Source: a virus. Taken from it: 52,784 bases of DNA. The stretch's first letter is position 1. Every line of letters starts with the position of its first letter. Positions 1 through 52,784 of the stretch are shown in pieces. A program made the position numbers and the translations under genes. The DNA lies in the IMG/VR virus record IMGVR_UViG_3300036760_000035, positions 1 through 52,784 of that record, one strand, 5' to 3'. Below the pieces are notes generated by a model. The model made no database searches, was not told the DNA's origin, and saw nothing but the letters and a program-made list of their open reading frames with translations.

Positions 1-127
1 ATAAGCAAATCATTCTCTGGAAGCACAGGAACAATTTCTGGAATAGTAACACCTGTTATACCAACGATTGCGCGTGTTATAATGAAAGCTGGTAGAGCGA
101 TCAGAGCATATATTCCTGGTGGAACAA
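1..127. repeat. Terminal direct repeat, left copy (identical to 52658-52784)
   Basis: The first 127 bases match the last 127 bases exactly. Because the fibre gene reads smoothly across the join, this is best explained as an assembly overlap of a circular or permuted genome rather than a biological 127-bp terminal repeat. Confidence 0.9.
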
Positions 128-138
128 GAAGGATATAA
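1..138 (+). CDS. C-terminal end of lectin-repeat tail fibre (gene wraps from 50891)
   Basis: Frame 1 is open from base 1 to a TAA at 136-138. It is the continuation of the gene that starts at 50891 and runs off the right end: bases 1-127 equal 52658-52784, and reading across the join keeps the frame and ends here. The complete protein would be about 634 residues. The tail ends in a segment resembling VIMKAG..., also found near the end of the protein at 701-1768. The role (tail fibre or spike) is inferred from repeats and position. Confidence 0.8.
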   Translation: MSKSFSGSTGTISGIVTPVIPTIARVIMKAGRAIRAYIPGGTRRI

Positions 139-142
139 CTCA

Positions 143-203
143 ACATGGCTTACGAATTAATAAATTCAATAGCACAGTGGAACGCCGAAGGAGTTCAACA
201 TGG
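143..203 (+). promoter_or_regulatory. Conserved leader element, copy B
   Basis: This stretch, ending in the ATGG of the gene at 200, matches the segments before the gene at 31852 and (minus strand) the gene at 16502. Shared parts are an initial ATGG, a GAATT...AATTC hairpin-like inverted repeat, ACAGTGGAA, a purine-rich Shine-Dalgarno stretch (GAAGGAG here) and TTCAACATGG. It probably controls expression of the tail operon. Whether it acts as promoter DNA, as a leader RNA or through a leader peptide cannot be decided from sequence. Confidence 0.6.
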
Positions 204-213
204 CAAGTGGTAA
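145..213 (+). CDS. Possible 22-residue leader peptide
   Basis: An ATG opens a 22-codon frame ending TAA at 211-213, overlapping the start of the next gene out of frame. Its core SIAQWNAEGVQHG resembles SITQWNSERIQHG encoded in the matching element at 31797. Several base differences between the two are synonymous, which hints that the peptide itself may be conserved. There is no clear ribosome binding site before it. It may be only a by-product of a conserved nucleotide element. Confidence 0.3.
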   Translation: MAYELINSIAQWNAEGVQHGKW

Positions 214-700
214 TAGAATTGCTGTATTTATCCCATATGCAAATGAGCCTACGGCAACGAACTTTGCCACTATAAATTTAAGGAATCAACACCCAACACT
301 TAATTTCGACGGAACCACAGACGAAGAGACGATGTTCTCAGATGTGCTATCTCCTGCTTATTCCGGTGGCGGGTTAACAATAAATACCTGGTGGTTATTT
401 ACATCTGCAACTTCTGGTAATCTCAGGGTACAGGCTGCTATTGAAAGAGGAGATGTGTCGTCTCTTGATATAGACTCGGATTCATTCGCTGCTTTTCAGA
501 GTGCTGGCGGAACAGCACCAGGGACTTCGGGACAGTTTATAAAAGTAACCATCACCCTTACAAGCGGAGCCCAAATGGACTCACTTGCCGCAGGGGAGCC
601 TTATCGCTTGAAGATACGCCGAGACGCTGATGGAACATCCGGTACGGATGATATTACGACTGATGCTCAGTTATATATAGTAGAAATTAAGGAGACATAA
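200..700 (+). CDS. Conserved phage hypothetical protein, probable virion component
   Basis: 166 residues, preceded by GAAGGAG at good spacing. The protein is rich in beta-prone, Thr/Ser/Gly segments and has motifs I associate with an uncharacterised family in metagenomic phages: an N-terminal IAVFIPYANEP and a late DSLAAGEPYRLKIRRD. No catalytic motif or membrane segment is visible. It starts the tail operon: the next gene begins on the base after its stop. The structural role is inferred from context. Confidence 0.75.
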   Translation: MASGNRIAVFIPYANEPTATNFATINLRNQHPTLNFDGTTDEETMFSDVLSPAYSGGGLTINTWWLFTSATSGNLRVQAAIERGDVSSLDIDSDSFAAFQSAGGTAPGTSGQFIKVTITLTSGAQMDSLAAGEPYRLKIRRDADGTSGTDDITTDAQLYIVEIKET

Positions 701-1768
701 ATGTCTCGCCTTTTTGATGATGTTGGTAGTACAACTCTGGACTCAGCGGTTGTCCCAATAACCGATTATCCATTTACCATAGCCTGTTGGTTTAAAAGTG
801 ATGATATAACAATCAATCAGACATTATACGAGATTTCAAATTCAAGCGATATAGGTAACAGATTTAGACTTTCGGCAAGAGGAGATCTCGCCGGTGATCC
901 AATACGTTTCAATATGAAAGATGGGATCACTATAAGAAATGCAGATTCCACCACAGGTTTTTCTGCCAACACATGGACTCATGCTTGTGCTGTTGGGCGA
1001 TCTGCTACAAGCAGAGATGTATATATAAACGGTGGAGATAAAGGCTCAAATACTGGTGCCGGAACACCAACAGGATTAAACGGCGTTTCGGTAGGTGGCA
1101 CCGCAGATTTGGCAAGTTTTATGTCAGGAAATATAGCAGAGATAGCTGTGTGGAACATTGCTTTAACAGATGCAGAAGTAGCATTGTTAACAACTCGTAT
1201 ATCTGCATTCTTAATGCATCCAGAATCTTTAGTTTCTTATTGCAGATTAATAGGAACACCAACCGAGGAGCCAGATATCATTCTTGGATTTGGACTTGTT
1301 GATCATGGAACGACCATAGCTGATCATCCTCCAATATTCTACCCATCCCGTACGTCAAGAGGATTGGTATTTGATATAACTGGTACAAATTATACCCAAA
1401 ATATAGCAGGGGCTCCTGGCGATCTTCTCGGAGCACTAACCATACAGACCAACAAAGTAATCGCAGGCACACTTACTTCTATGTCTGGTTCGATTGGGAA
1501 GTTTATTTATAAATCTTTCTCAGGTACGATGGGTGCTTTAACAGGTTCCGCGTCTTCTCTCCGGGTTATAGTCATTGAATTAACTGGAGTAGTCGGAGCA
1601 TTGACTGGTGGCGTCACAAAGCGAACAAATAAAGCACTGGACGGAATAACCTCAACTGTTAGTGGAAGTTTAACTATACTGGCAAAGGCTGTTCCCTATG
1701 TTATAATGAAAGCAGGTTGGGCAACTATTATTACTAAAATAACCGGGGGTCGAAGTAAGGATCAATAA
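701..1768 (+). CDS. LamG/concanavalin-like lectin tail protein with 19-residue repeats
   Basis: 355 residues. Residues about 1-170 look like a LamG/concanavalin A-type jelly-roll: FTIACWFKSDD, VYINGGDKG, and the typical IAEIAVWNIALTDAEV near the end of such domains. From about residue 230 the chain carries degenerate units of the GALTG...LTNKAL type also found in the protein starting at 50891. Both C-termini contain VIMKAG. Likely a receptor- or glycan-binding fibre or accessory spike. It overlaps the next start by one base, indicating tight coupling. Confidence 0.75.
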   Translation: MSRLFDDVGSTTLDSAVVPITDYPFTIACWFKSDDITINQTLYEISNSSDIGNRFRLSARGDLAGDPIRFNMKDGITIRNADSTTGFSANTWTHACAVGRSATSRDVYINGGDKGSNTGAGTPTGLNGVSVGGTADLASFMSGNIAEIAVWNIALTDAEVALLTTRISAFLMHPESLVSYCRLIGTPTEEPDIILGFGLVDHGTTIADHPPIFYPSRTSRGLVFDITGTNYTQNIAGAPGDLLGALTIQTNKVIAGTLTSMSGSIGKFIYKSFSGTMGALTGSASSLRVIVIELTGVVGALTGGVTKRTNKALDGITSTVSGSLTILAKAVPYVIMKAGWATIITKITGGRSKDQ

Positions 1769-2925
1769 TGAGTATTATACTTAATCAAGATCTTGACCTC
1801 CTGCAACTAGATGCACTTATTGCCGACGGCTGGACTACGCTTAAACTCTATGCAGCAAATTCTCCAGACGGTAACTTCACCGATTCCTCAGCAACTGTAT
1901 CTCCGACGACTCTTGCATTACTGTTGACTGCTGAGGAGCCATATAGAAGCACGTTCACGCATGCCTCCGGCAATGCTGCTCAGTATTTTAAGATTGTTGC
2001 CTATAATGGCGCTGCAACATCTAACCTGAACGACGCAAAGACTTTTCATGGCGGCGGGGGCACAACACTCCAGATGATTCGACAACGAACCGGCAAGGCC
2101 ATGAAACTATTAGAGACTGGTACAACAACTGCTGGCGGTGGTACGACTACCGCGATATGCACAACTCCATCTTTTACCAGACACAGGGATAACTATTATG
2201 GTGGTGGCTCCACATCAATAGATGGATGGATATTTCATAACCTTTCTACGCATGAATGGTCAGAGATCTCAGGGTGGGTAGCATCTACTGGCACGTTTAC
2301 ATTTGGTGCCATAACATCCGTTGGAAACGGAGAAAACTTTGAAGTTCTTTCCAGGTTTACACCTAATGAGTACAGGGATGCTATCAATTGGGCCATCTCA
2401 TATTGTTTCCCTAAGCTATCTGTTCCAATCATAGACATATCTATAACAACAGTTGATGATGTATACACATATGATATACCTAACAACATTAAGATTATCA
2501 ATAAGGTAGAGATAGAATCTGATTCTAATCCTGATTCCACTGCCCTATCAACACGCGGGCAGCCATGGAAGCAGATACCATATGTTCCTTACGATGACGG
2601 ACTACAGCGCAAGATAGAATTTAAGCGCAACAAAGATTTTGATGTTAGCCGAAGAATAAGAATCACTGGTACATCTATGCTTAACCAAATGTACAATGAT
2701 AATGACTACTGCGAGATTATAGATCCACAGTTAGACCTGCTATGTTACGTGGCGGCGCACAGGCTTTACGCTCAGCTTGCTAATACGGACTCTGCCAGCG
2801 ATATAGATAGATGGAAGGCCCAGGCAAATTACTATCTTTCCATGTATGTTGATGAATCAAAGTCCAAGGGTTCAAGGCGCAAGGCTAAGAAGATATGGCA
2901 AGCAGAAGCGCAATGGTCTGGTTAA
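1768..2925 (+). CDS. Tail tube / head-tail connector-like protein
   Basis: 385 residues. The central part (EYRDAINWAISYCFPKL, followed by a TYDIPNNIKIINKVEIES segment) and the helical C-terminus with LLCYVAAHRLYAQLAN resemble podoviral tail tubular A / adaptor-type proteins. The N-terminal 90 residues look like an added beta domain. The C-terminus is lysine rich. Its place just before another large tail protein fits a nozzle or adaptor. Family assignment is by pattern only. Confidence 0.55.
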   Translation: MSIILNQDLDLLQLDALIADGWTTLKLYAANSPDGNFTDSSATVSPTTLALLLTAEEPYRSTFTHASGNAAQYFKIVAYNGAATSNLNDAKTFHGGGGTTLQMIRQRTGKAMKLLETGTTTAGGGTTTAICTTPSFTRHRDNYYGGGSTSIDGWIFHNLSTHEWSEISGWVASTGTFTFGAITSVGNGENFEVLSRFTPNEYRDAINWAISYCFPKLSVPIIDISITTVDDVYTYDIPNNIKIINKVEIESDSNPDSTALSTRGQPWKQIPYVPYDDGLQRKIEFKRNKDFDVSRRIRITGTSMLNQMYNDNDYCEIIDPQLDLLCYVAAHRLYAQLANTDSASDIDRWKAQANYYLSMYVDESKSKGSRRKAKKIWQAEAQWSG

Positions 2926-4878
2926 ATGACAGACCAATCCTACCCTTATGATGTAACTTTCACAACTGGCGGTGTCACCTACGGATTCATGCTGACTACG
3001 CCACCAGGTAAGAGTAAAACAATTTCAATACAAGAAGCTTCGCCAGTACCGGCATATAGTCTTGATCGTGCCGGTACACAGGACTCGCAGTCGTACCAGA
3101 ATTTTGCACCAGGCGTTGATACTCCATTTTCTATGAGCACGTTTGCGGGCGGGGCTGGGAAACTAGAATTCAATGCAGATGATCCAATGCGTTATCTCTA
3201 TTCAACAGGAATAGTAACACATGTTGACGGGAAGGCATATCTTGCTCCTTCCGCAGCCAGCATTGTAACTGGTGCAGCTACGGCAAGTATTGATTTGTAT
3301 ACAACTTACATGAATCCTACGACTTATGTCAGATATGACTTTGCTGTTATTGGCACTGGCATTTACCGTAGGCCAGCAACAGACAGCACAACCGCGTGGA
3401 CGCTTGTGTATACAGCGGCATTCGCTATTACAGATTTTAGGATTGTAGACGGGCTTGGCGTGATCTGCACTCCGTCAAGTACCAATGCCGCTATCGACTA
3501 CCTTACACAAGCAGATGTCACAGCGGCAGCTACATGGACGCCGACATCTAGAAACCATTCTGTATTCTCTAATGGAAATAAACCTAAGTTCATTAAGCAA
3601 GTCCGAGGGACAGCATTTGCTTTTGTAGATCCAAATAGGGTTTACTTCAATGTAGATATCACAGCGGACACCTGGCTTGGGCCTATAGACACATCATTAG
3701 AAGGCAACATCTCAGGCCCTCCGGGAGATGAGTCTTATTACGGAGTAGGGCTGCACGCAGTTGGCGACTTCTTATTCATAATCAAACAAGATGCTATCTA
3801 CTCAATTGATTCTCAGCAAGAAGTACTTAAGATTATCTGGCAATGGGAAGACAGGCCGAGTGAATATAACTTCAAGTATTTCTCTTCAACAGAGGAAGAG
3901 TTTATTTTCTGTGCTGCTAATGAAGTATATGTTTACAAACCAACAACCGGTGCAATGCCAAAGTTAGAAATAGCTACCCAAGACGGATTCTCAACTAAAG
4001 AAATTCTTGGTGTTACTAATGACAACCAGTATATTTATGTACTTGCCAAAATAGTAGCAGGTAATATTAGTTCTAATACAAGAGTGGCTCTATTTCGCTA
4101 TTATAAAAGTGGAAAGAAATGGGTGCCGGAGATTGTCTGGGAAGACATATCTCTAACAAATAAAACATACGGAAGAATCTTTGCTTCCCCTAATGGCATA
4201 GCTACTCGTGTTTATTGGGGATTGGTAACAAGCGCAGCGGTAACGCGTACATTTATTATGGATGTTGTGCCAGAGTGGGATGAGACAGCTTCTTCTAACT
4301 TTACATCTTCTGCAACGATTTATACAAGCATCGCACGATCTGGTTTTCCTGGCCTGCACAAGCGACACATCTACATTAACATGGATGCGTTAAATCTTTC
4401 TACCAATAATACAATTGCAATTAAATATTCTATAGATGATGGCGCTACATATACAACATTGGCTACTGGCACATCAGCAGAGACATCTTCTAATTATGTT
4501 AATATAGAATCGAAGAGTCTTATACTTGCATTCACTCTAACAAGTCAGAATGGAACGGTTACTCCTGTTCTTAAGGTATTCGACCATCATCAACGAGTCA
4601 GGTTTAAGTATCTTGAAGCTATTCAAATAGGCGTTAGAATAGGAAGATTAATAGAAACACGTAATCGTGGAAAGATTAACGATGACCTTGATACTCAATG
4701 GGATAATATTAAGACACTAAGAACAACAGAAGATCAGATAGTATATAAAGATTTCCTTGGTAATTCATTCAATTGTAGTGTAGACGCGATTGGCGTGGCG
4801 CCAAGCAGACACCAGGATGTCGGGGACTATGAAGAGGAAGCATCCTTAATCATAACTCGCGCAGATATCGGTGCTTAA
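2926..4878 (+). CDS. Large tail protein, probable tail nozzle (tubular B-like)
   Basis: 650 residues, starting directly after the previous stop. The sequence alternates short beta strands with Tyr/Thr/Asp-rich loops (FLFIIKQDAIYSID, FIFCAANEVYVYKP, YIYVLAKIV), a pattern expected of a beta-propeller such as podoviral nozzle proteins. The size and the order (adaptor-like, then this, then fibre) support it. No enzymatic motif is seen. It could also be another baseplate-like beta protein. Confidence 0.6.
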   Translation: MTDQSYPYDVTFTTGGVTYGFMLTTPPGKSKTISIQEASPVPAYSLDRAGTQDSQSYQNFAPGVDTPFSMSTFAGGAGKLEFNADDPMRYLYSTGIVTHVDGKAYLAPSAASIVTGAATASIDLYTTYMNPTTYVRYDFAVIGTGIYRRPATDSTTAWTLVYTAAFAITDFRIVDGLGVICTPSSTNAAIDYLTQADVTAAATWTPTSRNHSVFSNGNKPKFIKQVRGTAFAFVDPNRVYFNVDITADTWLGPIDTSLEGNISGPPGDESYYGVGLHAVGDFLFIIKQDAIYSIDSQQEVLKIIWQWEDRPSEYNFKYFSSTEEEFIFCAANEVYVYKPTTGAMPKLEIATQDGFSTKEILGVTNDNQYIYVLAKIVAGNISSNTRVALFRYYKSGKKWVPEIVWEDISLTNKTYGRIFASPNGIATRVYWGLVTSAAVTRTFIMDVVPEWDETASSNFTSSATIYTSIARSGFPGLHKRHIYINMDALNLSTNNTIAIKYSIDDGATYTTLATGTSAETSSNYVNIESKSLILAFTLTSQNGTVTPVLKVFDHHQRVRFKYLEAIQIGVRIGRLIETRNRGKINDDLDTQWDNIKTLRTTEDQIVYKDFLGNSFNCSVDAIGVAPSRHQDVGDYEEEASLIITRADIGA

Positions 4879-4880
4879 CT

Positions 4881-6383
4881 ATGGCATCTCTTATCGAACG
4901 AAGAATCAATGAACTACAGAATCTAGTTCAAGAGTTAATTGACACTGCTGGCCAAGCGTCGCCCCAGGGCGCCGGTACTCTCAGTAAATCTGTCATCAAG
5001 GGTAAGTCTATTATCTCTTCGATGATAGATGTAGACACGCTTCACTCAGTTCAGGCGAAGACTGGAGACCTCACCGTTACTGGTAATATCACAATGTCAA
5101 CAGATGACAAGGCGATACGTGCCGGGAAGACAGTTTATAACGATACTTCTAATGCAGGATACTGGCTTGGTGTTCATGCTGCTGTTGGATACTTTAGAAT
5201 AGGTAATGCTGTCCAACAATTACTCTGGGACGGTACTAACTTAACAATCTCTGGCGGAATCACCGCCACGTCTGGTGTTATAGGTGGATGGACAATCGGC
5301 GCAGCAGATATCCATGCCGGATCTGGATCTACCTATACTCAAGTATCTTCCGCTGGTGGGTCAACACCAGCATTCTCTGCTGGATCTGCCACAGTTACAG
5401 CAGCACCATTTATGGTTACGCAGTCCGGAGCTATTACCGCTATTTCTGGATCAATAGGTGGGTGGACAATTGATTCAACATCAGGATTCATTCTTGGGTC
5501 GGGCGCGACAACAAGAGGTATAGCTGTCGGCTCTACTACGTTCTATGCTGGTAGTGCAACTCCTTCTTCTGCGCCATTCAGCGTGACCTCAGCGGGCGCG
5601 TTAACGGCCACATCAGCAACTATCATTGGTACGATTACAACAGGCAATATCACAGCTACGGGAGGAACTATCGGTGGCGTAACGATTAACGCCACATCAT
5701 TATCTTCTACTGGCTGGACGCTTACAAATGCTGGTGTGATGACAAGTACATCTGGCACCATTGGTGGATTAACAATAAGTTCCACCGCATTAACTGTCCC
5801 GTCTGGGGTTAAGTTAAAATTTGGAATAGGGGCATTAGATTATCTTAATGATAATCTTCTTCACTTTGAATTATCCAGTTCGCTTATTGGGAAAATTGAG
5901 TTTAAGAACGGTAGTGAAGTTACCTACACAGATCTTCAAGTAAAAGCTTCATCAACTGTTGGACAAATGTCACTAAGAACACGTGGCACAACCAATCGCT
6001 CTGGGATAATTACATTAAACGGTGGCAATACAAATGCTACAACCAACGTCTCGATTGCGGCGATAGATTCAACTCCTGCCACCCGTTCTGGACTTGATCT
6101 TAACGCTGCTGGCACCTTGTCATTAGCAACATATAACACGTCTGGTGTAGCGCAAGGATCGCTTAATCTAAGCCTGGGAGACCAGTCGCTTAAGTTACCA
6201 GACGCGGGGGGTGCCTATTCATTCCAGATACAGGATTCAGCAGGGGAGATACAGTTTGGAGTATCTTCCAATGGCGCATTGATATACCCGGACGCCGATA
6301 CCACAGCCGCTGGCGGGTATAATGGTCGTATGCCTATATTCGTAAATGGTGTACAGAAATACTTACATTACTTTAATGCCTAG
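4881..6383 (+). CDS. Tail fibre with IGGWTI-type repeats
   Basis: 500 residues. A short N-terminal helix (about 1-30) is followed by a Thr/Ser/Gly/Ala-rich region with recurring units of the form ITATSGxIGGWTI (about residues 120-310), typical of beta-rich trimeric phage fibres. The C-terminal 200 residues contain a beta domain ending YLHYFNA. It sits between the nozzle candidate and the lysis pair, which fits a host-recognition fibre. The receptor is unknown. Confidence 0.75.
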   Translation: MASLIERRINELQNLVQELIDTAGQASPQGAGTLSKSVIKGKSIISSMIDVDTLHSVQAKTGDLTVTGNITMSTDDKAIRAGKTVYNDTSNAGYWLGVHAAVGYFRIGNAVQQLLWDGTNLTISGGITATSGVIGGWTIGAADIHAGSGSTYTQVSSAGGSTPAFSAGSATVTAAPFMVTQSGAITAISGSIGGWTIDSTSGFILGSGATTRGIAVGSTTFYAGSATPSSAPFSVTSAGALTATSATIIGTITTGNITATGGTIGGVTINATSLSSTGWTLTNAGVMTSTSGTIGGLTISSTALTVPSGVKLKFGIGALDYLNDNLLHFELSSSLIGKIEFKNGSEVTYTDLQVKASSTVGQMSLRTRGTTNRSGIITLNGGNTNATTNVSIAAIDSTPATRSGLDLNAAGTLSLATYNTSGVAQGSLNLSLGDQSLKLPDAGGAYSFQIQDSAGEIQFGVSSNGALIYPDADTTAAGGYNGRMPIFVNGVQKYLHYFNA

Positions 6384-6392
6384 GAGAAGCTA

Positions 6393-6641
6393 ATGCAAGA
6401 AGGACAAGATCATGATCTTCTTATCAGAATTGATGAGAAGTTAACCAACATGATTCTTTCATTTAGTAATTTTCAGAAACAAACTTCAAATGAATTGAAA
6501 GAATTATGGATAGAGATTGAATCTATTAAGCTTGAAAACAAGAGCCAACAAGGATTCTTCTCCGGAGTTAAGTTTGCATGGGCGATACTCGGAGCCCTTC
6601 CCCCAAGTGTCATTTTATTAATCTTTGGGGTGAATAAATAA
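6393..6641 (+). CDS. XhlA-like holin / lysis accessory protein
   Basis: 82 residues with AGGAG upstream. Residues about 8-50 form an amphipathic, probably coiled-coil segment (heptad-like Leu/Ile spacing). Residues about 60-79 form one hydrophobic membrane span, followed by a short basic tail. This architecture is that of XhlA-type holin-associated proteins of Gram-positive phages. The stop overlaps the start of the endolysin by one base, the usual lysis cassette arrangement. Confidence 0.7.
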   Translation: MQEGQDHDLLIRIDEKLTNMILSFSNFQKQTSNELKELWIEIESIKLENKSQQGFFSGVKFAWAILGALPPSVILLIFGVNK

Positions 6642-7399
6642 TGTTACGCGGAGTAGATGTAAGTAACTATGATTTCTCTACCTACGATGCTGCTTGTTTT
6701 AAAAATAAAATAGATTGGCTAGCGATTGGTTGTCAGCGAGAAGATTACGCTGTTATCATGGCCAGTGCCGCTCGTGCAGCAAGCATACCTATTTTATGTA
6801 CGTATGCTTTTCTTTACTTTGGTTTTAATGGTTTCATGGGATTTGACGATCTCATTAAACTTGAAACAGAAAAGGCTATACGAGTAGCAAAGCAATTCGA
6901 CATAGGATATGTGGCCCTGGATGTAGAGGCAAGCGGAGTTAATGAGCGTAGCGGGGTAACTCCAGATGAGCGCGTCTCGAATCTCGATCGCGCAATTTCT
7001 ATGGTTCTCGCCGCTGACTTAAAAGTAATTATCTATACTGGAAAATATTACTGGCAAGGGAATATGGGATCTGTGAACAGATCTGAGTTTCCTCTGTGGC
7101 ACGCCAGCTATTGGGATGACGGCCACTATCAAAGCGAAGTAGACTACTGGTTTGGAAAGCCGGTAGCAATACATCAATACACAAGTTCATTCAATCTTTG
7201 TGGTAGAAATAGGGATGCCAATGTTCTCTTTGATGAATCATTATTATTAGATAAGGAAGAAGAAATGAAGGTAGAAGAACTCAATCAAGCTATGGTTATG
7301 CGATTTAATCTTATCAGATTAGCATCTGATACTACTGATTATGGATATATAAAACTTATTAAGATTATAGATCTTCTTAAGAAGAACAATTTATATTAA
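6641..7399 (+). CDS. GH25-type endolysin (lysozyme)
   Basis: 252 residues. Motifs of glycoside hydrolase family 25 appear in order: GVDVSNYDF at the N-terminus, VALDVEASG (acidic D-x-E pair) in the middle, IIYTGKYYW, LWHASYW, and AIHQYTSS before a terminal D-A-N-V. Such enzymes cleave the N-acetylmuramic acid-N-acetylglucosamine bond of peptidoglycan. The last 40 residues are a separate small helical segment, possibly a wall-binding or oligomerisation tail. There is no signal peptide, consistent with release through the upstream holin. GH25 lysins are commonest in phages of Gram-positive hosts. Confidence 0.85.
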   Translation: MLRGVDVSNYDFSTYDAACFKNKIDWLAIGCQREDYAVIMASAARAASIPILCTYAFLYFGFNGFMGFDDLIKLETEKAIRVAKQFDIGYVALDVEASGVNERSGVTPDERVSNLDRAISMVLAADLKVIIYTGKYYWQGNMGSVNRSEFPLWHASYWDDGHYQSEVDYWFGKPVAIHQYTSSFNLCGRNRDANVLFDESLLLDKEEEMKVEELNQAMVMRFNLIRLASDTTDYGYIKLIKIIDLLKKNNLY

Positions 7400-7524
7400 T
7401 TCTATTCTCTCTCAATCTCAAACCTCACACGGCACATTGTATGTCCGGTGGCCCACACAAGCAACCAACTAACGAGCAATCAAGCACGAGCCCTCTGCTT
7501 CAAGCGACGGGCTAAAGAAAGATC

Positions 7525-7553
7525 TTGCTTGCCCCGAGGGCTTAGGGTATACT
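7525..7553 (+). promoter_or_regulatory. Sigma-70-like promoter for 7561 (leaderless start)
   Basis: TTGCTT at 7525-7530, a 17-base spacer, then TATACT at 7548-7553. Transcription would start about 7 bases further on, at or next to the ATG at 7561, so the mRNA is predicted to be leaderless. No Shine-Dalgarno sequence precedes that ATG. The rest of 7400-7524 shows no gene. Confidence 0.65.
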
Positions 7554-7560
7554 ATCACCC

Positions 7561-8313
7561 ATGGTGGCTAAAAGCTTCGTAACGATCTCAGACATTCACT
7601 ACCCTTACCAGGACGCTGCGGCTCTTAAGTTGGTCACGATGTTCTTGAAGGATTTCCATCCTCACGAACTTTATTTTAACGGTGACATCTATGACATGCC
7701 GCAGATCTCCAAGTACTCCATGAGGCGCGCTGAGCTACTTAAGACGACTTCCGTACAGGAACACCTTGATATAGGTAACGAGGGCGTGGCGCGCCTTGTG
7801 GATGCAGCAGGGGCACGTAAGAACAGGTTCACTCTTGGGAACCATGAGGATAGATGGGAGATGTATCTTGGCTCGGAAGCCAAGGCTTTAGCGAGTCTGC
7901 GATGCCTTGAATTTGACAAGGTGTTCCAACTCGACAAGATGGAATGGAAGAAATATGGAGACGGATTTTGGCTTAACGATAGACTTTTCCTGTATCACGG
8001 TACCTTCATCAATGTCAATTGGACTGATACTGAAAGACAACGCATTGGTGCTTCGACAATTACTGGACATATGCACAAGCAGCGAGTTACATATCACACC
8101 GATAGGAGTAAAACATATAAAAGTATCGGACAAGGATGCTTGTGTAAACTTGATCCTCCCTATCTCAGAATCCCGCCAAACTGGCAACAGGGATTTGCAT
8201 ACGGATACCTTATGGACTCTGAAAAGTTTATCACTAAGGAAGTTGAAATTATAGAGGGAGATGGCTATAAATGGATGATGCCCGAGGGCAAACTATACAG
8301 AGTGAAACTCTAA
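7561..8313 (+). CDS. Calcineurin-like metallophosphoesterase
   Basis: 250 residues with the full metal-binding signature of the family: D11-x-H13, GD42xxD45, GNHED (N94, H95), H146 in LYHG, and GHMH (H170, H172). These residues hold a di-metal centre that hydrolyses phosphoester bonds. Phage members act on DNA ends, RNA or nucleotides, and the substrate here cannot be told. It starts a unit of its own behind the promoter at 7525-7553, after the lysis genes. Confidence 0.85.
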   Translation: MVAKSFVTISDIHYPYQDAAALKLVTMFLKDFHPHELYFNGDIYDMPQISKYSMRRAELLKTTSVQEHLDIGNEGVARLVDAAGARKNRFTLGNHEDRWEMYLGSEAKALASLRCLEFDKVFQLDKMEWKKYGDGFWLNDRLFLYHGTFINVNWTDTERQRIGASTITGHMHKQRVTYHTDRSKTYKSIGQGCLCKLDPPYLRIPPNWQQGFAYGYLMDSEKFITKEVEIIEGDGYKWMMPEGKLYRVKL

Positions 8314-8345
8314 ATTTAGGTATGAATTAACTAGTAGGAGTATAA

Positions 8346-8978
8346 ATGGTTAAGAAACTCAGTACGCATATGATGCTCGTCGTTGACAGGTCTGGCTCTA
8401 TGAATGGATTGGATAAGATTGTTTCTGATGGCATTGAACTCAATGTTGCCCAGGCAATTGCGGCGGGCAAGACTAACGTCAGTATATGTAGATTTGATCA
8501 CTCCATTGACTTCCCATATTGGGAGAAGGTTGCTGCCAATGTTGGACGCGTAGACTTCAAGCCTCGCGGGAGCACAGCTATGCTTGATGCCGTTGGCCGC
8601 ACTCTTGATGCTGTACAAACAAGTGATAAGAAGTATGATACCTATCTTATGGTGATTATTTCTGATGGATATGAGAATGCTTCAACAAAAGAATCATATG
8701 AATCTATCCAGAAGAGAATTCTTGATCTTACAGGAACAGGTATCTGGACATTTTCCTATGTAGGAAGCAATCAGAACCTTGCAGATATCTCCAGAAGACT
8801 GGCCATTCCTATTAGGAATACTCAATCCTGGAGAAGTGATCCAATTGGAACACAGATAATGGCTGCTGCTTCCGCAAGTTCTGCCGGTGAATACTTTGCC
8901 GCACGTGGCGACGGACTCACAGCTTCGTCATCGTATAATAGTGAAAAGAATGAAACACCAACAGGAGACAATAACTAA
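8346..8978 (+). CDS. von Willebrand factor A domain protein
   Basis: 210 residues with TAGGAG upstream. A MIDAS metal site is visible: D14-x-S16-x-S18 (DRSGSM), the downstream Thr in GSTAML, and the Asp in IISDGYEN. VWA proteins bind partners through a chelated metal. In phages they occur as uncharacterised accessory proteins. The C-terminal 50 residues are low-complexity Ser/Ala/Asn. There is no signal peptide or transmembrane segment. The stop overlaps the next ATG. Confidence 0.85.
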   Translation: MVKKLSTHMMLVVDRSGSMNGLDKIVSDGIELNVAQAIAAGKTNVSICRFDHSIDFPYWEKVAANVGRVDFKPRGSTAMLDAVGRTLDAVQTSDKKYDTYLMVIISDGYENASTKESYESIQKRILDLTGTGIWTFSYVGSNQNLADISRRLAIPIRNTQSWRSDPIGTQIMAAASASSAGEYFAARGDGLTASSSYNSEKNETPTGDNN

Positions 8979-9163
8979 TGGCCTACGACAGGGCAGCCCC
9001 AAACAAAACAAAGATAGCCTATCTTCTTAAGGAAGATAATCAAGACGAGAATGTGAGACAACTTGTTGATGCACTTGCTAAGATTCTTAACAAGAACGCA
9101 GCTACAATTCAGTCTGATTCTGTATCTACCCTTGTAACAGCCCTTGGCAGCGCCGGGGTATAA
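8978..9163 (+). CDS. Small hypothetical protein
   Basis: 61 residues, coupled to the VWA gene by TAATG. A charged N-terminus precedes a predicted helical stretch around VRQLVDALAKILNK. No family is recognised. The coupling suggests it works with the VWA protein. Confidence 0.7.
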   Translation: MAYDRAAPNKTKIAYLLKEDNQDENVRQLVDALAKILNKNAATIQSDSVSTLVTALGSAGV

Positions 9164-9179
9164 CAGTGAAATACACAGT

Positions 9180-9208
9180 TGAAACCCTTCATGGTTTCAA
9201 CAGGAGGT
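9180..9208 (+). promoter_or_regulatory. Hairpin followed by strong ribosome binding site
   Basis: GTTGAAACC and GGTTTCAAC form a 9-bp stem around CTTCAT, followed immediately by AGGAGGT upstream of the TTG start at 9222. It may insulate or regulate the zinc-protein message. A 14-codon frame (GTG 9167 to TAG) also spans the element and might be a leader peptide. Confidence 0.5.
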
Positions 9209-9221
9209 AGGAAACACCACT

Positions 9222-9551
9222 TTGCGTACTTCCTCGCCGTCAAGAAATCCTGTTAAGGTTTCTAGCCATGCTTTTTCATGCGATGATTGCGGTAGGCAAT
9301 GGACTGGCTCCGGTCAGTGTCATTGCACCGAGTGTCACAAGCATTTCAGCACGGAGTTAAACTTTGATCTACACCGTATGTTTGCGACCAAGGCCGAGAA
9401 CTGGAACAAGAGAAGGTGTATGACCATGGCGGAAATGGCTACGCTAAAACGCAAGTCTGGCAAGCCAGTATTTGCAGTATCGGAAGGGCCATTTGGCACA
9501 ACGTGTGTCGGATGGAGTGCCGACTGGCAAGTAAAATTAGAAGGAGAATAA
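9222..9551 (+). CDS. FDXHR-type putative zinc-binding protein
   Basis: 109 residues from a TTG start behind AGGAGGT. Cys pairs CDDCG and CHCTECHKHF lead into NFDLHR, the F-D-x-H-R signature of a zinc-binding family common in actinobacteriophages. The function of that family is not established, though nucleic-acid or protein binding is plausible. The C-terminal half lacks further cysteine pairs. The next gene follows within two bases. Confidence 0.75.
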   Translation: MRTSSPSRNPVKVSSHAFSCDDCGRQWTGSGQCHCTECHKHFSTELNFDLHRMFATKAENWNKRRCMTMAEMATLKRKSGKPVFAVSEGPFGTTCVGWSADWQVKLEGE

Positions 9552-9552
9552 T

Positions 9553-9729
9553 TTGGCTAACACAAGATTAGTTGCAGAGCTACTTAAAAGATACCATTCT
9601 AACTTTGAAGAGCGAGCCCTGGCGGACTTTATCTTTCAATGGCTAGGAGTAGAGCATCCATGGGCGGATAACTTATCCGTAGAGGATATCCAAACAGAAT
9701 TAGATGAGTGTCTTGTTTATGCAGTTTGA
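9553..9729 (+). CDS. Small hypothetical protein (TTG start)
   Basis: 58 residues from a TTG preceded by AAGGAG. The N-terminus is helical (LVAELLKRYH), followed by an acidic Trp-containing segment ending in LDECLVYAV. No family is recognised. It overlaps the next frame, consistent with translational coupling inside the same operon. Confidence 0.6.
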   Translation: MANTRLVAELLKRYHSNFEERALADFIFQWLGVEHPWADNLSVEDIQTELDECLVYAV

Positions 9730-9949
9730 ATTTAAAAGTTCTAACGCTATGCTTAATAGCCTTAAACGAACGCTTGCAAAGTTCGAAAGAGACGTTACTT
9801 ATCTGTTTGGAGCCTCTGCTGGTGCCCAGGGGTTACTCAATCAAACATCACCAGACTGGCACGCAATATGGACTGCTGCCGTAGCAGCAGCGGGATTGGC
9901 TGCATATCGTTTAATTAGAGATGCGTGCTCTGGCGTACCACCTGCTTAA
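9719..9949 (+). CDS. Small protein with one membrane segment, possible second holin
   Basis: 76 residues if the ATG at 9719 is used; an in-frame ATG at 9704 adds five. A basic N-terminal helix precedes an Ala-rich hydrophobic stretch (IWTAAVAAAGLAAYRLI) that could span the membrane once. Size and topology fit a holin-like or membrane anchor protein, but it is 2 kb from the lysin. It is the last rightward gene before the terminator. Confidence 0.6.
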   Translation: MQFEFKSSNAMLNSLKRTLAKFERDVTYLFGASAGAQGLLNQTSPDWHAIWTAAVAAAGLAAYRLIRDACSGVPPA

Positions 9950-9966
9950 ACGCCAAGTTCACGGTC

Positions 9967-9982
9967 GCAACTTCTAAGTTGC
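9967..9982 (+). promoter_or_regulatory. GCAA/TTGC inverted repeat, site 1
   Basis: GCAACTT-CT-AAGTTGC just before the terminator. Similar GCAA...TTGC arrangements occur near 20152, 22184, 22663 and 26744, so it may be a protein-binding site or part of a composite terminator. Confidence 0.4.
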
Positions 9983-9988
9983 AACGTT

Positions 9989-10023
9989 GAAGAAGGGCTG
10001 AGATTGGATCTCAGCCCTTCTTC
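9989..10023. terminator. Bidirectional terminator between convergent operons
   Basis: A perfect 16-bp stem (GAAGAAGGGCTGAGAT and its complement) with loop TGG. It lies between the last rightward gene (ends 9949) and the end of the leftward operon (10030). TTCTTC on both flanks gives a pyrimidine-rich tail in either direction. Confidence 0.85.
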
Positions 10024-10029
10024 TAGTGC

Positions 10030-10209
10030 CTATCTATTAGGGCGGTATCTCATTGTATCTGTATCTCCACCCCTTCTTATCCTAAAGCATCTTTGATGTA
10101 CTTTCCCTTCTTGCCAGAGAATCCATTCTGATGTTCTAATTCTCGTTTCACAAACCCTGCACGTGTCAGTCTCGAAACTATATTCATCGACTAATGAAAA
10201 GTCCGCCAA
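10030..10209 (-). CDS. Small zinc-finger-like protein (TTG start)
   Basis: 59 residues from TTG at 10209 with AAGGAG nine bases upstream, inside the end of the previous gene. It contains C-R-V-C and, 20 residues on, H-Q-R-C, a pattern that could bind one zinc ion. The rest is basic (RIRRGG). It is the last gene of the leftward operon, directly before the terminator. Function unknown. Confidence 0.6.
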   Translation of the reverse strand: MADFSLVDEYSFETDTCRVCETRIRTSEWILWQEGKVHQRCFRIRRGGDTDTMRYRPNR

Positions 10210-10531
10210 TATCTATGTCTCCTTCCTCCGTAAAGCAACTTCGGAGACCTGGTAGAATTTCTTTAAGTGTTGCGCTCTCCCTTCCACCGTTCATAAAGAT
10301 CCAGCCCCTGACACACATCTCAAATGCTTCTTTCGGTGTTCGTCCATGAAATGTCAGTGATGGATACTCGTATCCATTCTCATCTAGAAATCCGAATCTC
10401 CATTTAAGTTCGAGCCCTGGTTGGAATGAGAATCTTCCGAACCATTCCGTCGTCGGTGGTGGCTTTCCTTCCTCTTGAACAGGCCCCCCGAAATCTAATC
10501 CATGTGGGAACGGATATTCGTCTTCATCCAT
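10184..10531 (-). CDS. Hypothetical protein
   Basis: 115 residues, acidic, with aromatic-rich segments (WFGRFSFQPGLELKWRFGF). GAAAGGAAAG lies upstream. No domain is recognised. Its end overlaps the start region of the small zinc-finger gene at 10030. Confidence 0.7.
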   Translation of the reverse strand: MDEDEYPFPHGLDFGGPVQEEGKPPPTTEWFGRFSFQPGLELKWRFGFLDENGYEYPSLTFHGRTPKEAFEMCVRGWIFMNGGRESATLKEILPGLRSCFTEEGDIDIGGLFISR

Positions 10532-10550
10532 CAGGCATTTAACTTTCCTT

Positions 10551-10649
10551 TCAATTAAAAAATATGTCTATATCGTGTGTGATAAGTATGTACCACATTA
10601 CGTATATCCACCAGAGAATAAGCCAGAAGAATAATATTGGATTATCCAA
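10551..10649 (-). CDS. Very small membrane protein (TTG start)
   Basis: 32 residues, almost entirely one hydrophobic, Trp-rich segment (ILFFWLILWWIYVMWYILI) with an acidic C-terminus. It fills the gap between two genes of the operon. The start is uncertain because the nearest purine-rich stretch (GGGAGGAGGG) is about 18 bases upstream. It may act on the host membrane; no family is recognised. Confidence 0.45.
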   Translation of the reverse strand: MDNPILFFWLILWWIYVMWYILITHDIDIFFN

Positions 10650-10651
10650 GC

Positions 10652-10981
10652 TTATCCACTTCCACCCTCCTCCCTTACTTCCATAGACCAGAGTTTATTA
10701 TAGATTGCATTACATGATCGTTGCAGTGTTTCTGAGATGAAGGCAATATCTGCCCCATTCTCCCACATCTGAAACATGATCATTATTTCATCGCTGCCCC
10801 ATGGCTTACCGCTCCTGGTTGTTTCCATGGCATCATCTGGATCTTCCACGAAGTCTTGTGGCCGTATAACGAACGACTGTGTGCCATGATAGAGACAGAC
10901 TGGCTCTCCAAATTCTAAGAACATCTCCTCCCCGCACACATTTTCCGTCCATTCGTTCTTGAAGCTGCAATGGTCTTTCAA
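10652..10981 (-). CDS. Zinc-ribbon plus helix-turn-helix protein
   Basis: 109 residues from TTG with GGAGGAGG at about 7 bases. The N-terminus has spaced Cys/His residues (HCSF..., VCGEE, VCLYHG). The C-terminal half (WGSDEIMIMFQMW...DIAFISETLQRSCNAIYNKL) has the spacing of GcrA/Myb-like DNA-binding helices. A small phage transcription factor is plausible. It begins inside the previous reading frame. Confidence 0.65.
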   Translation of the reverse strand: MKDHCSFKNEWTENVCGEEMFLEFGEPVCLYHGTQSFVIRPQDFVEDPDDAMETTRSGKPWGSDEIMIMFQMWENGADIAFISETLQRSCNAIYNKLWSMEVREEGGSG

Positions 10982-11159
10982 TAAGAGCCTCCTCCATCAA
11001 TCTTTGTTTTAGATATACACATGCATCAAGCATCTCTTCGTAGACATCTAATAGGGCATTCCTTCCATTGAATGTCGTTAGTGGTCGGTGGTATGTTTTC
11101 ATGCCAAGTTGGTTTCTTGCTTCTATATCCTTGATTAATTCTGGGAAGACTTTATTCAT
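10833..11159 (-). CDS. Conserved small phage protein with overrunning C-terminus
   Basis: 108 residues. The first 60 (MNKVFPELIKDIEARNQ..., TFNGRNALLDVYEEMLDACVYLKQ) look like a conserved helical family I have seen in phage early regions. After residue 60 the frame runs 149 bases into the next gene and becomes Arg/Leu-rich, without family character. Either the normal stop was lost by a small indel or the overlap is real. Confidence 0.55.
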   Translation of the reverse strand: MNKVFPELIKDIEARNQLGMKTYHRPLTTFNGRNALLDVYEEMLDACVYLKQRLMEEALIERPLQLQERMDGKCVRGGDVLRIWRASLSLSWHTVVRYTATRLRGRSR

Positions 11160-11205
11160 TCACTACCATTATTCCAGGAATCCACTCGTGCTTGTGATCG
11201 CTCAC
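11152..11205 (-). CDS. Possible truncated 17-residue peptide
   Basis: GTG at 11205 overlaps the TGA of the previous gene (GTGA) and opens a 17-codon frame beginning with DHKHEW. This resembles the start of small H-x-H-E-W zinc proteins of actinophages but stops before any cysteines. Probably a relic or a coupling peptide. Confidence 0.3.
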   Translation of the reverse strand: MSDHKHEWIPGIMVVNE

Positions 11206-11678
11206 GGCGTCACCTCCCGCGCGTCGTAGGCGGCGAGGGCGTCTTCCACCCAAGACATGTGCCCAGCGGCAATGCCTTTGCGTATGCACTTCACCACGGC
11301 CCGCGTAAGAGACAACTCGCGCTCCGCCGTCTCCAGTTCGTCGAGCAAGCGAACGACGGCCGACAAGCACGACGGCCCGCTTCGGACACACCCCGCGTGT
11401 TCGCTACGCCACGTCGCCCGTTCCTCTGCTGTGATCATGCTGTGCCTCCCTTGCGATAGTCCGCTGTTTTCTCTGGGCCGGTGTCTTTTTGTCTCTCCTA
11501 ATTTGCTATGTTCTTTACTCCATTCTTTTCGTGCTTCGTCTAACTCTTCACGAGAGTAATAATCTTCAATGCTTATTCCGTGTTCTTCTGCGATTTCATC
11601 CCAATCTAATAAATTATCCGCTTTAATATTATCAATCACATAATCATGGATGAAAGGAATATCAGTCATTATTATCAT
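11202..11678 (-). CDS. Hypothetical protein, chimeric composition
   Basis: 158 residues. The N-terminal part (to about residue 75) is AT-rich, acidic and helical like its neighbours. The C-terminal part (ITAEERATWRSEHAG..., DELETAERELSLTRAVV) is encoded by visibly GC-rich DNA at 11202-11460. This looks like a fusion of two small early-gene modules. ITAEER-type segments are common in phages of high-GC hosts. A second in-frame ATG at 11669 overlaps the previous stop. Confidence 0.65.
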   Translation of the reverse strand: MIIMTDIPFIHDYVIDNIKADNLLDWDEIAEEHGISIEDYYSREELDEARKEWSKEHSKLGETKRHRPRENSGLSQGRHSMITAEERATWRSEHAGCVRSGPSCLSAVVRLLDELETAERELSLTRAVVKCIRKGIAAGHMSWVEDALAAYDAREVTP

Positions 11679-12003
11679 CTTTATCAGTAAGATTGCAGAA
11701 GTAATCTACAATAGCCTGTACCTGTTCTACGGTTTGGTATCCAGCTACATTGGCGCTGATATCCATCCAAGTCCAGTGTGACCAGCTTACTGATAAATCT
11801 ACCGGCCATGCCGCTACTTCAAATTCGAAATAATCAAATGGACTGGGTAGAGTTTTGCGCGGCGCGCTATAGTGATATTTGCTGGCCTGGATGCTGACCA
11901 TATGATCTCCACATTTGATAGCTTTCCAAATCCTATAACCTTCTTCTGTGTTTTCAGATATCACGCCTTCTTCTATAATACGATCTCTAAAATCTATTTT
12001 CAT
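11662..12003 (-). CDS. Hypothetical protein
   Basis: 113 residues, started by GGAGGAGTAGA-ATG inside the end of thyX. Trp/Tyr-rich middle (WSHWTWMDISAN) and a terminal acidic tail. No domain is recognised. The overlap with thyX by a few bases points to coupled translation. Confidence 0.7.
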   Translation of the reverse strand: MKIDFRDRIIEEGVISENTEEGYRIWKAIKCGDHMVSIQASKYHYSAPRKTLPSPFDYFEFEVAAWPVDLSVSWSHWTWMDISANVAGYQTVEQVQAIVDYFCNLTDKDDNND

Positions 12004-12701
12004 TCTACTCCTCCAAGAGATGGTCTTCCATTTTCATTCCAGGCATTCCAACAGTGGGGGAACCAATCTTCTAGTAATAGTTCCACTTCCCCTGCTGCTT
12101 TGCGAATCTCACTTTGCGCGTGTATGTCCGTGCGTAACGAGAGGAAGTTAAATAAGCTTCGCAGATTAACAGTCCAGATGAAACTAGTATAAGTATTGAC
12201 AGGTAAAACAATACGCGCCAGTTCCTTTGCAATTCCTTCCTCCAACATTCCTTTGTATTTGTAGTATGCTCCGAGTGAGTTCACCTTGATTACATCTATA
12301 ATATCTTTTATCAGAAATGTATTAGATATATTCTCATATTCGTAACTCATGTTCTTTCCCTTTTGAGAACGAACTTCATCTTCTGATGGTAGCCAGAATT
12401 TAGGTTCGTATTCCGTATATCTGGCACTTTGTTCATTAAATGAACTGAATCTATGTGTACGCCATTGCCGTTCTACAAAGATTGGTACGCTTATTTTGAA
12501 AGACATGATTGCATGCTCGAATGGCGTACCATGTCTATCAGCAATCAATCTTGATAAGAGAGCAAGATCTTTGTCGTCAATTTTAGTGTGTTCCCTATTT
12601 AATGATATCCTGGCGGAATTGACAATGGATAAATCTGTGCCAAGTGTATCTTGGTGAGTGACATACATTTCATTTGAGAAGATAAGATTATCATTCAACA
12701 T
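12000..12701 (-). CDS. thyX: Flavin-dependent thymidylate synthase ThyX
   Basis: 233 residues from the ATG at 12701, which has AGAGG six bases upstream; an in-frame TTG lies six bases earlier. The ThyX motif appears as THRFSSFNEQSARY, and RHGTPFEHA precedes it, as in the family. The enzyme methylates dUMP to dTMP using FAD, NADPH and methylene-tetrahydrofolate. The first Arg of the usual RHR triad is Thr here. With dCMP deaminase (25583) and ribonucleotide reductase (26791) it forms a thymidylate supply route. Confidence 0.92.
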   Translation of the reverse strand: MLNDNLIFSNEMYVTHQDTLGTDLSIVNSARISLNREHTKIDDKDLALLSRLIADRHGTPFEHAIMSFKISVPIFVERQWRTHRFSSFNEQSARYTEYEPKFWLPSEDEVRSQKGKNMSYEYENISNTFLIKDIIDVIKVNSLGAYYKYKGMLEEGIAKELARIVLPVNTYTSFIWTVNLRSLFNFLSLRTDIHAQSEIRKAAGEVELLLEDWFPHCWNAWNENGRPSLGGVE

Positions 12702-12789
12702 ATGCAACCTCTGGCTCTTGATAGATTGAAGTTACCACTTCATAGTTATCCCATTGAAGATCTGCGTCACAAGAGGAGCGATTCCACAA
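12691..12789 (-). CDS. Possible small acidic protein (TTG start)
   Basis: 32 codons from TTG at 12789 with AGGAGG about 12 bases upstream. The frame fills the gap between the nuclease-like gene and thyX and ends inside the thyX start. The peptide is acidic (DADLQWDNYEVV). Modest support only. Confidence 0.35.
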   Translation of the reverse strand: MWNRSSCDADLQWDNYEVVTSIYQEPEVAYVE

Positions 12790-13117
12790 ATTTGTTCTTC
12801 GCCTCCTCGCTGCTTTCCCTGTCCCACTTGTCAACATCGAGTAACAGAAAATGTCTACCAGGAATCCCTCTGCCATAGTGGAATGTGAAACACACGACTC
12901 CAACTTTTCCGCTATTAGCAGCCGCGTTAACGTCCGCTTGTGAAATGGCTTTTCGGAATTCAGCAGAGTAATCTTGAAAATTACGATACTTGGATTCTGC
13001 AACAAAATATTCCCCACTTATGTCTGCATGTGAAGTTCCTTGTGATGGATGTCGCCTCCCCCCCAGGCGACTTGCCCACCATCGTTCTGCTTGTTTCCAA
13101 GAATTAGATTGAGTCAT
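12767..13117 (-). CDS. Small PD-(D/E)XK-like nuclease, resolvase candidate
   Basis: 116 residues from the ATG at 13117, which overlaps the end of the previous gene by 14 bases; the frame is open further upstream. A basic N-terminal helix (WKQAERWWASRLGGRR) is followed by D-I-S...E-S-K (HADISGEYFVAESKYR), the D-x(8)-E-x-K arrangement of PD-(D/E)XK nucleases such as Holliday junction resolvases. Likely acts on recombination or replication intermediates. Assignment by motif only. Confidence 0.6.
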   Translation of the reverse strand: MTQSNSWKQAERWWASRLGGRRHPSQGTSHADISGEYFVAESKYRNFQDYSAEFRKAISQADVNAAANSGKVGVVCFTFHYGRGIPGRHFLLLDVDKWDRESSEEAKNKFVESLLL

Positions 13118-13601
13118 TATAGTCTTCGCCGATGTTGTAAGTACATCCTTGTTTTCTACAGTTGCCAGCAGCATCAGTATCATGCATATGTGGATGGATA
13201 GGACATAATTCTTTTGCTGATTCGAAGACTACATTGTATTCTGTTGCCATTTTCTGTAGTTCATATCCAACAGAGATTCCTAGAGTGCTGTTATTTACCA
13301 ATACCCTGTTTAGGGCAAGGGATACACCCTCTCGCCGAGCGTAGGAATCATGCTTAGAGCACACGGCCTCCCCTACACCAACAGTGAGGCCGTTTTCTTT
13401 TACAAGGATGAGCGTCTTCCCCCCTCTGACTGCAACATCCCATTCAATAAAGTGTTTGTCTGCTGCCTTCTTGTCAATTGGCATAGATCCATTGTAGCCA
13501 AAGTTCTTGATATCTTCTTTAAGATACCTGTAGTGTTTAACGCAGATTCCGTAACCAGCGCTTCTAATCGCCGCGATAAGTGTTGCGTTATTGATAAACA
13601 T
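13104..13601 (-). CDS. Hypothetical protein with Cys/His-rich tail
   Basis: 165 residues. The middle (LILVKENGLTVGVGEAVCSKHDSYARREGVSLALNRVL) is a mixed alpha/beta segment. The C-terminus CPIHPHMHD...GNCRKQGC could bind zinc. No family is recognised. Embedded between a DUF1660-like gene and the small nuclease. Confidence 0.7.
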   Translation of the reverse strand: MFINNATLIAAIRSAGYGICVKHYRYLKEDIKNFGYNGSMPIDKKAADKHFIEWDVAVRGGKTLILVKENGLTVGVGEAVCSKHDSYARREGVSLALNRVLVNNSTLGISVGYELQKMATEYNVVFESAKELCPIHPHMHDTDAAGNCRKQGCTYNIGEDYNDSI

Positions 13602-13604
13602 TAT

Positions 13605-13787
13605 CTAATAATCTTCCTCCTGTTCAGATTCGACCCAGAATGGATCACACCAAGATTGTTTGTAATTATGCTCCTCGCAATATGGACACCTATCTTCTTT
13701 CCCGCATCTTGAACAATAAGGATTTGTAGAGGTATTGTAATTTGCTACCCATTTATGCCCAATGATATAGCAAAGAATCTTTTTCAT
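13605..13787 (-). CDS. DUF1660-like zinc-ribbon protein
   Basis: 60 residues starting MKKILCYIIGHKWV, the M-K-x-L-x-C...G-H-K-W opening of the prophage DUF1660 family, followed by CSRCGK and CPYCEEH. Two zinc sites are possible. The function of the family is unknown. It begins right after the previous stop in the operon. Confidence 0.7.
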   Translation of the reverse strand: MKKILCYIIGHKWVANYNTSTNPYCSRCGKEDRCPYCEEHNYKQSWCDPFWVESEQEEDY

Positions 13788-14282
13788 TTATGATTCTTCT
13801 CGCTTACAGTTCCAATACCATTTCTGAGTCTTATTAGAGCGTGCAGGCTTGCCATCAGACCACTCAGGAATAACATTCATGTCTTCGACAACTTCTCCGT
13901 ATCCGCACTTCATTTTGCCTTTCTTGAACTTGTGTTCAATAATGCGTGCGTTTCCATGGTCGGGACACTTCCATCCGCCTTCTGTCTGGACGTTATTTCC
14001 TGCCGCAACAGAAGCATTGCTTCTGAATCGAGGAAGCATACCGTGTTCCTCAGCGGATTTCACAATGAATTGCAGGACGCCAATCTCTGCGCCAATGACA
14101 GCATCAACTTCTGATTCAGAGTTATCATTGATGTCTGAAAGGAATACGTTAATTTGCACATCGTATCCATTAACCTGCCCGGCGATTGTGTATTTCGGCC
14201 ATTCGTTAGATTCCAAGTTTATCCTCCAGGTATTTGTCTCTAAGTTTAATCCTATGATATCAGCTACTTGTTCTTTAGTCAA
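13788..14282 (-). CDS. Hypothetical protein with C-terminal zinc-ribbon
   Basis: 164 residues from a TTG at 14282 (start uncertain; GGAGG lies about 15 bases upstream). The first 80 residues are a mixed alpha/beta domain. After a linker, WKCPDHG, KMKCGYG and a late WYWNCKR suggest a zinc-binding module. Similar layouts occur among uncharacterised phage replication-region proteins. Confidence 0.6.
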   Translation of the reverse strand: MTKEQVADIIGLNLETNTWRINLESNEWPKYTIAGQVNGYDVQINVFLSDINDNSESEVDAVIGAEIGVLQFIVKSAEEHGMLPRFRSNASVAAGNNVQTEGGWKCPDHGNARIIEHKFKKGKMKCGYGEVVEDMNVIPEWSDGKPARSNKTQKWYWNCKREES

Positions 14283-14303
14283 CCTTGATATCGCTAGCCT
14301 CCA

Positions 14304-14348
14304 TTAGATGCTTTTCAATATGGCAAATAGATCATCATATCTACTCAT
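14304..14348 (-). CDS. Possible 14-residue peptide
   Basis: ATG at 14348 directly after the previous stop opens MSRYDDLFAILKSI before TAA. Too short to judge; listed because genes here are packed end to end and the frame fills the gap. Confidence 0.25.
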   Translation of the reverse strand: MSRYDDLFAILKSI

Positions 14349-15296
14349 TTAGTTTTCCTTACATGCCTGAATCAAGTTACAACCTCCGCACGGGTTAAAC
14401 GTTCCTGTCAGCTTCTGATTGGGGCCTCCCCATATGGACTTCGGATCTACATTCGCCTTCTCCAATTCTACGTACTGATAATCTTTATTCATGTAAAGTG
14501 GGGGAACCGGTAGCCTGTTCCGAATTGCAGATGGCACACCTGCTCCAATTATGTCGTATATACTATCATGCACAAACATGATATTCTTTGCAATGTCTTG
14601 TTCAAGACTGACATACTCGATATAGAATGTTAGAGAGGCGTTTCCCCCTTTCCCAAGGAACGGGTCGTTCTCGAACACCTTCATTATGTCCTTTGAAACG
14701 ATTAAGAATAACCCTTGTTTGAGACCTGAGCCCGCTAATTCTGCTTGCAACTGAACATACCAGCCTGGTTGCGATGCCTTAATTCCTTCAAATGGAAGTT
14801 CGGGAAAACCACGACGTAACCATTTCCCATTACGAAAACCAGACATCTTGTATGCAGTTGACTTAACAGAAACAAGTGTTGGAGATCCAAGAAGCTTGAT
14901 AGATGCATCTGATGTTGATGCCATTGAGTTACCCAGATAAGAAGGAATCTGAGTACCCAGCAGGGGCCAACCGGCGCAATGCAATGTTGCAAGAGCCGCA
15001 ACTTCTATGTTGTGCCCTAACCAGAAGGTGAACTTTGTTGAACCAGAGAATTCTTCTTTATCGTAACCAAGAAATGATAGAGCAGTAGCACGAGTACATC
15101 CAATTGATTTCGCCATACCAAATGCATTCCTTCCATCTGGCATGATGTTCTCGTGGCCAGTCAGCATTTCTTTGTTTTTGACTGCCATCAACTCATCATA
15201 TTTATCGACCCAACGCTTCCATTCAGGATCATCCCACACTCCGCCATGTTGCTTCCACCAGTTCTCTAGGGCTCCTGCTATTGGATGTACAAACAA
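14349..15296 (-). CDS. Cas4/RecB-like PD-(D/E)XK exonuclease
   Basis: 315 residues from TTG at 15296 with AAAGGA upstream. Family features: GHNIE (His/Glu of motif I), STSDASI followed by TLVSVKST (motifs II-III), QLQAEL (motif QhxxY region) and a C-terminal C-x2-C-x5-C (CGGCNLIQAC). Together with C-T-R near residue 66, this last could hold an Fe-S cluster as in Cas4 and AddB. The acidic residue of E-x-K appears as Ser (S-V-K), so activity is uncertain. Probable role in DNA end processing during replication or recombination. It lies next to the primase-polymerase. Confidence 0.7.
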   Translation of the reverse strand: MFVHPIAGALENWWKQHGGVWDDPEWKRWVDKYDELMAVKNKEMLTGHENIMPDGRNAFGMAKSIGCTRATALSFLGYDKEEFSGSTKFTFWLGHNIEVAALATLHCAGWPLLGTQIPSYLGNSMASTSDASIKLLGSPTLVSVKSTAYKMSGFRNGKWLRRGFPELPFEGIKASQPGWYVQLQAELAGSGLKQGLFLIVSKDIMKVFENDPFLGKGGNASLTFYIEYVSLEQDIAKNIMFVHDSIYDIIGAGVPSAIRNRLPVPPLYMNKDYQYVELEKANVDPKSIWGGPNQKLTGTFNPCGGCNLIQACKEN

Positions 15297-15334
15297 TTAT
15301 TTGTCCTTTCGTCACATCTTGTGCAATATATCAT
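15278..15334 (-). CDS. Possible 18-residue Cys peptide
   Basis: ATG overlaps the stop of the primase-polymerase gene (ATGA) and encodes MIYCTRCDERTNNC and four more residues before TAG. The C-x2-C is in keeping with the many mini zinc proteins of this operon. Very short. Confidence 0.3.
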   Translation of the reverse strand: MIYCTRCDERTNNCLYIQ

Positions 15335-16083
15335 TTTGGGCCGTACCTCTGCCATTCTCCTTTCACAAGTCGATCAAGTTCTATCAACGGAAGTGCGGGG
15401 GTGCAATACATCTGGTTCCATGCGTGCATCAATCCATCAATAAGACCTGGATCATATGGAAATCGTTTGATAAGCAATCCGCATAGCTGTGCCGCTTTGT
15501 GATTCCGCCCGCCTTCTTTTATTGGCATGCATAATTCAGATGCCCAATTTGATGGACGCTCAGACATTACTTCATATTTAGCACCAATAAGTTCGAGGAC
15601 ATTATGTATGCCCCCTAGCTTAAATTCCATAAGTTTGCCATCTGGAAGGAATGTGTATTGAGTACTATTTGGATGAACGCTGGGAGGGGCAACTACATAT
15701 CCACCCTCTTGTTTAAGGTGGTGTAGTTTATCATTAACTCTGAATGTTGATGTCCTTGCGTGAATATCTGGCTTGAAATAAACATGAAATCCTTTACCAG
15801 TTGTTGCGGTCAGGCAATTAGAAAAATCTGGAGCAGCTTCCAAGAATGACATGTATGTTTGCACATCATCGAAATCAAGTACCGCTAAGCCGCTTACTCT
15901 GCCTGTTACAACACCAATGTTATTGAATCCTGTGTTGTGCCTAAACCAATTATCAATTTCAAAGTTCGTAGCACGTCTATCCATATAGGATAGCCAGCTT
16001 ATAATAGACGGCTTCTTATCTCGGAACTTTAACGGGATTACGCTCCAGCCTTTAACATCATAAAATTCAAGATGTTGCTTCAT
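15331..16083 (-). CDS. Bifunctional primase-polymerase (PrimPol)
   Basis: 250 residues from the ATG at 16083; the open frame extends to 16146, overlapping the previous gene. Signature of the N-terminal PrimPol domain (archaeo-eukaryotic primase fold): GWSVIPL, the catalytic acidic triplet in VLDFDD, GFHVYFK, and GGYVVAPPSVHPN. Such enzymes make primers and can extend DNA. There is no helicase fused here, but a DnaB-type helicase is encoded at 29357. As no other polymerase is seen, it probably starts replication for the host polymerase. Confidence 0.85.
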   Translation of the reverse strand: MKQHLEFYDVKGWSVIPLKFRDKKPSIISWLSYMDRRATNFEIDNWFRHNTGFNNIGVVTGRVSGLAVLDFDDVQTYMSFLEAAPDFSNCLTATTGKGFHVYFKPDIHARTSTFRVNDKLHHLKQEGGYVVAPPSVHPNSTQYTFLPDGKLMEFKLGGIHNVLELIGAKYEVMSERPSNWASELCMPIKEGGRNHKAAQLCGLLIKRFPYDPGLIDGLMHAWNQMYCTPALPLIELDRLVKGEWQRYGPK

Positions 16084-16096
16084 CCTTTCTTGATAC

Positions 16097-16402
16097 TCAG
16101 GCAAGGACGTACTCACGAGATTCTCCCTCGTCTTCATCGCTATCATCTAAAATAACTTCCCTTTTCTCCATTGGAATCTTTTCAATTATTGGTGGTTTTT
16201 CGTGGTTTTTTTTGGAGGAGATAAATGAATTAAGATTATATCCAAGATCGGCAGCTTCGCACATAGAGCAGCACCATGTTAACTTAAGACTAGATGAACT
16301 TTTGCCGGGGAAATATGTTGATTTACATCGCTTACAAGTCAGTACCCCGACTATTGTTATATCGTCCCTTTGATTCTTTGATAACACGGCTTCTATTGTC
16401 AT
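16097..16402 (-). CDS. Zinc-ribbon protein
   Basis: 101 residues from the ATG at 16402 (AAGGA five bases upstream); the frame is open to 16474. It contains CKRCKSTYFPGK and, 16 residues later, CCSMCE, a four-Cys ribbon. A charged tail follows, rich in Lys then Asp/Glu. It begins inside the small C2H2 gene at 16332. A role in nucleic-acid binding or as a primase partner is possible but unproven. Confidence 0.65.
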   Translation of the reverse strand: MTIEAVLSKNQRDDITIVGVLTCKRCKSTYFPGKSSSSLKLTWCCSMCEAADLGYNLNSFISSKKNHEKPPIIEKIPMEKREVILDDSDEDEGESREYVLA

Positions 16403-16502
16403 AAACTTCCTTATGAGCCATCTTAATATGCTCATTAATATACCACCTTTGACGGCGCCTGCCGGTAGAATCAATGTGTTCGAAGCAAATTGGGCAAACC
16501 AT
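16332..16502 (-). CDS. Small C2H2-like zinc-finger protein
   Basis: 56 residues; ATG at 16502 with GGAG about 8 bases upstream inside the conserved leader element. C3-x2-C6 and a later His-x(4)-His (EHIKMAH) form a long-loop C2H2-like site. The C-terminal half is basic (NRSRVIKESKGRY), suggesting DNA or RNA binding. It overlaps the next gene by 71 bases in another frame. It is the first gene after the leader, so it may head a subordinate transcript. Confidence 0.6.
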   Translation of the reverse strand: MVCPICFEHIDSTGRRRQRWYINEHIKMAHKEVYDNRSRVIKESKGRYNNSRGTDL

Positions 16503-16558
16503 ATTGAATTACTCCGTAATTCTACTGTGTAATAGAATTTTAATTCTATGTACCATGT
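16500..16558 (-). promoter_or_regulatory. Conserved leader element, copy A
   Basis: Read on the minus strand this matches the element at 31797 almost base for base: ATGGTACATAGAATT, AATTCTATTACACAGT, GGAATT-like and ATTCAAYATGG parts. It ends at the ATG of the gene at 16502. TAGAAT could serve as a -10 box but no good -35 is seen. Here the overlapping peptide frame is disrupted by one base, unlike in copies B and C. Confidence 0.65.
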
Positions 16559-16562
16559 TCAA

Positions 16563-17480
16563 TTAGTCTATGTCCACAGACGAAAGTGCACGGGCGCGAA
16601 CGTTTCCAACAGCACGATTCATATCTGGGTGGCCTTTCCGGAATCCCATTTGCTCGGGCGTCGTGTCAAATGCATCAATGTCCATGAGGCACTGGAAGCA
16701 GATCCCATACTCATCATTGACCTCTCTCCAGTATACATTAAGTCCACACATAGCGCACTCGTCAAACAGATTTACATCTTTATGACCATTCTTTGCAAGC
16801 GCACTAGCCAGGGTTTCAGGCTTAGCAGGCGTCTTACCTTCATAGATTGTTTTTACCCAATCCTCATCTGCCCAATCATACATACTGGCATATGGATAGG
16901 ACATGTATCGTTGGGTCTTTTCTTTATATCCGTCGTTGGAAAACCACCGCTTATTTAGCGTGTCTTCCTCTCCTTGCTCTCGATTGACGAAAAGAATATC
17001 TCTTTTATTAGTAAGAAATACTATCTTATTCCAATTTCCAATGAATGCTTGAATCATTCGCATGATTCCTTCATTATATGGAAAGTTCCTTGGCATATGC
17101 ATAAGCATCATGTCAACAAATAACTTTGTGTCAGAGCGCGGATCACCGTCTGGTGATGCCCATTTAGGCAACATGATAATTCCGTTGTGAACCATGACCG
17201 TTGAGTCATTAACGATGAACGGATGAACATTTTCAATTGTCTTCTCTCCATGCGTTCCGATTCTAAAATGAATCAAGAATGGAGTTTCTTTGGAATAGAG
17301 ATTAAAGTCAGCGGTGAATTTCTTTAATAGGGTACCCACCTTCAAGAAATGCCTTATCACAATTTTGTTTTCGTGATTGACAAAGGCATAACCCTGACCG
17401 TCCGGGTTGTTTCTGGCCATCGCCCGGATCTCTGCTTCTGTTATATTACCTTTGGGGAAAATGACAGCTATAGTACACAT
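16563..17480 (-). CDS. Class II glutamine amidotransferase
   Basis: 305 residues starting Met-Cys, so Cys2 becomes the N-terminal nucleophile of an Ntn hydrolase after Met removal. Supporting motifs: NNPDGQGYAF, HFRIGTHG, VHPF, VHNGII and SDTKLF, the classic GATase II order. It should hydrolyse glutamine and pass ammonia to a partner. The C-terminal third has CAMCG and CFQC, a zinc ribbon. GGAG lies 10 bases before the ATG, and the amidoligase gene ends three bases upstream. The two probably act together in amide-bond formation on an unknown substrate. Confidence 0.85.
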   Translation of the reverse strand: MCTIAVIFPKGNITEAEIRAMARNNPDGQGYAFVNHENKIVIRHFLKVGTLLKKFTADFNLYSKETPFLIHFRIGTHGEKTIENVHPFIVNDSTVMVHNGIIMLPKWASPDGDPRSDTKLFVDMMLMHMPRNFPYNEGIMRMIQAFIGNWNKIVFLTNKRDILFVNREQGEEDTLNKRWFSNDGYKEKTQRYMSYPYASMYDWADEDWVKTIYEGKTPAKPETLASALAKNGHKDVNLFDECAMCGLNVYWREVNDEYGICFQCLMDIDAFDTTPEQMGFRKGHPDMNRAVGNVRARALSSVDID

Positions 17481-17483
17481 ATT

Positions 17484-18812
17484 TTACCACTTCTCCGTAG
17501 TTTTTGCAAGGTTAGGATACCTATCTGCATTGTTACGAATGAATCTTAGAAATGTATCCTCGTTGATTGTATCCTGGAAAATTTGATTCCTTTCTCCCCT
17601 ATCAACCGGAACCTCGTCCAACCCCAACGGGTCAGAATATTGGTGCAACGCATAACAAAATTCAATATCTTTCAGAACCTTTTGTGGATTGAGATTTCCC
17701 TTAAAGATTCTTAACTCAATAGTTGCATCGTTCTGGAGATTCGCCGCGACATATCTGTCATAATTCCCAGCCTTAAGCTTGGCTCGTGAAATTAAATCGG
17801 TTCTTTCTGTTTCTGTGAACCTGGCGAAACTTGATGATCGTTCTGCAATACGTTCACAAAATGATTGATTGTTGTAAAGAAATGAAAGAAATCTCCACAA
17901 GCCAACTTCCTCAAATGCATCCTTGGAAAGATGAATATGAATTCCACAATTCTCTTGTGAATAAGAAGCACATGTTCTTCCAATTTTTCCGAGATTTGAA
18001 ATAAGAATGTTACCTGGATCCTGCCAGTATTCTAACGATGCAGGATGAGATACAATTTCAAATCCATTTACGAGTGAGCCATCGTTCTTAAGATAACAAA
18101 ATGGCTTTAACATTTCTGCAATAGGCATAGCCACTGTTATTGCGTCTGAATATCTTCTGCACTCTACTTCAAGTTCTATACCACTCCATAGAACAGGCAC
18201 AGGCCCTTCGGTTATAAGCAGCGTTCTATTATCAGCAAAGAATATTGGTTGTGGTCTGTATGAATAGGAGTTGATCACACGTGGCCGACAGTTACGGCAT
18301 AACGTTGTAATGCCGGGGACGTGGTTTCTTTCTTCGCGGTCATCTTCATCTTCATCTTCATCCCAGTCACGCTCAGATGAGTATGGTTCTAGAGATTGTA
18401 TAGATTCTTGGAAATATCTAGCACAGTCCTCGCATCTTATGAATGGAACTGTTGATCTGTTTATACATACTACACAAGCAGCGCGATATCTGCCACCAAT
18501 TTCATATTCTGCGAACTCGTTAGCCCTTAAGTAAAAGTGTTCGCTTAATTCGCAATAATAGTGAGCGCGTGAGCATCTGGTACATAATCGTGGCGCAGTG
18601 TCTCTGTTATCATAATGTTCTTCGGTATCGCAAAGGATAAAGCTAGTAACCGCAGCGCGGCCGCAGAGGTGGCAGTGTTGTATAGGGCGAATAAGTTCTA
18701 CGAGTTCTGCTATTGCAAGGTGTGTACATTGTCTAAAGATGAGCCTATCTAACGATACGCAGCGCAACTCTGGAATAAGGTCGTTCACTAGTTGACTAGG
18801 CATACTGTTCAA
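17484..18812 (-). CDS. Zinc-ribbon amidoligase (GCS/glutamine synthetase-like)
   Basis: 442 residues. N-terminal half: five C-x2-C pairs (47/50, 77/80, 113/116, 127/130, 172/175) forming zinc ribbons, then an acidic run (about 149-161). C-terminal half: the putative phage amidoligase fold with GIELEVE (211-217), KNDGSL...GFEIVSHP (242-257), CGIHIHLSK (289-297) and TIELRIFKGN (364-373). Such enzymes join carboxyl and amine groups with ATP. Pairing with a GATase II next door has been described for phage and bacterial clusters thought to modify peptides or proteins. Start is TTG 18812 or ATG 18803. Confidence 0.8.
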   Translation of the reverse strand: MNSMPSQLVNDLIPELRCVSLDRLIFRQCTHLAIAELVELIRPIQHCHLCGRAAVTSFILCDTEEHYDNRDTAPRLCTRCSRAHYYCELSEHFYLRANEFAEYEIGGRYRAACVVCINRSTVPFIRCEDCARYFQESIQSLEPYSSERDWDEDEDEDDREERNHVPGITTLCRNCRPRVINSYSYRPQPIFFADNRTLLITEGPVPVLWSGIELEVECRRYSDAITVAMPIAEMLKPFCYLKNDGSLVNGFEIVSHPASLEYWQDPGNILISNLGKIGRTCASYSQENCGIHIHLSKDAFEEVGLWRFLSFLYNNQSFCERIAERSSSFARFTETERTDLISRAKLKAGNYDRYVAANLQNDATIELRIFKGNLNPQKVLKDIEFCYALHQYSDPLGLDEVPVDRGERNQIFQDTINEDTFLRFIRNNADRYPNLAKTTEKW

Positions 18813-18818
18813 CCACTG

Positions 18819-19031
18819 TCATTTGATACCTCTAAAAAGCCTTGACCATGATTGATTAAACCAATATATCTTGATTTTTATAGTCCGACCACCTAAAAAA
18901 CAAAGATCTTTATAGTGGATGTTATGCCAAACATTATAGTGTCTTTTGGATTTAATTGACAATCCACGCATTGACCAGCGTATATTGTGAAATCTTTTGC
19001 CTCGATACCAGAAAAATCTAATCGTTGTCAT
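18819..19031 (-). CDS. Small basic hypothetical protein
   Basis: 70 residues from the ATG at 19031, which overlaps the preceding stop (ATGA). Very rich in Arg, Lys, Trp and His (FFWYRGKRFHNIRW), suggesting nucleic-acid or membrane-surface binding. Located immediately before the amidoligase, so it may be a substrate or partner. No family is recognised. Confidence 0.55.
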   Translation of the reverse strand: MTTIRFFWYRGKRFHNIRWSMRGLSIKSKRHYNVWHNIHYKDLCFLGGRTIKIKIYWFNQSWSRLFRGIK

Positions 19032-19210
19032 TCTTGACATCCTTCGCATCCATTGATTTCACACCCCGATATTTTAAGATAGCACTCAAGGCATATCATG
19101 CCATCATAAGTAACATTAGTATTTTTACACTTAGAACATAGTATTGTTTGATTAGTTGTGTGCATGTGCTTGATTCCTTTTTCACACAAGATACAGCTAA
19201 GTGGTGGCAT
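19028..19210 (-). CDS. Cys-rich mini zinc protein
   Basis: 60 residues with GGAG seven bases before the ATG. Four Cys pairs (SCILC, CSKC, CLEC, CEGC) suggest two zinc sites or a treble-clef fold. It ends in overlap with the basic protein at 18819 and starts inside the end of the gene at 19197. Part of the amidoligase neighbourhood. Function unknown. Confidence 0.65.
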   Translation of the reverse strand: MPPLSCILCEKGIKHMHTTNQTILCSKCKNTNVTYDGMICLECYLKISGCEINGCEGCQE

Positions 19211-19766
19211 TTACATGCTCCATGTAAAATGGATATGTAACTGAAAATCCATTATTCGTCATAAACTCGGTAATCGGATTGAATAATCGATAATTTTCAG
19301 ATGTTGGAGAGAGTTTAAACAAAACAGCATCCAAGAATGCTAATGCTTTTTCTAGATCACAAGCGAGAACATCTGCGATTTCGTACTGGGTGGCTGTAAG
19401 ATTTTTGATATCTGTGTTTATATATTCAATAATCTCGTTTAGTTTTTCAACAATTTTGTAATCAATATCATCTGAGTTTATTATAGTTACTGGTGCTATT
19501 GGTGTAGGATCAACAGAATCGACAGTTAGAATTGCTTGCGTCGTATCATGATTTGATCTAAAACAGGCAAGGCAATGATGTGTCATCCATCCGTCGTGAC
19601 AACAGATACATTCGGAAACAAAATCTGATCCACTAAACGCGAAATACAGCCTGTCTCGTTCTGATTGCACATCTGGTTGGTGATGGTGTAGAATAAGTCC
19701 AGGCTGTGTTGCTTCCGAAGAGGCGATCCTCGCTGAAATGGAATAGTGGGGATTGTTAACAGGCAT
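19197..19766 (-). CDS. Hypothetical protein with zinc site and helical domain
   Basis: 189 residues from the ATG at 19766 preceded by GGAAGGAG. Around residues 50-65 a dense Cys/His cluster (CICCHDGWMTHHCLAC) should bind zinc. The C-terminal half is helical (KIVEKLNEIIEYINTDIKNL, CDLEKALAFLDAVLFKL). First sizeable gene after the terminator at 19852, upstream of the amidoligase genes. No family is recognised. Confidence 0.65.
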   Translation of the reverse strand: MPVNNPHYSISARIASSEATQPGLILHHHQPDVQSERDRLYFAFSGSDFVSECICCHDGWMTHHCLACFRSNHDTTQAILTVDSVDPTPIAPVTIINSDDIDYKIVEKLNEIIEYINTDIKNLTATQYEIADVLACDLEKALAFLDAVLFKLSPTSENYRLFNPITEFMTNNGFSVTYPFYMEHVNATT

Positions 19767-19825
19767 TATTGCTCCTTCCATTCTAGTAATTCTATTTGAG
19801 TATCAGTGAAACCAATCTTTTCCAT
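19766..19825 (-). CDS. Possible 19-residue peptide
   Basis: ATG at 19825 has AGGAG at good spacing, and the 19-codon frame ends in TAATG, coupling it to the next start. Its sequence (MEKIGFTDTQIELLEWKEQ) looks like a short amphipathic helix. Its good initiation signals make translation plausible. Confidence 0.4.
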   Translation of the reverse strand: MEKIGFTDTQIELLEWKEQ

Positions 19826-19851
19826 TAAGATTCTCCTAGTTTGTAAACGCA

Positions 19852-19885
19852 GAAATAGACTCGATACTACTATCGAGTCTATTTC
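19852..19885. terminator. Perfect hairpin, terminator within leftward operon
   Basis: A 15-bp perfect stem (GAAATAGACTCGATA and its complement) with loop CTAC. It separates the genes at 19917-21903 from those at 19825 and below. AT-rich stem ends give weak U-tract character on the minus strand, so termination may be partial. Confidence 0.65.
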
Positions 19886-19916
19886 TTAGACAACAAGAAT
19901 TTGCTAGAAGCGTTTG

Positions 19917-20057
19917 TTATTCCTCATTATTTTCCCATGTGTGATGACAAGTGCAAGAGCAGATAAATTTCCTCCCCCTCGTTTGACTGTATTCTTGGAT
20001 GCAGTAAGAATGAAATCCAAAGTAACAGCTACCGAACTCAATTCTCTTGATTTTCAC
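19917..20057 (-). CDS. Small Cys-rich protein (GTG start)
   Basis: 46 residues; GTG overlaps the stop of the upstream mini membrane gene (GTGA) and GGGGTGG lies just upstream. Contains C-Y...Y-C and CSCTCHHTW, a probable zinc site. Last gene before the hairpin at 19852. Confidence 0.5.
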   Translation of the reverse strand: MKIKRIEFGSCYFGFHSYCIQEYSQTRGRKFICSCTCHHTWENNEE

Positions 20058-20134
20058 GAGTTCCACCCCATTTCTATGATGAACATCCAGATTGCGAAAG
20101 CGGCTACGAGGAGCATCTTGTTACTGATATACAT
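20054..20134 (-). CDS. Mini membrane protein
   Basis: 26 residues: a short charged N-terminus then one hydrophobic segment (LLVAAFAIWMFII). AGGA lies upstream. Typical of very small phage membrane peptides that alter host functions or exclude other phages, but no family is recognised. Confidence 0.45.
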   Translation of the reverse strand: MYISNKMLLVAAFAIWMFIIEMGWNS

Positions 20135-20147
20135 TATCTGCTAATTC

Positions 20148-20477
20148 CTATCGCAAGTTGCAATCTTGCGATTGCAATAGCATCAGTCTTGAGCGTTCTC
20201 GTTCTTCATTAAATGGTAATGAACGACAAAGGTTGATTTCTTGTTTGATTATCAATAACGCATCTTCCTCTGAATTGCACGCCTTTCCCACCCATGCTTG
20301 TTGTGGCGGAGCGTTTTCATTCACAAGCTGACTTGCATGCCAACGTGGCGAAACTTGTCGAGAAAAAGACCAGGGCCAGAACAGAGATAAATCTCTGCTG
20401 TAACAAATTGCATATCCTTCTGAGACAAGTTTGATCGTGTGCGAGTCTATACACTTTGCATTTGATAGATCGCTCAT
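20148..20477 (-). CDS. Hypothetical protein
   Basis: 109 residues, coupled to the preceding gene by TAATG. Trp-rich middle (LFWPWSF, PRWHASQ) and a helical acidic C-terminus. The last codons contain one of the GCAA/TTGC motifs seen elsewhere. No domain is recognised. Confidence 0.65.
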   Translation of the reverse strand: MSDLSNAKCIDSHTIKLVSEGYAICYSRDLSLFWPWSFSRQVSPRWHASQLVNENAPPQQAWVGKACNSEEDALLIIKQEINLCRSLPFNEERERSRLMLLQSQDCNLR

Positions 20478-20707
20478 TATGCATCAAACCTCTCAACATC
20501 AGCAAGAAAGAAATTATTGTAGTCATTGGTATGTTTAACGATGTAGCTTTGTCCATCATCAAGCGGAATCTGAATCATCCAGTGTTGACTGTTATCATAA
20601 GTTTTCAGTGCTTTGAGGATTGATTCCGGCGTCCAATCATCAACAAGAACATAGTGATCGTGATCGCCACACTCACAATTGATCTTGACGTAAGTATTCA
20701 TGACCAT
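20477..20707 (-). CDS. Hypothetical protein
   Basis: 76 residues (or 74 from the second Met). An N-terminal CECGDHDHY could bind metal; the remainder is mixed alpha/beta. Its LKTYDNSQHW segment is repeated in a degraded copy just upstream (20698-20781). No family is recognised. Confidence 0.65.
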   Translation of the reverse strand: MVMNTYVKINCECGDHDHYVLVDDWTPESILKALKTYDNSQHWMIQIPLDDGQSYIVKHTNDYNNFFLADVERFDA

Positions 20708-20781
20708 TTTATGAAAAACTTACTTGCACCATTTTCGAGAGTTTTTTTCGGCCATTGTTGACTGTTGTCATAAGCTTTCAA
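20698..20781 (-). pseudogene. Remnant duplicate of part of the 20477 gene
   Basis: The frame encodes LKAYDNSQQW and continues to FFIKWS before TGA, which overlaps the next gene start. It matches LKTYDNSQHW...SYIVKH of the 76-residue protein at both nucleotide and protein level but lacks the N-terminus. Most likely a partial tandem duplication. Confidence 0.5.
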
Positions 20782-21062
20782 TTTATGATGCCTTGATCGA
20801 TGAGTGCCTTGATCATATCTTCACATCCGAGTTTGTAGATACACAACCATTGACCTACCCCGTTTACCAAATTGCTGGCGAATAGATTCGACGCAGCAAC
20901 CCGGTTTTTGATACTCGCCACCGGGGCGATTTCCAACAATTGCTCGCGGCGCTCATTAAGCAATAGCTCAATCATGGTGTTCATTTCTTCATTCATTCTT
21001 ATCGAGAGCATCCATATGGTTGCTTCATTCGGAGTCATTTCGGCACCTTTCGCATTGTCCAT
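20778..21062 (-). CDS. Small helical hypothetical protein
   Basis: 94 residues, almost all predicted helix (IWMLSIRMNEEMNTMIELLLNERREQLLEI). It starts inside the end of the zinc-ribbon gene at 21025. No family is recognised. Confidence 0.65.
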   Translation of the reverse strand: MDNAKGAEMTPNEATIWMLSIRMNEEMNTMIELLLNERREQLLEIAPVASIKNRVAASNLFASNLVNGVGQWLCIYKLGCEDMIKALIDQGIIN

Positions 21063-21180
21063 TTCTTACCGTCAAGTCAATGGCATTACACTTGAGACAA
21101 GTGTAGGAATCATTGATGCGCTTGATTTGCTGATTCCGAACATCGGAATTCACAGAGTTTCGATTCGACAACTTAGCCAT
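21025..21180 (-). CDS. Small zinc-ribbon protein
   Basis: 51 residues; purine-rich AAAAGGGAAAAGAGAA precedes the ATG. The C-terminal CLKCNAIDL...CERC is a four-Cys ribbon, and the N-terminus is basic. It overlaps the next gene by 38 bases in another frame. Presumably nucleic-acid or protein binding. Confidence 0.55.
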   Translation of the reverse strand: MAKLSNRNSVNSDVRNQQIKRINDSYTCLKCNAIDLTVRNGQCERCRNDSE

Positions 21181-21249
21181 TTCTCTTTTCCCTTTTCACT
21201 TACAGAACGAATGAGAGTTCCTTTTTTCTTTTCTAATCGAATCGCATAA

Positions 21250-21459
21250 CTCCCGCGCGTCAGTCGTGTCAGTAGTGGGGCGCGTCCAGCTGCCCGTAGG
21301 GGAGCCTACACCCGCCAGCGCCCACAAGCTACCCTGACCCCGGAGCAGCTGGAACAGCTGGCCCCCATGGGCGGTCAGGGGACGGGCAAACGGAAGGGCT
21401 CCCCGGTGAAGGGGAGCCCTAGGACGGCCTACGTCGGCGCTGGCGCCCCACCGGGGCGC
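21250..21459. other. GC-rich stretch with hairpins and gene-relic character
   Basis: Base composition switches sharply to GC-rich. On the plus strand a frame without a start encodes RRGAYTRQRPQATLTPEQLEQLA, reminiscent of C-terminal pieces of high-GC bacterial proteins. Two perfect hairpins lie here: GGGCTCCCC/GGGGAGCCC (about 21397-21420) and GCGCCCC/GGGGCGC (about 21445-21461). The second immediately follows the stop of the leftward gene and may terminate its transcript. Confidence 0.5.
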
Positions 21460-21852
21460 TTAGGTGGCGGCCACCTTCACTTTGGGAACCTTGGACGCCA
21501 CGTAGACTTTCTTATGAGTGACCTGTATCACCAGCGTGTCGCCGTCAACGGTGCCAGCTACTACCACGTCACCTGTCTGAGCTAACTTCGTGTTTCGCAC
21601 CGTGAACCCGGCCCGCGAGAATGCGGCCTTGGCCGATGCCGAAACTGCCGCGTTCAAGTGAGTAGCGGCGTCGTAGCAATCGATGGCCGCGAACGGTATG
21701 TGCCATCCACGGTCAATCGACGTTGCGAGCCGTGCATGGTCAGGCATGTCCATGAACCATTCGTAGAGTTCATCGACTATCGCCGGGATTGGCGGGGTAG
21801 CGGACTTCCCCGCGCTCCCCTTTTCGATTTGCGTGACAAGTTCTGTCCTCAC
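21460..21852 (-). CDS. Hypothetical protein encoded by GC-rich DNA
   Basis: 130 residues from the GTG at 21852, which overlaps a short upstream frame (GTGA); the frame is open back to a TTG at 21903. Middle helical part (IVDELYEWFMDMPDH), then an Ala-rich helix, and a beta-rich C-terminus (GDVVVAGTVDGDTLVIQVTHKKVYV). Codon usage is strikingly GC-rich against the rest of the phage, suggesting recent acquisition. No family is recognised. First gene of the leftward array. Confidence 0.6.
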   Translation of the reverse strand: MRTELVTQIEKGSAGKSATPPIPAIVDELYEWFMDMPDHARLATSIDRGWHIPFAAIDCYDAATHLNAAVSASAKAAFSRAGFTVRNTKLAQTGDVVVAGTVDGDTLVIQVTHKKVYVASKVPKVKVAAT

Positions 21853-22316
21853 TGTGATAACTCCCGCATGGCCGCATCCATATCGATGCCGCGCCTTGCA
21901 CAAACAAACTTACAGTAAGGGAATCTCAGGTGTCAATCACCAATCTTTGCCTGTGCCAAATCTCAGGTTGACTGGCCGTAGGCGATTGCCTGGCCTTGGG
22001 CGGGGGTGGGGCATCATTACGCCTTTGTAGGAATAGTGTTGAGTATAGGAACGGCATTCCTTTGTCAGTGTACTGCTACCGTCATGGACGGTCTGCTATC
22101 GCAATGCGATTAGCCGTAGTGAACCTGATACTTATATAACAATCGTCGGGAGTGCATGGAAAAGAATAGTACACCATTGCATACTGTTGCAGTTGCAATA
22201 CTTTGCAATTAGATACTTGGAATACTGCTAGGAATACATAGAATAATAATTATTCCACTCTCTAATGCCCGGTAGGGGATTGGCTATTAGCCCTTGGTTT
22301 TGGCGGAGAGAGTACT

Positions 22317-22356
22317 CTAGCATACATCTTATGATTCTAGCATACATCTTATGATT
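22317..22356. repeat. Two tandem copies of a 20-bp unit
   Basis: CTAGCATACATCTTATGATT occurs twice head to tail without mismatch. In a control region such direct repeats could be iterons or operator sites. Confidence 0.85.
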
Positions 22357-22472
22357 CTTTTGTGTACCTTTGATCATTGTTATCATAGTACCACTATCTT
22401 AATTTTATATATATAAATTAATAGATAGTAGATTTAGAAGAAGAAGATTTATATAAAAGAGAATATAGAATA

Positions 22473-22490
22473 GGAGCCCTGGAGGGCTCC
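22473..22490. terminator. GGAGCCCT hairpin
   Basis: GGAGCCCT and AGGGCTCC are separated only by GG. The downstream tail is CTGTTG, not a clear U tract, so a terminator role is uncertain; it may be a structural element of the control region. Confidence 0.4.
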
Positions 22491-22617
22491 CTGTTGTCTG
22501 TACGGCCGATGGTACCTTTATAGTTTAACATAGAGATCAGGGCTTCACAGTAACAGGCTTAGAAATTCAGGATAAATTCAGGTTGGCACAAGCTAGCCCT
22601 AAACAACAGGGCTCCTA

Positions 22618-22654
22618 ACCGCCCATCAGGGCGGTATCTCGCGCCCGCAGGCGC
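22618..22654. other. Two adjacent perfect hairpins
   Basis: ACCGCCC-ATCA-GGGCGGT (22618-22635) and GCGCC-CGCA-GGCGC (22641-22654). The string AGGGCGGTATCTC of the first recurs at about 10039, beside the terminator region. Confidence 0.6.
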
Positions 22655-22768
22655 TATTACAGTCGCAATCTGCAACTGTGCCAGCGTAATAGGAACGCAA
22701 CATGTAAGGGGTTGCTTGGAGTCTTGACTAGTGTTACCGTGGGAAACATGAAGACTATGGGGGAATAG

Positions 22769-23164
22769 ATGAAAGTAAATTCAACGATTGTTGGCATATA
22801 TGGCTCTGAGAGTTATGAAGATCTTGTAGCAGTAAACGAAGTAATCACTCATTGCCTGAGTGATGATTATGTTATAGTTTCCGAAGGCCACCCCGGGCCA
22901 GAGAGGTATGCTGGGTTATTGTTAAAGGCACGTTGGGCGGAAGACCGCGTTTGCAGCGGTGGACATTTGGTTGCATATCCAGATCAATGGATGGATATAA
23001 TTAATATAATCTTCTGGAATTACACCGATGATAACATCAGAACCTTTATAAAGAATTCTCAATATCGGGGAGACTTTGGTTACGTCATTGCAGATGATAT
23101 GTGTACCAATTTCCCACGTGTTCAAAGAATTGAAGATGTTGACGTGGATAAATTCTATGACTAA
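22769..23164 (+). CDS. SLOG/DUF2493-like Rossmann protein
   Basis: 131 residues, GGGGGA before the ATG. The N-terminus VGIYGSESYEDLVAVNEVI, then YVIVSEGHPGPERYAGLLLKARW, follows the strand-glycine loop-helix and second G-x-P-G pattern of SLOG-type nucleotide-binding proteins related to DUF2493. The usual G-G-x-x-G-x-D loop is altered to E-G-H-P-G-P-E. May sense or cleave a nucleotide ligand. First gene of the rightward early unit. Confidence 0.5.
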   Translation: MKVNSTIVGIYGSESYEDLVAVNEVITHCLSDDYVIVSEGHPGPERYAGLLLKARWAEDRVCSGGHLVAYPDQWMDIINIIFWNYTDDNIRTFIKNSQYRGDFGYVIADDMCTNFPRVQRIEDVDVDKFYD

Positions 23165-23321
23165 GTTAACAGAAAAAGAAAAAGGATGGATTCGCAAACA
23201 TGCAGAGAACGGTTATTCTTCTTCTCCTGATGTAATCATTCAGTTGCTCGATGAGTTACAGGAAGCGCAAGAAGAGTTAGGGCAACAAAAATTACTACAG
23301 GATACAAAAACACGTGGTTGA
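23157..23321 (+). CDS. Small coiled-coil hypothetical protein
   Basis: 54 residues from the ATG at 23157 overlapping the previous stop. The second half (VIIQLLDELQEAQEELGQQKLL) is a clear amphipathic coiled coil. The open frame extends upstream to 23076, but that would overlap the preceding gene. No family is recognised. Confidence 0.6.
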   Translation: MTKLTEKEKGWIRKHAENGYSSSPDVIIQLLDELQEAQEELGQQKLLQDTKTRG

Positions 23322-23544
23322 TAAACAAGACATAGGTGATATCGGGCGAGAGGTTCAGATAGCCTTGTTTAAAGTAGTACCAGCACTGTTTGAACCAAAA
23401 GCTGAGAACCAATGGGTTCTCTATAAACTTATGGAGAAGCCATCATGGAAGGCCATCATTGACGAGGGGTGGATAAACTCTCAACCGGGAATTGATTCTC
23501 AGGAATGGGATATTGCCCGTCCCTGGTTTTTGTTCTATAACTAG
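23314..23544 (+). CDS. Hypothetical protein (GTG start)
   Basis: 76 residues from a GTG overlapping the previous stop. Trp-rich with mixed helical character (WVLYKLMEKPSWKAIIDEGW). No family is recognised. It is followed by the promoter of the tRNA-Pro gene. Confidence 0.6.
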   Translation: MVDKQDIGDIGREVQIALFKVVPALFEPKAENQWVLYKLMEKPSWKAIIDEGWINSQPGIDSQEWDIARPWFLFYN

Positions 23545-23571
23545 TAGAATCACAATTCTACGTGGTATACT
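23544..23571 (+). promoter_or_regulatory. Hairpin plus extended -10 promoter before tRNA-Pro
   Basis: GTAGAAT-CACA-ATTCTAC (23544-23561) is immediately followed by TGGTATACT, an extended -10 (TATACT 23566-23571). It could drive the tRNA-Pro gene and the protein at 23688. Confidence 0.6.
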
Positions 23572-23584
23572 TAAGCTAATATAG

Positions 23585-23658
23585 CTGGGTGTATTTCAGC
23601 CTGGAAGAAGACTCGCTTTGGGAGCGAGTAGTCGTTGGTTCAAATCCAACCACCCAGA
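23585..23658 (+). tRNA. tRNA-Pro (TGG)
   Basis: Acceptor CTGGGTG pairs with CACCCAG. The anticodon stem CTCGC/GCGAG encloses loop TTTGGGA with anticodon TGG, and the T arm GTTGG/CCAAC has loop TTCAAAT. CCA is not encoded. Confidence 0.9.
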
Positions 23659-23687
23659 AAATCAAATTAACTTAAGGAGTACAGATT

Positions 23688-24515
23688 ATGGTGAGTGAAT
23701 TTAATGGAGCGGCTGCGCTCTTTAAGGCTCAGGGACTTGACAATACAATTGAGATTGCAGACTCGAATGGCGTAGTTCATAAGATTAGAGCGAACTCTAC
23801 AACTGGCGTACTGGAGTTCTACAAGGCTAACGATATTATCCAGTCTGTGGGCAGCCTTGGCAGACAGGATCTCTCTGGCATTAATATCGACGCTGCTAAC
23901 ACAGACGGCGGCATCTTTAAGGCCGGTACGTCTGCGGCAAGAGTTATCGAAGATACTGCTAACATGAAGTTCATGTCTTTCTACTTCGACAACGGCGCGG
24001 TATCCGGCGACAGCAGGGGCATCTATTTACGGCAGTACATTACCGGCGCTGGTGGCGGTGGGGATGCTGCAAGATTCTATGAGACTGTTGAGAATGTCGC
24101 TGCCGCTACAGTGAGAGGGGCTCATATCTCCCTCGATTGGGGTGCATCGGGCAGTTGTACAGGTTTGGGTGTCGCGCTTGAATGTACATTACATATACGA
24201 TCTACAGCAGGTGCCGCTGGCACCATTGCTCCGCTCAAGGTTGCCGTTAACAGCGATGCATCAACATCCGATCCTGTCGGTGCTTCACTGAGCATGATTC
24301 AGGTTGTGAACCAGGGTGACGGAACCGGGGGGCTTGATGTTGATACAGATGCCGCTTTGTTTGCCTTTTCCGGTTTTGCATCAGCATCCGGGACAGCAAA
24401 TATGGTTTCTTCGACAAGTCTTGCAGAACTTCCGGCGTCTTCGATTGGTTTCCGCGTTACTTTTGGCGGGGCCGTGTATTACATCCCGGCAGTCATTTCC
24501 ACACAGTGGAACTAA
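23688..24515 (+). CDS. Structural-looking hypothetical protein
   Basis: 275 residues behind AAGGAG. Gly/Ala/Ser-rich beta character with FYFDNGAVSGDSRGIYLRQY, followed by GAHISLDWGASGSCTGLGVALECTLHIR, a pattern seen in uncharacterised phage virion proteins. The N-terminal 50 residues look like a separate small domain. It lies outside the main structural block, among tRNA genes, so a moron or a separately expressed virion or host-interaction protein is possible. Confidence 0.65.
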   Translation: MVSEFNGAAALFKAQGLDNTIEIADSNGVVHKIRANSTTGVLEFYKANDIIQSVGSLGRQDLSGINIDAANTDGGIFKAGTSAARVIEDTANMKFMSFYFDNGAVSGDSRGIYLRQYITGAGGGGDAARFYETVENVAAATVRGAHISLDWGASGSCTGLGVALECTLHIRSTAGAAGTIAPLKVAVNSDASTSDPVGASLSMIQVVNQGDGTGGLDVDTDAALFAFSGFASASGTANMVSSTSLAELPASSIGFRVTFGGAVYYIPAVISTQWN

Positions 24516-24537
24516 ACCTTACCTTAAGGAGTAGTAA

Positions 24538-24849
24538 TTGGAACTAACAGTAGCAGATCGCCTTATGTTGATTAATCTCCTGCCAACCGCAGGAGATATA
24601 ACCACCCTTAGAATAGTAAGGGATCTACAGACTGAGTTGAGTTTCTCGGAAGAGGAACATGCAGTTCTTAAACTTAAGCAGGATGGCGACAGGATTCAAT
24701 GGGACAATTCCGCCGAGACTTTAAAAGACGTGGCCGTTGGCCCAAGGGGACATCTTCTGATAGCCGAAAGACTACAGGAAATAAGCGACAAGAAGGAGCT
24801 AACACTTACCCAGGTGGCCCTCTTTGAGAAGTTCGAAGCCTCGGCATAG
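24538..24849 (+). CDS. Conserved small hypothetical protein (TTG start)
   Basis: 103 residues; AAGGAG before the TTG. The sequence (RLMLINLLPTAGDITTLRIVRDLQTELSFSEEEH) resembles a small family found in many phages close to structural or early genes, with unknown function. A strong terminator follows at 24872. Confidence 0.7.
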   Translation: MELTVADRLMLINLLPTAGDITTLRIVRDLQTELSFSEEEHAVLKLKQDGDRIQWDNSAETLKDVAVGPRGHLLIAERLQEISDKKELTLTQVALFEKFEASA

Positions 24850-24871
24850 GCTCCAAAGGTAAAGATTCCGC

Positions 24872-24895
24872 AGAGGGGGCCGAAAGGCCCCCTCT
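24872..24895 (+). terminator. Rho-independent terminator
   Basis: 10-bp stem AGAGGGGGCC/GGCCCCCTCT with a GAAA tetraloop, followed by a T/C-rich tail. It ends the unit 23566-24849 before the main tRNA cluster. Confidence 0.85.
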
Positions 24896-24990
24896 TGCTC
24901 TTGCTTGAAGTCTCTGGGCGTGGCAGTATAGGAGTTGGGTCGAGCTTAGTAGGGGCGTTTGGGAGCGTCGCTAGAATAACTCCAGCGCAT

Positions 24991-25067
24991 CTCGGAGGGG
25001 CGGGAAAGTGACCGCGCTTGTCTCATACGCAAGATAAATGATGGAGCGTTACCATCCTTCGATACCA
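24991..25067 (+). tRNA. tRNA-Met (CAT), initiator-like
   Basis: Acceptor CTCGGAG pairs with CTTCGAT except for a C1-T72 mismatch. The D stem GCGG/CCGC is perfect, the anticodon stem CTTGT/GCAAG has loop CTCATAC (anticodon CAT), and the T stem is GATGG/CCATC. A73 and CCA are encoded. The unpaired first position recalls initiator tRNA. The T loop AGCGTTA lacks the usual TTC. Confidence 0.7.
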
Positions 25068-25074
25068 ATATCCT

Positions 25075-25150
25075 GCCTTCGTAGCTCAATTGGAAGAGCA
25101 AATCTCTTGTAAAGATTAGGTTGTAAGTTCAAGTCTTACCGGGGGCTCCA
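25075..25150 (+). tRNA. tRNA-Thr (TGT)
   Basis: Acceptor GCCTTCG/CGGGGGC (with G-T pairs), D stem GCTC/GAGC, anticodon stem AATCT/AGATT with loop CTTGTAA (TGT), T stem GTAAG/CTTAC. Encoded CCA. Confidence 0.9.
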
Positions 25151-25175
25151 CTTTTAATAAACATAGGAGAAAGAG

Positions 25176-25255
25176 ATGTCGGGGTTGCAGATATTAATGT
25201 AGACATTGATGAAGTTCTGCTCTGCATTAAGAATTACATCTTAGCTGAACAATAG
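25176..25255 (+). pseudogene. Possible frameshifted mini gene between tRNAs
   Basis: AGGAGAAAGAG precedes ATG TCG GGG, but the frame stops after eight codons. One extra G in the GGGG run would open a 26-residue acidic peptide (ADINVDIDEVLLCIKNYILAEQ) to the TAG at 25253. Either a decayed gene or a sequencing indel. Confidence 0.3.
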
Positions 25256-25327
25256 GAGTATCGTTCAACGGAAGGGCCTTCGTCTTATATACGAATGATG
25301 TAGGTTCGACTCCTACTGCTCCTACCA
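25254..25327 (+). tRNA. tRNA-Ile (TAT)
   Basis: Acceptor AGGAGTA/TGCTCCT, D stem GTTC/GGGC, anticodon stem TTCGT/ACGAA with loop CTTATAT (anticodon TAT, codon ATA), T stem GTAGG/CCTAC. Encoded CCA. A tRNA for the rare ATA codon fits the AT-leaning phage. Confidence 0.88.
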
Positions 25328-25331
25328 AACG

Positions 25332-25403
25332 CGACGATTAGCTCAGTGAAAGAGCGCTCCAGTGCGAGAGATGACAGGGGTTTGATTCCCCTATCGCCGC
25401 CCA
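25332..25403 (+). tRNA. tRNA-like gene with shortened anticodon arm
   Basis: Acceptor CGACGAT/ATCGCCG (one A-C mismatch), D arm GCTC...GAGC and T arm AGGGG/CCCCT with loop TTTGATT are normal, and CCA is encoded. Only 20 bases lie between D and T arms, allowing just a CTC/GAG stem around CAGTGCGA. The anticodon cannot be assigned (GCG or TGC possible). Confidence 0.55.
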
Positions 25404-25404
25404 T

Positions 25405-25478
25405 TCCCCGTTCGTCTAACGGAAGGACATTAGATTTTGGCTCTAAGAATCGGGGTTCGAATCCTCGATGGGGAACCA
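25405..25478 (+). tRNA. tRNA-Gln (TTG)
   Basis: Acceptor TCCCCGT/ATGGGGA, anticodon stem TTAGA/TCTAA with loop TTTTGGC (TTG), T stem CGGGG/CCTCG. Encoded A73 and CCA. Confidence 0.9.
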
Positions 25479-25491
25479 ATGATATTATCAC

Positions 25492-25568
25492 GGCCCGTTA
25501 GCTCAGTTGGATAGAGCGAATCACTTCTAACGATTAGGTCGGGAGTTCGAGTCTCTCACGGGCTGCCA
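25492..25568 (+). tRNA. tRNA-Arg (TCT)
   Basis: Acceptor GGCCCGT/ACGGGCT, D stem GCTC/GAGC, anticodon arm AATCA/CGATT (one A-C mismatch at the loop edge) with loop CTTCTAA (TCT), T stem GGGAG/CTCTC. Encoded G73 and CCA. Confidence 0.88.
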
Positions 25569-25582
25569 AAGAAAGAAATAGA

Positions 25583-26122
25583 ATGAAAGATAAAGATGAA
25601 TATTACTTCGGAGTTGCTGAGGCAATCAGTAAAGGATCTACATGTCCTCGCTTGCAAGTCGGGTGTGTTCTCGTGTCCCAGGACAGAATCAAATCAACTG
25701 GCTATAATGGAGCGATTGCTGGTAAGCCGCATTGTGAAGATGTTGGATGTTTTATTGTCAGAGATCATTGTGTTCGAGCAATACATGCAGAAAGAAATGT
25801 CTTAGACTACGCAGCCTGGGACATCCATATTGGTGATGTTCTTTATTGTACGCATAAGCCATGCGACTCATGTGCTGCCAGTATTCCAGAGATTCTTACT
25901 GTAAAGTATAAGAATGAATATCCTATTAGGGCACTTAATGCTTCCAGTGAAAATCTGGAAGATTCCAACAGGGATCGTGATGTAACGGCTAGCCTGTCTG
26001 CCTTTCCCTCTGATCCCTCCAACTGTTTACATATGAGCCTGGCAAACTATGTGGATATTCAAAATCGTATATTTATTTCGTGCATTAATTGTAAAAGGGT
26101 AATTATGGAATTGCTAGCGTAG
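25583..26122 (+). CDS. Deoxycytidylate (dCMP) deaminase
   Basis: 179 residues. The zinc-dependent deaminase core has H68-A-E70 and P93-C94-D-S-C97, with CPRLQVGCVLV and GYNGAIAG upstream as in dCMP deaminases. It converts dCMP to dUMP, feeding ThyX. The C-terminal 55 residues after the core are unusual and carry a CINCKR pair. The coding frame ends ten bases inside the tRNA-Leu gene that follows. RBS is weak (AAAGAAAG). Confidence 0.88.
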   Translation: MKDKDEYYFGVAEAISKGSTCPRLQVGCVLVSQDRIKSTGYNGAIAGKPHCEDVGCFIVRDHCVRAIHAERNVLDYAAWDIHIGDVLYCTHKPCDSCAASIPEILTVKYKNEYPIRALNASSENLEDSNRDRDVTASLSAFPSDPSNCLHMSLANYVDIQNRIFISCINCKRVIMELLA

Positions 26123-26188
26123 GCCAACGGCAGAGTCAACAGACTTAAAATCTGTATAGTGAGAGTTCGAGTCTCTCCGCTAGCACCA
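26113..26188 (+). tRNA. tRNA-Leu (TAA) with short variable arm
   Basis: Acceptor GCTAGCG/CGCTAGC, anticodon stem ACAGA/TCTGT with loop CTTAAAA (TAA), T stem GAGAG/CTCTC, A73 and CCA encoded. The variable region is only five bases, whereas bacterial leucine tRNAs normally carry a long arm. Confidence 0.8.
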
Positions 26189-26194
26189 TATAAT

Positions 26195-26267
26195 GGAACT
26201 GTAGACCAACGGTAGAGTCATGCGCTTTAGAAGCGTATCAGTGAAAGTTCGAATCTTTCCAGTTCCA
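26195..26267 (+). tRNA. tRNA-Leu (TAG) with short variable arm
   Basis: Acceptor GGAACTG/CAGTTCC, anticodon stem TGCGC/GCGTA with loop TTTAGAA (TAG), T stem GAAAG/CTTTC, A73, no encoded CCA. The variable region is about five bases. Confidence 0.8.
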
Positions 26268-26273
26268 CAAGTC

Positions 26274-26349
26274 AGACTCGTAAGCCAACGGCAGAGCAAT
26301 CCGATTCAAAGTCGGATGGATTTGGGTTCGAATCCCAACGAGTCTACCA
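26274..26349 (+). tRNA. tRNA-Leu (CAA) with short variable arm
   Basis: Acceptor AGACTCG/CGAGTCT, anticodon stem TCCGA/TCGGA with loop TTCAAAG (CAA), T stem TTGGG/CCCAA, A73 and CCA encoded. The variable region is about five bases; the D arm GCCAACGGCAGAG is shared with the TAA gene. Confidence 0.8.
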
Positions 26350-26370
26350 ACTATAAAAAGGAATAACCAA

Positions 26371-26460
26371 TTGCTTGACAGTACTTACAGAGAAGTATTC
26401 ACGGAGCGACCGGCTCCCCTAAATTTGCCTCTTGTGTGTTACATCTCATATAATGCGTAG
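26371..26460 (+). CDS. Possible 29-residue peptide (TTG start)
   Basis: TTG at 26371 with AAGGA eight bases upstream; ends TAG at 26460, overlapping the start of the next gene by eight bases. The peptide (STYREVFTERPAPLNLPLVC) has no known family. TTGACA at 26375-26380 might instead be a -35 box. Confidence 0.4.
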   Translation: MLDSTYREVFTERPAPLNLPLVCYISYNA

Positions 26461-26677
26461 AAAGAAGTGTTATATTTGTAACATAGAAGACGCCATACTT
26501 CCTGATGTAAAGATGGAAGGATTCTGGGGGAATAATCGAACGGCAGATCATAGAATAAACAGGGTGTGTCTTAGATGCCACTACGCTAGAATCGCTGATG
26601 ATGTGTATGAAACGCTTCTATGCTTTCATGGAACAGAAACAGGCTTATGCCGTATTTGCCATCCAGATACATTATAG
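26453..26677 (+). CDS. Small zinc-finger / HNH-like Cys protein
   Basis: 74 residues from the ATG at 26453. Three Cys pairs (CYICNIED, CLRCHYAR, CRICH) plus TADHRINR between them give the look of a degenerate HNH or zinc-finger protein. The catalytic His set is incomplete, so nuclease activity is doubtful. It stands between the tRNAs and the reductase gene. Confidence 0.6.
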   Translation: MRRKKCYICNIEDAILPDVKMEGFWGNNRTADHRINRVCLRCHYARIADDVYETLLCFHGTETGLCRICHPDTL

Positions 26678-26743
26678 CAATTAGATTGCTATTGTCAGTC
26701 GAAATTTCAATATCGACAGGTGATAAAATAGATGATTACCATG

Positions 26744-26770
26744 TTGCAAACGCAAGGTTGTAACTTGCAA
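26744..26770 (+). promoter_or_regulatory. GCAA/TTGC motif upstream of ribonucleotide reductase
   Basis: TTGCAAACGCAAGGTTG followed by TAACTTGCAA; GCAAG and CTTGC can pair. Closely similar to the minus-strand reading at 20152-20178. May be an operator or leader hairpin for the reductase gene. Confidence 0.4.
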
Positions 26771-26790
26771 TATCTTAGATGGAGTTGTAA

Positions 26791-29034
26791 ATGACCTTAA
26801 CTGAAAATGGCAGACTTGTAATGGAGAGAAGAATTTCTCCAAGGGATGCAGATGGCAATCCCACAGAGACACCAGAAGAAACATTTGAAAGAGTTGCCAG
26901 CGCGGTTGCCGCTGGCGATCTTATGTTCGGAAGCACACCGGAGCAGTTAAAGAAAATACATGATAAGTTTTACAGACTGTTATCCAGCCTGGACTTTCTT
27001 CCTAATTCCCCAACGTTAGTAAATGCAGGTAGAGAGATTGGGCAGCTATCAGCCTGTTTTGTTATCCCGGTTGAAGATTCAATGGAGGATATTTTTAATG
27101 CTGTCAAGAACGCTGCGCTTATACATAAAACCGGGGGAGGCACCGGCTTTTCATTCTCCAAACTACGAGCAGAAGGTAGCAGAGTTGATAAGACAAACGG
27201 AATCGCAAGCGGGCCTGTGTCCTTTATGCAGGTATTCGATAAGGCAACTGAGGTTATCAAGCAAGGGGGGGTTAGACGTGGAGCTAACATGGGAATCTTG
27301 CGAATCGACCACCCCGATATCAGATCATTCATTCGAGTTAAAGACGATCTAAAGACCCTTACAAACTTTAATATCTCTGTTGCTGTTACTGACGCATTTA
27401 TGGATGCTCTCGATAAGAATGCTAGATATAATCTTATTGATCCTAAGACGCAAGAAGCGACGGGATCTCTTAATGCAAATGAAGTCTGGCAAGAGATTAT
27501 TCAATCTGCATGGAAAACCGGTGATCCGGGACTTGTCTTCATTGACAGGATTAATGCAAGTAGGGCGAACCCGGTACCATCGCTTGGCCCGATTGAAGCT
27601 ACAAATCCCTGTGGCGAGCAGCCACTGTATCCATATGATTCCTGTAATCTTGGAAGTATCAACTTGTCTAACTTTGTTGAAGAACAAAACGGACGGCCAG
27701 TACTTGACGGCGGCAGGCTGATGGAGACAGTAGAAGATGCTGTGCATTTTCTTGATAATGTGATTGAAATAAATAAGTATCCATTACCAGAGATTGACAA
27801 AGTTTCTAAGGCAATCAGGCGAATTGGCCTTGGGGTTATGGGGTTCGCAGATATGCTTATCAAGCTTAAGATAAGATATGGGAGTAACGATTCTCTTGAA
27901 GTGGCAGAGAATATTGCTAAGATAATTGCAAATACTGCCGACCAGAAATCTACCCAACTTGCATTTGCAAGAGGGGCATTCCCACTATATCCGGTATCTA
28001 TTTACAAGGATACTCCAATAAGAAACTCAACAAGAACAACCATAGCCCCCACTGGAACCATCTCTATTATCGCTGGGTGTTCTTCTGGTATTGAGCCTGT
28101 GTATGCATTTAACTTGATAAGAAGTCATTATCTTGATAAAGATGATCCTTCCAAGCGCCATGAAATGGAAGAATGGCATCCGTTATATGAAGCATGGCGC
28201 CTTGCTCATCCAAATCTCCCCCGCCCAGACTATCTTGTTGAAGCAAAGGACATCTCTGTTTCGGAACATGTTGCGATGCAGGCTGCGTGGCAGCGACAGG
28301 TTGATAACTGTGTGTCTAAGACGATCAATCTTCCTAACAGTGCAGATTATGAATTAGTTGATTTGGCTTACAGAGAAGCCTGGGGGATGGGATGTAATGG
28401 AATCACCATCTATAGAGATGGTTGTAGGGATAATCAAGTATTAAGAGAGGAACCAAAAGATGAACAGTCTACCATATCACATAAAAGCCACAACGAAGAA
28501 GTGGTATTGCCAGACCAGCCTGAGCAAGAAGGAGTGGGCGAACCTACTCCCCTCGACACACTTACCAAAAACAGAAGAGTTTCCATTAGCGATACAAGAC
28601 CTGGTATCATCCATAAATTCCGAATTGGAGATTTTAAGGCGTACATTATTGTTGGAATTTCAGATACTGGATCCCCGCGTGAAGTCTTTATCATTGGAAG
28701 TAAAATCGGAAGCACAACGAGGGGGTACCTTGACTCTATCGGTACCCTCATATCAACAGCCCTCCGCAACGGTATCCCTGTCGAGGCCGTTGTCCAGAAG
28801 CTTATCGGAACTAAATTCGAACCCTCTGGCTTCACTGGGGATGGAGCTATTCCCGTTGCGAGCAGCATTCTTGATTATGTTGGCTTATGGCTTAGGAGCA
28901 AATTTTCCCAACCAGACACTGATAAAGTATTTAAGACAGTGCATGGTGACTTATGCCCTGAATGTGACGCCGGACTTTACTACGGAGAGGGCTGTTTAAC
29001 ATGCGTGTCTTGCGGATACTCGAAGTGTGGCTAA
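26791..29034 (+). CDS. nrdJ: Class II (B12-dependent) ribonucleotide reductase
   Basis: 747 residues. Redox Cys C89 (QLSACFV), the active-site loop N272-P-C274-G-E276, HKTGGGTGFSFS, VRRGANMGIL, APTGTISIIAGCSSG and a late EAWGMGCNGITIYR are typical of NrdJ. It ends with a Cys-rich tail (CPECDAGLY...CVSCGYSKC) that recycles the active-site disulfide or binds zinc. Adenosylcobalamin generates the radical, so no small subunit or activase is needed and none is present. The host or environment must supply B12. No cobalamin riboswitch was recognised upstream. Confidence 0.92.
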   Translation: MTLTENGRLVMERRISPRDADGNPTETPEETFERVASAVAAGDLMFGSTPEQLKKIHDKFYRLLSSLDFLPNSPTLVNAGREIGQLSACFVIPVEDSMEDIFNAVKNAALIHKTGGGTGFSFSKLRAEGSRVDKTNGIASGPVSFMQVFDKATEVIKQGGVRRGANMGILRIDHPDIRSFIRVKDDLKTLTNFNISVAVTDAFMDALDKNARYNLIDPKTQEATGSLNANEVWQEIIQSAWKTGDPGLVFIDRINASRANPVPSLGPIEATNPCGEQPLYPYDSCNLGSINLSNFVEEQNGRPVLDGGRLMETVEDAVHFLDNVIEINKYPLPEIDKVSKAIRRIGLGVMGFADMLIKLKIRYGSNDSLEVAENIAKIIANTADQKSTQLAFARGAFPLYPVSIYKDTPIRNSTRTTIAPTGTISIIAGCSSGIEPVYAFNLIRSHYLDKDDPSKRHEMEEWHPLYEAWRLAHPNLPRPDYLVEAKDISVSEHVAMQAAWQRQVDNCVSKTINLPNSADYELVDLAYREAWGMGCNGITIYRDGCRDNQVLREEPKDEQSTISHKSHNEEVVLPDQPEQEGVGEPTPLDTLTKNRRVSISDTRPGIIHKFRIGDFKAYIIVGISDTGSPREVFIIGSKIGSTTRGYLDSIGTLISTALRNGIPVEAVVQKLIGTKFEPSGFTGDGAIPVASSILDYVGLWLRSKFSQPDTDKVFKTVHGDLCPECDAGLYYGEGCLTCVSCGYSKCG

Positions 29035-29049
29035 AGAAAGGACTTATTT

Positions 29050-29382
29050 ATGTCAAAGCGCCCAGCGTATAGATCTCCGAAAGACCTGTGTAGGGCATAT
29101 GCCAACATGGCTGAATCTTTTTTGTCTAATCAACAGAGTATCTCTGGTTTACCGAAGAGGTTCAGTGGCTTTGCAACACCGTTATTTGGTGATTACATTA
29201 TGGTCTGGCAATACAATAGCAATAAGTTGATTGGATGTACAATTCTTCATAAGAACAATGCCGTTAATCTTGCAAAGAAATTGTTGGATGCAGTAACTTC
29301 TTATGATTACCTACTTGCATCACAACAAGTTACTGCTAAGCTAGAGGAATCTGCCGATGACGAATCTATCGAACCAGGGTAG
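29050..29382 (+). CDS. Hypothetical protein
   Basis: 110 residues, AAAGGA upstream. Contains FGDYIMVWQYNSNKLIG, then a helical segment (NAVNLAKKLLDAVTSYDYLL) and an acidic tail. It overlaps the helicase start by 26 bases, so the two are co-translated. No family is recognised; a helicase partner is possible. Confidence 0.65.
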   Translation: MSKRPAYRSPKDLCRAYANMAESFLSNQQSISGLPKRFSGFATPLFGDYIMVWQYNSNKLIGCTILHKNNAVNLAKKLLDAVTSYDYLLASQQVTAKLEESADDESIEPG

Positions 29383-30763
29383 TTCTCTATCACCGGCAAA
29401 CGCAGAGGCAGAGCGTCACATAATCGGGGCGCTCGTTCTGTCTCCAGATGAAATATCATTAGCAATGACTAAAATAAACAGGGAGGATTTCTATTACAAG
29501 CCTTACAGTTATATCTTTGATGCACTCTGTCAATTATCGGTTGACGGAAAACCAATTACACCAGATACAATTGCAAATGTACTCTCGGGAAAGCGCCAGG
29601 TTGCGAGCACGGAATCGCTGCTCGAAATGGTGGGAGGCGCTGGAGGAATCATTGATACGCTTACCGGCGTCAGCGCTGGAGAACTTGACTTCTGGATTGC
29701 GGAAGTAAAATCTAAGTCATCTTCTAGAGATCTTCTCAGATTACTTGATTCATCTCGTATTGAACTCCTGAAAGGCGATATCGACGTTGACAACCTGAGA
29801 TCTAAGATAGAAGAACGGCTTATAGCATCCACCGGCACTAAATCGTCCAGTGTATCTATGGAAGTAGCATGTGATGAATTAACAGAAAGGCTGAACAAGT
29901 ATTTTGACAACCCGGATTCAATTCCTGGACTCACTACCGGGTGGCCTAAATTTGATAAAACGATCGATGGATTCCAAGCTGGAAATGTGTCCATTGTGTA
30001 TGCGCCGTCTTCCCGCTACAAGTCTCTATTTGTTGCTAACCTTGGAATGTTATTTGCTAAACAAGGGGTGCCCGGTTTGTGGTTCACTACTGAGATGCCG
30101 CGTGTACAGGTTATGGAACGGCTACTTCAAATTGAATCACAGCTTAATATCAAATGGCTGAGGCGGGACAAGAAGCTTTTTGAATATCGAGAAGATCTTT
30201 TGGTTGCTAAGCGCAGAATCGTACAATATCCGATCTACTTTTGCGATACGTCACACCTTGATGTCGCAGACCTTCGAGCCGAGGTTAATCGTCACAAAAG
30301 GTGGCACAATATTGATTACATTATCATTGATCTTGTAGATCACGTTTCATCCAGCAGCTTCAAAGATGAGATGGTCAATAATCAGCGTGTGGTTATGAGT
30401 TCAATGAAGGCTATCGCAAAAGACTTCGATATTCATGTAGTCCTCGTCTCGCACACGGCCAAAGATCGAGGCGCTCCAGCGCAAGCCGACCTGAATGTTG
30501 AAGAGATGATTGGCTCAGCATCTAAATTTCAGGATGTTGATTGTGCCATTTCGGTTATGCCAGTGAAATTCAACATGGATGGCAGGCTTGTCGGCCTGGA
30601 GAGAGATGAAATCCTTAACAGAATTTCAGATACTGGAACTTTGCAGATGCTTATATCTGTAACCAAGAATAGGCACGGAGAGCTGATACGATATGCAATG
30701 AAGTTGGACTGGAATAGGGGTGGTATATTTGAACCAATAGTTGAACAAAGACTATTTGCTTGA
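29357..30763 (+). CDS. DnaB-type replicative helicase with degenerate Walker A
   Basis: 468 residues. The N-terminal DnaB domain (AEAERHIIGALVLSPDEI..., about 15-105) is followed by a RecA-like core. GWPKFDKTIDGFQAGNVSIVYAP leads to Walker A, which reads APSSRYKS (216-223) and has lost both usual glycines but keeps Lys222-Ser223. Walker B appears as DYIIIDLVDHV, and LVSHTAKDRG follows. It should unwind the phage fork and cooperate with the primase-polymerase at 15331. Confidence 0.85.
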   Translation: MTNLSNQGSSLSPANAEAERHIIGALVLSPDEISLAMTKINREDFYYKPYSYIFDALCQLSVDGKPITPDTIANVLSGKRQVASTESLLEMVGGAGGIIDTLTGVSAGELDFWIAEVKSKSSSRDLLRLLDSSRIELLKGDIDVDNLRSKIEERLIASTGTKSSSVSMEVACDELTERLNKYFDNPDSIPGLTTGWPKFDKTIDGFQAGNVSIVYAPSSRYKSLFVANLGMLFAKQGVPGLWFTTEMPRVQVMERLLQIESQLNIKWLRRDKKLFEYREDLLVAKRRIVQYPIYFCDTSHLDVADLRAEVNRHKRWHNIDYIIIDLVDHVSSSSFKDEMVNNQRVVMSSMKAIAKDFDIHVVLVSHTAKDRGAPAQADLNVEEMIGSASKFQDVDCAISVMPVKFNMDGRLVGLERDEILNRISDTGTLQMLISVTKNRHGELIRYAMKLDWNRGGIFEPIVEQRLFA

Positions 30764-30770
30764 AGATAAT

Positions 30771-30796
30771 TTCCATGTAATAATAAATACATGGAA
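30771..30796 (+). promoter_or_regulatory. Hairpin enclosing a start codon
   Basis: TTCCATGTA pairs with TACATGGAA around an 8-base loop. The ATG at 30791 lies in the right arm and no Shine-Dalgarno stretch is seen, so the structure could limit initiation of the gene at 30791. Confidence 0.5.
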
Positions 30797-31015
30797 TATC
30801 CACCATGTTTTGATTCAGAGGAACAGTTTGAGTTATATGTAGATCTTCTCAGGGATACGGAGGAGGACGAAAAGAATTTCTGCCTGGATTGTAATCCAGA
30901 TTATAGACATGCAATGATTAGCCTTGGGCGGTGTATCCGCCCCAAGGCTATTTTTGTGTGCGAAGCAAACGAGGATGACGACCAAGAGGAATCTTGGAAA
31001 GGGCGACCTCGTTAA
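30791..31015 (+). CDS. Small conserved phage zinc protein
   Basis: 74 residues. C-L-D-C-N-P-D-Y...M...GRC resembles a widespread small phage family with a CxxC plus G-R-C site, of unknown function. Acidic N- and C-termini. It precedes the packaging genes. Confidence 0.65.
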   Translation: MEYPPCFDSEEQFELYVDLLRDTEEDEKNFCLDCNPDYRHAMISLGRCIRPKAIFVCEANEDDDQEESWKGRPR

Positions 31016-31023
31016 ACACGGTA

Positions 31024-31032
31024 TGGTATCAT
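31024..31032 (+). promoter_or_regulatory. Extended -10 promoter before packaging genes
   Basis: TGGTATCAT gives TG-N-TATCAT about 35 bases before the ATG at 31067. It matches the style of the promoter at 23566. No strong -35 was seen. Confidence 0.5.
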
Positions 31033-31066
31033 ATATATATGAAATTTAATACTAAGGGATATTGGT

Positions 31067-31588
31067 ATGGCTATTAAGTCATTCTATTCACAGAAAGAAC
31101 AGGATGCTATTATAGTTTTCCTTGGGAAGTCTGGACAGAATTATGAGCGGTATTATGAGTTTGTGGAAGCGAATGGTTGGCGGCATTGGTCTAAGTTCTA
31201 CTTCAACAAGTGGTATACTCGACATAGTGATAAGATAAAAATCGCCCGTGCAATTCAAAGAGAATCTATTCAAAAGATCTCTACCTTCGACCGCCCGGCA
31301 AGGATAGACGAACTAGAGAGAACCATAGATCAGATTAAACTTTATCTACGATCTAGTGGAATTAAAGAACATGTGTGTAAAGAGTGTAATGAATTACATA
31401 ATCCACTTAAGCCTGAATTATTTTTGAGAATGATTGCACAGAAGTCTAAGCTATTAGAACAAATCGCAAAAGAGAAGAATGAATGGATGAAAGAGGCCAA
31501 AGTAGATGAACCTGATCTGGGACGATCAATTAGGGATTACGCTTTCAGATCAATTACCGAGAACCAAGAGAAAGAAGACCATACTTGA
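31067..31588 (+). CDS. Probable terminase small subunit
   Basis: 173 residues located two genes before the large terminase. The N-terminus resembles a helix-turn-helix (YSQKEQDAIIVFLGKSGQNYERYYEFVEANGWRHW), then a charged helical region, a CKECNELH pair, and more helix. This layout suits a DNA-recognising small terminase, but no family signature is decisive. AAGGG lies near the start. Confidence 0.55.
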   Translation: MAIKSFYSQKEQDAIIVFLGKSGQNYERYYEFVEANGWRHWSKFYFNKWYTRHSDKIKIARAIQRESIQKISTFDRPARIDELERTIDQIKLYLRSSGIKEHVCKECNELHNPLKPELFLRMIAQKSKLLEQIAKEKNEWMKEAKVDEPDLGRSIRDYAFRSITENQEKEDHT

Positions 31589-31796
31589 TAAATCAGTCTG
31601 GGATAAAATCAAAGAAAACTTTGGAGACCGGTGCGCTTACTGTCTTTGGTTTGGAGCACGGCTTACAAGAGACCATATTCAGCCACTGGCGAAGGGCGGG
31701 GTATCCTCTCCAGATAACATTGTCCCGGCATGTCCCGATTGCAATCAGCGGAAAGCTAACAGAAGCTTATTGGAAATTATAAAGGAAATTACTTAG
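31506..31796 (+). CDS. HNH endonuclease, packaging-associated
   Basis: 96 residues if started at the ATG at 31506 (AGAGG nine bases upstream), overlapping the previous gene by 83 bases. CAYC, TRDHIQPLAKGG, DNIVPACPDCNQRKANRS is a complete HNH motif with its two zinc pairs. HNH proteins beside terminase genes assist genome packaging cleavage in many phages. The leader element follows immediately after its stop. Confidence 0.85.
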   Translation: MNLIWDDQLGITLSDQLPRTKRKKTILDKSVWDKIKENFGDRCAYCLWFGARLTRDHIQPLAKGGVSSPDNIVPACPDCNQRKANRSLLEIIKEIT

Positions 31797-31855
31797 ATGG
31801 TACATAGAATCAAAGATTCTATTACACAGTGGAATTCAGAAAGGATTCAACATGG
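31797..31855 (+). promoter_or_regulatory. Conserved leader element, copy C
   Basis: Contains a 7-bp hairpin (TAGAATC-AAA-GATTCTA), then TTACACAGTGGAATTC, AGAAAGG and TTCAACATGG ending at the terminase start. It nearly matches the minus-strand copy at 16500-16558 and less closely the copy at 143-203. It also encodes a possible leader peptide from 31797 (ATG) that overlaps terL out of frame. Confidence 0.65.
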
Positions 31856-31892
31856 ATCGATTACCCTACCAGGCCTGTCTTCCATATTATGA
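31797..31892 (+). CDS. Possible 31-residue leader peptide
   Basis: ATG directly after the HNH stop; frame ends TGA at 31890-31892. Its SITQWNSERIQHG core parallels SIAQWNAEGVQHG at 145-213. No ribosome binding site is evident. Low confidence. Confidence 0.3.
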   Translation: MVHRIKDSITQWNSERIQHGSITLPGLSSIL

Positions 31893-34392
31893 TGCGCTCG
31901 GATTAGAATTCAAGAATAATAATCCTGCACAGTATGAAGTTCTTATTGGAGATGATAGATTTCCATGCATCATAGGTGGTGAGCGTGGAGGTAAGGCGCT
32001 GGATATAAATACGATCATCCCCACAACGAATGGGATGAAATTTATGAAAGACATAATAGCTGGTGATTATGTCTTCGGGGATGATGGGCTTCCGGCAATG
32101 GTTGTTGCAACATCCGGGATACAGGATAATCGTCCGTGCTCTAAAATAATCTTTGATGATGGATCAGAAATTATAGCAGATGATGAACACGAATGGGCAA
32201 CACAAACTTCTAATGAAAGAAAGAATTCTAGAAGAATAAAGATAAATAAAAAAGAACAACGAATTGTGCAGTCGCCACTAGTTAGTGATAGAAAGTTTGG
32301 AATTAGAACTACTTCTGAAATTTCTAATTCTCTTATTATAACAGGACAAAATAGATCTGATTATGCAAATCATACAATAGTCAATTCTATGCCTGTTCAA
32401 TATGCGAAACAGAAACTAGAAATCGAGCCATATACATTAGGCATATGGCTAGGAGACGGGCACAGCGGCGGAGCGTATTTTACAACAAATGATATAGAAG
32501 TAGTAGAAAACATATCTAAAATTTATCCTGTTAAAAAAGTAAAATCAATATATACCTGGAAGTTTGGTGAAAAAGGAGAAATAATAAAACTTCTTAGATC
32601 ACTAAACATATTCAAAAATAAACACATTCCCACAAAGTATTTAGAATCTTCTATTGAAGATCGTATTAGCCTGCTCCATGGATTAATGGATTCTGATGGA
32701 TATATAGATTCAAGAGGTCAGTGTTATTTTGATAATACTAACAAAAATATAATAGATGGAATAAGAAAACTATTATCGAGTTTAGGGATAAAATCCTATG
32801 TTACAGAATCAATTGCCAAATTATATGGAAAAAACTGTGGAAAAACATGGACTGTTTTTTTTGTTACAGATTTTCATGTTAGTAGAATTAAAAGAAAATA
32901 TGAAAGACAAAAATTATCAGTTGGCAAAAATGCAAAACAAAGATCAATCATATCAATTGAAAAAGTAAAGTCTGTTCCAGTTAAATGTATTGAAGTAGAT
33001 AATAAGTCCCATTTATATCTTGCGGGGGAAACATACATTCCCACCCATAATTCATTCGTTGCAGCGGCGATACTACTGCCACATTTGCTTTTACTTCCAT
33101 TAATAAGAAAAGACAGATTCTTTAATGAGAATGGTAAACCTAAGTTCAACTACCTTGACAAAACAGTCAGGCCGTTGCAGCCAGACTTTGTAATCTTTGG
33201 CCCTAACTATCGCGAGCCACGAATCGAATTTGAGATGGTTGAGACATGGCTCCGTGAGCTAGGCATGATAGCACGCCTCAGTAAGCCCACAGAGGGGGCG
33301 TGGCGGCTCGTGACGAAGGACGGGGTTGTATTGCAGACATGGAGCACTGATGACCCTATGGGTATCCGTGGACTCGACCTGGAGGGGGCTATCGCTGCCG
33401 AGTGTGGCAATATGGAATACGAGTCCATCCTGAGAATCCAGGGTAGAATTTCATCTAAGCGTGGGTTTCTTATCTATGAAGGAACAATGGAGAATTCTAA
33501 AAGATGGTTCGTCAAATTCTCTATCGAAGGCCGCAGGCAGAATAAGTACAGGATTAAGACTTACTCTATTCCTACATGGTGCAATCTCCATGAGTTTCCA
33601 GGAGGCGAGAACGATCCTGAGATACTAAGATTAAAGCAATTATATCCAGAAGACACATGGGCTATGCGTATTGCGGCAGAGCCAATCCCCCCGCGCGAGC
33701 GCGTGATTAACGAGATACACGAAACACATATTAGAAAAGTTAAGTTCCCAAGAGATGATAATGGAAAGATATCTTGCAACATAGAACTCTGGATTGATCC
33801 TGGATATAATCCATCTGCATATGCTGTGTTATGGGTTGCATGGTGGAACACTGATAAAGGAAAGATCTTCTACGTCTTCGACGAATTCTACGAGCAGAAA
33901 ATGCAAACAGAAGATGTGATTCAGAGATGTATACGGCATAAGTTTTATAAGTTCATTAAGCAAGACGGAATTGTAATAGATGTTTCAGCTAAACGTCACG
34001 CCGACGGGAATGAGCCCGCCGTTGAGATATACAGAAAAAGAATGCACAAAGAACCATATACAAAGTACTGGCATGAGAATGCATTGATTGAAAGAATACG
34101 ATCATCTGCTCGTTCCAATCAGATATTTATACATCCTAATTGTTCTGGATTAATAGCAGAACTAGGATTAGGCGAAGAAGTATTTGACAATATGCATCCT
34201 TGGAGATTTCCAATAGGGCGAGATGGTATAATTGTTAGCGATAAGCCAGAAGATAAGTGGAACCACTCATGTAAGGCTTTGGGGTACGGACTTCTAAAAC
34301 ATTTAGGACTTGTTGAAAGACTTGGTGAACGTCCACCGATTCGGAACAGGTTGAAGAAGGTTCATAATATTTTCGATAAAAGGCATCGGTAA
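31852..34392 (+). CDS. terL: Terminase large subunit with intein
   Basis: 846-residue precursor; 494 after removal of the intein (49-400). The ATPase Walker A, GGERGGK-S, is split by the intein between Lys48 and Ser401. A Walker B-like EGAIAAECGNM follows. The C-terminal nuclease shows LWIDPGYNPSAY, GIVIDVSAKRHAD and EDKWNHSCKALGY, the acidic residues of the RNase H-like domain. It translocates and cuts DNA at the portal. AAAGG stands before the ATG within the leader element. Confidence 0.92.
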   Translation: MDRLPYQACLPYYDALGLEFKNNNPAQYEVLIGDDRFPCIIGGERGGKALDINTIIPTTNGMKFMKDIIAGDYVFGDDGLPAMVVATSGIQDNRPCSKIIFDDGSEIIADDEHEWATQTSNERKNSRRIKINKKEQRIVQSPLVSDRKFGIRTTSEISNSLIITGQNRSDYANHTIVNSMPVQYAKQKLEIEPYTLGIWLGDGHSGGAYFTTNDIEVVENISKIYPVKKVKSIYTWKFGEKGEIIKLLRSLNIFKNKHIPTKYLESSIEDRISLLHGLMDSDGYIDSRGQCYFDNTNKNIIDGIRKLLSSLGIKSYVTESIAKLYGKNCGKTWTVFFVTDFHVSRIKRKYERQKLSVGKNAKQRSIISIEKVKSVPVKCIEVDNKSHLYLAGETYIPTHNSFVAAAILLPHLLLLPLIRKDRFFNENGKPKFNYLDKTVRPLQPDFVIFGPNYREPRIEFEMVETWLRELGMIARLSKPTEGAWRLVTKDGVVLQTWSTDDPMGIRGLDLEGAIAAECGNMEYESILRIQGRISSKRGFLIYEGTMENSKRWFVKFSIEGRRQNKYRIKTYSIPTWCNLHEFPGGENDPEILRLKQLYPEDTWAMRIAAEPIPPRERVINEIHETHIRKVKFPRDDNGKISCNIELWIDPGYNPSAYAVLWVAWWNTDKGKIFYVFDEFYEQKMQTEDVIQRCIRHKFYKFIKQDGIVIDVSAKRHADGNEPAVEIYRKRMHKEPYTKYWHENALIERIRSSARSNQIFIHPNCSGLIAELGLGEEVFDNMHPWRFPIGRDGIIVSDKPEDKWNHSCKALGYGLLKHLGLVERLGERPPIRNRLKKVHNIFDKRHR
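31996..33051 (+). other. Class 3 bifunctional intein inside terL
   Basis: 352 residues. First residue is Ala (A-L-D-I-N-T), not Cys or Ser. The end is PTHN followed by Ser+1. The three class 3 markers are present: Trp115 after His113 in block B (DEHEW), Cys379 in block F (VKCIEV) and Thr398 before His399-Asn400 in block G. Two LAGLIDADG helices (LGIWLGDG from about 196, LLHGLMDSDG from about 274) indicate a homing endonuclease. DNA here is markedly more AT-rich than the flanking terminase. Confidence 0.88.
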
Positions 34393-34398
34393 TTCTTA

Positions 34399-36330
34399 AT
34401 GCTTCCTCCAGAGGACACTGAAAGTTGTAGATTGCTTATAACCCGGATGGAGGGTTATTACGGTACAATGATGGAATCCTTCGAAGAAGATAATAACTTT
34501 TACGAAGGAACCCTGGAGGACGTGCTTACGCTTCCAGAAGGATTTGCTGTTACCATTCCGCCAACTGGAAGAGCCATCGTAGACGAGGTTGTAGACAACA
34601 TTGAGCCATACGACCTTTTGGTGAATTACTCGCCAAGAGGATTTAGTGTTACTGCTCAGGAGAACGCTGACTCGGTACGCCGCTTCATTAAGAATATGTG
34701 GGGATCGTGGCGACAGTCAAATAATGACATTGACATTCTCAGAGACTTTATTAAGAATCTTGTTAAGAATGGCAAGGCGTGCTTTAAGCTTGTGCCAGAC
34801 TGGACACTCTGGCCTCAGCTTACAGATGATGTTATAGCGGGGCTGGAGATCTCCGGTGGCAAAGGAGCGGTAGCAGAACGCGCGAAGCTTATTCAAGAGG
34901 TTAGAAATAATAACTTTCCCGTAACAGCAAGAAGTCTTGATCCTATGCACATCATGGAAGATCCATCTATGGATGGACGTAAGCTATGGGTAATTGAAAC
35001 ATATCCAACCGATATCACCGAAATAGAAAACAGGTACGCGGAATGGGTAGAGGAGATTCGTAGTTCGCATTTCGCAGGCAACTATGTTATCCGGGAAGTC
35101 TGGACTGCAACCTGGATTGATTGGGATGGCAAGCTAAGAGAAGGTTGGCATTGGATCTTCATTAATAATGTTTGTGTCAATGGAGAGACTGATGACTTTG
35201 GTGAGCATTTAGGCGAGCCAAATATCTATCACGAGATTCCATTTGTTATTAAACACTCCGGCCTCGGGCGCGAGAGCTATGATGGCGAGCCGGAACTAAA
35301 AGCCACTGGCTTTTATTCTCTGCAAGTTAAATCAATGCTTCGTGCTGAGATTCGGAGAGTGTCACAGTTCGATGCACTTATGTCTCAGTTGGCATTTCCT
35401 ATTGTTCTTATCCCAGAATCTGTAGGAGATCTTGATTTAGACTTTAGCCCTGGTGCCATCAATCCAGTTCCAGATGAAGTTCTTGAACACAAGGACAGCC
35501 TGTTCCTACAGGCGAGACTCCCCGCACCAGAGTATTTGCAGTCTATTAACATGATTCAGAACCAGATCGAACGTGGCACTACACAACGCGCCGTTCGTGG
35601 CGCAGGGGTGCCTGGCACAGACTCTGCTGCTCAGTTGCAGATGATTACATCGCAAGCGAAACTGAGACTTGAGCCAATTAAGCGTGCGGCGGAAGAAGCA
35701 GTTGATTCTGTTAATGGATTAGTTCTTAGATACATTGATACAATATTTAAGGAACCAGTTAGCGTCTTCGGGTTAGAAACCGCAGGAGCAGATAAGTATA
35801 CCCTTAAGCCATCGCAAATTAAAGGTAAGTATAGAACCAAGACATCGTTCATGCCTAACGAAGAACAGGTAAAAGAACGGAAACTTGCTCTCGTTACAGA
35901 TGCGATTTCAAAGGCTGGCATGAATCCGTTTGATGCGTATACACAAGCAGGGTTCGAGAATCCAATGGAAATCATTGCAAGAAATCTTGCGTATGAGATT
36001 ATGCAAGAACCTACAATTAAGCGTGCGCTTGCAAAACAAGCTGCTATGGATTGGGGCCTTGACGTTCGTCAACTTGAAGCGGAGGAAATGAAAGAACAAT
36101 TAGAACTTCAATCAGTTGTTCAACAGTGGCAGCAAATGATGAGTGGACAAATGATTCAACCTGGACAATCACAACAACAATCACCTGATCAATCATCAGG
36201 ATTTGGCGGCGCGGGCGGTGGCGGGGGGAACGGCGCACCCCAGACTGAGCAAGCGCCGCAAGCCGTAGGCGCGCCCGTGGGGGGGCCAGCACAGGCCCCG
36301 CCGGGGCTAGGAGCGGGTGATGTCGGATAG
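34399..36330 (+). CDS. Portal protein
   Basis: 643 residues directly after terL. Early acidic helical region (CRLLITRMEGYYGTMMESFEEDNNFYEG), a central mixed domain with DPMHIMEDPSMDG and AELRRV-like helix (MLRAEIRRVSQFDALM), then RGTTQRAVRGAGVPGTDSAAQLQM, typical of portal clip and wing regions. C-terminal 70 residues are Gln/Gly/Pro-rich. Forms the dodecameric DNA channel at one capsid vertex. The GC-rich end overlaps the next gene. Confidence 0.85.
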   Translation: MLPPEDTESCRLLITRMEGYYGTMMESFEEDNNFYEGTLEDVLTLPEGFAVTIPPTGRAIVDEVVDNIEPYDLLVNYSPRGFSVTAQENADSVRRFIKNMWGSWRQSNNDIDILRDFIKNLVKNGKACFKLVPDWTLWPQLTDDVIAGLEISGGKGAVAERAKLIQEVRNNNFPVTARSLDPMHIMEDPSMDGRKLWVIETYPTDITEIENRYAEWVEEIRSSHFAGNYVIREVWTATWIDWDGKLREGWHWIFINNVCVNGETDDFGEHLGEPNIYHEIPFVIKHSGLGRESYDGEPELKATGFYSLQVKSMLRAEIRRVSQFDALMSQLAFPIVLIPESVGDLDLDFSPGAINPVPDEVLEHKDSLFLQARLPAPEYLQSINMIQNQIERGTTQRAVRGAGVPGTDSAAQLQMITSQAKLRLEPIKRAAEEAVDSVNGLVLRYIDTIFKEPVSVFGLETAGADKYTLKPSQIKGKYRTKTSFMPNEEQVKERKLALVTDAISKAGMNPFDAYTQAGFENPMEIIARNLAYEIMQEPTIKRALAKQAAMDWGLDVRQLEAEEMKEQLELQSVVQQWQQMMSGQMIQPGQSQQQSPDQSSGFGGAGGGGGNGAPQTEQAPQAVGAPVGGPAQAPPGLGAGDVG

Positions 36331-36604
36331 AAGACAAGGTACACTTCTAAACCAGGTTAATGAACATGTAAAGAATTTTATGAGTGAAACCAGTAAAACT
36401 TTATCTGGTATGCAGTCATCTAAAATCGGAACTGTTAATCGTAGTGATTCAGAACAACTAGCTTTGTGGGATAAGTTAAAAACTATGGAACCACAACAGC
36501 GCCAGAGTATAATGTTAATGCTAGCCTCTCGTGCAAAACATCAGGGTACCCAAATGGACGCCTGTGAGTTTTGCAAATTTATTGCTAAGCATTCAGGTAA
36601 ATAA
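36317..36604 (+). CDS. Small virion-region hypothetical protein
   Basis: 95 residues from GTG 36317 or ATG 36320, overlapping the portal end. Helical, with a C-terminal MDACEFCKFIAKH Cys pair. No family is recognised; position suggests a head-assembly or ejection accessory. Confidence 0.6.
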   Translation: MMSDRRQGTLLNQVNEHVKNFMSETSKTLSGMQSSKIGTVNRSDSEQLALWDKLKTMEPQQRQSIMLMLASRAKHQGTQMDACEFCKFIAKHSGK

Positions 36605-36607
36605 ATA

Positions 36608-38947
36608 ATGCCAGATCCAAGCCCAGCAACGATTGCGGCATTGCGAAAAGCGCAGCAGCAAACAAACGCGTCTCCACGAGATTATCCTTCCAACGACGAG
36701 CCGCCGGTGCTTCCATCCGACCCCCCAGATGGTGGTGGTGGGTATGCCCCACATCCAGATTATGCTGCTCAACAAAAGTTGGCAGAAGATCAATTTACTT
36801 ATGGCAAAGAAACTGATAAGTGGACTCAGGATTTTAATACTAATAAGCAGAACTGGCAACAGGCTGTTGACGATAGAGATCAAGCTCTGGCCGTTGGCAA
36901 TCAACAACTAGCTGCACAAAAGCAAGCAGACGCGAACTATTGGGAGGGGAAGACTCTCGAAGTTCAACAGGCCATGAATAACAATGACAATGCTACCAAT
37001 CTACAAAGAGAGGGTATTGCCGCCAGCGCATCTATGTATGGCCATCAGGTAGACGCCGCTGCACAGATACAGGCAGCGGGTATTGCTGCTGATGCAGCAA
37101 GGCAGGCATCCAGAGACAGGTTACAAGCCGATCTCGCCGGGGCGTTTAACGATCAACAGCGTAATGAGATCGTGGCAAGGTTCAATCAAGAACAAGCCGC
37201 TATCGCTAAAATGGAAGATGAAACCAAGCGACAGATTGAGGCTCGCAATGCTCAGGTCGCTGGCTATAACGCCGAGACGAATCGTGCTGACGTTATGGGT
37301 AATCTTGCCCTTAAAAACAATCAATTCATAGCAGAACAAGCGCAAAACCCCAGAGATTTATTCAGCCTCTACTTTACGCAGCGTGGCCTCACCCCAGATT
37401 GGGAAGCCTTACAGGCAGGTAATCCACAACAGGGAGATGCCTTAACTGTTAAGAATCCAATGAATGCCTTTACCCCAGGATTAGCACTTCCAAGCTTTAG
37501 TTCTGCCGCTGGCGATGCATTTGGAAATGTAGGATCGGCAACTGGAAGTGTTAATGTTAAAAACAATCCCTTTGTAACAATGGGCATGGGAACCCCTCCG
37601 CCTGCATCTTCTTCTGGCGGAGGATTTGTAGCTCCGCCCGCGCCATCATTAAACACAACCTATAATCCTCAGAGTGTTGATATGGGTACAGGCCCAGCTC
37701 AGTTAGACGCCCCGAAGCAATATATTGACATTAACCCCGCAGGCAGACAGGGCGGAATCCCGCGCTCGGGATTGCAGCCAGGTCTGAATCTTTCTACTGT
37801 TGGTTCCGACATTAAGGGAAGCGACATTGACATGGGACAAGCGTATTATGATGTTGGCAAAACAAAGCCAATCGGGGCCGATGATGTAATAACAAAAGGA
37901 ACACAGGTCTATCTTGATTATCCTGCTCGTGCAGCCAGCGGTACAGGAGATGGCTTCTCTACTGCTCGGCAATTCTTAACTGGTGATTCTATGAATAAAA
38001 ATCCATTTGCTGGCGGTGCTCGACCTGAGCTAATTGAGAATCCTACAAGAGCACCCATTCGTGTACAAAATACTAACCAAACAAGAAACACTATGGCTAA
38101 TGCTGATTATCCAGGCGGGAACCGCGCGTCGGGGGTGCAATTTTCTCCGGGGCGGATGGCAACAGAGCCAACTCCAAATTCGATGACGCCAGAAATAGCT
38201 TCTATTCCGGGAACCATGTCTACCGAGCCAACTCCAACAGGGACTCACCCTATGAATAATCAGGGAGAGTGGAACTGGCGCGACAGGCCCGCGCCCGCGC
38301 AACGCCCGCATCCGTTCGCGGCACTACTGCAACAGTATCCTCAATTTGCACAGTTCTCTGGCCAACAACAGACACAGCCTGTACAACAGCAGCAACAGCT
38401 ACCTTTTGATACGAGCATGTTGAGTCAATACCTGCCAATGCAATACGCAGGCGCAAACCTAAACCAGGTTATGCGCGGGCGCAATGGCTGGAATCCAATG
38501 ACAAAGACATCATCTGCCGAGCCAGACTGGATGAATATGTTTCAAAGATTTGCATTAGGAACAGATGTATCTGGTGACTATGCAAATGCTGGACTTGGTT
38601 CTTTATACCAACAGTCAAGCGGAAACTCTTATATGAACGGTTGGGGAAACGTTCCAGATAAACTTAGAATGCTTGCAGATTATGGCGCCCCCGTGCCCCC
38701 AGGGGTTGGCTATGCCTCTACTGGCCGCGTAGCGCCTACTCTTAATCTTGCATCTGCGTTTGCTCAACGTGGGGGCGGATCACTGCCTAGTATGCAAGCA
38801 TTATCCAGAATGACTCCTGGAGAAATGCAGAACTACAGGGGATACTCAGAAGGGGTCGTTGGAGTTCCATGGGCAGATACATTAGACTTCTTAGGTAAGC
38901 CAACTCAGCATCTCCAATCGGCGCAACGCTCCGCTGGCGGAATCTAA
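36608..38947 (+). CDS. Gln/Ala-rich virion protein, ejection protein candidate
   Basis: 779 residues. Residues about 40-260 are a long Gln/Ala/Asp helical array (AAQIQAAGIAADAARQASRDRLQADLAG), probably coiled coil. Beyond 270 the chain is Pro/Gly/Gln/Asn-rich with low complexity (QQQTQPVQQQQQ region about 595). It lies between portal and a giant virion protein, where podoviruses encode internal or ejection proteins. No enzymatic motif seen. Confidence 0.6.
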   Translation: MPDPSPATIAALRKAQQQTNASPRDYPSNDEPPVLPSDPPDGGGGYAPHPDYAAQQKLAEDQFTYGKETDKWTQDFNTNKQNWQQAVDDRDQALAVGNQQLAAQKQADANYWEGKTLEVQQAMNNNDNATNLQREGIAASASMYGHQVDAAAQIQAAGIAADAARQASRDRLQADLAGAFNDQQRNEIVARFNQEQAAIAKMEDETKRQIEARNAQVAGYNAETNRADVMGNLALKNNQFIAEQAQNPRDLFSLYFTQRGLTPDWEALQAGNPQQGDALTVKNPMNAFTPGLALPSFSSAAGDAFGNVGSATGSVNVKNNPFVTMGMGTPPPASSSGGGFVAPPAPSLNTTYNPQSVDMGTGPAQLDAPKQYIDINPAGRQGGIPRSGLQPGLNLSTVGSDIKGSDIDMGQAYYDVGKTKPIGADDVITKGTQVYLDYPARAASGTGDGFSTARQFLTGDSMNKNPFAGGARPELIENPTRAPIRVQNTNQTRNTMANADYPGGNRASGVQFSPGRMATEPTPNSMTPEIASIPGTMSTEPTPTGTHPMNNQGEWNWRDRPAPAQRPHPFAALLQQYPQFAQFSGQQQTQPVQQQQQLPFDTSMLSQYLPMQYAGANLNQVMRGRNGWNPMTKTSSAEPDWMNMFQRFALGTDVSGDYANAGLGSLYQQSSGNSYMNGWGNVPDKLRMLADYGAPVPPGVGYASTGRVAPTLNLASAFAQRGGGSLPSMQALSRMTPGEMQNYRGYSEGVVGVPWADTLDFLGKPTQHLQSAQRSAGGI

Positions 38948-39084
38948 TGCCGATTAAAAAGACTGCTGGCGGTTTTAAGTGGGGAAGCAAGGGCAAAGTG
39001 TACAAATCACGAAAAGGTGCATCGCGCCAGGCGGCAGCAGCATATGCTAATGGTTATCGTGGAAATAAAAGGGGGAAGAAATAA
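38947..39084 (+). CDS. Small highly basic protein
   Basis: 45 residues; ATG overlaps the previous stop and the stop overlaps the next ATG. Composition is dominated by Lys, Gly, Arg and Ala (GGFKWGSKGKVYKSRKGASR), like small basic proteins found in structural blocks of several podovirus-like phages. Probably binds DNA inside the head. Confidence 0.7.
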   Translation: MPIKKTAGGFKWGSKGKVYKSRKGASRQAAAAYANGYRGNKRGKK

Positions 39085-39197
39085 TGCCTGCGAAGAGAAT
39101 GCCAATGAAGATCGCATATAAGAAATGTCCTAAGTGCGGAGACAAGATGCCAATGAGCGCAAAGACATGCCCAGACTGTGGACATAAGTTTAAGTAG
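39084..39197 (+). CDS. Mini zinc-ribbon protein
   Basis: 37 residues: a basic N-terminus then CPKCG...CPDCGHKFK, a textbook zinc ribbon. Coupled to the preceding gene by TAATG. Its location between virion genes is unusual; it may bind nucleic acid. Confidence 0.7.
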   Translation: MPAKRMPMKIAYKKCPKCGDKMPMSAKTCPDCGHKFK

Positions 39198-39211
39198 TTT
39201 ATAATTGATTC

Positions 39212-42200
39212 ATGTTAATAGATGAAATTGCTTCTGGTCTAAAAAGATCGTCTGGCTTGTCGCGCAGTGGCTTGTTCTTCAAGCCGCGTAGCGGCTTTGA
39301 TCCTATTAACAGCATGTTCGATAATTCAAATCAGGATCAACCACAGATTGATGATGATCTTTTATCAAAGTTGCGAACGGCAATGCAACAACAGAATGCA
39401 TCTCCGCAAGACGTATATACTCCTCCGCAACAAGTTCCACAATACTTAACCCAGGCAGAGAAGCTGGCGAATATGGATGCCCAGACTGCCAATCTCCAAC
39501 AACGAACGCACGGATACCAAGGCGAGGGGCCAAGGACGCCAGATAGATCCACCCTGGATTTTGCTACACGTGGGCCGCGCCTTGATTATACTCACGATGA
39601 AACACTTTTTCCAACTCAATCACGCGAAAAAAGACTTCACTCCGAAATTCCAGATCCAACGGTGGCAGAGTTACTTGCTAATCCTCCAGAAAATGATGAC
39701 GCAACTATATGGGATCTTCCAAAGGACATCCTCCGAGGATTCTCTTCTGGTGGGGAAGCTGTTAATCAAATAGGCGGACTTGCCACAGGTTTCAAAAAGA
39801 GAGATCTTGGAACCAGTGCACTTGATCAGGTAAGAAGAATCCCGAAGGTTGGCGATCTCGCTGCTGAAATACTTGATGTAGGATTGGCCCCGGCCACATT
39901 GCTAACTATTGGTGCTGGTGGTGGTGTAGGAGCAGGAATACGCGGAGCTACTGCTGCAACAAAGTTTAGCCTTGCTGGTAAAATTGCCGCAGGCGCGGTA
40001 GAGCCAATGACATCTGGCCCACTTCTTAATAGGCTGACAGTTGAGATTGCAACACAAGTTGCCGGGATAGAAGCCAGTAAATATGTCAGTGAGCAACTTC
40101 CAGAAGATATGAATCCCTATGGACGGGTAGGAATAACTCTTACTGCTGGCTTATTTGCTGGAGTTGGAACAGCACACGGGATATCAAGAGCGCCGAGCGC
40201 GGCTCGTAAAGCAGTAGAAAATCCTAAGAACTTTGTATTATCAACTCCTGTCCGCTCTGGCATTGGCTTCGCAGCGGGATACACACAAGCAAAGATAAAC
40301 GGTCAGGATGATGAATCTGCTATTAGAGATGGGTTGGTCATGGCTGGTATTAGTGCATTAACAAAGAGTTTTGATAATAATCGTAATCGTGTTGTTGCTC
40401 GTATTCTGAAAGATACACATGGAGATGTGTTCACAACTACTGTTAAACAAATAGTAGAGAGTCCTAATTTCCCACAGAAGATACACTCAACTGATTTCTT
40501 TAAGATGCTTTCTGGTAAGACAAAGACCGAAGAGTTGCAATGGTCGGGGATTGATGACTTAGTATCCAGGCCAAGGATGCTTACAAAACAAGAGATATTA
40601 ACTCATATTGCTGATCATAATCTTGACATGAAAGAAGTGCAATACGATACCACAGAGGCAAAATACCGTGCTTATGCAGTTCCATTAGATAATGAATTAC
40701 CTGGATCATATAGAGCGTTTTTATTACAATTGCCAGAAAAACCATTTACACCTGAGATTAATTACTCAACTCAGAATTATATAGAATACGCAACGATTCA
40801 AAATTCTGATGGTAGTTATACTTGGTTAAAAAAATATCCTAATGAAAAGTGGGATACAGAGAATTCTACTGCACCTTCATATCATTCACCGGAAGAGTAT
40901 ATTCAATTCCGACAATCAAGAGGGGGCGGAAGTTTCAGACATCCTGATACCTTTACATCTAATCACTGGAGCGGAGAACCTAATGTTGTAGCACACATGA
41001 GGACATCTGATATTCCTAATCCAGACGGTGGCAAGACATTATTTGTCCATGAAATTCAATCTGACTGGCATCAAGAAGGAAGGCGAATGGGTTATGCTGG
41101 CGATACTTATCAAAAATTTATTGATGATGCCAGAAATCAAACAGATAGAAAAATAACACTAAAAGAAGAACTAAGAAGTAATCCATATCATGGAATGGAA
41201 ATACCACAGATAGAAAGTAAGGCCGCTGGCGGGGATAAAGTAGCCATTGATTATCTACAAAAAGATAAAGAATTAACTCAAATTGAAGCGACACTTAAGA
41301 ATTTGAAAGAGAAGAGTTCTACCGCCCTTGAAATATCGGGAGGGCGTAGGGAGTTTCGTCCGCCGCATGGCCCTTTTGAAAAAACATGGCATGATTTAGC
41401 AGTCAAGAGATTATTGAGATATGCCGCCGAGAATAACTACACAGAGATCATGCTTGCGCGTGGTGAGCAAATAGGCAAAGCCTCCATGCTTCCAAAGAAG
41501 TCATGGGGGTTTTATGATAAAACACTTCCAGATTCTTTTGAAAGAATTGGCAAGAAGCTAGGAGTTACAATTTCTCAGAAGGAGTCGGGCAGGGTTGTGA
41601 GATGGATTACTACTCCTGGAACAAGTTCAATGACTATCGAGAAGTTTAATACGATTCTTGAACAGGCTAGAATTTTAGCCACCACAGTTCCAAGTTCTGA
41701 ACATGGTCGTATCTTTGAAATATTTTCAGCATTACTCAGAATTAAAGCAGAGATAGATCTGAGCAGCCGCCCACCACGGCATATCTCAGTAAACTATTTT
41801 AGCGATGAGATAAACCAAACCCCTGGGTTAGCTGAATATCTGGCAGAGCGGGTTGGCGGAACTGCTAAGTCTAAGCCAGTCTATAATCCAGTAGCGATCA
41901 TTACGCCAAAGGCAAGAGATGTTATAACTGGCTCCCCGATTGCAATGTATTTCTCTGGCGGGGATACAGGCACTGCATGGCAGAATCTATGGCATGACGG
42001 CGCTCTGAGCGGTGTAGGAATGCTGTTAGGTGCCACACAGGGGGATACGTGGCAGGAGCGCGCCGAGAACGCAATCATCGGAGGAGTGGCTGCCCCTACG
42101 GCTTGGGGGAACATCATGCGTGGCGTTAGAACAATCAAAGGAACTGCCGTTCAACAACAGCCGAGAGGCGGTATGCTGGGTATGGTTGATCCAGAAGAAC

Positions 42201-45200
42201 TTAGAACACTTAGACAACAGACAATGAGTGCAGATCCCTCTGTTGCCTCTGCTGCCGAAAAAAGGTTAGAAGAGATTGGTAATCAGCAGTCATTAGAGAC
42301 TGTTAGTAGAAATCCCAAAATAGCAAGAACTATAAAACCTGATGAACTTAGTAATGAAGAATTGTTGCAACAGCTAGAGTCAGTTGCTGCGACTATGAAT
42401 GACATAGAAGTTGCAAAGTTAATGATTGAAAAAAACGTTGATGCTTTGCATGATATGAACATATCTAATGCCCAAATGGTAAGAGTGAAAGCTTTAATTG
42501 ATACTCTTCCCCCTGGCGAGCCAGACTTGATGGCTGGTGGTGGGAGATGGACAACTACATTAAAATTAAGTAATAAAATAGAAAATGAAATTCGTAGAAG
42601 AAAACTGTTTAATAGAATTGCAAAAAATACCTATAATGGTAAATACGGGTATCACCTCGACGGATCCATTGACGGCGAGCGGTTCAGTGTGCACGTAGGG
42701 TCAAGTGATCGTATTGATCCTTATATGTGGGCAAAAGACAACAATATGACGGAAGATGAATTTCGTCAATTGCAAACACAGGCACCAGAATCCAATGATA
42801 TTTTGTTTTCAAAACCAGTTATTAATAAAGATATGGAAATAATTAAACTTGGGAATAATCGTGGTGATCTAAGCGATGAACAATTTGACAAATATGTAAA
42901 AGATGTTGATGCAAGACGTGCACAAGAAGGCAAATCTGTCACTGGTCAAGACTATTCTACGATGGCCTTTGCCCCCACAAAGGCTTCTCGTAACACTGGA
43001 GGTATCAGCGCAGGGCAAGTAGCTACAAATGCAGCTGTTGGTGGGATCGTTGGTTTTTCTACTGGCGATGGAGATTTAGAAGACAGAATAAAGCGGGCAG
43101 GCATCACTGCTGGCATGGCAACACTTCTTGGAAACTACGCGAGCATGGGAACAACAAATCCCATGAGAGCTATTGTAAAATCTCAAGTGCAAGTTATAGT
43201 AAGAAAGAACATTCTTAAATCAGTTGGCACGTTTGAGTCAATAGACCCGTCCGATGCGCCATATCACCCGAAGTTTAATCCAGAAGGGAAGATCAGTGAA
43301 ACAACGTTTGCTATATCCCCTGGAGATCTTGAAAAAAGAGTTAAGACAATTGGTAACTATCCAAAGGTCGTTGGGGCAATTGCCGAGAGGCTTGGTATTA
43401 ATCCATCTGCTGCCGCGCATACGCCTATTCAAAAGGCATTGATTGCATATACGCAACTTCGTATTGAGGGTGCTGAGTTAACAAAAGCTGCTGTAACAGC
43501 AGCCCTTGACGGTGTATCTTCTAACATGCTTCTCAGAACGCCATTCGGCAGACTCGGTTCAATATTTCGTACAGATGAAAATCTTGTTATTAAAAGTGGT
43601 GCCTTAAAAGGTAGGGCCGTGCTCGATATTATGGAAACATATGCAACAGAACTAACAAACAGGGGAAACCTTTATGGCCCTGGCGTTGGTGCGTTATTGA
43701 ATAATACTCAAAAGGCATACATAGAGAGTGCTATGCAATTAAGATTAGACTCTGCATCATTGTTAAGAAATGCAGGAATTAATTCAGGGGTGGATATTGT
43801 AAAGGATGGAAAATTCTATTTCCATCGCAATGTTGTAGAAATCGAAGGCACGCGTCTTCACACTCGTTCTGATTCTGCCGCCGACAGATTTTACGATACA
43901 GTAGAAGACGGAGTCAAGAATGGCGTGAACTACTCTGATCCGAGAGAAGTTCTTGGCGCAGAGGTTGCGTCGGCATACGCCGCTGTCGCAGATAAGCAGA
44001 TAGCAGATTTTATTGTTGCACATGGGGTTGACCCTGATACAGTGCTTGATCCTGGACTACGTTTGAAACTTGATAAAGCACAGGTAGATTACAACGCTGC
44101 TGACCGAACGTGGCAAGATGTATCAAAGTTGTTAGAAGCAGATCCAACATCTACTGATTTACAGAAGATAATTGAAGTAGCTCATAAAGAAAGAACAGCA
44201 GCAAATAAAATTCTTCAACTGGAAAAGAAAGCTATAACCGAGGAACTCAGAAGGAATACACTGGCTGAGTCTTCCGGCTTGCTACTCCCGGCTTCAATGT
44301 TTGGAGGAGGCGGAACTGGTAATGTTCATGCATTGCCGTATAAACCGAGGATGGGAACAAATGTTCTTCTTAGACCGGAAGACAGAACATTGCTTATTCA
44401 GAAGCTTGGGCTTCATGGCGTTACGCCATCAAATGACAAAAACTTTATAAGCAACATCGTCATCGGCGTCGGTGGCGTAACGGCTGCTGGCCGCACGACA
44501 CTTGCAGGTTTCGACTGGGGGTTAGCATGGCTGCATCTTGCGCCGGTGGCTGGTAAAAGTCGTAAGGCATGGGCGATGGGAACTGCTGCTAACTTCATCG
44601 CTACTGTTAATCCTGGATTTGAAGCACGATATTTAAGAGATAATATTAAATCAATTGGCGAAATGGTTTCAAAGGGCGGAGTATCAATTGGAGACACTGA
44701 AAGATATCTAAGTAATGAAACCGGTGGGACAATTCCACGGACGCTCAGGCGCGCCGGGGAGCTTCCAGTAGTCGGTAAGGGTATTTCTGTTGCTGTATCT
44801 AACGTCGGCGCCCCGGTATTTAGACACACGCTCGGCAGGTTCGAAACAGGATACCAGTCCGGGTTGCTTGTTGCAAGGCACCAATTATGGAAGTCTATGG
44901 AAAACAGCTACAAGGGAAACGAACAAGGGCTTGGCAGACTTGTCAATAACCTTACTGGCGGATTAAACTCTTCTAAACTTGGTGTTGGGGCAGTACAAAA
45001 AGCATTTGAAGGAACATGGGTTGCGTTCTCCCCGCGCCTGGTCAGATCTTCCGCTGCGCTTATGGCAATGGCAGCACAACCATGGACAAAAGAAGGCAGA
45101 GATGCATTGAAGTCACTGGCAATCCTCGCCGGTGGCGTTACGCTTGCGTATGTTGCAATTGGCAAGGCAATGGGCAAGAGCGACGAAGATATTAAGAATG

Positions 45201-46681
45201 GTCTGAATCCTCTCTCTGGAAAACAATTTCTGTCTCACAAAATTGGAAATGACTGGATTGGTATGGGCGGCCAGATTCGTGCATTTACCCAACTGTTTGC
45301 AGGAACAGGCCGGGCAATGGCTACGGGAAATTGGGATGCATTTAAGTCTACGGACATTCAAGAGAATCCTGTGCTTGCATTGGTGGGCAGTCGTGCTTCC
45401 CCGTCTCTTGGCATGGTGCAAGCTGCTGTAGAAGCTGGTACTGGTGGCAACGTGGATGCGGTTGCATATCAAGACATCAACGGATGGAAAGACGTTGCCA
45501 GGTTATATGGAACATCCTACGTTCCATTCATAGCACAAGCTATAGCCGAAAGACAGGGGCCAACATCTCTAGCGGCGCAGTCAGTTGGACTTAGAACATC
45601 CCACGAAACAGCAACGGAAGTTAAGAATGCCAATTTTGGAGAAATGGGATTTACTGATCAGGATACAGGAAAACCAAAGACTGATATAAAACAAGCAAAC
45701 AAAGAAGAACTAAAGAAGTTCTATGATAAATATCCTGTCGAAAGGGTTGACGATCCTAATGATCAAGTCTCTAACTTTTATCATGCAATGCAGGATTCAC
45801 AGGATAGTTTCATTACTGACTTGAATGCCAAGCAGCAATTAGTTGGGCAGGGAGTTATGTCTCGGAACGAGTTTAGATTATGGTATTCAGATCGCGTCCA
45901 ACAGATGATGACAGAACGTGAACAGGTTGAGAGTATTTATCAACGAACACCAGCAGGTCGAGTGGGTTTCAAGGGAAGCGTTAGTGATTATATCAATAGT
46001 AAGAATATACAATCAGAAGACAAAGCGGTTGCCGATTACTATCAACTCGGCGATACAACATTAGATGCCAAAGGTAACTTTGATTTTGAAAAGTATCAAC
46101 AGGCGAAGGATAGTTTTCTCTCAGGGCTTGATGATAAGACTCGTGAATATGTTGTGCGTTGGGTAGACTCTAACAAACGGCCATTAACAAACAACATTGA
46201 AGAAGATCTTAAAAAGGCACAGGCGGTTACTAAGCCGTATTGGAGATTAGACGATCGTGTCTTTCAAGAATTTAAGAAGAGATCCCCCGTGTTAGCACAA
46301 TTCAAGGACTTGGAAGCTTTCAATAATAAGATGGAGTCTGATGCAAAGAAGGCTGGATTACCAGTTGCTTCTATCAAACAATATTATGCAAGCAAGATTA
46401 AAGACATTAGAAAACTTGATGAAGTAACAGCCTTAATTAAAAAACAGTATAAACTGCAACATCCGTCTGTTGATAAAGCATTAAATGACTGGTATGATAT
46501 TAAGCCTGCTAATGCTCTTGCGATAGTTGCTAATAATCTGGGGTACGGAGATTTGAATCAGTTGGCGGCGCAGACTCTTCCATACACCATCAGACAAAAG
46601 TCCCAAGCGGATAAACTCGCTGAATCTATGGCACTTACACAATCAGGTAGAAGAACACAATCTAGTAGCAGATATAGGTAA
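39212..46681 (+). CDS. Giant polyvalent virion protein
   Basis: 2489 residues, the largest gene. N-terminal 170 residues are disordered and Gln-rich; about 210-390 contain glycine-rich hydrophobic helices (LLTIGAGGGVGAGI, LTAGLFAGVGTAHG) that could insert in membrane. Around 550-800 lies a segment seen in phage polyvalent proteins: NVVAHMRTSDI, LFVHEIQSDWHQEGRRMGY, PFEKTWHDLAVKRLLRYAAENNY. A second glycine-helix block (about 1270-1320) and long helical C-terminal domains follow. Likely packaged in the head and ejected with the DNA. No peptidoglycan hydrolase motif was found. Confidence 0.75.
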   Translation: MLIDEIASGLKRSSGLSRSGLFFKPRSGFDPINSMFDNSNQDQPQIDDDLLSKLRTAMQQQNASPQDVYTPPQQVPQYLTQAEKLANMDAQTANLQQRTHGYQGEGPRTPDRSTLDFATRGPRLDYTHDETLFPTQSREKRLHSEIPDPTVAELLANPPENDDATIWDLPKDILRGFSSGGEAVNQIGGLATGFKKRDLGTSALDQVRRIPKVGDLAAEILDVGLAPATLLTIGAGGGVGAGIRGATAATKFSLAGKIAAGAVEPMTSGPLLNRLTVEIATQVAGIEASKYVSEQLPEDMNPYGRVGITLTAGLFAGVGTAHGISRAPSAARKAVENPKNFVLSTPVRSGIGFAAGYTQAKINGQDDESAIRDGLVMAGISALTKSFDNNRNRVVARILKDTHGDVFTTTVKQIVESPNFPQKIHSTDFFKMLSGKTKTEELQWSGIDDLVSRPRMLTKQEILTHIADHNLDMKEVQYDTTEAKYRAYAVPLDNELPGSYRAFLLQLPEKPFTPEINYSTQNYIEYATIQNSDGSYTWLKKYPNEKWDTENSTAPSYHSPEEYIQFRQSRGGGSFRHPDTFTSNHWSGEPNVVAHMRTSDIPNPDGGKTLFVHEIQSDWHQEGRRMGYAGDTYQKFIDDARNQTDRKITLKEELRSNPYHGMEIPQIESKAAGGDKVAIDYLQKDKELTQIEATLKNLKEKSSTALEISGGRREFRPPHGPFEKTWHDLAVKRLLRYAAENNYTEIMLARGEQIGKASMLPKKSWGFYDKTLPDSFERIGKKLGVTISQKESGRVVRWITTPGTSSMTIEKFNTILEQARILATTVPSSEHGRIFEIFSALLRIKAEIDLSSRPPRHISVNYFSDEINQTPGLAEYLAERVGGTAKSKPVYNPVAIITPKARDVITGSPIAMYFSGGDTGTAWQNLWHDGALSGVGMLLGATQGDTWQERAENAIIGGVAAPTAWGNIMRGVRTIKGTAVQQQPRGGMLGMVDPEELRTLRQQTMSADPSVASAAEKRLEEIGNQQSLETVSRNPKIARTIKPDELSNEELLQQLESVAATMNDIEVAKLMIEKNVDALHDMNISNAQMVRVKALIDTLPPGEPDLMAGGGRWTTTLKLSNKIENEIRRRKLFNRIAKNTYNGKYGYHLDGSIDGERFSVHVGSSDRIDPYMWAKDNNMTEDEFRQLQTQAPESNDILFSKPVINKDMEIIKLGNNRGDLSDEQFDKYVKDVDARRAQEGKSVTGQDYSTMAFAPTKASRNTGGISAGQVATNAAVGGIVGFSTGDGDLEDRIKRAGITAGMATLLGNYASMGTTNPMRAIVKSQVQVIVRKNILKSVGTFESIDPSDAPYHPKFNPEGKISETTFAISPGDLEKRVKTIGNYPKVVGAIAERLGINPSAAAHTPIQKALIAYTQLRIEGAELTKAAVTAALDGVSSNMLLRTPFGRLGSIFRTDENLVIKSGALKGRAVLDIMETYATELTNRGNLYGPGVGALLNNTQKAYIESAMQLRLDSASLLRNAGINSGVDIVKDGKFYFHRNVVEIEGTRLHTRSDSAADRFYDTVEDGVKNGVNYSDPREVLGAEVASAYAAVADKQIADFIVAHGVDPDTVLDPGLRLKLDKAQVDYNAADRTWQDVSKLLEADPTSTDLQKIIEVAHKERTAANKILQLEKKAITEELRRNTLAESSGLLLPASMFGGGGTGNVHALPYKPRMGTNVLLRPEDRTLLIQKLGLHGVTPSNDKNFISNIVIGVGGVTAAGRTTLAGFDWGLAWLHLAPVAGKSRKAWAMGTAANFIATVNPGFEARYLRDNIKSIGEMVSKGGVSIGDTERYLSNETGGTIPRTLRRAGELPVVGKGISVAVSNVGAPVFRHTLGRFETGYQSGLLVARHQLWKSMENSYKGNEQGLGRLVNNLTGGLNSSKLGVGAVQKAFEGTWVAFSPRLVRSSAALMAMAAQPWTKEGRDALKSLAILAGGVTLAYVAIGKAMGKSDEDIKNGLNPLSGKQFLSHKIGNDWIGMGGQIRAFTQLFAGTGRAMATGNWDAFKSTDIQENPVLALVGSRASPSLGMVQAAVEAGTGGNVDAVAYQDINGWKDVARLYGTSYVPFIAQAIAERQGPTSLAAQSVGLRTSHETATEVKNANFGEMGFTDQDTGKPKTDIKQANKEELKKFYDKYPVERVDDPNDQVSNFYHAMQDSQDSFITDLNAKQQLVGQGVMSRNEFRLWYSDRVQQMMTEREQVESIYQRTPAGRVGFKGSVSDYINSKNIQSEDKAVADYYQLGDTTLDAKGNFDFEKYQQAKDSFLSGLDDKTREYVVRWVDSNKRPLTNNIEEDLKKAQAVTKPYWRLDDRVFQEFKKRSPVLAQFKDLEAFNNKMESDAKKAGLPVASIKQYYASKIKDIRKLDEVTALIKKQYKLQHPSVDKALNDWYDIKPANALAIVANNLGYGDLNQLAAQTLPYTIRQKSQADKLAESMALTQSGRRTQSSSRYR

Positions 46682-46685
46682 CACA

Positions 46686-46706
46686 CACAATTAATTGTGA
46701 TACAAT
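46686..46706 (+). promoter_or_regulatory. Palindrome overlapping an extended -10 promoter
   Basis: CACAATTAATTGTG is a perfect 14-bp palindrome, and TGATACAAT (extended -10, TACAAT 46701-46706) overlaps its right end. Reads into the scaffold and capsid genes. The palindrome could be an operator. Confidence 0.5.
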
Positions 46707-46734
46707 AAACATAACATAAATTGGAGGTACCACT

Positions 46735-47601
46735 TTGGCAAAGCGCGCGAATGAACGCGACGAAGTAGATGACGACGTTGACGAAGAGTATGAGGAATAC
46801 GAAGACGAAAACGAAGACGACTATGACGATGACGAACAGGAAGATGAGCAAGAAGATGATGATGAAGAGCTAGACCCTAGAACACAGAAGGCATTTAATG
46901 CTTATCGAGAAGAATGGGAAAAGAAAGTCATTGATCAACTTTCAAGTGGAGATACTAATTCGCCTATCTACAAAGGAATGCAGAAGGTAGTTAGTAAGAA
47001 AGACCAGGAATTAAGAGATGCTCGTAGTGCTCTGACGAGTCTCGCCCAGGAAATCGACAAAGTAAACTCAATCAACGAAACTAATGTAGAGGCAACGAAA
47101 GTAGCCTTCGAGGTTCTTAATGATTTACTTGACGATGATGGGAAAGCCGCACTGGCTAACAGGTTGCAACAACGCGGAAACGAATTAAAGTCGAAGCAGT
47201 TGGAAAAGCGTGTAGAAGCCTTGGGCAACCAGCGACAACAGCAAGGGCAAGGGGCGCAACAACAAGGCGATGAAGATGCTTTTAAGGAGTATCGAAAAAA
47301 GGCAACTCAAACACTTAAGAATCTTGCTAAGAGAGCCGGGGTTGACCCGGAGAGCAGGGATCTAGAGTATGGAGACGAGCAGGAACCATTAGTCGATAGA
47401 ATGGAGAAGTTTGAAAAGTCTCTTGACAAGGCTCTTGAAAAGGGACAGGACGAAAACATTCGAAAGGTGAGGCAAAAGATTACTCCACCCAGGACAAGAA
47501 ATGGAACCGAAGGCGGGCCACAACGAAGGGCTCAGACCGGAAACGATCTTATGAGTGCCGCAGCCGCTGATCTTGTAGCGCAAATGCGAAAACTTATGTA
47601 A
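46735..47601 (+). CDS. Capsid scaffolding protein
   Basis: 288 residues from a TTG with GGAGG nine bases upstream. The first 50 residues are almost wholly Asp/Glu; the rest is helical and coiled-coil-like with a Gln-rich stretch (about 163-178) and a basic C-terminus (KVRQKITPPRTRN). An acidic, helical protein just before the major capsid gene is the usual scaffold. Confidence 0.8.
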   Translation: MAKRANERDEVDDDVDEEYEEYEDENEDDYDDDEQEDEQEDDDEELDPRTQKAFNAYREEWEKKVIDQLSSGDTNSPIYKGMQKVVSKKDQELRDARSALTSLAQEIDKVNSINETNVEATKVAFEVLNDLLDDDGKAALANRLQQRGNELKSKQLEKRVEALGNQRQQQGQGAQQQGDEDAFKEYRKKATQTLKNLAKRAGVDPESRDLEYGDEQEPLVDRMEKFEKSLDKALEKGQDENIRKVRQKITPPRTRNGTEGGPQRRAQTGNDLMSAAAADLVAQMRKLM

Positions 47602-47613
47602 TAGGAGAAAGTT

Positions 47614-48645
47614 ATGGGAGTAGTTCTCAATCTCGTTGATGTTCAACGTAAAAAGATGAAGGCTAAAGACCCTGCTGGCGCTGCTGTTGTGGAACAGTTT
47701 ATTCAAGAGTGTGACATTGCTGCACTTCTTCCGTTTGAAACATTAGGCACGACCGAAGTTTCACATCGTAGAACAAATTCAATTCCAACAATCGGATTCA
47801 GACAGGGTAGAGGAACATCCTTCGGCACAGTTGCCGGTACAACAACCGACAAGGTTATGGATGCAGTATTCGACATGGGTGCCCAGGTCGATGCTGACAA
47901 GACTGATATCATGGACAAGGAAGCCGGTGATATCATAGGCGATAGAATTAAGGAAGCAACACGTGGAATGACGTGGACATTCCTCGATTATTTCTACAAC
48001 GGCGATCACGCAGTCGAGCCACACGGCTTTGAGGGCGTCAAGGTCAGACTTGCCAATCTTGGCGCTGGCCAGATTGTTTATGGTAATGCTTCTAACGCGG
48101 AGCTAGATGTTCGCGCATCTGCTTCACCTTCTGACGCAACACTGTATACATTCCTCGATAAGATCGACGAGACGATTGATCAATGTGACGGACACACGCC
48201 AGATATTGCCATCACAAGTTCTGACTTCATTGCAACACTGAGAAGTGTGCTAAGAAGACTTGGCAAGTATACAGAGAGACCGCTCGAAGGGCCTGGTAAG
48301 TTCGGTGACAATAGACGGAGAACATCCGCCAATCTGGTCAATCAACCAGTTCTTATCTACCCGGAGGAAAAGGGCGTCAAGTGGTATGACATGGGATTTA
48401 AGGCAGACCAAACAACGAGAGTTGTTGGTATAGAAACAGTTAACTCTGTTGCCTGCCGTCCGGTGGTTTTCCTTAAGATTGGTAAGCCATATCTTTATGG
48501 AATCCAACAATACGATATAACAGTGTCTAAGGCTGAGAAGCTTGACGACGGTGTTACTTTCAGAACAACAATCGACTGGCCCGTGGGTCTTCATCATGTT
48601 CATATTAAGAGCATGTCGAAACTTGCTGGCGTCAGAGTGGCATAA
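47614..48645 (+). CDS. Major capsid protein
   Basis: 343 residues with AGGAG upstream. N-terminal helix (EQFIQECDIAALLPFETLG), then RRTNSIPTIGFRQGRGTSFG and a long mixed alpha/beta body ending LHHVHIKSMSKLAGVRVA. Size, position after the scaffold and before a cement-like protein fit an HK97-fold capsid subunit. Codon choice is regular, as in strongly expressed genes. Assignment is by context and pattern. Confidence 0.8.
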   Translation: MGVVLNLVDVQRKKMKAKDPAGAAVVEQFIQECDIAALLPFETLGTTEVSHRRTNSIPTIGFRQGRGTSFGTVAGTTTDKVMDAVFDMGAQVDADKTDIMDKEAGDIIGDRIKEATRGMTWTFLDYFYNGDHAVEPHGFEGVKVRLANLGAGQIVYGNASNAELDVRASASPSDATLYTFLDKIDETIDQCDGHTPDIAITSSDFIATLRSVLRRLGKYTERPLEGPGKFGDNRRRTSANLVNQPVLIYPEEKGVKWYDMGFKADQTTRVVGIETVNSVACRPVVFLKIGKPYLYGIQQYDITVSKAEKLDDGVTFRTTIDWPVGLHHVHIKSMSKLAGVRVA

Positions 48646-48656
48646 GGAGGAGTAAA

Positions 48657-49100
48657 ATGAGAGATTCAAGAATCACGCTATTCGCCGGACTGCCAGTCAC
48701 TATCAACTCGGCTATAACAACAACCGGTAGCACACTTGATTTCAAGGCTGGCGTGGGCCAGTATGTCGGCGATTACTTTGAGGGGTCTCCCGGAAGCCTT
48801 CCGGTAGAGTTAATGTTCTCCAGTATTACCAGTACAAATAACAATGCCGTAGTCACATGGGAAGTTTCTGATAATGGTTCAAACTGGGTAGTGGATCAAG
48901 AGATTTATAGCGGTGAATTATCTGTCACCATGGGAACACTTGGAACCAAGGTCATTCTTCCAACAAGGCTTAATACCCCAAGGCGGTATGGAAGATTGAA
49001 GGTAGTTACGTCAGGAATGTCTGGTAGTTCCTTCATTCTTAACGCCTGGGTAAGCGACGGCGTTACAGACTTTGCTAGGGCAACTCAGATCAGAGTTTAG
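48657..49100 (+). CDS. Capsid cement/decoration-like protein
   Basis: 147 residues, GGAGG upstream. All-beta, with STNNNAVVTWEVSDNGSNWVV and a regular strand pattern reminiscent of Bbp16-type capsid cement proteins that follow the capsid gene in podoviruses. A terminator follows at 49127. Confidence 0.65.
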   Translation: MRDSRITLFAGLPVTINSAITTTGSTLDFKAGVGQYVGDYFEGSPGSLPVELMFSSITSTNNNAVVTWEVSDNGSNWVVDQEIYSGELSVTMGTLGTKVILPTRLNTPRRYGRLKVVTSGMSGSSFILNAWVSDGVTDFARATQIRV

Positions 49101-49126
49101 TAACTACGACATTTAGTAGAATAATT

Positions 49127-49144
49127 GGCCCTTGAAAGAGGGCC
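49127..49144 (+). terminator. Rho-independent terminator after capsid genes
   Basis: GGCCCTT-GAAA-GAGGGCC hairpin (with one G-T pair) followed by TTTATT. Confidence 0.75.
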
Positions 49145-49154
49145 TTTATTCATA

Positions 49155-49163
49155 TGTTATAAT
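49155..49163 (+). promoter_or_regulatory. Extended -10 promoter
   Basis: TGTTATAAT: TG, one base, then TATAAT (49158-49163), about 28 bases before the TTG at 49191. TTGAAA at 49132 is 20 bases upstream, too far for a good -35, but an extended -10 can work alone. Confidence 0.6.
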
Positions 49164-49190
49164 AAATGTATCTAAAACAGGGGTATAATT

Positions 49191-49550
49191 TTGATCGCTA
49201 GAAAAAGACACGAGGAAGCCACCACAGATGGTAAGTACCTCTATATTGTAGAAACATTCCTGCGAGATCCGGCGACGTTAAAGATTGATTATACGAAGCA
49301 ATCGAAGTTCACAGGGAGGCGACTAGGTGTCAACTTTGTAAACGGCAAAGGAAAGACCAAGCACAGAAATAAGGCAATCTATTTCTCTGGTGTACTGGAG
49401 TACCGAGTCTCTCTTAACAAAGAAGATAAACCATGGATAGAGATTGACGAAGATGGACAGAAGAATACAGAAACCCTCGGGGACGATGACGAACTGTATT
49501 TGACAGAGGAAGAGATTGAAGATGATGAGAGTGTGTTAAGTGGAACGTAA
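49191..49550 (+). CDS. Hypothetical head-region protein (TTG start)
   Basis: 119 residues from TTG. Mixed beta character (KYLYIVETFLRDPATLKIDY) and an acidic C-terminus (EEEIEDDE). No family is recognised; position suggests a head-completion role. Confidence 0.65.
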   Translation: MIARKRHEEATTDGKYLYIVETFLRDPATLKIDYTKQSKFTGRRLGVNFVNGKGKTKHRNKAIYFSGVLEYRVSLNKEDKPWIEIDEDGQKNTETLGDDDELYLTEEEIEDDESVLSGT

Positions 49551-49797
49551 CAGATTGCCGAAGCCTGTTCCTGTTCAGCGAGAAGTGTTTGAGGATATGC
49601 CAATGATAGTTGTGCCACCCGAACCACAGACCGTGCAGATGGACATCCAGGCACTGGCTAACCAATATAACATTCTTACTAATCTTGTTTCTGAAAACAT
49701 ACAATTGAGACAATACGTAGCCAAGCTAGAAGAGGCAGTGAAGCTTCTCCAGCTTACGCAAAAGGGAGAAGCTAATGGCGAGACCAAGACAGAATAA
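49540..49797 (+). CDS. Coiled-coil hypothetical protein (GTG start)
   Basis: 85 residues; GTG overlaps the previous stop region. Pro-rich first 30 residues, then a coiled coil (ALANQYNILTNLVSENIQLRQYVAKLEEAVKLL). Overlaps the next start. Confidence 0.6.
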   Translation: MERNRLPKPVPVQREVFEDMPMIVVPPEPQTVQMDIQALANQYNILTNLVSENIQLRQYVAKLEEAVKLLQLTQKGEANGETKTE

Positions 49798-50074
49798 TGG
49801 AGAATTAGGCACAGCACTTGTAAGAAACGCAACTACGGTTGTTGTTTCTGGTGCTGGTTTTTTGGGCAGGTTAGTCATTCATACAGTTGCATCTTCGACT
49901 ACAATTATTATTTATGATGGAATTACAGCGTCAGGGACAATCATTTATTCCTGGGTTGCTGCTGACGGGAAGGTTGATCTTGAATTGAATTATCCGTTCT
50001 CTACTGGATTAACAATTGTTATGTCAGATCATGCAACAGCAGGAGTTATTACATACGGAAAGGGAGCAAGTTAA
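49775..50074 (+). CDS. Small beta-rich virion-region protein
   Basis: 99 residues, GGGAGAAG upstream. Strand-rich with GRLVIHTVASSTTIIIYDGITASGTI and LNYPFSTGLTIVMSDHATAGVITY, a pattern common to small phage proteins near head-tail genes. Coupled to the next gene through ATG at the stop. Confidence 0.7.
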   Translation: MARPRQNNGELGTALVRNATTVVVSGAGFLGRLVIHTVASSTTIIIYDGITASGTIIYSWVAADGKVDLELNYPFSTGLTIVMSDHATAGVITYGKGAS

Positions 50075-50598
50075 TGAATAAAGCTAAGCAATTATGGAGA
50101 AGGTTATTCTATACTCGTGCCCTTTGGGCGGGAGAGTTGTCTGTTGGTAGCGCCGCGCTGTCGGCGAAGCTAATTCGCGGAGACGGAACAGTTAAGGACT
50201 ACGGTGTTATCTGCCGCAAGAAGGTAACTGGAGCGTTCGTTACATTCATCGTTGCAAATATGGTTACTGACACAGCAGAGATTGGTGACTTCAAATACCA
50301 TGGTTCTGGAATTGGAGTAACAGCCGAGGCAAATACGCAGACGGCACTTGTTGATACAACTGGTTGTCCTGCCCGTTCTACCGGCACACAGGTACAGGGT
50401 GGAACAGCCGCTGCGCCTACATATACATCCGTAGGCACACAGGCATATACAACTGGTCTTGCCATTACAGAGCATGCCGTCTTTAGCCAGGTAACATCCG
50501 CTACAATGATGGATCGTAGTTTGTTCTCTGCTATTAACGTTGTCAATGGTGACTCGATCCAATTCACTTATGTTCTCACGATAAATGCCGAGGCATAA
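50074..50598 (+). CDS. Conserved virion-region protein
   Basis: 174 residues. After a basic N-terminus (MNKAKQLWRRLFYTRALW) the chain has KVTGAFVTFIVANMV...FKYHGSGIG and HAVFSQVTSATMMDRSLFSAI...FTYVLTINAEA, a beta sandwich-like arrangement I associate with conserved but unnamed phage structural proteins. Role unknown. Confidence 0.7.
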   Translation: MNKAKQLWRRLFYTRALWAGELSVGSAALSAKLIRGDGTVKDYGVICRKKVTGAFVTFIVANMVTDTAEIGDFKYHGSGIGVTAEANTQTALVDTTGCPARSTGTQVQGGTAAAPTYTSVGTQAYTTGLAITEHAVFSQVTSATMMDRSLFSAINVVNGDSIQFTYVLTINAEA

Positions 50599-50621
50599 TA
50601 CGTAAGTAAACCGGAGGCACG

Positions 50622-50891
50622 ATGCCAAACATTCGTTCACAACGAATTGATAACACTGGTTTAGAGATCATCGCGAGTGATGGACGAAGTATCTCCATCA
50701 CTCGTGCAGATGTGTTTGCACATTTTGATTCTTTGAGTGGTGGAAAACCAGCTAAGATAACTGCAACTATACAATGGGTGAAAGATCAGATTGTGTCGGC
50801 GTTAGGAGAAGAACAAGTCCCGGTGGTTATTATGGATTTTACATGGCATGACGTGAAGGGTATTGATCGCTTCTCGTTTAATGATATCTAA
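50622..50891 (+). CDS. Hypothetical virion-region protein
   Basis: 89 residues; GGAGG upstream. Mixed alpha/beta with QWVKDQIVSALGE and an acidic end. Its stop overlaps the ATG of the following fibre gene by one base. Confidence 0.65.
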   Translation: MPNIRSQRIDNTGLEIIASDGRSISITRADVFAHFDSLSGGKPAKITATIQWVKDQIVSALGEEQVPVVIMDFTWHDVKGIDRFSFNDI

Positions 50892-52784
50892 TGGCCTATC
50901 AACAAATTACTGGTGCCGAGACGGGCGACTTCTCTGAGGCCAACGCCACCTCCGGGACAGTTTCTGTCCAATCCACTACCAAGCGCACCGGCAGTTATGC
51001 TTATCGCCTAAACCCAACTGCGGGCGGTGGCTATATAGAGTTCAACGGTTTCGCCGCCAACGGCAAAATGGCTAGCTTTGGCGCTAGTCAATGGGCGACA
51101 TTCTACATTAGATTTGCCTCTTTGCCAGGGGCCTCTGCGGAGCTAGGTCGCTTCCACGAATTGACCGGCTCAGGCAATATGGTAGCCAGACTATTTGTAG
51201 ATGCGTCTGGGAATCTTACTATTCAGGGCAACGGTGTGGCAAGCGGGACAGTAGCGACGTTATCGGCCAACACCTGGTATCGCATAGACTTCCGCGCTGC
51301 TAATGCGGGCACTTGCGGGGTAGCTGTAGATGGTGGCGCAGAGACTACAGTCACCGGAGCAGCACAGGTGGTTAACTTCTTCGCCGTTGGAAATACCGGC
51401 GGTGTTGACACCTATGATCTCTTTGTTGACGACATTGCTGTTAATAATGCAGGCTATCCAGGTAACGGGTTTGTAACTTGTCTGCGCCCAATAGGCGCTG
51501 GCGCGCTTGGCGAATGGGGTAATGGTACTGGCGCCACCTTCGCCGAAGTAGACGACGCTGCGCCTGGGCACGATAGTGACACTACCTATATCGGCGCCTC
51601 AGCAACAGAAGACAATCAAGATTCAACGTTTGATATGACCAGTTCATCCACGGCTGGAATAACAGGAGTAATAAAATCTGTTAAATCTTCGGCTGTAGTT
51701 AGAACAGACTCTACAGCCGGCACAAGTGCTATTTTCTTAAAGACTATTGCTAATGGCACTAACGAGGCAACGGCCGCTGAGGCGACAACTACTTATACCC
51801 TTTGGGGAAAGTTATTCGACGCTGATGTAGGCGCTGCCCCATGGACAACAACGGTTTTAGATACGCTTGAAGTTGGAGTCGGGGCCAATACAATCGCGCA
51901 GGCCCAGCGATGCACAGCAATTTACGCTTGCGTATGGTGGAGTCCGTTAAACTTATCATCATTATCTGGTACCGCTGGAGCGCTGACTGGTACCATTGCA
52001 AGATTAACCAATAAACCACTTACCGGGGTAATGGGCGCACTGACCGGAGCACTGGCCAAATTAACCAATAAAGCTCTCTCAGGGGTTGCCGGGGGGATCA
52101 CGGGTGCGATCACAAGGCTGACAAATAAAGCGCTGAATGGGATCAACGGTGCGTTAACAGGAATATTGCAAACTGTTTATATTCCTAGCGGAACGTTGTA
52201 TTTCCAGAATGTTGCAGGAGCAATCAGCACATTAACTGGCGCAATCGCATTACAAACGAACAAAGCATTATCAGGGGCGACGGCAGCAATAACTGGAACT
52301 GTCTCCATGTTAACGAGCAAGGCGCTCTCAGGAACTATGGGTGCGCTCACAGGCATTGTAAACAAGCTAACAAAGATATCACTCTCTGGCACAGTCGGTG
52401 CGACGGCAGGATCTCTTGTGAAAAAGACACTCAAATCATTAACTGGTTCTGTCAGTACATTATCTGGAACATTAGCACGGTTTACAAGCAAATCCCTCCA
52501 TGGCATAGCAGGATCGCTAACAGGCGCTTTATCTACTCTCAGGTTTGTGTCCATATCCCTTTCGGGCACCATGGGTACATTAACTGGATCCTTAACAAGA
52601 TCCACATTTAAAAGTGTTGTTGGTATAGTTGGTCTTACTGGAACTATAAATAAACTCATAAGCAAATCATTCTCTGGAAGCACAGGAACAATTTCTGGAA
52701 TAGTAACACCTGTTATACCAACGATTGCGCGTGTTATAATGAAAGCTGGTAGAGCGATCAGAGCATATATTCCTGGTGGAACAA
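50891..52784 (+). CDS. Lectin-repeat tail fibre, runs off the window (completed at 1-138)
   Basis: 631 codons here without a stop; complete length about 634 residues with the left-end piece. Residues 1-180 form a jelly-roll-like lectin domain (TSGTVSVQSTTKRTGSYAYRL, RFHELTGSG, WYRIDFRAA). Residues about 180-350 are a second beta domain. From about 355 to the end there are roughly a dozen units of 19 residues (57 bp) following L-S-G-x-x-G-A-L-T-G-x-L-x-x-L-T-N-K-A. It likely binds a surface glycan. Shares repeats and C-terminal VIMKAG with the protein at 701. Confidence 0.8.
   Translation, partial: MAYQQITGAETGDFSEANATSGTVSVQSTTKRTGSYAYRLNPTAGGGYIEFNGFAANGKMASFGASQWATFYIRFASLPGASAELGRFHELTGSGNMVARLFVDASGNLTIQGNGVASGTVATLSANTWYRIDFRAANAGTCGVAVDGGAETTVTGAAQVVNFFAVGNTGGVDTYDLFVDDIAVNNAGYPGNGFVTCLRPIGAGALGEWGNGTGATFAEVDDAAPGHDSDTTYIGASATEDNQDSTFDMTSSSTAGITGVIKSVKSSAVVRTDSTAGTSAIFLKTIANGTNEATAAEATTTYTLWGKLFDADVGAAPWTTTVLDTLEVGVGANTIAQAQRCTAIYACVWWSPLNLSSLSGTAGALTGTIARLTNKPLTGVMGALTGALAKLTNKALSGVAGGITGAITRLTNKALNGINGALTGILQTVYIPSGTLYFQNVAGAISTLTGAIALQTNKALSGATAAITGTVSMLTSKALSGTMGALTGIVNKLTKISLSGTVGATAGSLVKKTLKSLTGSVSTLSGTLARFTSKSLHGIAGSLTGALSTLRFVSISLSGTMGTLTGSLTRSTFKSVVGIVGLTGTINKLISKSFSGSTGTISGIVTPVIPTIARVIMKAGRAIRAYIPGGT
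51955..52690 (+). repeat. 57-bp coding repeats (19-residue GALTG units)
   Basis: Degenerate tandem units such as LTGVMGALTGALAKLTNKA and LSGVAGGITGAITRLTNKA. Related units occur at about 1400-1700 in the neighbouring fibre gene, so the region is a likely recombination site. Confidence 0.8.
52658..52784. repeat. Terminal direct repeat, right copy (identical to 1-127)
   Basis: Exact duplicate of the left end, marking closure of the circular map. Confidence 0.9.

Follow-up and report, generated by a model that had tools for sequence, protein, structure and literature searches.

A predicted class 3 homing intein within the Walker A motif of a large terminase from an uncultured virus

The large terminase (TerL) gene of the virus record IMGVR_UViG_3300036760_000035 almost certainly carries a full-length intein of class 3, complete with a two-helix LAGLIDADG endonuclease and lodged between Lys48 and the Ser of the Walker A motif and predicted both to splice and to home. 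The window analyzed here is the whole 52,784-nucleotide stretch of this IMG/VR record. Within it, the TerL ORF extends from 31852 to 34392 on the plus strand, as do all of its parts described below, and encodes 846 aa from an ATG start. The insert occupies ORF codons 49-400 (31996-33051; 352 aa, A1 to N352) in a frame that is open throughout, and its boundaries are exact; the coordinates proposed in an earlier note on this DNA hold to the base in the ORF translation. Upstream lies the N-extein (31852-31995; 48 aa), which runs ...FPCIIGGERGGK (...IIGGERGGK) and ends in the Walker A residues GGERGGK (31975-31995). Downstream, the C-extein (33052-34392; 446 aa plus stop) opens with SFVAAAILLP, and its +1 Ser completes the motif GGERGGKS. 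The insert begins with Ala, as the earlier note had observed, and ends in THN. A profile built from 67 related inteins has the insert as its sole match in the contig.

The position of the insert is confirmed by relatives that lack it. Intein-free terminases, for which the earlier note had recommended a search, were found at nine uncultured-virus loci in IMG/VR (L173-L181, three of which, L177, L178, and L180, are the same contigs as L013-L015), with TerL proteins 47-60% identical to the spliced sequence. All nine read GGER(G/A)GK(S/T) without a break, which demonstrates the empty site, bears out the placement between GGERGGK and S, and means that removal of codons 49-400 gives exactly the family motif. 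For example, L181 reads DRFPLIVGGERGGKSFATAAILLPH, whereas the window reads DRFPCIIGGERGGK up to the insert and SFVAAAILLPH after it. A search of IMG/VR with the C-extein as a single protein gave no match, and the alignment queries A1 and A4 recovered terminase relatives. When 25 terminases are placed in one tree, the intein-bearing window sequence is nested among relatives that lack an intein, away from L093 and L094, which have one. This tree needs three changes of intein state, two of which are forced by well-supported branches; as read from these sequences, it is a record of patchy gain or loss, as expected for a mobile intein. The base composition points the same way with less weight. The insert has a GC content of 32.2%, vs 41.7% for the N-extein and 43.1% for the C-extein, and 0.3% of all 1056-base windows across the contig are as low. 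The higher AT content reported in the earlier note is therefore real, but the separate origin drawn from it is only suggested, since low GC fits such an origin without proving it and the patchy distribution is the better evidence.

The interrupted protein is identified as a terminase because of its homology to annotated TerL of Microbacterium phages (24-27%), the conserved Walker A and downstream motifs that the extein has in common with L013-L015, and a gene order common to its relatives. This order is DnaB, a small ORF, a TerS-like gene, HNH, TerL, and a portal-like gene, where the labels TerS-like and portal-like follow from position and synteny, without a family match. In Pfam, no terminase family matches the extein, and among the annotated terminase families of PHROGs that match the ORF, three do so mainly over the intein region and two weakly over the C-extein. 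Between the TerS-like gene, which it overlaps, and TerL lies a free-standing HNH endonuclease gene (31506-31796, plus strand; 96 aa; Pfam HNH, 4.9e-13). This gene was considered as a second homing insertion beside the intein, being absent from L013-L015, and that idea was ruled out, as the closest intein-free relatives carry it. It is kept in L173, L174, L175, L176, and L181, whose TerL proteins are ~60% identical to that of the window, and is missing from L177, L178, and L180 (47-53%), so the HNH gene is independent of the intein and is perhaps a packaging-associated HNH.

The endonuclease domain of the insert features two LAGLIDADG helices, in agreement with the earlier note: block C (LGIWLGDG, or YTLGIWLGDG in fuller context; 32437-32460) with the catalytic Asp154, and block E (LLHGLMDSDG; 32671-32700) with the catalytic Asp234. 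In Pfam, the region between the splicing halves matches LAGLIDADG_3 (1.8e-8) and Hom_end (7.3e-7). An AlphaFold model of the intein based on alignment A3, which holds the window intein and 66 contig-derived inteins, reaches a mean pLDDT of 94.3 with a high-confidence endonuclease region, and it replaced a single-sequence model with a pLDDT of 31. By Foldseek, this model matches PI-SceI (E 5e-21; TM 0.74 by query length), as well as PI-PfuI, other intein endonucleases, and I-DmoI. It also matches the class 3 mini-inteins 6bs8, 6rix, and 6riy (TM 0.79-0.85 by target length), and its best matches among viral predicted structures are intein-bearing phage DnaB and terminase proteins. The insert is thus predicted to adopt the intein (HINT) fold.

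A class 3-type intein that still splices, while its endonuclease no longer cuts and the element persists only by inheritance, is an unlikely though real possibility. Endonuclease decay is common among inteins generally. Furthermore, the matches listed include no close intein-bearing relative (the best intein is 46-48% identical), and since the nearest intein-free alleles are only ~60% identical in TerL, recent homing is not visible. Against decay, both catalytic acids as well as Asp232 are intact, as are the two helices that carry them, the frame is open, and the endonuclease region is modeled with high confidence. Homing by an active endonuclease is the preferred reading.

The splicing residues place the intein in class 3, which is defined by the lack of a nucleophile at position 1 (PMC5050341). 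Block A (ALDINTIIPTTNG; 31996-32034) starts with the non-nucleophilic Ala1 where a Cys, Ser, or Thr would otherwise stand. Block B (GSEIIADDEHEWAT; 32161-32202) holds His65 (B:10; 32188-32190) and Trp67 (B:12; 32194-32196), the predicted initiating nucleophile Cys331 sits at F:4 (32986-32988), and block G (PTHN; 33040-33051) provides Thr350 (G:5), His351 (G:6), and Asn352 (G:7). The Trp-Cys-Thr triplet is hence complete, as is the further set of His B:10, His G:6, Asn G:7, and Ser+1; Ser or Thr at +1 is typical of class 3 (PMC5222942). The earlier note had assigned precursor residues Trp115, Cys379, and Thr398, which are intein residues 67, 331, and 350, to blocks B, F, and G, and this assignment withstood alignment to 6rix, 6bs8, and 6riy and to 89 related phage inteins. 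In a phmmer search of all PDB chains, the top matches are the class 3 mycobacterial DnaB inteins 6rix (2.7e-23), 6bs8 (5.1e-23), and 6riy (1.3e-22), in alignments that span both ends of the insert and pair His65/Trp67, the block F Cys, and the block G THN; the numbering of His65 and Trp67 is even the same as in 6bs8 and 6rix. The catalytic set of MchDnaB1, Cys124-His65-Thr143 with Trp67 (PMC7664689), maps onto Cys331-His65-Thr350 with Trp67 of the insert. Matches to gp41-1 are far weaker, both for 6riz, a variant engineered with class 3 residues (6e-8), and for 6qaz, the natural class 1 form (2e-5). The NCBIfam intein C-terminal model scores 15.0, just below its cut-off of 15.6, as can happen with divergent phage inteins. 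Chance resemblance is excluded because blastp against inteins in other viral contigs gives E-values down to 6e-98.

Mis-assignment of a class 1 or class 2 intein is accordingly very improbable. Although Ala1 is also found in class 2, the members of that class are KlbA orthologs that have Asp at F:4, Ser at G:6, and Cys at +1 (PMC4031507), where the window intein has Cys, His, and Ser, respectively, and class 1 demands Cys, Ser, or Thr at position 1. The full Trp-Cys-Thr set and the class 3 identity of the best solved relatives argue against both, and the residues rule out a class 1, a class 2, and a bacterial intein-like identity alike. A broken, non-splicing insertion (a bacterial intein-like domain or a dead intein) that leaves the terminase non-functional is scarcely credible, given that all splicing residues are present, including the +1 Ser nucleophile, unlike in bacterial intein-like domains, that the C-extein is undamaged, with conservation reaching its end, and that the family scans turned up no second terminase.

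As a class 3 intein, the insert would be expected to follow the route in which Cys F:4 attacks the upstream junction, the N-extein passes to the +1 residue, Asn cyclizes, and the exteins are joined (PMC5222942; PMC4031507; PMC7664689). Here, Cys331, helped by His65 and Thr350, would attack the Lys48-Ala1 bond to form a branched thioester at block F, and the N-extein would then move to Ser+1, the second predicted nucleophile. Cyclization of Asn352 with the help of His351 would release the intein and join GGERGGK to S, and the ligated extein peptide would read GGERGGKSFVAA. In P-loop ATPases, the Walker A Ser binds Mg. We strongly infer that the terminase ATPase is dead until spliced, because the P-loop is split between the Lys and this Mg-binding Ser; TerL should work as an ATPase only after splicing. 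The endonuclease, in turn, would cleave terminase alleles that lack the intein, at the very P-loop codons where the window intein sits, whereupon repair would copy the element in, and the element may persist because its insertion site is essential. Among mycobacteriophage TerL inteins, splicing has been shown for five and DNA cleavage for two (PMC5050341), so by analogy both activities are likely in the window intein.

Class 3 inteins of this type are widespread. A profile-pattern search of IMG/VR yielded at least 590 confirmed intein relatives, and the set examined comprised 90 inteins, namely the best 80 of these at least 590, nine other loci, and the window intein. Trp, Cys, Thr, His B:10, and Asn G:7 are found in all 90, the penultimate His (G:6) in 88, and Ala1 in 71, proportions that describe the examined group rather than all inteins, because membership was decided by similarity, using patterns in which the block F Cys is itself a component. 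The +1 residue is Thr in 45 and Ser in 42 of those counted among the 90. Of the 88 with a readable upstream junction, 87 are preceded by Lys, nearly always the P-loop Lys, the sole exception being L001. In L001, a related class 3 intein (1864-3030) sits at a downstream terminase site, between ECYVAA and Thr, outside the P-loop. Two class 3 inteins have the penultimate His replaced, with LPTRN before Ser in L004 (Gordonia phage YungMoney, intein in CDS 1791-4376) and IPTSN before Ser in L143. By single linkage, 78 of the 90 exteins form one terminase-like cluster. The data do not support the earlier note in ranking class 3 as the least common splicing class: class 2 has been described as KlbA orthologs only (PMC4031507), and phage contigs carry many class 3 inteins at the P-loop site, so that it is not clear that class 3 is the rarest.

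The first 25 kb of the window gave no megablast match to named phages, so this part of the genome is without a close named relative in that set. A genome scan for prophage relatives produced one weak match, to an Acidobacteria MAG at 25% identity, which is too little for naming a host. A tRNA cluster at 23585-26349 on the plus strand contains eight genes (Pro, Thr, Ile, Gln, Arg, and three Leu) and adjoins a cytidine/dCMP deaminase gene (25583-26122) and a ribonucleotide reductase gene with a TSCPD domain (26791-29034). An ORF of 2489 aa (39212-46681, plus strand) and an adjoining ORF of 779 aa (36608-38947) have no match in PHROGs or Pfam. Around 21121-22177, GC peaks at 0.56 against a contig mean of 0.44, in a region with short ORFs only and no Rfam match.

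N-cleavage of the class 3 intein MchDnaB1 is inhibited by H2O2 (PMC7664689), and by analogy the window intein might be a regulatory switch and not only a selfish element, in which a redox-sensitive Cys starts splicing and restores the ATP-binding loop. This idea is improbable; were it true, oxidative or metal stress could delay DNA packaging. The window intein leaves current understanding unchanged. With its empty-site relatives and intact endonuclease, it is a further, well-resolved example of a phage class 3 intein in the P-loop of a packaging ATPase, and it can serve as a benchmark for tracing how inteins are gained and lost in this uncultured phage group and as a candidate for class 3 splicing studies.

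There is nothing exceptional about the window intein: its kind is known, many phages carry the arrangement, and the literature already describes it. A phage origin of class 3 inteins has reportedly been argued before. Among named phages, class 3 inteins at the TerL P-loop are found in Mycobacterium phage Eureka, Escherichia phage kvi, Synechococcus phage B23, and Vibrio phage 489E54-1. The described terminase site between Lys and Ser/Thr is TerL1-a (PMC5050341), and the mycobacteriophage inteins of this type (Lys before Thr) and gp8 of the cluster E phage Eureka have the same P-loop insertion in the large terminase as the window. The Eureka gp8 intein likewise has the Trp, Cys, Thr, His B:10, Ala1, and LAGLIDADG features, but inteins of its type are only ~33-36% identical to the window intein, and the extein belongs to a distant TerL branch with Thr rather than Ser at +1. 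The inteins of kvi, B23, and 489E54-1 bear the class 3 signature at TerL GK before Thr and are 32-34% identical to the window intein (blastp), and they occur in terminases of other families and in other hosts. Mycobacterial DnaB1 class 3 mini-inteins (6bs8 and 6rix) resemble the window intein in the splicing domain, His65/Trp67, the block F Cys, and the block G THN, but differ in their DnaB host protein and in lacking an endonuclease domain. Among the matches listed, the closest inteins are those of L093 (46-48%) and L094 (43%), both in large terminases of the broad family to which the window TerL belongs. L093 has its intein at the same site, GK before Ser, and L094, in which the upstream end lies off the contig, has the same downstream Ser junction. 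The exteins of both are only 29-30% identical to that of the window, and the inteins are therefore not recent copies.
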